DNA from: Patescibacteria group bacterium
GTDB lineage: Bacteria > Patescibacteriota > Minisyncoccia > UBA6257 > JAKLIH01
Direction: 5' to 3'
Assembly (NCBI GenBank): GCA_022709715.1
Contig: JAKLIH010000003.1
Coordinates: 11,501 to 58,357, forward strand
Length of the DNA stretch: 46,857 nucleotides
Position 1 is the first letter of the stretch. Every line of letters begins with the position of its first letter. This document shows positions 1 through 46,857 of the stretch, piece by piece. The notes below the pieces were generated by a model that saw only the letters and a program-made list of their open reading frames with translations, searched no databases and had not been told where the DNA came from. The translations under genes were made by a program, and so were the position numbers.

Positions 1-144
1 AAGCCAAGTTATATCTACAACCCAACACCAATCAACTATTCTCCAACCTGAAATACAACTACCACTAAGCCAAGTTATATCTACAACCCAACACCAATCA
101 ACTATTCTCCAACCTGAAATACAACTACCACTAAGCCAAGTTAT
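1..144 (+). repeat. 66-bp in-frame tandem repeat (two exact copies and part of a third)
   Basis: Positions 1-66 and 67-132 are identical, and a third copy begins at 133 and diverges after 12 bases. The 66-bp period is 22 codons, so repeat number can change without breaking the surface-protein frame. More copies may lie upstream of the window. Confidence 0.9.
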
Positions 145-2055
145 CAATTTAATTTTAATACTAATATCAATCCATCGGCTTTAACAGCTATACCAACTAC
201 CACCAAGCCAAATATTATTGTTTCTAACGATATATTTAATCAATTACCTATAGCATTTAAACCTATACCGACTACTACCAAACCAATTTTTTCTATTTCC
301 GATCAGAATGTTATCAAAAATTGGGATGTTTTTTCAGCTGTTACTACCACCACCAAACCCCAATATACTATAACCAATAATCCGCAATTTGATTTAACTC
401 ATAAATCGGCAGAATTATTAGCTTTATTAGAAGCGAATTTGTTAAGTTTGATTGATTTAACTCTTGCCAAGAAAAAGGATATTGTTGATGAAGATTTGCA
501 AATATTAGCAATTAAAGTTGAAGAAAAACAAACCGACGGTCCATTAGTTATAGTCGTTTTGGAAGATAATGAATATGAATTAGGTCTACAAAATTATATT
601 GAAAGAAAAGAACAAGAAGGATATCGAGTGAAAATTGAAAAAGTTTCAAATATTGGAAGAAAACCAGAACAAATGAAAGCTTACTTTAAAAAAATAAAGT
701 TAACCGATACTAATTTTAAATTTGCAGTTATACCTTTAGATTATTTATCAGGGATGGTTGCTTATAGAGGAGCACGAATAGCTATTTCGGACTATTATTA
801 TTGCAAACTATTTAATGATGACAATACAACATTGACCGGATTATTTTCTCCAGAAATTTATATATCTCGTGCTAATCGAGCAATGTTAGAAAAAGAATAT
901 ACAAAATTAACAGAAAATAAAATGTTAATTACTTTTCCAATTATGCGCTATTTACATAAAATTTATGATCAAGGCTGCTGATATGCAGATTTGAAAAAGG
1001 CCGATTTATCTAGATTAGGTGAGTCACTAAAGAAAACAGCCATTAATTTTGGACTAAACACAAAAACATTTTATGAAACTCGTGGCATAGACCCAGCTAT
1101 TAATAAACCAGATTTTCAATTATCGCTTGAAAATATATTAAGAGAATCAACTAATGCCAACTTTATTTTATCTTCTAATACTTCAGAATTTACATATATT
1201 GATATGAAAAAAAATAAAAAATTAGTAGAAAATTTCCGAGGCAATTTAACAACTGCCGTGTATAAATTTGATAATGGCAATAATTCTGCTGACGAAGACG
1301 AAATATATTTGGAAACTATTACCAATTTTAGCGGGTTAAATAATATTGACAGGATTGGCGGTTTATTTTTTGAAGAAAACGAAAACAATCCAATTGATAT
1401 TAATTTTGTATCTTATGTTATTCATCGAGACAAAGAATTAGCAATAAAAACAGCCAAATATTACGGTGAAATACCCGAAAACTGGATTCGTTCCTCTGGA
1501 CCTGGGTTAAGAAACAATGACGATGGTAGTGGACTAATACCGTCATACGTATCAGAAGTCAGATTTTTTGCAGAAGGTGTTTTAAATGGTGAAACTGTTT
1601 CTGAAGCACTTTGAAATACAGGTTATAAATCATTTTGATCTTTTAGCAAAGATTATGTTATGCCTTTTGACAACATTGTTTATGGCGATCCAGCTAAAAC
1701 TTTAAAAAATACTATTGAACAACCTCGTGCTAAAATTATAACTGACGATAATGAAAAAGAATATGTTATTAATATTCCCAAAGGAAAATTTGAAATCGAT
1801 TTTATAATCAAAAATATAGGCAAAGTGGACATTGATTATTTATTTGATCCAAGCGATGCCATTGAAATATCGCCAATGACAGGTAATATCTCAGTAGACA
1901 ATGAAGCAAAAATTCATCTAAAAGTATTGCATCATTCCGATATTAAACTTCAATCTAACGATATTAATAATAATCTCAAACCAAAGTCAACTAAGATACA
2001 TTTTAAATCCAATGCCGGCAACTGAGAGTTGTTAGTTAAATATTGAGATTTATAA
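1..2055 (+). CDS. Surface protein with Thr/Pro repeats and degenerate gingipain-like (C25) domain, 5' partial
   Basis: The gene is cut by the window start, and one frame runs to TAA at 2053 if UGA is Trp (in-frame TGA at 49, 115, 979, 1612, 1636, 2023, 2044). Residues 1-44 are two identical 22-residue repeats. Degenerate units ending in TTTKP follow to about residue 120, which suggests a cell-wall or surface linker. From about residue 180 the pattern resembles peptidase family C25: a DGPLVIVV strand, GYRVKIEKVS, ISDYYYCKL near 262, and YGDPAKTL near 561, like the GDP motif that closes these domains. The expected catalytic His (GHG) is replaced by SSNT, and residues 331-537 contain no Cys, so peptidase activity is unlikely. 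A C-terminal beta-sandwich-like stretch follows. No anchor is visible. The C25 assignment is by eye and only moderately secure. Confidence 0.6.
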
Positions 2056-2099
2056 TATGGCAGTTCTTGTCTTCTAGCAACATACCAAATTGTTAATAT

Positions 2100-2129
2100 A
2101 AAAAACTCTCATTTTTTGAGAGTTTTTTA
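2100..2129 (+). terminator. Rho-independent terminator
   Basis: A perfect 12-bp stem (2100-2111 with 2117-2128) lies 45 bases after the surface-protein stop. Its 3' arm is itself T-rich (seven T). It separates this gene from the next secreted-protein gene. Confidence 0.8.
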
Positions 2130-2185
2130 GTTGATTATTTTTTAAATAATTGTTATAATTAATATAAATATTTAAAATTAAAGGT

Positions 2186-3973
2186 ATGAAAAATATATTA
2201 GCTATATTGGTTTTATCTATTATTTTATCAATAACCAACATAGTTTTAATTGCTTATGCTGGGGAAGGCGGTTGTACTATTCATGACGCCGTACAACACA
2301 ACACCAGCGAAAACGGTTCGGACTGTTCAGATGTGTGTAAAGTCATTGACAATAACGATTATGCAAAGGGCGAAGAAGATGTTTCAGACTTTTATTGCTC
2401 AACTTGCTTAAACGGACGTACTTGAAAAAATGAAAAAGGACAAATAGTTTCTGATTTTTTAACCATGTATGCAGGATGCTGTGCACCTTCAAATATGAAA
2501 TCGCCTTGTGATTTTGGAGTTCAATATTGCGACTATTCAGCAAATAATATTTTTGGCAAATGTAATAAAATAATTATAACTAAATCTGTTACCAATAGCT
2601 CTGGTTTCTGTATAGATTGATACTTGCCACCAACCCATTCAATAAATAATTTACCTATGATGGAAAATGTTGGAACATTATCATCTAAATATGGCGGTTT
2701 TGGAGAAGTTTTTAAATTTTGAGAGCCATTTGTTATTTCTAATTCAACATCAAATAATTTAAAATCATTAAGTCAACATTCAAATAATTATAGCAAAACA
2801 TTGCAAGCCTATTTGCTTTCAAACGGGTTGCAGATGTGTGCTTCAGATGCTGATTGTGTACGTTGTCCAGACACTAACATTGATTGCTTGCAATGTGATG
2901 ATGGCGAGAAAAAACCACATTATAAATGTAATATCTCGACATTACAGTGCCAACTCGATTTTTCATGTGGCAAAGATGAATGCAACTATTACATCACTAT
3001 TAATAATGAGGATTATGAAGTAAATTGTTGTGAAAAAGGTGAGCAATCTCCACACAATGAATGTAAGACCATTTCCGAAAACAATATAACATATTATACT
3101 TGTGAAACAATAGATTCTTGTGGGGTCAATCAATGTGATGCTACCAAAAACAAAGAAGTTTACATTGCTAAATTAAAAAAGAAAGTCATGCAAAGCGAAG
3201 AATGCACGCCAACAACTTCTTCAACGACATCCACCACATCCTCAACCATTCCCGCTAATGATGTGCCAAAAGAGACGCCACCATCAACATTATATAATGG
3301 TGGGGGGAATAGTAGTGGTAGTGGTAATTATTTTTGTGACCCAAATTCTCAAAAAAGTAATGGTTACTTTCAATGTATTGCCATGCGTAATCCCAGCCCT
3401 TTATTGTCACCGTGTAATCCCACAAACGATCACCAATCACTTGTCAAAATATATTCTTCCAGCCAAGGATTTTGCACTTATAAGGCAGTAAGGTATAACA
3501 CTGATTGCCCAGTAAATCAAGAAACCAATCCCATCGGAGGTGGATTAAATCCAAAATATTGTAATATATATGATTTTAGTTTTATTAACAATAGCTCAAA
3601 AAGCGAAAATTTAATTACGCTCTGAATTAACAATGAAGAATTGGCAGAAAAATATCCATTGAAATATGAAGCATTTCTGTGCAATATGTGTAAAATTACT
3701 ATTAGCGCTAAAAATCAAACGAGTGATGTAGCAAAATTTATCATTGATAACCCAATGTTTCAAGATACGATTAGTGCCGTTACTAATAACGAAGATCATT
3801 TTAATGAATATACTGGCCAGCTAGTTCTTAATACATCCAGCTTATCTCCTGGTAAATATACAATAACGTTAACTTGTACAGATCCAATTGGTAACAAAGC
3901 AAATAAATCAGTTATACTTCATATACCAGAGTATTATCGCTGGCGAGAAATTGTGCCGGTTTTAAATCGATAA
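2186..3973 (+). CDS. Secreted cysteine-rich protein with Ser/Thr linker
   Basis: The product has 595 residues and one frame through four TGA (Trp) codons to TAA. Residues 1-25 form a signal peptide (Lys, long hydrophobic core, AYA cleavage site), so the protein is exported. It holds about 36 cysteines spread through the mature chain, several as CxxC or CC, which suggests many disulfides or metal sites. A low-complexity Ser/Thr stretch near residues 340-355 is followed by Gly/Ser-rich sequence, a typical flexible linker. The C-terminal 80 residues look like an Ig or cadherin-like beta domain (SLSPGKYTITLTC pattern). There is no clear anchor. It is flanked by terminators on both sides, so it is probably transcribed alone. 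I do not recognise the family; an adhesin or surface-display role is an inference. Confidence 0.75.
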
Positions 3974-3998
3974 GCTCGATCTAGTTTTAACTAAAAGG

Positions 3999-4033
3999 CC
4001 GGCGAGGAAATAAAATTTCCTCGCCGGTTTTCC
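3999..4033 (+). terminator. Strong Rho-independent terminator
   Basis: A 13-bp GC-rich stem (3999-4011 with 4015-4027) with a 3-base loop and a T-rich tail closes the Cys-rich protein gene. Confidence 0.9.
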
Positions 4034-4056
4034 TTATTTGGCATAATCACAAAAAC

Positions 4057-4085
4057 TTGTTAGTATCCTATCAGTATTTTAAATC
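4057..4085 (+). promoter_or_regulatory. Candidate promoter of the 4104 gene
   Basis: TTGTTA at 4057, a 17-base spacer and TAAATC at 4080 give a moderate sigma-70-type match just upstream of the Shine-Dalgarno. Confidence 0.4.
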
Positions 4086-4103
4086 TAAAAAGGAAGGTGA
4101 GAA

Positions 4104-4445
4104 ATGAGTACAAATATATTTGATACTTCATACGATCGAGAAGGTGTTTTAGAGAAAACTAAAGACACACTTGAAATGTTTCGATCGTTAACGAGAGCTG
4201 CTACAGAACATATTTACGCCATCGATTTACCAGCTATAATAAATGCTACACAAAAGGAAATGACCAGAAACATTGTGAGACTTCTTGTTGAATTAGTTGA
4301 AGGAAATCCAAAACTTACTGCTGAACAAATACTATCTGAATTTGCTATGCAGATATTGTCAGAAATGCGAGATGACAAAGAAACAGCCAAACATTTTATC
4401 GATAAGCTTAATTTAGCCATAGATTTAATAAAGGCGGAGGATTAA
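4104..4445 (+). CDS. Small hypothetical protein (113 aa), monocistronic
   Basis: The start ATG is preceded by a strong purine-rich Shine-Dalgarno (AAGGAAGG), unlike the large genes, which mostly start with no such site. The product is acidic and predicted all-helical, without Cys, Trp, signal or membrane segment. No family is recognised. The TAA stop lies inside the terminator hairpin that follows. It belongs to a class of short, strongly signalled single-gene units seen again at 4548 and at 30384-36811. Confidence 0.75.
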   Translation: MSTNIFDTSYDREGVLEKTKDTLEMFRSLTRAATEHIYAIDLPAIINATQKEMTRNIVRLLVELVEGNPKLTAEQILSEFAMQILSEMRDDKETAKHFIDKLNLAIDLIKAED

Positions 4446-4463
4446 AATCCACGCCTTTTTTAT
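4432..4463 (+). terminator. Terminator overlapping the end of the 4104 gene
   Basis: AGGCG (4432-4436) pairs with CGCCT (4452-4456), with an inner GGAT/ATCC pair, then five T. The stop codon of the upstream gene sits in the loop region. Confidence 0.75.
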
Positions 4464-4485
4464 TTCTTTTTTAAGAAAATAAAAG

Positions 4486-4514
4486 ATGACAAAATAAATT
4501 TTTTGTGGTATATT
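4486..4514 (+). promoter_or_regulatory. Promoter of the 4548 gene
   Basis: ATGACA, a 17-base spacer and TATATT give a good sigma-70-type promoter 33 bases upstream of the start codon. Confidence 0.6.
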
Positions 4515-4547
4515 CTAATTAGAAAATTTATTTTAGGAGGGAATATT

Positions 4548-4781
4548 ATGTCTGGAAAAAACGATGTAATTATGACTCCAGTTAAAAATCCATATCTCAA
4601 CGTCAGTGTTGTAGAACATTTTATTAATATGTTTTACGAAGCCAGTAAACTGTACCCCGATTCCATCACGGTTCTGCTCAAAATGAGTAAAATGGTTATG
4701 AAATCTTGTCACAACGAAGACCAAGAAGTTCGTCTTGGTAAAAAAATTAAGGAAATGGAATCAAACCAACAGGGAGAATAA
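4548..4781 (+). CDS. Small hypothetical protein (77 aa), monocistronic
   Basis: The chosen ATG follows a near-perfect Shine-Dalgarno (AGGAGGG, 4536-4542). A longer frame opens upstream at a GTG at 4505, but that codon would lie in the -10 region, so it is rejected. The product is basic-acidic mixed and Met-rich, without Trp. I recognise no family. It has its own promoter and its own terminator immediately after TAA, so it is an independent unit of the same type as its neighbour at 4104. Confidence 0.75.
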   Translation: MSGKNDVIMTPVKNPYLNVSVVEHFINMFYEASKLYPDSITVLLKMSKMVMKSCHNEDQEVRLGKKIKEMESNQQGE

Positions 4782-4806
4782 AAGTTCTCCCTGCTAAATT
4801 TTTCTT
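4770..4806 (+). terminator. Rho-independent terminator
   Basis: CAGGGAGAA (4770-4778) pairs with TTCTCCCTG (4785-4793), followed by a T-rich tract. The left arm overlaps the last codons of the 4548 gene. Confidence 0.85.
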
Positions 4807-4864
4807 AATTTTTATGTATCGATATTTTCTATACATTTTTAACTCTTTAGTCATTTTTCTATAC

Positions 4865-4893
4865 TTGCATTTTACTTTCTTTTTTGTTAATAT
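4865..4893 (+). promoter_or_regulatory. Promoter of frr
   Basis: TTGCAT, 17 bases, TAATAT, 30 bases before the frr start codon. There is no Shine-Dalgarno, which suggests a very short or leaderless-type initiation region. Confidence 0.5.
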
Positions 4894-4922
4894 TTACATA
4901 ATAAAAATTCAAAAATATAACC

Positions 4923-5483
4923 ATGAACGACAATCAAAATTTTGTCAATTTGAAAGAAAATCTTAAAAATTGTCTTAATTTTTTTGCTGAAAAATTAGCT
5001 TCCATTCGTTCCAATCGTGTGACTACTAGCATCGTTGAAAATATTATGGTTGAGTGCTATGGATCAAATGCACCACTAAAAACTATGGCCAATTTAGTTC
5101 TTCAACCACCCAATGTCATTATTGTTGAACCTTGAGATCCAAGTATTTTAAATGATATTTCTCGAGCTATCGAATCTTCCAATATTGGCGTTACTCCTCA
5201 AAAAGATGTTAAATTTTTAAGATTAGTTTTTCCTTCATTAACCCAAGAAAGACGTGACCAACTCATCAAACTGACTAATTCTGAAAAAGAAGCTTGTCGA
5301 GTAGAAATAAAAAAGCATCGAGAAACTTTTATGAAAAAGGTTCAATCTGAATTCAACGATAAAACAATTTCTGAGGATCAAAAAATATATCTAGAAAAAG
5401 AAGGCCAAAAAGAAATTGATAAAGCCAATGAAAACGCCGACACTCTAACCAATAAAAAAATCTCCGAACTCAACGAATTTTAG
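4923..5483 (+). CDS. frr: Ribosome recycling factor
   Basis: The 186-residue product is the family's usual length (about 185). RRF with EF-G splits the post-termination 70S ribosome in the cytoplasm. The N-terminal helix carries IRSNRVTTSIVENIMVEC, matching the family's R..RaspslLd..V.Y segment. Then comes VEPWD, with the W encoded by TGA at 5133, then AIESSNIGVTP.KD and the helical domain with TQERRDQLIK. The stop is TAG at 5481. The PWD motif is one of the clearest proofs that UGA is Trp here. It stands alone, between a terminator and a repeat-bearing spacer, rather than in the common tsf-pyrH-frr order. Confidence 0.95.
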
Positions 5484-5517
5484 ATTTCATCACCCCAACA
5501 ACTCACATTTTCTTTTG

Positions 5518-5670
5518 CAATTGCTAGTCCCCACACTCAGAAAAGTTTCGGAGCAATAAATATAATATTTTAAAGTTAAACATTCTATTTAAAATACACG
5601 TTGCTTAATAAATTGAATCGTTCCTCGGTTAAAAATCCCATTTTTAACCTTAAACTTTCTGAGTGTGGGG
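5518..5670. repeat. Palindromic intergenic element with GTGTGGGG-type ends
   Basis: CCCCACACTCAGAAAAGTTT (5529-5548) is repeated in inverse orientation at 5652-5670 with a one-base bulge, enclosing about 100 bp that contains a further hairpin (GGTTAAAAAT / ATTTTTAACC near 5628-5650). The left end, CAATTGCTAGTCCCCACAC, is the reverse complement of a core found again near 46702 and, in shorter form, at 11467. The spacer 5484-5833 otherwise holds only AT-rich sequence and no supported gene. Confidence 0.65.
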
Positions 5671-5833
5671 GTTTTACCACTGCTTTACTATTGTCTTACT
5701 ATTATATTTACTTTTTAAATTCACAATTAATTGTCTCTGTTAAGAATTATATTTTAATATTTTTGATTTATATTTTTGATTTTTGATATTTAATTTTTGA
5801 GTTTAAAATTTTAATAATATTAAAATTTTGTGT

Positions 5834-6934
5834 ATGCTCTACTTCATCGCCATTTTAACTATTTTAGTTTTAGTCCATGAATTTGGTCATTTTATTTTTA
5901 GTATTCTATTTAAAGTAAAAGTTGAAGAATTTGGAATTGGTTTTCCACCCGCTTTCTTTAAACGCAAAGGTAAATTAACCACTTACTCGCTCAATTTATT
6001 GCCACTGGGTGGTTTCGTAAAGTTATTTGGCGAAGATGGTTCTAACCAAAATGATCCAGCCAGTTTTTCCGCTAAGAAATTATGACAAAAAATAGTCATT
6101 TTATTAGCCGGAGTTTTTAATAATTTATTATTTGGCTACTTAATTCTATCCGTTTTATTATTAATCGGCTTACCATTAATTGGTAATTTCGATGAAATTT
6201 ATGCTTATTTGGATAAAAATGCCGTAATCAAAAAAGAAGAAATTAGTATCAATTTTATTAGTAAAGATTCTCCCGCCTCTAAAGTTGGTTTAAAACTTAA
6301 TGATAAAATTTTAGCTTATGGTACTTCGCCCGAAGATTTGAAAGGTGGTAATGCTTTAAATAATTTTGAATATTTTGTTCGCAACAATAAAGGTCGTGAA
6401 ATTACATTACAAATTGAGCGTAGTGGCAAAGAAAGTGTTGTAACTGTCACACCACGCTCTGAATATGAAAGCGATGATGGTCCAATTGGTATTGGTTTGT
6501 CTCCAGCCATATACTACGCTTATCCGTTTGGTCACAATTTTATAGAAGCATTTAAAATGATAAACAAAACTTTTAAAATGTTTTTTGCCACCATTGGCAA
6601 TGTTTTCACTTCCATATTTAATTTAGCTTCAAAAAATCACGATGTGGCTGGGCCTGTTGGTATTGCTGTTGTCACTGCTAATGTCGCTAAAATGGGTGTT
6701 TCTTATCTCATTGCTTTTATGGCTTCATTTTCAATCAACCTAGCCATTGTCAATATGTTACCAATTCCTGGGTTAGATGGTGGACGAATTTTAATGCTTC
6801 TAATTGAAAAAATATCTCGTCGCAAATTTAGTCCAAAATTTGAAAGTTATTCAATTGGTATCGGTTTAGCTTTTCTTATTGTCATAGTTATTTTTGTTAC
6901 CATTAAAGATGTTTTATTTTATTTTGTTTATTAA
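5834..6934 (+). CDS. rseP: Site-2 membrane metalloprotease (RseP/RIP family)
   Basis: The product has 366 residues. It is an intramembrane zinc protease that cuts transmembrane segments, for example of anti-sigma factors or signal-peptide remnants. The zinc motif HEFGH is at residues 15-19 in the first membrane helix, and the third ligand motif, NMLPIPGLDGGR, has Asp near 315. A PDZ-like domain (SKDSPASKVGL.LNDKIL) lies between the membrane helices. The family's W after the first helical pair (KKLWQKIVILLAGV) is encoded by TGA at 6083. ATG at 5834 is chosen over an upstream TTG. It sits 21 bases before mreB, so it likely shares a transcript with the cell-shape genes. Confidence 0.95.
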
Positions 6935-6955
6935 TTAATCTTTTAATCTTAAGAT

Positions 6956-8029
6956 ATGAATAAATTCTTTGAAAATCTGTTAAAAGCCAATACTTTATCT
7001 CAAGAAGTCGGTTTCGATTTAGGCACTGGTAAAATTTCTGTCTATCTTAAAAATAAAGGAATTGTTTTAAACGAACCATCTGTTGTGGCTGTTAATAACA
7101 AAACTGATCAAATCGTAGCCATTGGTCGCGAAGCTTCCGCCATGATTGGTAAAACTCCTCAACACATAACCGCCACTAAACCCTTAGTCAATGGTGTCAT
7201 TTCTGATTTTGAAGTGGCGGAAAAAATGATAAACTATTTATTACAAAAAATAAAAGAGGGAAGCAAAGCTGGTAAATTTTGATTTGTTAAACGCGCCATT
7301 GTTGGTGTTCCATCCAATTGTACCGAAGTTGAAAAGAAAGCCGTTGAAGATGTTTTTCACAACGCTGGTGTAAAAGAAGTTTATTTAATTGAAAAATCTT
7401 TAGCCATTGCCATTGGTAGTGGTTTACTTTTGAAAGAACCAAAAGGGCATTTAATCGTTGATATTGGTGGCGGTATCACTGAAGTCGCAGTCATTTCGTT
7501 AGGCGGCGTAGTTGTTTCTCAAAATATTCGCATTGCTGGCGACAAACTCAATGAAGATATCATTCGTTATATTCGCGATAACTTTAAACTTGCCATTGGT
7601 GATCAAACCGCTGAAAAAATTAAAGTTACTATTGGCAGTGCTGTAGCCACTCATGCTTCCGGCGACGCTAGCTACTTAATAGTTCAAGGTCGTGATTTAA
7701 CCAAAGGTTTACCCAAAGAAATAAAAATCACTGAGAAAGAAGTCCGCGAAGCCATCGCTGAATCTCTAGATACAATCGTTCAAACCATCAAAAATACAAT
7801 CGAAACCGCACCTCCCGAATTAATTCCTGATATCATGAATCATGGCATCTTACTTACTGGTGGATCCAGCTTACTTCGAGGCATTGATAAACTAATCGAA
7901 TCATCCACTGGTCTTGAAGTGAATGTCGCTGATGATCCAATCAATACGGTAGTCCGTGGTGAAGGCATTATTCTAGAAAATTTTGAAGGCATGAAATCCT
8001 ATTTATTATCAACCATTACAAACAATTAA
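6956..8029 (+). CDS. mreB: Rod shape-determining actin homologue MreB
   Basis: The 357-residue product is the usual length. MreB forms membrane-bound filaments that guide lateral wall synthesis. Visible motifs are the phosphate-1 loop GFDLGTGKISVYL near residue 19, the phosphate-2 region VDIGGGITEVAVISLGG, and the adenosine segment LTGGSSLLRGID. The Trp codon TGA at 7280 falls before FVKRAIVGVPS. It is followed after 12 bases by mreC, then mreD and the PBP2 gene, the classic mre-mrdA order. Confidence 0.97.
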
Positions 8030-8041
8030 TTTTAAAAGCTA

Positions 8042-8863
8042 ATGATAAATTATCCCCTACATAACAATCGTTTTTCAAAATATAAATCATCGAATCATCG
8101 ATCATTATTTTTGTCATTGTTATTGTGGGGTTTTTTAATTATATTTTTTAGCAGTGGTTTAAAATATATCACTACCGAAGTTTTAGCTATTGCTCAACCC
8201 GCTCAAGAAAGAACTGGTTACTTTGTTCAGTGGATTGGCGATCTATTCAATTTTGCCAACCTTCGCAATGAATATTATCGATTAAAAGAAAAAGAAAAGA
8301 ACTTCAATCAAAATCTTGGTGCAGTTAGTGTTCTTAAAAACGAAAATGCCGATTTATACAAACTGCTTCATTCCGATACCAACAAATTTAACATTTTGCC
8401 CGCCAAAGTTTTAGTTGGCGACATCAATGGTTCCGATGGCATATTTATTATCAATCGAGGTTTAAATGACAATTTAAAAGTTGGCATGAATATTATCATT
8501 CCCGACAATATTTTAGTTGGCCGAGTTATCGAAGTTTTTAAAAATTACTCCAAAGTTGAATCTCTTCATAGTATCAACACCAATTTGAGCGTTCTTAATC
8601 TTGACAAAAATTTCCTAGCTCTACTTAAAAAAGACAGTAGTGGCTCACTCACTTTAAAATTTTATGCCGACGACAATCAATTTAACCTTCAAGATATTTT
8701 AGTAACTTCCAGTGAAAATCAAAATTATTTATCCGGCTTATTGGTCGGTAAAGTTAAATCCATCACCAACACACCACTAACGAGTCAAAAAAATGTTTTA
8801 GTTGAATTGTTCTTCGAACCCTCCAAATTACACAATGTTTTTGTTATTACCAATTACCCCTAA
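8042..8863 (+). CDS. mreC: Rod shape-determining protein MreC
   Basis: The product has 273 residues. A short cytoplasmic N-terminus is followed by one membrane helix (about residues 20-40), a coiled-coil (YRLKEKEKNFNQN region, about 80-105) and the beta-rich periplasmic/extracellular domain with ILPAKVLVGDINGSDGIFIINRG, typical of MreC. It links MreB filaments to the wall-synthesis enzymes. Its Trp codons here are TGG. It is placed between mreB and mreD. Confidence 0.95.
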   Translation: MINYPLHNNRFSKYKSSNHRSLFLSLLLWGFLIIFFSSGLKYITTEVLAIAQPAQERTGYFVQWIGDLFNFANLRNEYYRLKEKEKNFNQNLGAVSVLKNENADLYKLLHSDTNKFNILPAKVLVGDINGSDGIFIINRGLNDNLKVGMNIIIPDNILVGRVIEVFKNYSKVESLHSINTNLSVLNLDKNFLALLKKDSSGSLTLKFYADDNQFNLQDILVTSSENQNYLSGLLVGKVKSITNTPLTSQKNVLVELFFEPSKLHNVFVITNYP

Positions 8864-8880
8864 AATTTAAATTATTTCTT

Positions 8881-9363
8881 ATGACCAAATCTGTTTACTC
8901 AACCATTATTTTTTTTATTTTGGCAATTCTTTTTACTATTTTAGTCATGCCCTATTTACCGATTTTTTTACGGCCAAATTTGATTTTGGCTTTTATCATT
9001 TTATGTTCATTTCATATTGGTTTTCAAAAAAGCATTTGGCATTGAATCATCGGTGGTATTTTACTGGACAATTTTACTTTATTTAAATTACCGGTCAATT
9101 CCATTATTTTTATCAGTTTATTTATCGTCATGATAATTTTTTCCAAAACCTTTGATTACACAACTCAAATGTCTAAAATGGTCACTTCCTATCTTTTAAT
9201 ATCTCTTTACTATATCTCTTGATTTTTCATTAACTGAATTGCTTTACAAAAAGTAAATTGGCTTTTATTTTTATATTTAATCGAAACTCTTTTAGCTTGG
9301 AGCTTAATGTTTAAATTAACATCTAAAACTGGTTACAATGAAAAAGCGTTACACATCATCTAA
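8881..9363 (+). CDS. mreD: MreD-like membrane protein
   Basis: The frame is visible only when UGA is read as Trp (TGA at 9043, 9223 and 9235). The 160-residue product is strongly hydrophobic with about five membrane helices, as in MreD. IIGGILLDNFTLFKLP corresponds to the family's G...Dl.....lG stretch. Its gene overlaps the start of the PBP2 gene by 26 bases, so the two are translationally coupled. The assignment rests on position and membrane topology more than on sequence. Confidence 0.85.
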
Positions 9364-11398
9364 TTTGTCTTTAGAAGAAATTTTAGTTGATAAGCATGCC
9401 AAAACTTATGAAGAAAATTTTGAACGCTTAGAACGACCCATCTCAGACAGTAACGTTTTAAAATTTTTCATTTTTTCATTATTATGTGTTCTAACCATTT
9501 TTGGACGCATTTTCTATTTAAATATAATCAAAGGCAACGAAAATTATTTAATTTCTGAAAAAAATCGCACTCGCTATATTCTCATCAAAGCCCCTCGCGG
9601 TATCATTTATGATCGTTATCACAACGCCATTGTTTCCAATAAAACTTCTTTAAGTTTAATTTTATTACCCAGAGATTTTTTTGATGTAACTACTCAAAAT
9701 AAAGATTTATTAATTAAACAAATCAGTTCCATTTTTAATTTAGACATTGTGGAACTTCAATCAATTCTTAATAAAATTGATGAATTTTCCTACGAGCCAA
9801 TCTTAATCAAAACTAACATTGATACCGACATGGCTCGCTTATTTGAATCTGATATCAAATCTACTGATCGATTGGGCTTCTATATCATTGAAGATTACAC
9901 TCGCGCCTATAGCGACGCCCATGCCTTTACCCATGTCTTTGGCTATACTGGCCGTATGAGTGAAGATGATATCAAAACTTATCCTCAGTATCCAATTGCC
10001 GATTTAATTGGCAAATATGGTCTTGAATCAAAATATGAAAAATATTTGCATGGTTTGTCCGGCAAACAAATGATGGAAGTTGATGCTCGTTCAAAAATTA
10101 ATCCCGAACTGGGTATCATTAATCCAAAACCCGGTAACCGCTTAGTAACTACCATTGATAAAGAACTTCAGCAGTTTTTATACGAAGCTTTACTTCGCAC
10201 CGCCAATAAATTAGGGTTAAAAAAGGGAACTGCTTTAATGACTAATCCCAAAACTGGTGAAATTTTAGCCATGGTTAGTATACCGGCTATCAACGCCGAA
10301 GCTTTTTCCAGTGGTTCACCCAAAAATGTTATTCAAGAAACTTTAACCAATAAATTTAATCCATTTATCAATCGCGCTATCTCGGGACTCTATTCACCCG
10401 GTTCTACCATTAAACCGTTAGTGGCCTTGGCCGCTCTTATGGAAAAAACCATCAACCCTGAAGACAATATCAAAGACAGTGATGCTATTATTATACCTAA
10501 TAAATACAATCCCGATAAACCATCAATTTTTAAAGATTGAAAAAATCATGGTCAAGTCAATATGCGCACGGCTATTGCTTATTCTTGTAATATTTATTTC
10601 TATGCTTTAGGCGGTGGCTATAAAGATATTCCCGGACTTGGTATTACTCGTTTGAAAAAATATTGACAACTATTCCATTTGGGCAGTAAGTTAGGAATTG
10701 ATTTAGATAATGAAAAAGATGGCAACTTGCCCGATCCTGAATATAAAAAAGAAGTGAATCCTAACAATCCTTTATGATTGTTAGGTGATACTTATAATGT
10801 TTCTATTGGTCAAGGTGATTTGCTTTTAACTCCACTTCAAATTTCGGCTTACATTAATTCCATTTCCAACAATGGAAAAATCATGAAACCTTATGTAGTT
10901 TCCGAAATTTTAGACGATGATAACAAAGTCATATTTAAACAAAATCCCACAGTTGTCAAAAATGTTAACATCCCTCAAAAATATTTAGATATTGTTTTAG
11001 ACGGTATGCGAAAAGTTGTCACTTTAGGATCTGGCCAACTCATGAAAACCATTCCTTTTGAAGTAGCTGGAAAAACTGGTTCCGCTCAAATTCAAGGCAA
11101 TACCAAAACCAATGCCATTTTTGCTGGCTTTGCTCCCTATAAAGATCCTGAAGTTTCAATTTTAGTTTTATTAGAAGAACCACCCGAAGGTTCAGTTGTT
11201 ACTATTCCTCTAGTTGATGAAGTTCTACGCTTTTATTACAACAATCGTTTCGTTAACAAACCCGAAGTCCAAGATTTTAATAACGATACGGAGACAACTA
11301 CCACTACAAGTAAAAATTCAAGTTCAATGTTCAATGTTCAAGAAGAAAATACACAAACAAGTGGTCAAGATTCAAATTCCAACTCCCCCGACAATTAA
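9338..11398 (+). CDS. mrdA: Penicillin-binding protein 2 (peptidoglycan transpeptidase)
   Basis: The product has 686 residues. There is one N-terminal membrane anchor (about 43-65), a dimerisation domain with PRGIIYDR, then the transpeptidase with SxxK (S356-T-I-K), SxN (S416-C-N) and KTG (K579-T-G). TGA occurs at three sites where the family has Trp: FKDWKNHG, LKKYWQLF and NPLWLLGDTYN just before the SIGQG motif. The C-terminal 50 residues are a low-complexity Thr/Ser/Asn/Gln tail. It cross-links peptidoglycan during elongation and works with MreBCD encoded just upstream. Confidence 0.97.
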
Positions 11399-11460
11399 TT
11401 TAACATTCAGTATTTCGTATTAATTTTTGATTTTTGACATTTGACCTTTGATTTTTTATT

Positions 11461-11482
11461 GGTTGGTGTGGGGGCTAGCAAT
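11461..11482 (+). repeat. Copy of the GTGTGGGGGCTAGCAAT intergenic element
   Basis: GGTTGGTGTGGGGGCTAGCA, followed by AT, matches the core at 46700 and, inverted, the one at 5518. The 11399-11597 spacer otherwise contains low-complexity T-rich sequence and no supported gene. Confidence 0.6.
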
Positions 11483-11597
11483 GATCAATCAGAAAATACA
11501 ATTTCGACCACCACTACCACCACAATTCCTTAATTTTTATTTGTATTTTATATTCTTTTACGCTATTATTTAATTAATAAAAATATTAATTTACAAT

Positions 11598-12046
11598 ATG
11601 GATATCAATTTTACTAAGAACAATATTTTATCTTGATTAAAGCCATTGAAGCCGGTAATTTTGTATATGGGATTATCGGTGACGAAATGCGTAAAAAATA
11701 TAAAAAACAAAGTATTGATATAGAAGATTTGATATCATATCTTTTAAAATTTGCTGATGATTTTGGTTTCAAAAATATAACAGACAATATTGAAGGAAAG
11801 TTATATTTAAAAGATGAGTTTTCCGATAAAATATGAGAGGATGTGAATGAATATAATAATTCTACTTTTTGAGATGAATTAATAACACGTTTAGGTAAAC
11901 GTGACTTTTTTAATACCATAAAAAATGAAGAACGAGAATATATCGATAAAAATAATTGATTACCAGAAAGAATTGAAGAATGCTACGACAAATGAAGAAA
12001 AGAATTTGAGAAACATGATTTAGATAATCTTAAAAATCATAGCTAA
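11598..12046 (+). pseudogene. Hypothetical protein gene with apparent -1 frameshift near its start
   Basis: The frame from 11633 to TAA at 12044 encodes about 137 residues with UGA-Trp codons at 11834, 11870, 11957 and 11993. It has no ATG start. An ATG at 11598 in another frame gives MDINFTKNNILSW, which would join naturally to IKAIEAGNFVYG if one base is missing near 11635. This suggests a one-base deletion, a sequencing error or a non-ATG start at TTG 11633. The product is soluble, acidic and helical (KKYKKQSIDIEDLISYLLKF pattern). I recognise no family. It lies at the edge of the accessory region. Confidence 0.5.
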
Positions 12047-12061
12047 ATTATTATAGCAAAT

Positions 12062-12225
12062 GATCAGATTTTTATTAAATATTGCTATTATAACACTGTA
12101 TAGCACTATTTTCCATAAAAATCATGGAATTCAATGCATTTAATGTCAATTTTGTTTTTGACATAATGTATACGTGTAAATTTGACTTTTTATATAAATA
12201 TTGATAATATTACAGTGTATAGCAA
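12062..12225. repeat. Imperfect inverted repeat in the spacer before the defence run
   Basis: ATATTGCTATTATAACACTGTA near 12080-12101 is matched by TACAGTGTATAGCAATAT near 12210-12227. The unit CACTGTATAGCACTAT also resembles CAGTGTATAGCAATAT in direct orientation. It precedes the AAA ATPase gene and could be an operator pair. The spacer 12047-12279 holds no gene I can support. Confidence 0.4.
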
Positions 12226-12279
12226 TATAAGACATAAAAGTATTGTCATACAGCGTAAAAAATGCAATAAAAACATAAT

Positions 12280-13530
12280 ATGGATCAAGACCTAATAAAT
12301 ATAATAAAAAGGCAAAAAATACAAAAAGAATCATTTTTAAAATCTAAATTTATATCACGAGATCAATTAAAGGAAAAAGAAGAGTTATTAAAGCTTGGTT
12401 TAATTAAAATTATTATTGGGCCTCGTAGAGCTGGCAAATCAGTATTTTTATTACTTTTATTACAAGGAATTGATTTTATGTATGCTAATTTTGATGATGA
12501 TGATTTAGTAAAAAATATTGATAATAAAAATGATTTTACTGATGCTTTAGAACAAGTATATGGTAAAGTTAATACTATTTTATTTGATGAAATACAAAAT
12601 TTACCTAATTGAGATTTGTATTTGAATAAATTACAACGAGAAGGTTATAATGTTTTTATAACTGGATCTAATTCTAATTTATTAAGTACTGAATTTGCTA
12701 GTTCTTTAACTGGTAGATATAGAACTTTAGAAATATTACCTTTTAGTTTTTTAGAATACATGAAAGCTATTAATGGAACTGGTAATTTTGATTATTTTTT
12801 AAAACATGGAAGTTTTCCAGAACTTATTATTAAAAATTTAGATTTAATGCCATATATAGATGATTTAATTTCAGCAATATTATACAAAGATGTAACTAGA
12901 AGGTTTTTAATTAAAGATCCTGAAAAAATTAATTTAATGATAATTTATTTAATTTCTAATTGTTGTAATATACTTAATTATGTAAATTTGGGTAAAGCTT
13001 GTGACATGTCAAGCTTTAGAACTATGAAAAGATATTTAGGCTATATTCAAAATTGTTATTTATTCTACTTTTTATCTGGATTTAGTTTTAAAACTTCTAA
13101 CTATTTAAAATCTTCTAAAAAAATATATGTTGTTGATAATGGAATTTTATCATATAAAAATTTATTTAATTCTTCTAATAATGGTTTATTTTTTGAAAAT
13201 TTAGTATTTACTGAATTAATAAAAAGAGGATATAATCCTAATTCTTATTTATTTTATTACAAAACTAAAAATAATTATGAAATTGATTTTGTTATAAAAG
13301 ATATTTATAAAGTTGGACAATTAATACAAGTTTGTTTTGATATTTCTAGTAAAAAAACTGAAGAAAGAGAAATAAAAGCTTTAATTCAAGCTAGTGATGA
13401 ATTAAAATGTGATAATTTATTAATTATTACTGTTGATACTGATAAAATTGAGAAAGTAGGAGATAAAACTATAAAATTCATTTCTTTTACTGAATGGGCA
13501 AAGTCTTTTGACAAAAATACTAAATTATAA
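12280..13530 (+). CDS. AAA ATPase with DUF4143 C-terminal domain
   Basis: The product has 416 residues. Walker A GPRRAGKS is at 47-54, Walker B ILFDEIQN has D103-E104, and the sensor segment FITGSNSNLLS fits the AAA_14 family. The C-terminal third (FENLVFTELIKRGY, then YYKTKNNYEIDFVIKD) is the DUF4143 nuclease-like fold, with the E...IDFVI core. Such proteins are common and abundant in candidate phyla and often occur in accessory regions; their function is poorly known. TGA at 12610 is Trp. The next gene begins three bases after the stop, so it opens a tight operon with the NERD, helicase and methylase genes. Confidence 0.9.
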
Positions 13531-13533
13531 AAT

Positions 13534-14304
13534 ATGAGAAAAGGTTTAGCTAGTGATGTATTTAGTTATTTTAGTGATAATAAAATATATCAATATGATA
13601 TAGAAAGAGCTCTTGTAAAATTTTGTAAAAAAGATATTTTATTTGTAAAACATTGTTATTGTGATTTAAGCGATAAAGAAATAGAAATTTTTGTTGATTG
13701 ATTTTTGTTTTATTATAAATTAAAAGATAATAAACAAAAACCTTTAAAATTTTATTATTTAACAAAATATTTATCTTTTAATGAGGAAGATAAAGAAAAT
13801 TATAAAAATTTGCTAAAAAGCGTTTATTCGCTTTGAAAAATTTGCAAAATAGATTTAGACAAAGGTATGGATCTTGAAAATATGTATAACAAAAAGCACA
13901 TTTATGTAAAAGAAAAAATAGGAACTCATGATATAGATATAGGTGATATTATTGTTAATAGAGTTAGTAAGATAGACGATCATTACGAATTGTTGGGTAA
14001 TACTAATTGATATTGATTAAAAACTGAATATGATCATCCTGTATTACGTGAATTATTAAAATATAAAAAAGCAAATCCAAAATTAGTTAGAGATTTAATG
14101 GAACAATTTTTTGAAACAATCGAAAAATTAAAAAATGGTGGCCGAGAAAAAATTAATAAGAAATTAATTAATGGCGATGAATGTATTTGTGAAATGTGTC
14201 ATAAACAAGGAAAAATAGGGGGGTTACAATTTGATTTAATAACTAATGAGCCGTTATTGTATTGCAAAAACTGTGCATCAAAATTTGTAAACTATAATAA
14301 TTAA
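13534..14304 (+). CDS. Hypothetical protein with C-terminal CxxC zinc-binding pair
   Basis: The frame appears only with UGA as Trp (TGA at 13699, 13837, 14008 and 14014). The 256-residue product is Lys/Tyr-rich and soluble. The last 40 residues contain CICEMC and, after a short beta stretch, YCKNC, a treble-clef or zinc-ribbon arrangement as in HNH or small nucleic-acid-binding modules, but no HNH residues are evident. It is separated by three and two bases from the ATPase before it and the NERD protein after it, so it is almost certainly co-expressed with both. No family is recognised. Confidence 0.8.
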
Positions 14305-14306
14305 AT

Positions 14307-15065
14307 ATGGCAAAAATATACGGTGGAAAAAGTAAATATTTAGTTAAAAAAGATTTGAAATTCAATATTTTTGGTAATCTATTTATTCCAATATTGATTA
14401 TTTCATTTTGTTATATTATGATACGAGCAATGTTGGGTTTTATAACTTTGAATGGTGCTTCTTATACAACAGTAGTTTTGCTTTTTATTTTGATCTTAGT
14501 TATTAAAATATTTGAGAATACAACAGGTAAAGATATGTTGAGAATACGGAAGTTTTGTAATATCAAATCAGATAAATATCATCGAGGTTGAAAAGGAGAA
14601 GAAGTAATTTTTAAAATTTTAGAAACTTTATCTGGCGATTATACTGTTTTTTGTGATGTTAATTTATATAATCATGGCAATATTGATTTTATAGTATTAG
14701 GCCCTTGTGGGTTATTAGCAATTGAAGTTAAAAGTTATAAAGGAAGAATTACTTTTGAAAATAATGAATTATTAAGAAATGGATATACAATTAAAGAAAA
14801 AAATATTTTAAAACAAACTATTAATGAAGCTTTGGATTTAAGGCAATATTTAAAAGAAAAAATACAAAAGGAATTCTTTGTAAATCCAGTTTTAGTCTTT
14901 TCTGATAAATATGCTAGTGTCAAATTTGGTTTAAATCCTATAAATAGTGTATACGTAGTCCAAAAGGAATATTTGATAAAACTAATAGAATCATTTCCCG
15001 TTGCTGTTAGTAGAGAGGACGCTGGGAAGATCGAAGAAGAAATGGCTTTATTGTATGATAGGTAG
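14307..15065 (+). CDS. Membrane protein with NERD (nuclease-related) domain
   Basis: The product has 252 residues. Two membrane helices lie at about 24-48 and 55-72. A NERD domain follows: G-W(UGA)-KGEEVIFKIL, then IDFIVLGPCGLLAIEVKSYKG with D127, E140 and K142, which form the D...E-x-K pattern of the restriction-endonuclease-like fold. NERD proteins are presumed nucleases or DNA-binding proteins and recur in defence-related regions. The gene sits between the CxxC protein and the PLD-helicase. A membrane-attached nuclease role is an inference from the motif. Confidence 0.85.
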
Positions 15066-15125
15066 AAATAGTTGTTTTAAATTAATAAATATGATAAATT
15101 ACCGTTAATAATTTAAAATGAAAAT

Positions 15126-18100
15126 ATGGTTAATAAAGTTTCTAAGATTATAGATAATAATAGAAAAAGTCTTCTGGATTCTTTAGTAGAAACTAGTAAA
15201 AGTTTTGATGAAATTTCGATAGCGACAGGTTATTGAGATTTAGAAGCTACTTCATTGCTTTTACCTTATTTAAAAGATTATAAGAAAATACGTTTAGTTA
15301 TAGGACAAGAACCTTCTATACCTAGATATGATCTAAACAATATTGAACCAGATTTTCCTGATAAAGATATTTTTGATGATTTGCAGAGGTTAAAAACAGA
15401 TAGTAATTTAAATGGAACTGTAAAAGAATTAAAAAAATTAGTGGATCAAAATATCTTAGAAGTTAAAGTATTTAAAAAAACATTTCTACATGCTAAGTGT
15501 TATATTTTTGGAAATTTTAATTCTAAAGAAGCAGTGGGATTTATTGGTTCTTCTAATTTTACTAAGAATGGATTACAGATTAATAGAGAGTTAAATACGG
15601 GAGAAGATGATTCTAGGATAGTTCAATTTAAACCAAATAATAATCAAGAACATGGTCACTTATCTTGGTTTGAAGAAATTTGGAACGATGACGGATGTAT
15701 TGAATGAACAGGACGATTTATTGAATTAATAGATACTTCAATACATGGAGATAAATTATTTACTCCTTATGAGATGTATATTCATACTCTCTATCAAATT
15801 TACAAAGATGATTTATTTTTAGATGTTAATTTGGATAAAGAATCAGAATCTATATTACATGCGTTTCAAAATAGAAATGCTAGGTTATTGATACAAAAAT
15901 TAAAAAAAACAGGTGTAGCAATGCTAGCAGATTCTGTTGGCTTGGGTAAAACTATAACTGCTGGAGCCGTTATTAATCATTATTTAAATACAAATAAAAA
16001 GATTAGAATAGAAGTAATAGTGCCAGGATCATTGATTGATCAGTGACCAACTGAATTAGGAAAGCATTTCGGGATTAATAATTTGATTATTACAAGTTTT
16101 CATAATAAAGATGCAATAGAAAAAAGAAAAGAATTGGATAAACATGTTGGAGAGGTAGATCTTTTTGTAATTGATGAGGCTCATAATTTGCGAAAAGAAA
16201 GTGGTTCTCGTTATGAACAAATGATGCTTTGAATACAAGATAATCCCAATGCACATGTTTTGTTATTAACAGCTACCCCTATTAATAATAGCCTAGTTGA
16301 TTTTGCTGCTCAAATTAATATAGCAAGTGGAGGTACTGAAAATTTATTTAAAGTGCAAATCCCTGAAATGGAATCTATGCAACAAGCAGAAGCGAAAGAT
16401 TACTATGATGCAATTGTAGATTTAAATTCTTCAATTAAGAAAGATTTGAAAGCGGGTAAAGAAATAAATAAGAAAAAAATTCGTACAATTATGCGTCCAA
16501 TTTTAGAACATTTTATGGTAAGATCCACCAGAAAGGGTGTAGAAAAAGAATTCCAAGGTATAACAGATAAAGATAATAATCTTATTAAGTTTCCAGAAGC
16601 TAAAACCGATTTATTAAAATATCAATTTATTGATGAGGATAATGTTTTAAAAAATATTGCAAATAATACAACACTACCAATACTGGAAATGTTAAATAAA
16701 GATCCAGAGAAAATTATAGATTTTAGACAATTAAATAGACATCCTTTAGATATGTTAAATGAATTTCCTAAAAAAGATCAAAATTATTTTAATTCTACTT
16801 TAAGTAATATATTTTTATTATCTTTATATTTAGGATTACCAATATATAGATCTACGTTGTATAAACATGAATTCTTTAATAAAGATGTCGAAGATATTGA
16901 TAAAATTTTAAAATCTAAAAAGAATAAAGATCTCATATTCACCGTGAAACAACAAATGGTAGTGCATAATATGATGAGGACTATATTTTTAAAAAGAACA
17001 GAGTCATCTATTTATTCGTTGAAAAAATCTTTAGAAAATTACGAAGAAAGAATTAAAAATTTTCTAGAAATATTAAATAATGAACATCTAATTATACGTG
17101 TTTCCAATATTGAGACATATTTAGATTTAATAGAAAGAGAGGAAAACTTAACCAATAAAGAGAAAAATGAATTAGAAGAATTAAAAGAAGTTGCCGATGA
17201 AAATATTTATAATTTAGAAGCATTAAAAAATGATATTGAAAAAGATAAGAAAATTATTTCTATTATGAAACAAGCTTTGGATAAATTGATAGAAAAAGAT
17301 GATAAACTAGAGTGTTTTAAAAAATTTTTAGACGATCAATATAGTAATAATAAAAAAGTTTTAATTTTTTCATATTTTTCTGATACAATAAATTATTTAT
17401 CTAAAAAATTACCAACAATTTGTACATATTTGAATAATAAAAATAGTGCATTTGTTAGTTCAGAAAACAAAAACAAAGCTCAAGAATATGCAAAAAGGTT
17501 TTCACCAATATCAAAAGAATATTACGATCAAATAGATGAAGATAATACAGAAATTCAATTTTTATTTTCGACCGATGTTATATCTGAAGGTCAAAATTTA
17601 CAAGATGCTTCCGTAATTCTTAATTATGATTTACATTGAAATCCTGTTCGCATGATTCAAAGAAATGGCCGCATTAATAGATTGGGTTCAAAGCATAAAG
17701 AAGTTTTTGTTTACAATATGACTCCAGCTCAGGAAATCGAAGAATATTTAAAATTAAAGAAAAGATTAGAATTTAAAATCGAAGTTATTAAGGCTTCAAT
17801 TGGTAGCGATCAATCAATATTAGGTGAAGAAATTCAAAATATTGAATTTATTGGGGGCGATAGAGATGATGCCGATTTAGCTAAAAAAATATATTCTGAT
17901 GATCAAACAAAAGTAATAGAAACAATTGAAGAAGAAACTGATATATTTTCTGATGATAATTTTTTATCTGATTTAAAAAATTTTGAAGACGACAAAAATT
18001 TAACACGAGAATATAAAGATAGAATATATAAAAATATTTCAAAAGGTAAATGGGGTATCATTGCAAATACCGAAAATAGTAAAGAATTGCCTCAAAATAA

Positions 18101-18653
18101 TGATTTGTTAGTTTTTTCGCAAATCAATTTACAACAAGGAAAAGAAATACAAACAATGCCTTTATTTTTAGCTCTTGATAAAAACGGGGAAAGTATTTGT
18201 TTCGTAGAACAATTACATGCTTTGAAAATTTTATCATGTAATAAAGAAGATATTAGTTCTAACAATAGTATTAATAATTTTAATCGTCAAGCTATTGAAA
18301 ATACTGTAAATTCAAGGATTTTACAAATAGCTGATAGAATGATAACTGATACTGAAAAAGTCGTTTATAAATATCAAGAAAAATTTCTTACTTGATTAGA
18401 TGAAAAAGGATATGTTCAAGATCAAAAAAATATTAGAAAAGCAATTGAAAAAGGCAAGAATCGTTTCTTGCGAAATAATTTAAAAAGATTAATTATGAAA
18501 GCTAATAGAGATATTAATAGTAATAAAATTCCAGAAAATAAATTATTAAATAATATTTTTGAAATATCTCAAAAAATATTAAATAGTCTTACAGATGAAA
18601 ATATAATAATAAAAGATGATTATATAATTGAAAATTATTATGGTAAACTATAA
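15126..18653 (+). CDS. PLD-nuclease / SNF2-family helicase fusion
   Basis: The product has 1175 residues in one frame through several TGA (Trp) codons. The N-terminal phospholipase-D-like domain has H122-A-K-C-Y and GSSNFTKNGL, one HKD-type half site as in dimeric PLD nucleases. The superfamily 2 motor follows: DSVGLGKT (269-276), DEAH (350-353), TATP (382), SEGQNLQDAS and QRNGRINRLGS (845). A long charged coiled-coil insertion lies between the two motor halves. Such enzymes act in NTP-dependent restriction. DISARM DrmD and other SNF2-type restriction helicases are the nearest comparison, here with the nuclease fused. The 3' end overlaps the methylase gene by 14 bases, so the pair is translationally coupled. 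Confidence 0.93.
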
Positions 18654-21600
18654 AAAAATAAAATTAGATTTTGAATCTAGTAAAAAAATAGAAGATTTAA
18701 ATACACTTGTTATTGATCTTTTTAATAATCCAAATTTTGATAAAGGTCAAGAATGTATTTTATATTTAGCAAAATGTTTAGGTATTGAACCAGTGAATTC
18801 TAATAATAAGTTTGCGTTTATTTTGAATAGTAAATTTAAAAAAAATGCAGGATGGTTTAATAATCATGTAATAATAAAAGATAGCAAAGCAGGAGAGTAT
18901 ATTAAACATGATAATAGATATCCAATAGATATTAATGTTTTTTGATTAAATAAATTAACAAATTCTCGCATAAAAGGTGCGGTTCATTTTTCAGCTAACT
19001 ATGAAGACAGTAAATTAACAAGAGAAGAACTGGATAAGCATATAGGAATAGATACTTTTTTACACCCTGATTTAAAAGGAATTACGATTGCATTATCGAA
19101 TAATAGTTATGTTAGAGTGCTTGAATTAAGGGGATATCTGAATGCCACTCAAAAACAAATTTTAAGTAATTGAATTATTCTGGGTAATAATTTGAAAGAT
19201 AATAGTAAAAATATCAATAATCGCCAATATATTCATGAATCTTTATGAGAATCGTTTGAGCTTAAAGCTGTTAATAATGATTTTTATAATATGATATCAA
19301 GTGCGTTTATTGAATTATCTAGTTATCTAAATAAAAATAAATTTTTTGATGAAATAAAAGCAAAAAATTTTTCTAATAGACTTATCGGTAGGATTTTATT
19401 TATTTGATTTTTAAGAAAAAAGGATTTTATTTTTACTGATAAAATAGACTATTTTGATATAGAAAATTTGAATGATAAAGATTATTATTACCAGAAATTA
19501 ACAAAATTATTTTTTAATGTATTAAATACACCATGAGATAATAGGGATAAATTGGAAGATGATTTAAAAACACCTTATTTAAACGGAGGACTATTTAAAA
19601 AAAATATTGAAGATATAGAAAATTTAGATTTTCCAAATAAATTTTTTTATAGATTATATCAAGGACTAAATGAATATAATTTTACTGTTGATGAATCAAG
19701 CGTCGATTTTCAACAGGTAGCCATTGATCCAGAAATGTTAGGAAAAGTATTTGAAAATTTATTAGCCAGTATGACAGATGAAAATGGAAAACAAGCTCGT
19801 AAAGCTAAGGGTGCTTTTTATACTCCTCGTGAAATAGTTAGTTATATGTGTAGAGAAAGTATAAGAGAATATCTATTTACTAAGATATCTGATGAAGAAA
19901 ATCAAAAATTAATAAATGAATTAATAGATACCCCAGATCATATTTGAGAAATTGATAAATCCAATAGTATTAGAGATATTTCAAAAAGATTTGAAGATCT
20001 GTATTCTACTATCTCCATTGCTTTAAAAGAAATTAAAATTTTAGATCCAGCATGTGGTTCTGGTGCCTACCCAATAACTATGCTATATGAGTTATTGAGA
20101 TTACATTTAAGGTTAGACCGAAGATTGGATGAATATAAAACTAAATTTGAAATTTTTAAAAATAATATTTATGGTGTGGACATAGATCCTATTGCTATTG
20201 AAATTTCTAAATTAAGATCATTTTTATCTTTAATTGTTGATCAAGAATATAATGATAAAAAAATAAATGGAGGCATAGATCCGTTACCCAATTTAGAGTT
20301 TAAATTTGTATGTGCTAATACATTAATTTCCCCATCTTTAATAAATTCTCTTTTCGATGATAGTTTGATATTTTTTAATAAATTGAATAAGATTAAAGAA
20401 CAATATTTTAAAGCAAATTTGTCACAACGTTTGAACCTTGAGCAAGAATGGAAAAATGCAACTATTATTCATCCAACAGATGGTGAAAAAATAATTACTC
20501 TTAAAAGTTATAAACCTTTTGATTCTAATAATTCCGCTCAATTCTATTATCCAATATTAATGCATGATGTAGAAGATAATTTTGATATTGTAATTGGTAA
20601 TCCACCATATATACAATTACAAAAAAATAATGGGCAATTAGCTAATTTATATCAAAATAGTGGTTTTAAAACTTTTGAACGAAGTGGTGATATCTATTGT
20701 TTATTTTATGAAAAGGGTATTAATTTATTGAAAAAAGAAGGAATTCTTGCCTATATCACTAGTAATAAATGAATGCGATCGAAATATGGGAAAAATTTAA
20801 GAGAATATTTTTGCAAATTTGATCTATTGCAATTAATTGATTTAGGAGCTAATATATTTGAATATGCTACAGTAGATACTAATATATTAATACTTAAAAA
20901 TACTGAAAATAAAAATAAAAAATTAAATGCTATAAAATTAGAAAGAAAAAATAAAGAAATAAATTTAAATGATATTTTTCAAAATAATAATAAATATATT
21001 AAATTAAGTAATGGAGCTTGATTTATTGGAACAAAAATTGAGCATGATTTAAAAGAAAAGATAGAAAAAAATGGAAAGCCCCTTAAAGATTGAGATGTAA
21101 AAATATATAGGGGTATTTTGACTGGACTAAATGAAGCTTTTATTATTAACGAGGCCAAAAGAAAAGAATTAATAGAAAAAGATCCAAAATCTGAAGAAAT
21201 TATAAAACCGATATTAAGGGGAAAAGATATAAAAAGATATGGATATGATTGAAAGGGTTTATATCTCTTACAAACTCAGTTTGATTTAAATATTCCCAAA
21301 TTATATCCAGCAATATTTGAACATTTATCTAAATATAAAAATGAATTAATAATACGAGATGACCAAGGAAAAAATTGGTGAAATTTAAGAGCTTGTTCTT
21401 ATTATGATGAGTTTGAAAAAGAAAAAATTATTAATAAAAATATAGGAAAGAACTTAGCTTTTACAGTTGATACTGATAATTATTTAATAGAAGCATCGTG
21501 TTTTTCAATTTCTATTACAAGGCCTAAATATATTTGTGGAGTAATAAATTCAAAAATTATAAAATATTATATTCTAAATTTTTCAGATAGAACAGGGACA

Positions 21601-21834
21601 GGAGATATTGCTATTAAAGGAATGTTTATAGAGAAATTTCCAATACTTGTTGCTAATTCAAATACAAAGAACGTGATAGAAAAGATAGAAAAACTAGTTA
21701 GTCAAATTTTAGTTTTCAAAAAACAAAATAAAAACACTGATACCAAAGATCTTGAAAACCAAATTGATCAACTGGTTTATAAATTATATGATTTAACTGA
21801 TGAAGAAATTAAAATTATAGAAAATTTTAAATAG
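18640..21834 (+). CDS. Eco57I/PglX-like adenine-N6 DNA methyltransferase with target-recognition domain
   Basis: The product has 1064 residues. ATG at 18640 overlaps the helicase end. Methylase motifs are GAFYTP (391), SAM-binding DPACGSGAY (469) and catalytic NPPY (654), as in amino-methylases that modify adenine. The C-terminal third (PILRGKDIKRYG, then a TaqI-type specificity region and terminal coiled coil) should read the DNA target. No clear PD-(D/E)XK nuclease is seen at the N-terminus, unlike true type IIG enzymes, so cutting may be left to the PLD-helicase partner. TGA encodes Trp at ten or more sites. Confidence 0.93.
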
Positions 21835-21860
21835 AAATGTTTTTAAGCTTAATTTATGTA

Positions 21861-21900
21861 TAAAAAGAAACTTACAACTGGATAAAAGAGGTAAGTTTCT
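21861..21900 (-). terminator. Terminator of the minus-strand DUF1508 gene
   Basis: AGAAACTTAC (21866-21875) pairs with GTAAGTTTCT (21891-21900). On the minus strand the hairpin is followed by TTTTTA. Confidence 0.8.
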
Positions 21901-21924
21901 AAGAGTATCATGTTGTTACTAAAA

Positions 21925-22110
21925 CTATATAGTACTAACAACATCCATCGATCAAGCAATTTTTTTTATTCAATTAGCTGAGTCAATAGCCGATTGTTTT
22001 AAGAGATAAGCTTCACTAGAAGCTACTTTCTCTCCATTAGTTGCCTGAAGATATCATCTGTAATAGCCGGCGATATCTTTATAAATAACAAATCTTGACC
22101 TCATCATCAT
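21925..22110 (-). CDS. DUF1508 (YegP-like) small protein
   Basis: The 61-residue product reads through TGA as Trp on the minus strand. RFVIYKDIAGYYRWYLQATNGE and SSEAYLLKQSAIDS (shown in parts) match one DUF1508 repeat, whose members carry f.v.kd..G.yrW.L.A.NGe.i..Se.Y. The family is of unknown biochemical role and is linked to stress or envelope contexts in other bacteria. Three consecutive ATG codons (22110-22102) leave the exact start open. A minus promoter at 22184-22212 and a terminator at 21861 frame it. It is the only clear protein gene on this strand, and it is transcribed divergently from the S24 repressor. Confidence 0.85.
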
Positions 22111-22183
22111 GATTATTTTATGTTTTGTTAAATTTATTAATGTCGATCTAAAATAGAGCCGACCCAAGCTATTTATAGATAGT

Positions 22184-22212
22184 AATTTAGCATAGTTTTT
22201 AGCTATTGTCAA
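22184..22212 (-). promoter_or_regulatory. Promoter of the DUF1508 gene
   Basis: On the minus strand TTGACA (22212-22207), 17 bases, TAAATT (22189-22184). It leaves a leader of about 70 bases before the ATG cluster. Confidence 0.6.
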
Positions 22213-22246
22213 CAAAATCAAATTGTCAAATTTATTTCTTTTATTG

Positions 22247-22275
22247 TTGACAAATCCAATATATTTTGTTAGACT
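22247..22275 (+). promoter_or_regulatory. Promoter of the S24 repressor gene
   Basis: TTGACA, 17 bases, TAGACT. It lies back to back with the DUF1508 promoter, so one repressor could control both directions. Confidence 0.6.
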
Positions 22276-22302
22276 GATCTAAATAGAAATAAATATTTAA
22301 AT

Positions 22303-22980
22303 ATGCATATAATACAAGAAAAAATCCTTAATATGATTAAAGAAAACCCTATCAAAAAAGGTGATTTTAGAAGAATCGGCTCTTTAATTGGAGAATCACA
22401 CCCTTTTAAAATATCTTATCATATCAACAGGCTTATTAAAAATAATTTTATTTATACCAATAAAGATGGACTTTTATGTGCTACAATTTTAGGCCAAGAT
22501 AATAACAGGTTGTTTTCTATTCCGGTATTAGGCGAGGCTTCATGCGGCATCCCTAATATATTTGCGGAAATCAATTTTGCTGGATATATTCAGGTTTCGA
22601 AAAAATTATTAGAAGATATAGATGATATTAAAAATATAGTGGCGGTAAAAGCTTTTGGCAATTCTATGAATAAAGCAATCATTGGCGGTAAAAATGTTGA
22701 AGAGGGAGATTATGTTTTAGTCGATCTTAGTAAAACAAAGGGTTCACAAAAATATGTTTTAGCTGTTCATAATGGTTGTGCTGTAATTAAAAGATTGTAT
22801 AAAAACGAAAAGGAGCATATTTATTCTTTAGTATCTGAGTCAACGGAAAAACATCCACCAATTTTTATAAATCCAGACGAGGCGGATGATACTTTTGTTA
22901 ATGGATATGTTTTAGATGTAATTAAGAAACCGAAAGATAGTGAATGTGAAAATATAATTGAACCGATTGAAGAAGATTAA
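22303..22980 (+). CDS. LexA-like S24 family repressor
   Basis: The product has 225 residues. The N-terminal 60 residues form a winged-helix-like domain (KISYHINRLIKNNFIYTN). The S24 peptidase domain follows, with GNSM (catalytic Ser about 121) and Lys about 163 in AVIKRLY, the Ser-Lys dyad of self-cleaving LexA/CI repressors. The usual Ala-Gly cleavage site is Cys-Gly here (about 81-82, in GEASCGIPN). It is likely an SOS or accessory-region regulator that loses DNA binding when cleaved. It sits between the divergent DUF1508 gene and the TIR/HEPN genes. No TGA codons are used. Confidence 0.85.
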   Translation: MHIIQEKILNMIKENPIKKGDFRRIGSLIGESHPFKISYHINRLIKNNFIYTNKDGLLCATILGQDNNRLFSIPVLGEASCGIPNIFAEINFAGYIQVSKKLLEDIDDIKNIVAVKAFGNSMNKAIIGGKNVEEGDYVLVDLSKTKGSQKYVLAVHNGCAVIKRLYKNEKEHIYSLVSESTEKHPPIFINPDEADDTFVNGYVLDVIKKPKDSECENIIEPIEED

Positions 22981-23017
22981 AAGTCGAAAAAGTTAAGAAA
23001 AAATTAAAATAATTATT

Positions 23018-23695
23018 ATGTTACTTAAAGAAAGAAGAACCTTTCAAGTGGTTAATGATATAAGAGAGGCAATACTTAGTTCAACTTTAGATATTGGGGT
23101 TAGAGTAAATCATGATAATCAGATATTCCTAAATATTAAAAATAAATATTCAGAAGAAGAGGTTAATTATGCTTTTAGATGACTTGAGGGAGTCGGTTAT
23201 TTTGGCTATTTTAACGGTCAAAATACTTTTGAAGGGTACACCTTGACAACCAAAGGTTTTAATGAATGATTATTCCCTTATGGAAAAGTAAAACAAAAAA
23301 ATATTTTTATTTCTTATTCTACAAAAAATGATATTTTAGCTGGTAAGGTGCAAAAGAAATTAGAGGAATTTGGTTTTACTGTATTTTTGGCTCATAACGA
23401 TATAGAAATTGGTAATAAATGATTGGATAAAATAATAAGTGAATTATCGAGCTCAAATATTTTTATTGGTTTAGTAACAAAAGATTTTATAAATAGCTAT
23501 TATTGCCAACAAGAATTAGGGTTTGCATTAGCATCAAATAAAAAAATATTTAATTTTTATATTAATTTAAGTAAAAAAATTAATAAAGAGCTAGGATTTT
23601 GTTCTATATATCAAATAGAGAAAATTACTTGTGATACCGAAGATAAAATAGTAGAAGAAATATTAAAATATTGTCAAAAGCAATTAATTATCTAA
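23018..23695 (+). CDS. TIR-domain protein with N-terminal winged-helix-like region
   Basis: The product has 225 residues, with TGA-Trp codons at 23180, 23267 and 23420. Residues 1-90 look like a small helical or winged-helix domain (EEEVNYAFRWLEGVGYF). From about 94 a TIR domain begins: KNIFISYSTKNDILAGKVQ, FGFTVFLAHNDIEIGNKW, FIGLVTKDFINSYYCQQELGFAL. E166 in CQQE is at the position of the catalytic Glu of NAD-cleaving TIR enzymes. Bacterial TIR proteins of this kind act in anti-phage abortive infection by NAD depletion or signal synthesis. The next coding sequence is HEPN/Abi-like, which fits a defence role, but no sensor partner is obvious. Confidence 0.85.
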
Positions 23696-23697
23696 AA

Positions 23698-23811
23698 ATG
23701 AGAAAATTAAATTTTGATGAAAAATGAGAAAGATATAATAAATAATTAGAAAGTCGAATTAAAGAAAATTTAAAAAAGCTTGGGTTTAAGATAAAGTCAT
23801 GTCTTCATTAA
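23698..23811 (+). pseudogene. Possible 37-codon ORF interrupted by in-frame TAA
   Basis: ATG at 23698 gives MRKLNFDEKWERYNK (W by TGA), then TAA at 23743. In the same frame LESRIKENLKKLGFKIKS continues to the next TAA at 23809. Both halves look like coding sequence, so this may be a decayed small gene or the remnant of a larger one. It could also be a 15-residue leader. Evidence is weak. Confidence 0.25.
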
Positions 23812-24617
23812 ATCAAATATACAACAAATTAGGCTTATTACCTAAAATAGAAGAAGAAAAGGAGAAATTTTGCAATAGAGTTATTCAATTAATGAAAAAC
23901 CTGGATTCTCAAGATACTAATAAAAATTTTCTTAAACGTTTTTTAGTAATTTCTGGTATAAAAAATCATAGCTCATTAGAATATTGTTTTGATGAGGGCA
24001 CTTTTGAAAATTATATTTTATATTTAAATTATATTTTATATATGATATCTCAAAATGAAGAACTACCTTCTAATAAACAATTTAATCCAGGAATTATTAA
24101 TCTATGTAAAAAAGGCATTGAGACAATCTTTAAATTAACATTATTGAATTTAGGATATCTATATAAAGGCAATTATATAATTAAATCTGGTGCGAAGGAA
24201 TTAGATGAAAAATTAATTATTGATAATCTAGACTGGCTAATTGATTTCCCTAATGTTAGAAAAAATTTTAAAAAAGCAGTAGAGTTTAATGAAAGTAAAA
24301 ACTATGAAGATTGTTTAACAAACGCATATAGCGCGCTTGAAAATATAGTAAAAATAGTATTAGATAATAAAAAAATATTACACAACAATAAACAAATAAA
24401 TGCATTCCTCAAAAAAATTAATTTAGGACAATGAAACAATATAATAAAAAATTTTTGCGATATTGCAAATAATTTTTCTTCAAGGCATGGAAACGAAAAA
24501 GAAAAAACTAATACAAAAATAAAATTAACGCCAGAGTTAGCAGAATTTTATTTATATATGACAGGTAGTTTTATTAGATTAATTACACAAACTATTAAAG
24601 AAAACGAAAAAAATTAG
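23799..24617 (+). CDS. HEPN / abortive-infection C-terminal-like protein
   Basis: The product has 272 residues, helical throughout, with TGA-Trp at 24432. The N-terminal part (about 1-110) is of unknown fold. The C-terminal part (KAVEFNESKNYEDCLTNAYSALENIVKIVLD, quoted in pieces; then NNFSSRHGNEKEK and an ELAEFYLYMTGSFIRLI helix) resembles the Abi_C/HEPN domain, whose R...H-G motif is the RNase site; R and H are adjacent here. Such domains cleave RNA in abortive infection. It follows the TIR gene with only a short remnant between. The family call is by pattern only. Confidence 0.7.
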
Positions 24618-24649
24618 TTACCCATGTAGGCGAAAATGCTCAAATACTT

Positions 24650-24811
24650 ATGTTTCAGAATAAAAACAATATTTTATGTATACAAATGTTAATAACTCTA
24701 TGCGGAGAAGAAACTGGCAAATTAACTGATAAGTGTGTTAATTCTATTTATGGGAATTTGCTGTTCCAAAAATTAAAAAATAAAAATATTAAGAAAATTA
24801 TTAAAAAATAA
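24650..24811 (+). CDS. Possible small basic protein (53 aa)
   Basis: An ATG-TAA frame without Shine-Dalgarno has Cys and Lys-rich content and ends four bases before dut. The frame is open further upstream past 24617, so it may be a gene fragment. No family is recognised. The C-terminal half is almost only Lys, Asn, Ile and Leu, which AT-rich non-coding DNA can mimic. Confidence 0.25.
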   Translation: MFQNKNNILCIQMLITLCGEETGKLTDKCVNSIYGNLLFQKLKNKNIKKIIKK

Positions 24812-24814
24812 CTT

Positions 24815-25249
24815 ATGCCTAAAAATCTAACATACAAAAAAATTGATAAAAACTTACCAGATCCCAAATATCAAACAAAAGGTTCTGTTGGTTTTGATTT
24901 ATATTCAAGAATTGATATTACAATAAAACCACATCAAATTGAATTAGTTCCCACTAATTTAATTGTAAAAATACCAAAAGATTATTTTCTAATGATAACT
25001 TCCAGATCATCAACTCCAATTAAAAAACATCTTTTTGTAGCCAATGGTATTGGTGTCATTGATCAAGATTATCATGGCGATCAAGATGAAATAAAAGTAG
25101 AATTTTATAATTTTAGTAATAAATCAGTTAAAATCGAAAAAGGGGAAAGAATAGCCCAAGCATTATTAGTTAAAATTAGTACTCCAAAATTAAAATTACA
25201 AAATTTTAATAAAAAAATTTCAAGAGGAGGATTTGGAAGTACTAATTAA
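24815..25249 (+). CDS. dut: dUTP diphosphatase
   Basis: The 144-residue product is the normal trimeric-enzyme length. It hydrolyses dUTP to dUMP and pyrophosphate, which keeps uracil out of DNA and supplies dUMP for dTMP synthesis. The five family motifs are in order: GSVGFDLYS, SRSST, NGIGVIDQDYHGDQ, KGERIAQ and RGGFGSTN. The Asp and Tyr of motif 3 are present. There are no Trp codons. The neighbours are accessory genes, so it could be a host copy in the island or one brought by a mobile element. Confidence 0.95.
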   Translation: MPKNLTYKKIDKNLPDPKYQTKGSVGFDLYSRIDITIKPHQIELVPTNLIVKIPKDYFLMITSRSSTPIKKHLFVANGIGVIDQDYHGDQDEIKVEFYNFSNKSVKIEKGERIAQALLVKISTPKLKLQNFNKKISRGGFGSTN

Positions 25250-25268
25250 AAATTTTAAAATTTAATCT

Positions 25269-25547
25269 ATGTCAATTATAAAGAAAAAATGTTGACCAGA
25301 ATGATTTGATAAATTTTGTTCTGGTGAAAGAACATTTGAATTGCGTTTAGCTGATTTTGATTTAAAAGACAATGATATTTTATCATTTGAGGAATATAAT
25401 CCAAAAACAAAGAAATATACAGGTCGTGTTGCAAATTTTAAATGTTCAAAAGTAGAACATTCTGCACAAAATCCATTACAATTCTATAATATTAAAGATG
25501 TTGAAAAATATGGATTTTGAATAATAAAATTAGATAAACAAAATTAA
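25269..25547 (+). CDS. ASCH/DUF3850-like small protein
   Basis: The frame exists only with UGA as Trp (25293, 25302, 25518). The 92-residue product has K-CWPEWFDKFCSGERTFELRLADFDLKDNDIL (in parts) and EEYNPKTKKYTGRV. These fit the ASCH/DUF3850 pattern of K..p.yF..i.sG.KtfElR.nDr...GD.l.l.Eyd....YTGR. ASCH domains bind RNA or modified nucleic acids and are often carried by phages and accessory regions. It follows dut after 19 bases and precedes the metK leader. Confidence 0.75.
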
Positions 25548-25610
25548 ATATTTAATTAACACCAAATACTCTGTTCAGTCTAAAATATTATAACAAACAC
25601 ATACAAAATA

Positions 25611-25639
25611 TTGACATTTTTCAAAATCTATACTAAAAT
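25611..25639 (+). promoter_or_regulatory. Promoter of the metK leader
   Basis: TTGACA, 17 bases, TAAAAT, ending 11 bases before the first base of the riboswitch. Confidence 0.7.
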
Positions 25640-25650
25640 ATATTTGAAAA

Positions 25651-25752
25651 CTTATTAAGAGTGTAGGGAGGGAACTAGCCCGTTGATCTACCGACAACCT
25701 GCTTAATCAAAAAAGTAAGGTGCCAAATCTAGTCCCATACGGGAAAGATAAG
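25651..25752 (+). promoter_or_regulatory. SAM-I (S-box) riboswitch
   Basis: The sequence has the S-box signature in order: a closing P1 stem CTTATTAAGA / GATAAG, then GGGAGGGAACTAGCCCG, CCGACAACC, the AAGGTGCCAAATC junction and the final P4 hairpin TCCCATACGGGA. S-adenosylmethionine binding would stabilise P1 and favour the terminator that follows. It lies directly upstream of metK, the SAM synthetase, which fits feedback control by the product. Confidence 0.93.
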
Positions 25753-25773
25753 GTCGACAAATATTTCAAATAT

Positions 25774-25804
25774 TAAAACCACTTTCCCAAAAAGTGGTTT
25801 TTAA
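25774..25804 (+). terminator. Terminator of the SAM riboswitch expression platform
   Basis: AAACCACTTT (25776-25785) pairs with AAAGTGGTTT (25791-25800), followed by a short T run. It sits between the aptamer and metK. Confidence 0.85.
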
Positions 25805-25832
25805 AATTAATAAAATTTTTAAACTTTAAAAT

Positions 25833-26879
25833 ATGAAAACAGCCGAATTTGTTTCTCTAATGCATCCAGATAAAATCTGTGATCGCATTTCCGCCAGTAT
25901 ATTAGATGAATGTTTAAAACAAGATATTAATTCCAGAGTAGCAGTAGAAACTTTAGGTGGACATAAAAAGATTATTGTTATGGGTGAAATTACCACTAAT
26001 GCTAATATAGATCTAAAAAGTATAATTTCAAAAGAAATAAATAATAAATCTTTTGAAATCATCACTAATATTAATCATCAATCAAACGAAATAAAACAAG
26101 GTGTTGATTTGGGTGGAGCTGGTGATCAAGGTATTATGATTGGTTATGCTTGCAAAGATACAAAAAATTTCATGCCTCTTGAATATGAACTATCAAGAGA
26201 TTTATGTAAATGAATCTATAATGTATATCCTTATGACGGAAAAGTTCAAATTACTGTTGATGAGCAAAAAGTTAAAACTATTTTAGTTAGTTGAAGTAAA
26301 GTTTCTAAAAATGATTTAGAAAAAAGAATCAATGATTGATTTGTACAAAAATCTCAATCAAATGAAAAAATTAAAATAACAGAAGATTACAATCTTTTGA
26401 TTAATCCTATTGGTGATTGAAATCTTAATGGTTTTGATGCTGATACTGGTTTAACTGGTAGGAAAATTGTCATTGATTCTTATGGGCCAAGAGTTTCTGT
26501 TGGTGGCGGTGCTTTTAGTGGTAAAGACCCAACTAAAGTTGATTTATCAGGTGCTTTAATGGCTAGAAAATTGGCTGTGGATCTATTAAAGTCCATAGAT
26601 AGTTTTTATTCAGTTACTATTAGGGTTGCTTATGGTATTGGTATTGAAAAACCAATTATGCTTGAAGCCGATGTAGAATTTATTAAATATCCAACAGAAA
26701 ATCAAAAAACCAATTTTAATATTTTAAGAGGTCAAATGAGACACGCTGAAGATCCAAAAGCAATAATTGAAATGTTTTATCCCAATAATATTATTAAAAT
26801 ATTAGATCTTAAAAAGCCACAATACAAAGAACTTTCAAAATGAGGACATTTTGGTAATAATAACCTATGAGACAAATAG
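25833..26879 (+). CDS. metK: S-adenosylmethionine synthetase
   Basis: The 348-residue product makes SAM from methionine and ATP. Motifs are HPDKICDRIS, GAGDQGIMIGYA, DADTGLTGRKIVIDSYG (DAGLTGRK motif), GGGAFSGKDPTKVD and the C-terminal GHFGNNNLWDK. TGA encodes Trp at six or more sites, including both sides of the GHFG motif and the family's PWEK position. Oddities: Gly before HPDK is Met, the ISD of most enzymes is ISA, the DRS after TKVD is DLS, and the protein is shorter than the usual 380-400. The key Lys and Asp residues are kept. It is regulated by the S-box upstream. Confidence 0.95.
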
Positions 26880-26908
26880 TTGACTTTTTATACATTTTAA
26901 TGTAGAAT
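26880..26908 (+). promoter_or_regulatory. Promoter of the AbiE operon
   Basis: TTGACT, 17 bases, TAGAAT, 31 bases upstream of the antitoxin ATG. Confidence 0.6.
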
Positions 26909-26927
26909 TAGTATATAAAATATACTA
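26909..26927. promoter_or_regulatory. Palindromic operator at the AbiE promoter
   Basis: TAGTATAT-AAA-ATATACTA is a perfect 8-bp inverted repeat that begins right after the -10 box. AbiEi-type antitoxins repress their own promoters by binding inverted repeats, so this is the likely autoregulatory site. Confidence 0.6.
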
Positions 26928-26939
26928 AAACTGAATTAA

Positions 26940-27581
26940 ATGGGAAAAGAAATAAAAAACATAATAAATACAATAGTTTGTTTTACTAAAAAGAATTTAG
27001 AAACATATTTTAAGGGTAAAACCAATACATTTAATGCTCAAATAAAATATGCTCTTAAAAATGGCAACATTTTAAAGTTAAAAAATGGATTATATATATC
27101 TAAGGAATTTTATGATAAAGAATCAAATAAAACAGGACTATCTGAATACATTGCTTATCAACTTAAAAATCCATCATATTTAAGTTTAGAATATGTAATG
27201 CAAAAATATAATTTATTAACTGAAGGAATATATATTTTTACTTCAATTACAAGAAAAACTAAAAATATATATAAAAATTTATTAGGTACTTTTAAATATT
27301 CTAATATTAAAGATGAATTGTATTTTGGTTTTGAAAAAAGACAATTTGGAAAAAATATTTATTATGAAGCCAATAAAAGCAAAGCTGTATTTGATTATTT
27401 ATATCTTAAAAGAAACATAGGGTCAAAACTAAAGGAAGAAATTTTAGAAGGATTAAGAATTAATTGAATTAATTTTTCAATCAAAGATTTTGCATTATTT
27501 GATCAATATTGCCAAATATCAAAATCAAAAAAAATGATCCGCATTGCTAATATTTTAAAAAACAATATATATAAATTATAA
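26940..27581 (+). CDS. AbiEi-type antitoxin / transcriptional regulator
   Basis: The product has 213 residues. The N-terminal winged-helix part (NAQIKYALKNGNILKLKNGLYI) matches the AbiEi_4-type domain of type IV antitoxins. The middle (YIAYQLKNPSYLSLEYVMQKYNLL, in parts; then FTSITRK) is the typical SYvSleyaL...gLi.e....t.vt pattern. It should repress its own operon and oppose the nucleotidyltransferase toxin encoded three bases downstream. TGA-Trp is at 27465. Basic and Lys-rich, no membrane segment. Confidence 0.88.
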
Positions 27582-27584
27582 AAT

Positions 27585-28418
27585 ATGCTTTTAAAAGAAT
27601 TAAACGATATAATTATAGAACAAACAAAAAAAGGAGTTCAGAAACCAATTATTTTAAATCTTCTTAAAGAACATCTTCAATATTATTTTTTGAATTTTAT
27701 CTATAATTCAAATTATGGTAAAAATTTAATTTTTATTGGAGGTAGTGCTTTACGTATTTGTTATGGTCTAAATAGATTATCAGAGGATATTGATATGGAT
27801 ATAGAACTAAATACTACAATTAATAAACAACAACTCGCCGAAGATATTGTAAAATATTTTAAACAAACATATTTATTTGATAATTTAGAATATACTATAT
27901 CAGGTAAAGACGAGAAAATTTATTTTAAATTTCCAATATTAAAAGAATTAAATATATCGGATAATAGCGAATCCGATAAATTATATGTAAAACTAGAGAT
28001 TTCTGATATTATATCTAAAAGCTATAAAGTTGCATTAACTCCGATATCAAAATTAGGTTTTAACTTTATTGTTAAAAACTATGATTTAGAAACTCTAATG
28101 GCATCTAAAATCAATGCTATTTTTACGCGAAAATATATAAAAGGAAATGATGAAAATTATAATTTCAAAGGCAGAGATTATTTTGATTTACTTTGATATT
28201 TACAAAAAGGAATTAAACCCAATATGGATTTTATTAAAGATACTTTAAAAATTGATAATTTAGAAGAATTATATAAAAAACTTTATGATTTAATTCAGAA
28301 TTTAAATATCAAATACTTAGAAGAAGATTTATTACCTTTATTTGAAGATGGTGTTTTTATACAAAATTATTGTGAAAATTATAAACAAATGATTAAACAA
28401 TTTTTATTATGAAAATAA
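27585..28418 (+). CDS. AbiEii-type nucleotidyltransferase toxin
   Basis: The product has 277 residues. The DNA polymerase-beta-like motif GGSALR (52-57) and LSEDIDMDI with D68 and D70 give the GS...SxDxD active site, followed by KLEIS and a conserved Lys in MASKINAIFTRK. AbiEii-class enzymes transfer nucleotides, in some members to tRNA, and cause growth arrest in phage defence. A TGA at 28410, read as Trp, extends the end by two codons to TAA 28416, so the gene overlaps the radical SAM start by 10 bases. It is coupled to the antitoxin upstream. Confidence 0.92.
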
Positions 28419-29185
28419 TTAAAACTCAAGCTAAGGAAATATATACTAAAACAAAATTACCAGGATGTGATTATGTTTTAAATCAATACGTATCATGCCA
28501 ACATGCATGTACATATTGTTATGCTAAATTTATTTGTAAATGAAAGAAATATGGTAAATTTGGTACTTGGGTTGAAGCTAAAATAAATGCTCCAGAATTA
28601 GTAAAAGCCAAAATAATAAAAGGAGATATATTTATGAGTTCAATGTCTGATCCCTATCAACCAGTAGAAAAAGAATTAGAATTAACTAAAAAGATTTTAG
28701 AAAATCTAAATAAGGATGCCCGTTTATCAATTTTAACTAAATCGGATTTAGTTTTAAGAGATATTAATCTTTTAAAACAATTTAAAAATTTAGAAGTTGG
28801 TTTTACCATCAATGATTTTGAAGGAAAAACAAAAGATTTAATGGAACCATTTGCTCCAAATTATAAATTGAGATTAGAGGCCCTGAAAAAATTATCAAAA
28901 ATTGGTATTAAAACTTATGTTTTTGTAAGCCCAATAATTCCTGGTTTAATTAATTTGAAAAAAATAATTGATTCCACAAAAAACTATACAGATCATTATT
29001 GATTTGAATTTATGAATTTAAGAGGCGCTGGCCCTGAATTTGTAAAAATGATGGAAAAAGAATATCCAAATAGTTTAAAGATATTAAAAGATAAAAAATT
29101 AATGGATAACTATATCCAAGAATGTGTTAATATTATTAAACAATCAAAAATTAAATATGCTGGCATTGAACAGCATAATAAATAA
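28409..29185 (+). CDS. Radical SAM protein (SPL-like family)
   Basis: The product has 258 residues. CxxxCxxC is formed by C30, C34 and C37 in CQHACTYCYA, the iron-sulfur-binding motif. YVLNQYVSCQHACTYCYA and MSSMSDPYQPVEKEL are the pattern of the spore-photoproduct-lyase-like radical SAM family (Rv2578c-like), with unknown substrate. Its start overlaps the end of the AbiEii gene, an unusual operon partner for a toxin-antitoxin pair. TGA-Trp at 28541 and 29000. Whether it works with AbiE or is merely carried along cannot be told from sequence. Confidence 0.9.
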
Positions 29186-29194
29186 TGATATAAT
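29166..29194 (+). promoter_or_regulatory. Promoter of the BRO-family gene
   Basis: TTGAAC, 17 bases, TATAAT. The -35 lies inside the end of the radical SAM gene. Confidence 0.55.
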
Positions 29195-29233
29195 GTTATT
29201 AATATTTTAACTAAAAATTAATAATATATTAAT

Positions 29234-30079
29234 ATGAAAAAGCAAACAAAAAATAAAAACATAGCTCTATTTGAAGGTCAACAAATACGTCGTCATTGGG
29301 ATGAGAAAAAAGAATCATGATTTTTTGCCATATCTGATATCATAGCCGTTCTTACTAAAAGTATTGATCCAAGTGCATATTGAAGAAAATTAAAAGAAAG
29401 ATTATCTAAAGAAGGTTCCAATGAAACCGTGACAAAATGTCACGGGTTGAAAATGGTAGCAAAAGATGGGAAAATGAGGGAAACTGACGTAGCTGATGCA
29501 GAAACATTATTACGTATTATTCAATCAATTCCATCACCTAATGCCGAACCTTTTAAATTATGACTTGCAAAAGTTGGTTATGAAAGAATTCAAGAAACTA
29601 CTGACCCCGAAAGATCTATTAATAGGGCTAGAACAAACTGACAAAGAATGGGGCATAGCCAAAAATGAATACAACAAAGAATGATGGGACAAGAAATTAG
29701 AAATAAACTTACTGATTATTGAAAAGATAACGATGTAAAAAATCAAGATGAATATGCAATTTTAACAAATTTAATTCACAAAGAGTGGAGCGATTTAACG
29801 GTCAAAGAACATAAAGATTTGAAAAATCTAACAAACGAAAATTTAAGAGATCATATGTCAGATGCAGAATTAATATTTACTTCACTTGCCGAACTCTCGA
29901 CTCGTCAAATAGCTGAAACCATGAATTCAAAAGGATTAAAGGAAAATAAAATACCAGCTAAAAAGGGAGGACAAATAGCAAAACATGCAAGATTGGAATT
30001 AGAACAAAAAACTGGTCAAAAAGTAATTACTAAAAATAATTTTAAATTATCAAATATTAAAAGAAAAGATTTAAATTAA
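29234..30079 (+). CDS. BRO-N / DinD-like antirepressor family protein
   Basis: The product has 281 residues. The N-terminal BRO domain (IRRHWDEKKESWFFAISDIIAVLT, in parts; then AYWRKLKERLSKEGSNE) continues with DGKMRETDVADAETLLRIIQSIPSP and PFKLWLAKVGYERI, and a C-terminal DinD-like part with HMSDAELIFTSLAELSTRQIAE and GGQIAKHARLELEQ. Trp is given by TGA at seven or more conserved positions. Such proteins are phage-type antirepressors or DNA-damage-inducible proteins of bacterial chromosomes. It ends the defence-like region. No integrase or phage structural genes are near. Confidence 0.93.
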
Positions 30080-30134
30080 TACTTATAGAATTAAAAAATA
30101 TTTATTATAGATTATTAATTAAATTTTTAGCTAA

Positions 30135-30275
30135 TAGAAAATGGAGCCAATCACCGAAAGCTTTGTCAAGCTTCCTCTGGGCCATAGTTGTCATATTAAT
30201 GGCACTATAAAGCTACTCGGAATATTTCCTTTTGCTCGCCCGACTTGGTAACGACTCCAAACATATACTATCACA
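30135..30275 (-). ncRNA. Candidate structured RNA in the 30080-30383 spacer
   Basis: The segment is more GC-rich than its surroundings and can fold into several hairpins, for example GAAAGCTT / AAGCTTCC near 30156-30173. On the minus strand TTTACA, 17 bases, TAGTAT (about 30267-30295) could start a transcript of about 115 bases, ending at a GCC...GGC stem followed by a T-rich stretch near 30130. A + strand 35-36-residue frame (30141-30251) without Shine-Dalgarno is the alternative. The identity is unknown. Confidence 0.3.
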
Positions 30276-30320
30276 TTTATATATCTTTGTAAAACAAAGA
30301 AAAATATTATAATTTATCGA

Positions 30321-30349
30321 TTGTAATTTAAAATTAGATATGGTATAAT
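30321..30349 (+). promoter_or_regulatory. Promoter of the 30384 gene
   Basis: TTGTAA, exactly 17 bases, TATAAT. Confidence 0.7.
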
Positions 30350-30383
30350 AATAATTGGTAGATTTTACAGAAAGGAGGACGTT

Positions 30384-30560
30384 ATGACTCCAGAAGAATT
30401 TTATATACAGTTCGGGCTAATGGGTTATATCCGAAACGGTGGAGGTCGTAAATGGGGAGATCCACCCGAGCTAGATTTTTTTTCAATCAAAAGCAAACTA
30501 AGATCAAGCACAAATTCTTCGTCAAACGAAACCCCGCATGTTTACGACGATCCGAAATGA
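30384..30560 (+). CDS. Small protein, MT(P/A)xEF family member 1, ending at TGA
   Basis: A perfect Shine-Dalgarno (AAAGGAGGA) precedes ATG. Read to TGA 30558 the product has 58 residues, with its only internal Trp as TGG. If TGA is Trp, as elsewhere, the frame runs through the terminator hairpin to TAA at 30657 with a hydrophobic tail of no merit. A strong hairpin starting nine bases after TGA suggests TGA is the real end. The N-terminus MTPEEFYIQFGLMGY resembles that of the next gene (30706). Function unknown. Confidence 0.65.
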   Translation: MTPEEFYIQFGLMGYIRNGGGRKWGDPPELDFFSIKSKLRSSTNSSSNETPHVYDDPK

Positions 30561-30568
30561 TCGTTTAA

Positions 30569-30610
30569 AAAGTGCTTTCAGCGTTTACAGAACGCAAAGC
30601 ACTTTTTTCT
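30569..30610 (+). terminator. Terminator after the 30384 gene
   Basis: AAAGTGCTTT (30569-30578) pairs with AAAGCACTTT (30596-30605), followed by TTTCTTTTT. It lies directly after an in-frame TGA. Confidence 0.85.
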
Positions 30611-30641
30611 TTTTATCAATTTTTTTGGAATCATTCTTTTT

Positions 30642-30671
30642 TTGGTAAAATTTCATTAAATATGATATAAT
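30642..30671 (+). promoter_or_regulatory. Promoter of the 30706 gene
   Basis: TTGGTA, 18 bases, TATAAT, between the previous terminator and the Shine-Dalgarno. Confidence 0.6.
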
Positions 30672-30705
30672 ACAAAATAGTAAATTTTATTAAAAGGAGA
30701 ACTAT

Positions 30706-30891
30706 ATGACTGCCGATGAATTTCTTGCTTATTATTGTTTAAATGGCCATCGACCTGGAGACTATGAAATACTCATAAGTGGTGATCAAGAAAAAATAAG
30801 GGCGATGTATGAAAGAATTAACAATTATTATGAGTGGCTTAGAAAAAATGGTTCTCGAAAATCAAAAGGGGATAATTTTAATCCCAAGTAA
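30706..30891 (+). CDS. Small protein, MT(P/A)xEF family member 2
   Basis: The product has 61 residues, with Shine-Dalgarno AAAGGAG and a TAA stop directly before a terminator. Its single Trp is TGG. MTADEFLAYYCLNGHRPGDYE aligns with the 30384 product at the N-terminus (quoted region 1-20). Its middle (GDYEILISGDQEKIRAMYER) aligns with the product of 36617 (GDDKLYLYGTPDQKQEVVDR), pattern GD..L...G..Q......R...Y. The three therefore appear to be one family of short cytosolic proteins. Function unknown. Confidence 0.75.
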   Translation: MTADEFLAYYCLNGHRPGDYEILISGDQEKIRAMYERINNYYEWLRKNGSRKSKGDNFNPK

Positions 30892-30923
30892 AGGATTGCT
30901 ACAAAAAATAGCAATCCTTTTTG
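30890..30923 (+). terminator. Terminator after the 30706 gene
   Basis: AAAGGATTGCT (30890-30900) pairs with AGCAATCCTTT (30910-30920), with a T tail. Confidence 0.9.
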
Positions 30924-30969
30924 ATTTATTAGGGTGTTGCAGTAAAGAATAGAACTTGCTATTTTAAAT

Positions 30970-30998
30970 TTGACAATAATATTATTTTATGGTAACAT
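30970..30998 (+). promoter_or_regulatory. Promoter of the lipoprotein gene
   Basis: TTGACA, 17 bases, TAACAT. An overlapping TATAAT follows six bases downstream of the -10 start. Confidence 0.6.
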
Positions 30999-31032
30999 AT
31001 AATCAAATTTGTAGCTTGAAAAAGGAGAAAAA

Positions 31033-31497
31033 ATGAAAAAAATAGTACTGACAATATTTTTTTTGTGTTTAACAGCGTTAGTAATGTCTTGTTTTAAAGC
31101 AGAAAAGTTTGTTTGGAAAAAGGTTTCTGAAGAAAAGCTCGTAGCTCTTTCTCTAAGCCAGCAAATGCCTATTTCTGCACAAGGCACCGGAGGACTTTTT
31201 TTCATAACGCAAGTAACGATATCAAATGTTCCTTACCTGCAGTTTTTGAAAAAACAAGATAATGGTGCCATAAAATATGATCAAGTTCCGGCTATGGACG
31301 GATTAATTTCTCCAAATGAATGGGAGACCCGAACAGTTGAAATTTTTCAAGAAGATAGGCAAGATGGAAAACTTGTTGTTTTAGAGCTAGTTTATGAAGG
31401 AAATGGTATATTCAGACCCCATGAGGAAGGGTCTCTTAAATATCAATTTTTTATCCCGAGGGGGTCAATTGCATCGGGATATAATATTAGTCCTTAG
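31033..31497 (+). CDS. Putative small lipoprotein
   Basis: The product has 154 residues. Shine-Dalgarno AAAGGAG precedes ATG. The N-terminus MKKIVLTIFFLCLTALVMSC is a lipoprotein signal with Cys at residue 20 as the acylation site, so the protein is likely tethered to the outer face of the membrane. The mature part is beta-rich with no recognised domain. Both Trp codons that I see early in the protein are TGG, and there is no in-frame TGA. The stop is TAG inside the foot of the terminator. Confidence 0.8.
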   Translation: MKKIVLTIFFLCLTALVMSCFKAEKFVWKKVSEEKLVALSLSQQMPISAQGTGGLFFITQVTISNVPYLQFLKKQDNGAIKYDQVPAMDGLISPNEWETRTVEIFQEDRQDGKLVVLELVYEGNGIFRPHEEGSLKYQFFIPRGSIASGYNISP

Positions 31498-31519
31498 GGG
31501 GGTTCGTCCCCTTTTTTTA
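31496..31519 (+). terminator. Terminator after the lipoprotein gene
   Basis: A GGGG/CCCC stem with a GTTCGT-type loop, then seven T. The spacer 31520-31761 holds a further promoter pair but no gene I can support. Confidence 0.8.
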
Positions 31520-31659
31520 TTATTTAAATTTTATTAAACATTGACATTTGTAAATTAACGTGATATAAAAATAGCTAACGAAATCATTGATAATAAGGTT
31601 TTTTCAGTAATAATTACCGGTGGAGCTAGATTCCTATGATTTTTGTTAGGGATTTTTGT

Positions 31660-31688
31660 TTGCATTGGAATCCCAAATTTGGTATAAT
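31660..31688 (+). promoter_or_regulatory. Promoter of the inositol-phosphatase-like gene
   Basis: TTGCAT, 17 bases, TATAAT, about 75 bases upstream of the start codon. Confidence 0.6.
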
Positions 31689-31761
31689 ATTTAATATAAT
31701 AAAAGTAAGATAAGGAATCCATTGGTCTATTTATTAATAATTTTTTATAAACAATTCTTTC

Positions 31762-32547
31762 ATGGAAAAATACTTAGAATTTGCAAAATCTATAGCTAAA
31801 GAATCTGCTGAAATAGCATTAAAATATTTTAGTTTTGAAGTTGATAGTACGTGAAAGGAAGACAATACTCCTCTAACTATAGCTGATACAGAGATCAATG
31901 AGCTGGTCATAAAGAGAATAAATGAAGCTTATCCAGAACATAGTATTTACGGAGAAGAAAAAAGCGAAATAAAAGAAAATTCAAAATATATTTGAGTTTG
32001 CGATCCAATAGATGGAACAATGGCCTTTTCTTGTGGTCTGCCCCTATTTGTTTTCTCTATTGCATTGGTCGACCAGTCGAATGGTTTGCCTATCTTAGGA
32101 CTAATTAATGACCCAATAATGAAAAACATGTATTGGGCCTATAAAGATGGTGGTGCATATAGAAACGGCAAAAAAATATTTGTATCAAATGATATTGCTT
32201 TGAAAAATACATATCTAAGTACAGGAGCCTCCGGACGAGCGGTTGGGTTTTCAAATCTGCCATTTATGAAAACTTTAAGTGAAATGAAATGTGCAGTAAT
32301 GAAATACCCCTCTTTTATTTACGGTGGTATACAAGTCGCTAATGGGAAATATGTTGGGGCTGTATTTTATGCAAAGGCTGGCCATGATGTTGCCGCATTA
32401 AAGATTATTACAGAAGAGGCCGGTGGGAAAGTCACTGATTTGAACGGAGATGAAAGAAGATATGATCAGGATGGATTTGGGTGCATAGTTTCTAACGGAA
32501 TACTTCACAAAGAAATACTTGATTGTGTTCAAAGAGGTAAACTATAA
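31762..32547 (+). CDS. Inositol monophosphatase family phosphatase
   Basis: The product has 261 residues, with TGA-Trp at 31852 and 31993. Metal-binding motifs are GEEKSE (Glu pair), DPIDGTMAF (family DP.DGT.nF) and GHDVAALKIITEEAGGKVTD (family WD.aa..ll..EAGG.vtd, with His for Trp). These enzymes remove phosphate from inositol phosphate, 3'-phosphoadenosine compounds or histidinol phosphate; the substrate cannot be chosen here. It starts without Shine-Dalgarno, like the core genes and unlike the small units beside it. Confidence 0.93.
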
Positions 32548-32697
32548 AAAGTTTTAGTACTATTTTTTATTTAATGTTTGTTAAATTCAATTCTTTTCCA
32601 ATCCTCCCCCAATCTAATGTTCTAAAAATATTTAGGAATGGGAGAGCCACTTACCGTTTTTGATAAAATTAGCGAATATATTCAATAAATTAAATAT

Positions 32698-33378
32698 ATG
32701 CTTATAAAATTATCTATACAATACAATAAAAAAATAGATTCCGAAGAAAAGTTAAAAAGACTAATCCATCTAGCCTATAAATTAAATCAGAAATTTTTTG
32801 AGACTGAATTACCTTTATTAAAAATAAAGCTTTTTTATTCTAGAAAAAATTTCAATTATTACTTTAAAAAAATATATCACCAAGATTCTTTAGCTTGAAT
32901 GGTTGCTTGGATACCAAGTAAATTTTATATTTATATTTTTAGCCCTTCAGCTTTTAAATCTGAAACTAGTCATAAAGCCAGCAATTTTATTAAAGTTTTA
33001 ACTCATGAAATAACCCACATTTTTATAAAAGAAATATACAATATTAACCAACCAAGATGATTAATTGAAGGGTTGGCAGATTATATAGCCAAGAAAGATT
33101 TTAAAAAAGTAAAAATTAAGAAAATTATTAATTTTAAACTTTTACATACTTTTAATGATTTTAAAAACTATAACTCGTATAATCAATCAGGATTATTTGC
33201 TAAATATTTATTAGAAGAATTTGGAAAAAATTTATTATTACAGCTTATAGAAAATTTAAGAAATAATAAAAATGATTTTGAAAATTTTAAAAAAATCTTT
33301 AAAAAAACATATAAATTGAATTTTAATACAGTAATAAACAATTGGTCAGATAATATAAACGCCAACCTAGATAAATAA
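32698..33378 (+). CDS. Zincin metallopeptidase (HExxH...GLADY)
   Basis: The product has 226 residues. The zinc motif HEITH is at 103-107 and the third ligand lies in IEGLADYIA (Glu124), the gluzincin arrangement of the peptidase_MA type. TGA-Trp occurs at 32896 and 33058, the second just before LIEGLADY, where many relatives have W.EGlA.y. No signal peptide is seen, so it may act inside the cell or be exported by an unrecognised route. The 150-bp spacer before it (32548-32697) contains only a possible 16-codon fragment near 32638-32688. Confidence 0.88.
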
Positions 33379-33384
33379 AAGAAA

Positions 33385-33440
33385 ACCGAACAATCTCTAT
33401 CTATATCTACATGGCGATAGCCATTAGAGATTGTTCGGTA
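33385..33440 (-). terminator. Terminator of minus-strand RNA copy 1
   Basis: ACCGAACAATCTCTA and TAGAGATTGTTCGGT form a perfect 15-bp inverted repeat. On the minus strand it is followed by TTTTCTTTTATTT. Confidence 0.75.
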
Positions 33441-33696
33441 TAATACATCTCTTTAATAACGAAGAGACGACCACCATTTTTGACCGTCATAGCCTTGGTG
33501 AGCATTATCTCGCCAACTAGCTGATAGCTGAAGATTCTATTTGTCCTTCCATAGAAGGTTAATAATATTCTGTTCATTATTTCTCAGGTGAATTTTACGG
33601 CATCTCAGTTTAGAATAAGTAATTCTATTAGTAATGCCCAATATAAGGTACAAACTTATCCAGTAAATGCATTGGTTTACTTTACCGATTATTATT
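33385..33696 (-). ncRNA. Candidate minus-strand RNA with 16S-rRNA-like hairpin (copy 1)
   Basis: A minus-strand promoter (33697-33724) and a terminator hairpin at the other end (33387-33440) frame about 300 bases without a convincing gene. Inside, CTAGTTGGCGAGATAATG then CTCACCAAGGCTATGACGG (minus strand, around 33483-33522) is nearly the conserved 16S rRNA stretch around E. coli 240-280. Copy 2 at 33777-33993 shares this hairpin and flanks. The rest does not read as an intact 16S gene. Confidence 0.5.
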
Positions 33697-33724
33697 ATTG
33701 TATAGTATTTTTATAATTTGTCAA
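33697..33724 (-). promoter_or_regulatory. Promoter of minus-strand RNA copy 1
   Basis: On the minus strand TTGACA (33724-33719), 16 bases, TACAAT (33702-33697). Confidence 0.55.
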
Positions 33725-33776
33725 CTGGTTTTTTAAAAAATCGAACGGCCTTGTTAATAGATAGGATTGTTTAAAT

Positions 33777-33806
33777 TAAAAAAAGCGCCCCTTAAGAACA
33801 AGGGGC
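33777..33806 (-). terminator. Terminator of minus-strand RNA copy 2
   Basis: CGCCCCTT / AAGGGGCG stem, with a run of T after it on the minus strand. Confidence 0.85.
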
Positions 33807-33993
33807 GGCCACCATACATCCATTCGCCTTGGTGAGCCATTGCCTCGCCAACCAGCAGTCGGAAGGAGAGTTTTCCAATAATATGGGTTAAATGTTATCC
33901 AATTATTGGTTTCTCCAGGTGTATCAACGCGCGTTAAATGGGTACAAGCCAATTTCAAATATCTAACTAATAATACTATATATTTGAAGTGGC
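33777..33993 (-). ncRNA. Candidate minus-strand RNA with 16S-rRNA-like hairpin (copy 2)
   Basis: The unit is framed by a minus promoter at 34000-34027 and a terminator at 33777-33806, giving a transcript of about 215 bases. The core CTGGTTGGCGAGGCAATG then GCTCACCAAGGCGA (around 33823-33855) matches the 16S rRNA H11 region closely. Upstream GGAGAAACC, GGATAACATTT and AACCCATA also echo 16S spacing. A W-rich 60-residue minus frame covers it but has no ribosome-binding site and would read into the terminator. Confidence 0.5.
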
Positions 33994-33999
33994 ATTATT

Positions 34000-34027
34000 A
34001 TATTAGCATATTTGGAAAAGATGTCAA
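34000..34027 (-). promoter_or_regulatory. Promoter of minus-strand RNA copy 2
   Basis: On the minus strand TTGACA (34027-34022), 16 bases, TAATAT (34005-34000). The neighbouring + promoter at 34052 makes this a divergent promoter region. Confidence 0.6.
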
Positions 34028-34051
34028 CCGATTATATGTAATTTTAATATA

Positions 34052-34080
34052 TTGATATTAGAATAAAAATATGTTAATAT
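34052..34080 (+). promoter_or_regulatory. Promoter of the 34113 gene
   Basis: TTGATA, 17 bases, TAATAT. Confidence 0.6.
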
Positions 34081-34112
34081 GCCAACAGCAAACAAAAAAT
34101 TAGGAGGGAACT

Positions 34113-34520
34113 ATGAAAATTTTGGATGTGCCTGTGAAATTGGAAATTGTTATTATCCCGAATCCAAACAGAGAATATAAAATTGAGGGTAGTATTGAAT
34201 TATCCGCCAAAGGCAAAAAAGTGTCCTTCGATTATTATTTTAACAATAGAGATCGTGAAATCATGGTGGAGGGTCACGAAATAGATATCTCTATTGTTGA
34301 TAAAATAATAGGACAAAAACACAACTTGAAATACACATATCCAGATAAAAATTTATGGAAAATTGATTTTCGAATTCGTGAACTATGGAAATTAGTTCAA
34401 AAAACGATCGCCTTATTAGCGATCAATCCGCTTCTTCAAAATAAAGATGCTGGAATCGTGTATAACGCCATTGAAATGGTTGACAAAGGTTCGTACCAAA
34501 CTTTTTTTGATCCATTTTGA
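34113..34520 (+). CDS. Small hypothetical protein (135 aa), ending at TGA before a terminator
   Basis: A strong Shine-Dalgarno (AGGAGGG) precedes ATG. Both internal Trp codons are TGG. The frame meets TGA at 34518. Reading it as Trp would add 17 residues encoded by the terminator hairpin itself, up to TAA 34572. Ending at TGA places the stop 17 bases before a perfect GC-rich terminator. The product is beta-rich at the N-terminus and helical at the end, with no signal and no recognised family. Confidence 0.7.
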   Translation: MKILDVPVKLEIVIIPNPNREYKIEGSIELSAKGKKVSFDYYFNNRDREIMVEGHEIDISIVDKIIGQKHNLKYTYPDKNLWKIDFRIRELWKLVQKTIALLAINPLLQNKDAGIVYNAIEMVDKGSYQTFFDPF

Positions 34521-34535
34521 TCAAGACGAAAACCG

Positions 34536-34568
34536 ATATCGGGTGCCGTAAACGGCGCCCGATTTTAT
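34536..34568 (+). terminator. Terminator after the 34113 gene
   Basis: ATCGGGTGCCGT (34538-34549) pairs with ACGGCGCCCGAT (34552-34563), with one G-U pair, then TTTTATTT. Confidence 0.88.
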
Positions 34569-34579
34569 TTATAAAAAAC

Positions 34580-34608
34580 TTGAAATTCATGTTTTGATAT
34601 GATAATAT
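34580..34608 (+). promoter_or_regulatory. Promoter of the 34646 gene
   Basis: TTGAAA, 17 bases, TAATAT, with the same layout as the units before it. Confidence 0.65.
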
Positions 34609-34645
34609 TAATTCAGTAGCTTATTATAAATTAGGAGGTGTAGTA

Positions 34646-35071
34646 ATGGTTAAAAAAGTTGGACACATTATTGACGGTGTAGTGGATGAGTCGTTGCGTA
34701 TAACTCATTATGGTGAAAAAAGAGAGCTAATTTTTGAGTCGAATGGTAACAGAGAGGTGTTTAGCTACATATTAAACACCGTTCCTACTCGCATGCTTTC
34801 TAACCAAGATTGGGTAGATATCACTATTATTCAACAACGTACTGGTAAAGAATTTCACCTCACTGGTAGCTTTCCTGATATTTTGGGTTGCGATCTAGAA
34901 GAAGACCCGATGTCATTGGCTAGAACCGTTTTTCGTTTCGCTTTTGATATTATATACCAATATTATATTGAAATGAAACAAAACGGTAATCAAAATCTCA
35001 TTGGACCGAAGATAAAAAAACCTATGCTCGTTTCAGACGATGTTTTAAGCACTATTTTTGGAAAAAGATAA
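34646..35071 (+). CDS. Small hypothetical protein (141 aa), monocistronic
   Basis: Shine-Dalgarno TAGGAGGTG precedes ATG, and TAA is followed by a terminator. The only Trp is TGG. The product is mixed alpha/beta and cytosolic (ELIFESNGNREVFSY, then a helix with FRFAFDIIYQYYIEMK). It does not clearly align with the 34113 product, although both are of similar size and layout. No family recognised. Confidence 0.78.
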   Translation: MVKKVGHIIDGVVDESLRITHYGEKRELIFESNGNREVFSYILNTVPTRMLSNQDWVDITIIQQRTGKEFHLTGSFPDILGCDLEEDPMSLARTVFRFAFDIIYQYYIEMKQNGNQNLIGPKIKKPMLVSDDVLSTIFGKR

Positions 35072-35072
35072 T

Positions 35073-35097
35073 CGGGGGCTTCGGCCCCTCTTTTTTT
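35073..35097 (+). terminator. Terminator after the 34646 gene
   Basis: GGGGC-TTCG-GCCCC tetraloop hairpin with a run of seven T. Confidence 0.92.
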
Positions 35098-35139
35098 ATT
35101 CTAAATTATGATATAATAATATTATAAAAACTTTCCAAC

Positions 35140-36306
35140 ATGAAAAACTTTATTATATTTTTATTTATATTTTTGGGCTTGTCAACAATTATTTGATTTT
35201 TTGATAACTATGATACGAAATCATACTTAGCTGATACCAACAAAATTGTCAAAAATATCAATAATCATCAAAATTTAACTGATGACGATTTAAGAAAGCA
35301 AATCGGTCAAATGATTATGGTTGGTTTTAACGGTAGCAGTATTAACGAACAGTCCGATGTTGTCAAAGCCATTAAAGAAAAAAAGATTGGCGGAGTAATT
35401 TTATTTAATCGCGATAAGCTAAGTAATATTGTTAGTTATCAACAAACCAAGAAATTAATCAATGATTTACAAAGTTATTCCGATATACCTTTATTTATAG
35501 CTGTTGATGCCGAAGGCGGCAAAGTAAATCGTCTCAATGATTTGATTGAAATAAAGTCGGCCTACGAAATGGGCAATAATAAAACTAACGAAATCACCCA
35601 AATAGAATCATCAAAATTATCCCAAGGATTAAAAAATCTTGGCTTTAATATGAATTTAGCTCCGGTGGTGGATGTTAATGTAAACAACAATCCAGCTATT
35701 GGTGGACTCAAAAGATCTTTTTCTAATGAACCAAGTCAAGTAACGTATCAAGCCAACAATTTTATTTTAAATCATTTTAAAAATAATATTATTGCAGTTG
35801 TTAAACATTTTCCTGGCCAGGGCAGTGCTTTAAAAGATACCCACAATGAATTAGCCGATATTACTAATACTTACAGCGAATCTGAATTAATTCCTTATCA
35901 AGAATTAAATAAAAAAGGTTTAATGCGATCAGTGATGGTTGGTCATTTAATAAATAAAAATATTGATCAAAATTATCCAGCCAGTTTATCATCCAAATTT
36001 ATTCAAAATATATTACGTCAACAAATTGATTTCAATGGTGTTGTTATGACTGATGATTTACAGATGTCAGCCATAAAAAATAATTTTACTTTTGAAGAGT
36101 CAATTGTTTTAGCTATAAACGCTGGAGCCGATATTGTAGTGGCCACTAAAAGCCTATCTAATCAATATGACCAAAATACACCCTATAAAATGCATGAAAT
36201 AATCTATAATAATGTTAAAAACGGCAATATACCAATTACTCGAATAAACGAATCATATAATCGAATTATAAAACTAAAAGAGCAATTTGACATTATTAAA
36301 AAATAA
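35140..36306 (+). CDS. Glycoside hydrolase family 3, beta-N-acetylglucosaminidase-like
   Basis: The product has 388 residues. An N-terminal signal anchor (residues 1-22, W by TGA at 35194) puts the enzyme outside the membrane. VDAEGGKVNRL (from 122), K222-HFPGQG with D233-T-H235, and VVMTDDLQMSAI with D305 are the NagZ-type signature, including the Asp-His pair that serves as acid/base and the nucleophile Asp. NagZ usually has HFPGHG; here Gln replaces the second His. It probably cuts GlcNAc from wall or chitin fragments. It starts its own unit after the 35073 terminator. Confidence 0.92.
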
Positions 36307-36369
36307 CAAAAATCGCTTGTTTTTTTCTAAAAAACATTTTACAATATATATAATATTAAATATAAAAAT

Positions 36370-36532
36370 ATGAAATTTTTAACCGAAGGTACGGAAGGGT
36401 ATAGTATTAAAGAAACCGATAGATAAAAAATATTAAATTATATTATTATGACAAATCATTTTGATGCCAATCCAGGTTTTTAAAAAATATTAAACTATTA
36501 CCATGGGAAAACAAGGTGATACTGGTTTTTAA
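36370..36532 (+). other. Three tandem micro-ORFs (18, 11 and 9 codons)
   Basis: ATG-to-TAA frames at 36370-36426 (18 residues), 36448-36483 (MTNHFDANPGF) and 36503-36532 (MGKQGDTGF) follow one another. They are separated by near-identical linkers of the form TAAAAAATATTAAA(C/T)TAT. The last two end in Gly-Phe. TATAAT at 36349 lies upstream, and a terminator overlaps the last stop. No Shine-Dalgarno is seen. They could encode short peptides or be chance frames in a small RNA. Confidence 0.35.
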
Positions 36533-36561
36533 GAAAAGGTGTTAACATCTTTTCTTTTTAT
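36531..36561 (+). terminator. Terminator after the micro-ORFs
   Basis: AAGAAAAGGTG (36531-36541) pairs with CATCTTTTCTT (36546-36556), with a T tail. The stop of the third micro-ORF is in the stem foot. Confidence 0.75.
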
Positions 36562-36616
36562 ATAAATATGGTAAAATATTGTTAGAAATTTATACAAAAA
36601 GGAAGTTGGTGATAAA

Positions 36617-36811
36617 TTGAACATTATTGTTGATGCTCGAGAAGAATTGCTCATGCGACTTGGTTTGGGTGGATACAAAGCTGGAGATGACAAACTTTAT
36701 CTTTATGGAACACCCGATCAAAAACAAGAAGTTGTTGATAGATTACAATCTTATTTCAACAACAAGAAAGCGCACAAATGAGCAACGATTTACAAAGACG
36801 TTTTGCCTTAA
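36617..36811 (+). CDS. Small protein, member 3 of the short GD..L family
   Basis: The frame begins at TTG 36617 after an AAGGAAG ribosome-binding site; there is no ATG. It meets TGA at 36779 after 54 codons. Read as Trp it continues nine residues to TAA 36809, located in the loop of the terminator; read as stop it ends before the hairpin. The segment AGDDKLYLYGTPDQKQEVVD aligns with the 30706 product. The end is therefore ambiguous (36781 or 36811). Function unknown. Confidence 0.6.
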
Positions 36812-36830
36812 AAAACAGAACGTCTTTTTT
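36794..36830 (+). terminator. Terminator after the 36617 gene
   Basis: AAAGACGTTT pairs with GAACGTCTTT, followed by T. It overlaps the last codons if TGA is read through. Confidence 0.75.
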
Positions 36831-36835
36831 GAATG

Positions 36836-36864
36836 TTGACAAATGGCAATTAATATGCTATAAT
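36836..36864 (+). promoter_or_regulatory. Perfect-consensus promoter upstream of greA
   Basis: TTGACA, 17 bases, TATAAT: an exact match to the sigma-70 consensus, about 185 bases before greA. A second weaker pair (TTGACA near 36895 with TACTAT) follows. Confidence 0.8.
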
Positions 36865-36939
36865 AACAATATATAAAAAATAGGAAAAAACACTTGACAT
36901 TTTTATAAAAGTTTCCTACTATATACGAGTCATTTATTC

Positions 36940-36977
36940 GATGAGCAAGCTATTTATAATAGCTTGTCCATCTTTTT
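36940..36977 (+). terminator. Hairpin with T run in the greA leader (attenuator or small-RNA end)
   Basis: GATG-AG-CAAGCTAT pairs with ATAGCTTG-TC-CATC, then five T and a C. It would end a transcript of about 105 bases from the consensus promoter, before greA. Confidence 0.7.
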
Positions 36978-37049
36978 CTCTCAAAAATTATTATTTTAGA
37001 TAATTTAGAAGTCGCAAGTATTAATCAATTTGTTAACAATAAAGATATT

Positions 37050-37520
37050 ATGAACAATAAATACGAAATTACTCAGACCGGTTTAGACGAGCTTAAAAAA
37101 GAATTAGCTGAGTTAAAAAAAGAAAGAGCCGAAGTTATTGAAACCATTAAAGTGGCTAAATCTTTTGGTGATCTTTCAGAAAATGCTGAATATTCAACGG
37201 CTCGAGAACGTCAAACATTTGTTGAATCACGCATTCTTGATCTCGAGGACAAAATTAAAAAAGCTATTCTTGTGGACGCCAATCACAATAAAAATATTGT
37301 GGGTCTTGGATCCAAAGTAGAAATTATTCAAGTTAATAATTCAAGCCATGCGGCTAAAATTGTTGAATTAGTAAGTTCAGCTGAATCCGATCCATTAGCT
37401 GGTAAAATTTCTCAAGATTCACCTTTAGGCATTGCTTTACTTAACCATATAGTAGGGGATGAAGCTGTTGTCAAAACTCCTCAAAAGGAAATACACTATA
37501 AAATCAAAAAAATATTGTAA
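37050..37520 (+). CDS. greA: Transcription elongation factor GreA
   Basis: The 156-residue product is the family length. The N-terminal antiparallel coiled coil contains the tip acidic residues (GDLSENAEYSTARERQ), which enter the RNA polymerase secondary channel and trigger cleavage of backtracked RNA. The C-terminal FKBP-like domain ends with SPLGIALLNHIVGDEAVV, typical of GreA. There are no Trp codons. It precedes the heat-shock group and has an unusual leader with a strong promoter and an internal terminator-like hairpin. Confidence 0.96.
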   Translation: MNNKYEITQTGLDELKKELAELKKERAEVIETIKVAKSFGDLSENAEYSTARERQTFVESRILDLEDKIKKAILVDANHNKNIVGLGSKVEIIQVNNSSHAAKIVELVSSAESDPLAGKISQDSPLGIALLNHIVGDEAVVKTPQKEIHYKIKKIL

Positions 37521-37537
37521 TTTTCAAAAAACTTAAA

Positions 37538-37564
37538 CTAGCACTCTTGACAAAAGAGTGCTAG
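37538..37564. promoter_or_regulatory. CIRCE operator
   Basis: CTAGCACTC-N9-GAGTGCTAG is the HrcA-binding inverted repeat, here with CTAG rather than TTAG at the outer ends. The -35 box TTGACA lies exactly in its 9-base centre, so HrcA binding would block RNA polymerase. Confidence 0.93.
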
Positions 37565-37575
37565 TTTGCTAATAT
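37547..37575 (+). promoter_or_regulatory. Promoter of the hrcA operon
   Basis: TTGACA inside CIRCE, 17 bases, TAATAT, ten bases before the hrcA start codon. Confidence 0.85.
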
Positions 37576-37584
37576 AGAGATATT

Positions 37585-38259
37585 ATGAAACAAAAATTAT
37601 CACCTCGACAAAAACAAATCTTGTATTATTTAGCCAAAGAACAAATCGAAAGTTTTGAACCCGTGGCTTCCATTCAAATAAAAGAAAAATATAATTTAGA
37701 TTTTAGTCCAGCTACCATTCGTCATGAATTATTTGAATTATGCCAAATGGAATATCTTGAGCAACCTCATACTTCGGCCGGTAGAATTTTAAGCGATATT
37801 GGTTGAGAAATATTGATAGATGATTTTTTAAATAGCACTTGGTCAATTGAAGATGATTTTGACATGTCCAACGATTATAATGAATTTGCTAACAATTTAT
37901 CTCAGCAAGCTCAAGCTCTAAGTATTGTTTATGATTGAAAAAATAATAAACTCTATAAAAAAGGTGTAAGTTTCTTGCTTAATGATAAAGTGGTAAATGA
38001 CATCAAAGAATTAAACAATGTTTCCAGTATCATTGATCTCATTGATGAAAATTTAGACAATTTAAAAGATATTTTATTTGATAAGCAAATAAATGTGTAC
38101 GTAGGGAAAAAGAATCCATTGTTTAAAAATCAAAATTTAGCCTTTATTGGCACCAAATCCGATAAAGAAAAACTTTTAATAGCTATTATCACTCCCAAAG
38201 TGACTGATTATGAAGATCATTTTAAAACTTTTAATCAATTAATAAATTCTTTAAGCTAG
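37585..38259 (+). CDS. hrcA: Heat-inducible repressor HrcA (short form)
   Basis: The product has 224 residues, against about 340 in most bacteria. The N-terminal winged helix (LSPRQKQILYYLAKEQI, then SPATIRHELFELCQMEYLEQPHTSAGR in parts) fits HrcA well. The central GAF-like and insertion domains are reduced, with a recognisable C-terminal FIGTKSDKEKLLIAIITPKVTDYE. TGA-Trp at 37804 and 37936. It represses the operon at the CIRCE element upstream and thereby controls grpE and dnaK. The stop overlaps no gene; grpE begins four bases later. Confidence 0.92.
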
Positions 38260-38263
38260 CGAT

Positions 38264-38764
38264 ATGGATGAAGAAAACAAATCAGAAAAGCAACCCGTTG
38301 AAGAAGCATCAATTGTTGATACTTTAAAAAAACAAGCTGATGATTATCTAAAGGGCTGACAAACCGAAAGAGCCAATTTGCTCAACTATCAAAGAGATGA
38401 AAACGAACGAATTTCTAAAATGTTAATTTTAAAGGAGAGAAATATTATTTTAGAAATACTTTCTGTAGTTGATAATTTTGATTTACTTATTAAAAATTTA
38501 AATCAAAATCAAAAAGATGAATATTTAGATGGTATAAAATTGATTTATAATCAATTAATTGGTTTCTTGAAACATCATCAATGCATTAGCTACGATAGTT
38601 TAAACCAAATTTTTGATCCCAATTTGCATGAAGCTATCGAAAGTATTAGTGATGAATCCAAAGAAAACAATTTAATTGTCGAAGAAGTTCAGAAGGGGTA
38701 TAAACTAGACGATATTATTTTGCGCCCCGCTAAAGTCAAAGTTATTATTAACAAAACAAATTAA
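38264..38764 (+). CDS. grpE: Nucleotide exchange factor GrpE
   Basis: The product has 166 residues, with TGA-Trp at 38357. A long N-terminal helix (LKKQADDYLKGWQTERANLLNYQR in parts) is followed by the beta domain with FDPNLHEAIESISDES and VEEVQKGYKLDDIILRPAKVKV. GrpE releases ADP from DnaK. It lies between hrcA and dnaK under CIRCE control. Confidence 0.96.
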
Positions 38765-38767
38765 TAA

Positions 38768-40723
<1,956 letters not shown>

Positions 40724-40734
40724 TTCAAAACCAA

Positions 40735-40767
40735 CCATCGCTTTTAACTAAAAGTTAAAAGCGATTG
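40735..40767 (+). terminator. Stem-loop after dnaK
   Basis: A perfect 13-bp stem (40737-40749 with 40753-40765) lies just after the dnaK stop. It lacks a clear T run, so it may be an inefficient terminator or an RNA-stabilising end. Confidence 0.5.
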
Positions 40768-40795
40768 GCAAACAGAAAATAAATATAATTTTTCA

Positions 40796-40824
40796 TTGAC
40801 GCTAATCATTAATTTTGATATATT
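40796..40824 (+). promoter_or_regulatory. Promoter of the membrane protein / dnaJ pair
   Basis: TTGACG, 17 bases, TATATT, 28 bases before the membrane-protein start. No CIRCE is present here, so dnaJ seems to be outside direct HrcA control. Confidence 0.6.
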
Positions 40825-40851
40825 AACTATTAATATATTAAAATTATCAAC

Positions 40852-41862
40852 ATGTTTAATCTTTTTAAAAATAAAAATTTATCACCGGTTGCCGACAATC
40901 CCACTCACAAACTTCGCACCGATCGCCAAATTGTTCATCCTAATTTCATTAAACAAAATATATTAGGAGCAATTTCCTGTTTTTTTGCGATTGTTTTTAG
41001 TTTTGTTTTGAAAGATATTATATTGGCTAAATCATTTACCGTTGGCGATCAGATTATTTTTATTATTTTTTTCTGTTTCAATATGAGTTTTTTGACATTA
41101 ATGCTTTTCCAATTAAAAGAAAAATTATTAATGTATTGAATAGTTGCTTATATTAGTTGTTCGCTTTTATTGTTTATCGATATAATTGCTTTTAACAATA
41201 TTTATTTTTATTTGTCACTTTTAATTGTTTTTGCTTATTTGTTTTTTGTGGCCCATCAATATCATAAAGCTGATGCCATTTATTTAAAATTTAATTGAAA
41301 AACCATTTTTCGTAACGGTTTTAGTCATCAGTTTATGTCTAGTTTAATTTTAGTTTTGATTATTTTTTTGTTTGGCTTTTTAAACATGAGTGGCTACCAT
41401 ATTCAGAAATGAACATTAAGTAATATCGCTCAGGCTGGTTTTGATACTTGAAACAAACTCAAACCAGATTCAAGTTTAAATCGTACGCTAGACGAAGCTA
41501 TTGATGATTTTCTAAGTAAAAATGTAATAGTCAACAATTTAGAAAAACAATATGCCTTTTTAGGTATGAGCAGTAACAAAGTTATATCTAGCAGTATTAA
41601 ATCAATTTTTACCAACAATAATAACCACGACACTAAAATTAGTCAAATCTTGGTAAATTATTTAGACAAAGCTTCAAATATTACTAAATTAATTATTTAT
41701 GGTGCAATTTTATGAATTCTCTGAAGCTTTATTAGTTTATTTTATTTTCTTTCTAGAACACTGGTATATTACGCGACTCATTTAATCATTAAGTTTTTAA
41801 TTTGAATTCATTTTTTCAAAATTCAAGAAAAACCAGCTGTGCAACAAGTTTTAACTCTATAA
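40852..41862 (+). CDS. Multi-span membrane protein of unknown function
   Basis: The product has 336 residues, with about seven TGA-Trp codons. Membrane helices lie at about 38-58, 65-88, 95-110, 115-135, 160-180 and near the C-terminus. A hydrophilic stretch of about 95 residues (DTWNKLKPDSSLNRTLDEAIDD onwards, quoted in part) lies between the last helices and probably faces one side as a domain. I recognise no family. It sits between dnaK and dnaJ with its own promoter and ends nine bases before dnaJ, so it is probably co-transcribed with the chaperone gene. Confidence 0.85.
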
Positions 41863-41871
41863 AAATATTCT

Positions 41872-42975
41872 ATGGCCGATTATTCAAAAGATTATTATAA
41901 AATATTAGGCGTTACTTCCAACGCCACTGAAAAAGAAATTAAACAAGCTTTTCACAATCTAGCTTTTAAATATCATCCCGATAGACCCGGTGGTGACGAA
42001 AAACGTTTTAAAGAAATTAATGAGGCCTATCAAACTCTAGCCAATCAAAAATCAAAAACAGAGTACGATACCATGAGAAAATTTGGATCTAGTGGTGGCA
42101 GTGGTTTTGGCAATCAAGGTTTTAATTGAAGCAATGTTAATTTTGGCAATAATTCCGGATTTTCTGGATTTTCAGGTTTTGATGATATTTTTAGCTCTTT
42201 CTTCAATCAATCTTTTTCTCAACAAAACAATAGACATTCAAGAAATATAAATAGTGATATTGAAATTAAAATAGACATTTCTTTTAGAGAATCTTTTTTA
42301 GGTGGTAAAAAAGACATTAAATATCAAAGAATTGTTTTATGTGATGAGTGCAATGGTAATGGTTATCCAGTTGATGCCAAATTAAAAACTTGTAAAAATT
42401 GTAATGGTAAAGGTTATATAGAAAGAGAAAGAAATTTTCCTTTATTTGGTTCAATTAGTGAACAAATCAAATGCCGCACTTGTAATGGTGAAGGCAAGAT
42501 AGCAGATAAAATATGCAAACATTGTGATGGTAATGGTTTTTTTGACGAAACCAAAAATGAAACCATCAACATTCCGGCTGGCATTAGAAATGGTGATGTT
42601 TTAGAAATAAAAAATGGTGGCGATTTAAAAAGTAAAAAATATAAAGCTGGCAATTTGTATATTCATGTTGCTGTAAAAAGTGATAAAGAATTTTGACGAG
42701 AAGGGGATAATTTAATTACTCAAATAAATATTAATTTTGCTGAAGCCGCTTTAGGCACAAAAAAAGAAATTAAATATATTGATGATAAAATTTTAATTAT
42801 CGATATTCCCAAAGGTATTGCTGCAAACACTACTCTTAAAATAAAAGGCAAAGGTTTTAAACGTTTAAACCAAAACGCAACTGGCGACTTGTTAATCAAT
42901 GTTTTAATCAACACTCCTCAAAAATTATCTAAACAAGCCGAAGAATTATTTAAAAAATTGAAGGAAGAATTATAA
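41872..42975 (+). CDS. dnaJ: Chaperone DnaJ (Hsp40)
   Basis: The product has 367 residues. The J domain contains HPD at 35-37. A Gly/Phe-rich linker follows. Four zinc CxxCxGxG repeats occur in order ([32 protein letters not shown]), and the C-terminal substrate domain carries [13 protein letters not shown] and [11 protein letters not shown]-Trp at 42127 and 42692. It delivers substrates to DnaK and stimulates its ATPase. It follows the membrane-protein gene instead of dnaK directly. Confidence 0.97.
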
Positions 42976-43048
42976 CGTTAACACGACCCCAATACCCGAA
43001 CCCATCCTAATAATCCGAACAATAAAGATATAGAAGAAACAAAAATTA

Positions 43049-43182
43049 ACCCCCTCTTTTAGAGACCATGGCAACCAAAGGTTGCAAATAATATAATTAA
43101 ACTTGTCAGCAAAATTTAACTTAACAATTTTAATAAATACCATCTGTTTTATAAATCATAAATGGTTCTTAAAAGAGGGGGT
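43049..43182. repeat. Long inverted repeat with AGAGGGGGT arms
   Basis: The 21-base arms 43049-43069 and 43162-43182 are inverse with two or three mismatches and enclose about 90 bp. It is part of the 42976-43611 spacer, which holds no supportable gene. Confidence 0.6.
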
Positions 43183-43201
43183 AAAAATCAAACCTAAAAG
43201 A

Positions 43202-43268
43202 GTCAAATATTTGTAAATGTCGATTTATAAAAAGCAAACTTTTCAAAATCGGCATACAAATACTTGAC
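43202..43268. repeat. Long inverted repeat (GTCAAATATTTGT arms)
   Basis: About 25-base arms, 43202-43226 and 43246-43268, are inverse with a few mismatches and leave a 19-base loop. Confidence 0.6.
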
Positions 43269-43279
43269 CCCGCTACGCT

Positions 43280-43354
43280 CCACAACCAACCAAAGGTTGG
43301 TGTGGGGGTTAGCCCCATTTCACCTTCGCACTAACCTTTGGCTAGTGCGAAGGT
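43280..43354. repeat. Palindromic GGTTGGTGTGGGGG element plus a second perfect hairpin
   Basis: CCACAACCAACC-AAA-GGTTGGTGTGG (43280-43306, given in arms) is the same hairpin as near 46684-46713. It is followed by ACCTTCGCACTA / TAGTGCGAAGGT (43322-43333 with 43343-43354), a perfect 12-bp stem. Confidence 0.7.
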
Positions 43355-43611
43355 TTCATTCCACACTAACTTTGTGTTAGATATTTAGATATTAATGCTA
43401 ATCATTGAAAATATTAATTTACTAACAAACTTAATATGTGAGGCATTTTATTTTTACATTTTTGATTTATAGATTTGACTTTTGAGTTTTGACCTTTGAT
43501 TTAGTTTTTTATACTTGACTTTTTTAAATAATTTATTTAAAATATATATGTAAATGAAATAAAAATCGTCGACAATTTTTATTTATATTTTAATAAATTT
43601 AAATCATATAT

Positions 43612-44229
43612 ATGAAGAATAAAAAAGGTTTTACATTAGTTGAGTTAATGATTGTTATCGCTATTCTTGCAATCTTAGCCGCTATTGTTATCTTCGCCTT
43701 AAACCCAGCTGAATTATTCAGACGAGCTCGTGATAGCCAAAGAATGTCTGATCTAAGAGTTCTTTCTTCAGCTATTTCTTATTACTTAGCTGACGATTCA
43801 ACTCCTACTTTAGATGGTTCATCTAATACGTTGTGTGCTGGTGGTTCGGGCAATGATACCATTTTTGCTACTGCTGCTAATTCAACAGTTCCAGCTAGTT
43901 TTGTGACATGAGTAAACACAACCACAAGAACTGTATCCGGTTCAGGTTGGATTAAGATTGACTTCACTCAAAGTGGAGCTAATTCAGCTCCAATTGGTCA
44001 ATTACCAATGGACCCAGCTAATGGTGGTATCACAGCTTCACCATCGACTCAATATACTTTTGCTTGTAATACTACTTTAGATTTCGAGCTTAACGCCAAC
44101 ATGGAATCAGTTAATTACAAAGCATCCGAAGACGATGATGGTGGTGACCTCGATACTGTATATGAAATTGGTACTAAAGTTGTTGGTTTATTGCCAAACA
44201 CTACTACTAATTTTTACACTAATCACTAA
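43612..44229 (+). CDS. Type IV prepilin-like protein (pseudopilin)
   Basis: The product has 205 residues. The N-terminus KKGFTLVELMIVIAILAILAA is the type III prepilin signal (quoted within 20): cleavage after Gly6, with mature Phe1 and Glu5, then the hydrophobic helix that packs the pilus core. The C-terminal part is Thr/Ser/Asn-rich with two Cys that may form the pilin disulfide. TGA-Trp at 43909. It precedes a membrane protein and the assembly ATPase, so it is a subunit of a type IV pilus or related export machine. Confidence 0.92.
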
Positions 44230-44242
44230 TTAGTTTTAAACA

Positions 44243-44929
44243 ATGTCTGCAAATTTGTTAAATACACTAAACAATATTGTTTATTATTTTACCAACCCTG
44301 TTATTGGTTTATTAACCCTAACAGGGTTGGTTGTCATGTGGTACAAAACTAAGCATATTCCGAATATAAAATATATTAAGTTAGCCATAATTATTAATGT
44401 TTTGTCGACCGTTTTTAGATCTATTTATGCTACGGTCTTAAATTATTATTCATGACATAAAAATCCAAGCGCTCAACATTTGTTAAAATTTGATTATGTA
44501 TTAAAATTTTCTTTTAATACTTATTGGCTAGTTATGATCATGACTCTTTTAATTGCTTTTTTGTTTTTTAAAATTTTAATTTTAGTCAACAAAAGATTTG
44601 ATAATCGTTTTTTTTACGACGAAGAACCCTATTTATTAGCTCTAGGCATTATTTTGAATCCTTGGCCCATGCTTATCTTTTTTATAATTTCTTGTGTATT
44701 TTGTTTATTAATATTACAACTCGGAAGTTTTATCAAAGATAATTTAAATTTTAAAACACAAAAAGTCACTCTCAATCGTATACCTTTTGTCAACATTTGA
44801 ATTCCATCAATGCTAGTTTCTTTATTTATCTATTTTGTTCTATTCACCAATCAATTTTTATGAATTCAAAACTGATTGCAAAAATTACCATTTATTCATC
44901 AATTATTAACTCAATTTTATCTTTTTTAA
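44243..44929 (+). CDS. Membrane protein in the pilus gene group, possibly degenerate prepilin-peptidase-like
   Basis: The product has 228 residues, with TGA-Trp at 44453, 44798, 44861 and 44870. There are about five membrane helices. The order of YDEEPYLLALGIILNPWPM and RIPFVNIWIPSML resembles the second half of A24 prepilin peptidases (GD.kl.a..G.....; iPF.P.l..g), but the GxGD motif and the first catalytic Asp are not evident. It could therefore be an unrelated or inactive relative. It lies 13 bases after the pilin and nine bases before the ATPase gene. Confidence 0.8.
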
Positions 44930-44938
44930 GCTTAAAAC

Positions 44939-46645
44939 ATGAAAATCGCTCTTCAAATTTTAAAACCATTGTTGCTTCAAACTAATTTAGTTACCGAAGA
45001 ACAATTTAATAAAGCTTTAGACCTATCAAAACGCACTGGTCAAAACGTGAGCGATCTTTTAATTTCTCAAGGGTTAATCACTCAAGATTATTTAATTGAT
45101 CTTTTATCTCAGTTTTTTAATACGCCACGAGTTAAAATTTCGGGTAAAGAAATTAATCCTGAGTTTTTAAATTTAATTCCTGAAGATATTGCTAGAGCTC
45201 GTAATGCCATTATTTTTGACAAAAAAGATGATTCGATTTATTTAGCTGTAACCGATCCAACTGATCTAGAATCAATTAATTTTATTCAACGCTATACCAG
45301 TTTAACGGCCAAAGTTTTTTTAACAACCGATGATGATTTAAAAAGTGCTTTTGCTTTGTATCGTAAACAATTAACTGAAAATTTTGCCAATATCATTGAA
45401 GATAATTTGCGTAAAGTTTCCATTATCGAAGGTATGGATTTAGCTGATGCTGCTTCTGAAATGCCAATTGTTTCTTTATTTGATACAATCATTATTTATG
45501 CTTATTCATTAAGCGCATCCGATATTCACATTGAAAGATTATCCGATTCCATTTTGATTCGTTTTAGAGTTGATGGTATTTTGCGCGAAGTTGTAAGATT
45601 ACCAAAAGAAATTCATAATGCCATTGTGGCTCGTGTTAAAATTTTATCTGGTCTTCAAATTGATGAGCACTACCGAGCTCAAGATGGACGTTTTAAATAC
45701 CAAAAGGGAGATGATGCCTTTGATGTTCGTGTTTCAATACTTCCAACCTTTTATGGTGAAAAAATTAATATGCGTCTTTTACTTGGTGCTGTTAAACCCA
45801 TGAGTTTCGAAGAATTAGGTATGGAAAAAGATACAATTGAAATTATGAATTCCAATGTTAAACGTAGCTATGGTATGATTTTAGTTACCGGTCCAACTGG
45901 TTCGGGTAAAACTACTACGCTTTATTCAGTATTAAGTAAATTAAATAGACCGGAAGTTAATATTGTTACCGTTGAAGATCCTATCGAATATGAACTTCGT
46001 TATGTTAATCAAGTTCAAGTTAATTCCAAAGCTGGTCTTGATTTTGCCAATGGCTTACGTTCAATCTTGCGTCAAGATCCAAATATTATCATGGTCGGTG
46101 AAATTCGTGATTCAGAAACTGCTTCGATTGCGGTTAACGCTGCTTTAACTGGCCACTTAGTGCTTTCAACTTTACACACCAACGATGCCACTACCGCTGT
46201 GCCACGTTTGTTTGATTTAGGCGTTCAGCAATTTTTAGTATCCGCTACTGTTAATGCCGTTATTGCCCAGCGTTTAGTCAGAAAAATATGTCGCAATTGC
46301 ATTGAGAGTTATAAATTGCCAAGTGAAACCAAATTAGCGATCGAACGTCAATTTAAAAATTCAAGTTTAAAAAAGAAAAACTACACAATTCCATCCGAAC
46401 TATATAGAGGCAAGGGATGTAAAGTTTGCAACAATACTGGCTATAAAGGGCGTTTAGCTATTTACGAAGTGTTTAATGTGACTGAAGATATGCGAACCTA
46501 CATTCAATCACCAAATTTTTCATTAGACGGTTTAAGAGAAATTGCTGGTAAATATAACATGGTTTCATTATACGAAGATGGCGTTCGCAAAGCCCAAACC
46601 GGCCAAACTTCCATTGAAGAAGTATTTAGAGTGATAAAAGAATAA
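44939..46645 (+). CDS. pilB: Type IV pilus assembly ATPase (PilB/GspE family)
   Basis: The product has 568 residues. An N-terminal MshEN-like domain (SLITQDYLIDLLSQFFNTPRV type, residues 10-80) precedes the motor, with the N2 domain (ASDIHIERLSDSILIRFRVDG in parts), Walker A GPTGSGKT (318-325), the Asp box VTVEDPIEY, Walker B IMVGEIRDSETA and the His box. The zinc tetracysteine is CRNC and CKVC with NTGYKGR. There is no in-frame TGA. It powers pilin polymerisation at the inner side of the membrane. Confidence 0.96.
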   Translation: MKIALQILKPLLLQTNLVTEEQFNKALDLSKRTGQNVSDLLISQGLITQDYLIDLLSQFFNTPRVKISGKEINPEFLNLIPEDIARARNAIIFDKKDDSIYLAVTDPTDLESINFIQRYTSLTAKVFLTTDDDLKSAFALYRKQLTENFANIIEDNLRKVSIIEGMDLADAASEMPIVSLFDTIIIYAYSLSASDIHIERLSDSILIRFRVDGILREVVRLPKEIHNAIVARVKILSGLQIDEHYRAQDGRFKYQKGDDAFDVRVSILPTFYGEKINMRLLLGAVKPMSFEELGMEKDTIEIMNSNVKRSYGMILVTGPTGSGKTTTLYSVLSKLNRPEVNIVTVEDPIEYELRYVNQVQVNSKAGLDFANGLRSILRQDPNIIMVGEIRDSETASIAVNAALTGHLVLSTLHTNDATTAVPRLFDLGVQQFLVSATVNAVIAQRLVRKICRNCIESYKLPSETKLAIERQFKNSSLKKKNYTIPSELYRGKGCKVCNNTGYKGRLAIYEVFNVTEDMRTYIQSPNFSLDGLREIAGKYNMVSLYEDGVRKAQTGQTSIEEVFRVIKE

Positions 46646-46670
46646 AAACAATAGTAATACAGTGGTAAGA

Positions 46671-46725
46671 CAATAGGAAAACCCACCACAACCAACCAAA
46701 GGTTGGTGTGGGGGCTAGCAATTGT
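46671..46725. repeat. GTGTGGGGGCTAGCAATTG palindromic element
   Basis: CCCACCACAACCAACC pairs with GGTTGGTGTGGGGG around an AAA loop, followed by CTAGCAATTG. Copies of this element lie at 5518 (inverted), 11461 and 43280. The flank TAGTAATACAGTGGTAAGACAATAGG, read in parts, also matches the flank near 5673-5700 in inverse orientation. Confidence 0.65.
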
Positions 46726-46781
46726 AAAGCAATAATAAAAGAAAGAGTAACAAGTAATTAGTAAAATAACAAAATAATATA

Positions 46782-46857
46782 ATGCAAATACAGAATTCAA
46801 ATTATAAAAATAAATTTAGTATTAAAACTCCTTCGGATAATTCGGCTTGGCCCCCAC
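46782..46857 (+). CDS. Start of a further gene, cut by the window end
   Basis: ATG at 46782 opens a frame of 25 codons with no stop before the end (begins MQIQNSNYKNKFSIK). It follows the pilus ATPase and may encode another pilus or surface component, but 25 codons in AT-rich DNA prove little. The last bases (TGGCCCCCAC) could also belong to another copy of the GTGGGGG repeat. Confidence 0.3.
   Translation, partial: MQIQNSNYKNKFSIKTPSDNSAWPP

Follow-up and report, generated by a model that had tools for sequence, protein, structure and literature searches.

Tandem RNA units resembling helix 11 of 16S rRNA in a Patescibacteria genome, and helix-11 mimics in unrelated phages

A stretch of 46,857 nucleotides from a Patescibacteria group bacterium (the window; GenBank assembly GCA_022709715.1, contig JAKLIH010000003.1, positions 11,501 to 58,357) contains two tandem minus-strand units whose RNAs are, on well-supported grounds, mimics of helix 11 of 16S rRNA, and the same helix recurs in non-16S RNAs of unrelated phages. 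We give about even credence to a fuller reading, in which the units are structured non-coding RNAs that display helix 11, either as part of a widespread class or by convergence, and would act in trans as protein binders, with uS17 the likeliest partner. The genome that carries the window measures 0.9 Mb in 107 contigs. Their neighbours, both on the plus strand, are a peptidase gene (32698-33378) and a gene of unknown function (34113-34520), with the units in the interval between the two; no minus-strand gene is found 3' of either RNA unit, and the convergent plus-strand gene ends at 33378.

Each unit carries its own expression signals. An earlier sequence-only reading had placed two minus-strand RNA units here, with a promoter and a terminator apiece, and our check of the sequence bore this out. 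The copy 1 promoter (33697-33724, minus strand) consists of TTGACA at 33724-33719, a 16-nt spacer and TACAAT at 33702-33697, and scored 11/12 in a consensus scan. The RNA predicted from this start is about 305 nt long (33384-33690, minus strand). Its first 3' hairpin, P4 (CGUCUCUU/AAGAGAUG, 33446-33469, located by sequence comparison), has no U-run after it; termination is instead assigned, from fold and sequence, to a second, long hairpin (ACCGAACAAUCUCU...AGAGAUUGUUCGGU, 33439-33385) followed by a U-rich tail (UUUCUUUU; TTTTCTTTT) that reaches 33374. In the copy 2 promoter (34000-34027, minus strand; 10/12), TTGACA at 34027-34022 is separated by a 16-nt spacer from a TG-extended TAATAT at 34005-34000, and the promoter and terminator positions predict an RNA of about 215 nt (33778-33993, minus strand). 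Here P4 is itself an intrinsic terminator, CGCCCCUU-GUUCUU-AAGGGGCG followed by CUUUUUUU (33786-33807), with a T7 tail.

The predicted RNAs fold more stably than shuffled sequences, with z values of -4.85 for copy 1 and -2.78 for copy 2. Copy 2 opens with a 5' hairpin (GCCACUUCAAAUAU...AUAUUUGAAAUUGGC, 33948-33993) seen in both the MFE and the centroid fold. Next comes the 5' strand of P1, CACC at 33918-33921, which pairs with GGUG at 33813-33810 in the centroid and MEA folds and closes two elements: the hairpin P2 (GGAG...CUCC, 33865-33916), which occupies the position of 16S h7-h10, and the helix-11 mimic. The free MFE fold of copy 2 lacks P1, at -49.6 vs -49.3 kcal/mol with P1, so that the closed form is suboptimal by 0.3 kcal/mol. 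In copy 1, the corresponding CACC (33587-33590) and GGUG (33475-33472) are paired in the MFE fold. A layout of P1-P2-h11-P4 is thus possible for both copies, with an outer CACC/GGUG stem around P2 and helix 11 that is 4 bp long and shorter than the outer stems of the phage RNAs.

The 16S-like hairpin that had been noticed in both units resembles 16S far beyond chance. By BLAST against the genome's own 16S gene (on contig C14; SSU model score 1312.9), copy 1 aligns over 45 nt at 87% (E=8.2e-8) and copy 2 over 33 nt at 88%. The SSU covariance model, which the earlier reading had named as a check, returned matches above noise when a 91-base stretch was scanned: Rfam RF00177 positions 238-282 for copy 1 (19.6 bits, E=2.1e-4) and positions 244-276 for copy 2 (15.2 bits, E=0.005). 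These scores are both below the gathering score of 50 bits and the matches cover 45 and 33 of the 1533 model positions; a wider 821-base Rfam scan listed neither copy as an SSU match. The mimics occupy 33484-33527 in copy 1 and 33824-33856 in copy 2. In both, alignment (A2) reveals the 8-bp apical stem UUGGCGAG/CUCACCAA with one C-A mismatch and a 6-7-nt loop (33516-33509 / 33502-33495 in copy 1; 33851-33844 / 33836-33829 in copy 2). Kink-turn strands of the AUCAGCUAG / GGCGACGA type are kept in part. Copy 1 retains the 5' strand exactly and has two bases changed on the 3' strand, where a U replaces G, and its helix 11 lacks one loop base. In copy 2, the 3' strand retains GCGA, but UAUCAG of the 5' strand is replaced by GACUGC. 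Judged by these sequences, the window copies are imperfect helix-11 mimics.

Likeness to 16S ends with this helix. The BLAST and covariance-model matches stop at helix 11, the rest of 16S is absent from both units, and their other parts gave no alignment to the genome's own 16S or to four reference 16S sequences, in agreement with the earlier remark that the remainder is not 16S. Two further segments of copy 2 that had been taken for 16S, GGAGAAACC and GGATAACATTT, are indeed present but align with neither the own nor the four reference 16S sequences. When Rfam was applied to the whole window at gathering thresholds, only a SAM riboswitch was called and no non-rRNA family fell over the units; at E<=10 over the units there was no believable match. 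The SAM riboswitch (59 bits, 25649-25754) lies upstream of metK at 25833.

Outside this genome, the helix is found in phages. When the region was compared with phage records by BLAST, Shewanella and Yersinia phages proved to have helix-11 copies that are not part of 16S. A helix-11 DNA pattern then matched 78 viral contigs in IMG/VR, 0 of them 16S, and the reversed pattern, used as a control, gave 0 matches; an E. coli-type variant of the pattern added nine contigs, eight of which are mimics. Two contigs were excluded, L161 as a true piece of 16S and L164 as a likely chance match. With named phages included, the carriers span over ten unrelated families, among them lambdoid and P2-like prophages, Jedunaviruses, Schitoviruses, T4-like phages and Streptomyces phages. 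A single insertion in a 23S gene adds to these. Named carriers are Shewanella phage Y11, Yersinia phage 30.14, Stenotrophomonas phages Pokken, Paxi and Piffle, Serratia phage Muldoon, Cronobacter phage VP8, the Jedunaviruses Klebsiella SBP and SCNJ1-Y and Escherichia ZCEC13, Escherichia phages Ecp_YSF and ECOO78, Streptomyces phages Omar and Stella, and E. coli lambdoid prophages. One suggestion of the earlier reading, that of small RNAs mimicking or binding a ribosomal partner, is supported and considerably widened by these observations: what is mimicked is precisely helix 11 of 16S, and non-16S RNAs of unrelated phages have this helix too.

Across the families the flanks are wholly different, whereas helix 11 is near-invariant and its stems covary. 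Genomic sites also differ: before early genes near gamL-bet-exo, among tail and baseplate genes, inside tRNA clusters, and at the gene-poor end of actinophages. Most phage families possess a long outer stem around helix 11 and a second hairpin. With the SSU model, the elements of Streptomyces phages Omar and Stella reach 68 and 85 bits, above the gathering score although over positions 106-311 only, with h7-h10 collapsed and h12 included. Enterobacterial elements have UUGGUGAG/CUCACCAA, and enterobacterial 16S is of the UAGGUGGG/CUCACCUA type; because of this difference, the enterobacterial mimics are not fresh copies of host 16S. Several minor features accompany the phage elements. In phage contig L158 (minus strand, approx. 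6240-6270), a second 16S-like segment, GGGTTGTAAACCTC, is located upstream of the helix-11 mimic, and a type II hammerhead ribozyme (L066:1717-1781) lies about 1 kb from the mini-16S element of Omar. Annotated or predicted frames that cross the helix-11 element at L121:2540-2590 and L062:2234-2896 are probably wrong gene calls. In Yersinia phage 30.14 and Stenotrophomonas phages, genes have been annotated across the element.

Selection on the phage element was assessed with 26 dereplicated sequences, using 500 shuffles and slid alignments as controls. The covariation score was 0.263 vs 0.126 for shuffled alignments; none of the 500 shuffles reached it, and it exceeded all slid controls. Ten pairs have two-sided changes in these sequences. 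In the apical stem, 96.6% of cells are paired, and both UA/AU swaps and two-sided changes occur; the basal stem is highly variable yet covarying. Both kink-turn strands and the lower apical stem contain the most invariant positions. Among 64 enterobacterial elements, minority bases make up 0-0.5% per site in the core, compared with 45% in the upstream flank and 13% in the downstream flank, and one outer-stem pair is C-G in 30, U-G in 20 and U-A in 13 of them.

Homologues of the units in related genomes, another check named in the earlier reading, were not recovered among the relatives sampled: when 384 class genomes and 244 order genomes were searched for the whole 3' module (model R2), the only matches outside this genome were 16S. 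The helix-11 pattern, applied to 380 phylum genomes, occurs three times in this genome and once in each of 71 other carriers. In a same-genus genome (G001), the flanking gene at 34113 and a GH3 gene are kept and the RNAs are missing. Among sampled relatives the RNA units thus appear unique to this genome, which, together with the conserved flanks in the same-genus genome, argues for local acquisition. Several candidates from these searches were set aside. Second R2 matches in other Patescibacteria were diverged 16S in every case fetched, except G127:C8; a genome-wide pattern with the 3' TGGTGG block gave a single match, a chance one in a phage tail gene whose sequence is also in IMG/VR; and plasmid matches were true 16S genes in the four records checked. 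Genome G127, also of the Patescibacteria, has a helix-11 mimic of its own (SSU model 237-283, E=1.3e-7), set in a three-way junction on a long stem approx. 165 nt upstream of 23S position 2656. Strings resembling a group I core were seen by eye in this insertion adjoining 23S (L217:1-483), and Rfam made no group I intron call for it at E<=1.

A comparison of the two window copies bears on what is being conserved. Common to both are GTTGGCGAG, CTCACCAAGGC, ATGGTGG and the 3' hairpin, and P4 differs between them by two compensatory pairs and one G-C to G-U change. Indels of -1 in the loop and +4 in the linker alter the codons and leave the flanking RNA blocks identical; because of these two indels there is no common reading frame, and it is RNA, not protein, that both copies conserve. 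A short conserved protein (frame ...WRGNG...WW) is accordingly hardly credible, even though a 60-codon open frame spans copy 2, and the conserved frame that the earlier reading had set up as a counter-explanation does not exist between the copies. A T-box or trp attenuator, considered for the tandem UGG ahead of the terminator, was rejected, with no downstream gene, no Rfam match and an unconserved frame. Very improbable, too, is the second origin offered in the earlier reading, that the units are functionless, expressed relics of a degraded 16S copy that was tandemly duplicated. The likeness to the genome's own 16S is genuine, as relics would have it, but helix 11 alone survives in both units with flanks unrelated to 16S, both have near-consensus promoters as well as terminators, compensatory changes are seen in the 3' hairpin, and the 71 other phylum genomes with the motif have exactly one copy; moreover, the same helix is under selection in unrelated phages, whose mimics differ from the 16S of their own hosts. 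Relics, chance and protein coding are disfavoured, as are cis-acting leaders, which are weighed below. How the window pair stands to the phage RNAs is a separate matter. Because only helix 11 and the closing-stem layout are common to them, the pair would be either a divergent member of the class or a case of convergence, and common descent of the window units and phage RNAs is unproven from such a comparison.

The part of 16S that is copied suggests what the RNAs may bind. We take Kt-11 to be helix 11, bound by S17. In Thermus thermophilus 16S, Kt-11 is a complex kink-turn (PMC5061560). The proteins uS17 and bS20 are primary binders of the 5' domain (PMC10931766); S17 and S20 bind its helix junctions, the binding domain of uS17 includes h7 and h11, and the 5' domain with helix 11 is bound by S4, S17, S20 and S16 (PMC5591316). 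From this we infer a uS17 step and a biological role as follows. Each RNA, once transcribed, would present helix 11 with both kink-turn strands inside a larger fold closed by the outer stem, and a detached helix 11 whose kink-turn is held in a junction is how a uS17 decoy or docking handle might be expected to look. The RNA would then act in trans by binding a protein, uS17 above all, that recognises helix 11 of 16S while the 30S subunit is assembled. In phages, it could titrate or commandeer the bound protein, as a decoy or as a docking handle, to the benefit of the element; in this island, the RNA pair would be cargo that does the same in its host. Since the genomic positions of the elements change, action in trans is favoured. 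The broadest form of this proposal, held with a little less than even confidence, is a mobile-element RNA class whose copy of helix 11 would capture uS17, or else some other binder of the 5' domain. Phages of widely different groups would have acquired or evolved it repeatedly, and it would also serve as a peripheral domain of an intron-like 23S insertion and, beside a defence island, as tandem cargo in a bacterium that has a small genome and resembles the candidate phyla radiation.

The RNAs may also be mimics of the same class with a different partner, such as bS20 or a 30S assembly factor, either of which could be bound just as well, or a nuclease, or a sensor in host defence that recognises this region of 16S, a variant that we regard as a less likely but serious possibility. 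It would fit the binding of S4, S20 and S16 to the 5' domain that contains helix 11 (PMC5591316), the retention of positions 106-311 including h12 in the actinophage elements, which is more than a minimal kink-turn site, and the placement of some elements among phage tRNA genes; the location of the most invariant positions, in the two strands of the kink-turn and the lower part of the apical stem, is better suited to a kink-turn binder. A role as cis-acting leader, with the mimic in the 5' UTR of a mobile-element gene sensing free uS17 or another binder, seems unlikely. A start codon does follow the end of the element by tens of bases in E. coli lambdoid prophages, Yersinia phage 30.14 and Shewanella phage Y11, and elements so placed in some phages may act in cis. 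However, the window units have terminators and no downstream minus-strand gene, no gene is consistently found downstream of the Jedunavirus, tRNA-cluster and right-end actinophage elements, and the downstream proteins tested gave no match to a common family.

Helix-11 mimics acting in trans would have partial parallels in known systems. Autoregulatory leaders that mimic rRNA are known for S15, S8, L1 and other ribosomal proteins. Such mRNA leaders follow the same logic, the site of a ribosomal protein being copied onto another RNA (PMC10931766), but the window units stand as genes of their own, with neither a ribosomal-protein gene nor any same-strand regulated gene downstream, and none of those Rfam families matched. 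Clusters of phage tRNA genes also hold stable RNAs that are not tRNAs, e.g., T4 RNA C and D; with these, the Pokken, Paxi and Muldoon elements share a location among phage tRNA genes. OLE RNA is likewise structured, does not belong to the ribosome and engages a ribosomal protein, its complex containing bS21 (PMC12054373), although it is about 600 nt long, no 16S helix copy is reported for it there, and it had no Rfam match here. The closest relation is to 16S helix 11 with Kt-11 itself (RF00177, approx. 238-282), whose sequence, stem lengths and loop are largely kept in the units, and whose kink-turn strands are kept in part; the units differ from it in having promoters, terminators and an outer stem of their own, no other part of 16S, and scores below Rfam gathering. 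Rfam has no family for these mimics and our survey of the open literature (subscription papers were outside its scope) found no paper on phage 16S helix mimics, so the class appears to be new. The element is present, unannotated, in more than ten groups of phages. If the proposal is true, phages and other mobile elements copy a single rRNA helix, which would be the RNA equivalent of protein mimicry, and there would be a direct handle on how they engage host ribosome assembly.

The surroundings of the units have features of their own. A defence island extends over window positions 12280-28418 (approx. 12 to 28 kb) and includes genes for a protein matching the candidate-defence ATPase model PDC-S01, an HKD-Snf2 helicase, a type IIG restriction enzyme, a TIR protein and AbiEi/AbiEii; an S24 repressor-like gene is found at 22303 and a Bro-N gene at 29234. 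The 5' end of the host 16S looks like that of candidate phyla radiation (CPR) bacteria, and the 10.5 kb surrounding the host 16S gene (L055) contain no 23S, which indicates unlinked rRNA genes. In-frame TGA is best read as Trp in 32698-33378 and in most genes of the window (e.g., PRWLIEGLADY), and the search for class-I release factors gave a single candidate, from the RF2 model, that scores under the cut-off and itself contains three TGA. These observations suggest a UGA=Trp code in a CPR-like bacterium. Small genes (window 30384-30560, 34113-34520 and 36617-36781, and L052 439-861) each have their own promoter, a strong RBS and a terminator, and they stop at TGA just before the terminator, although TGA is a sense codon elsewhere. 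In a same-genus homologue, readthrough of the TGA of such a gene would cross the terminator into the next gene. The small TGA-ending genes are possibly recent imports from standard-code donors.
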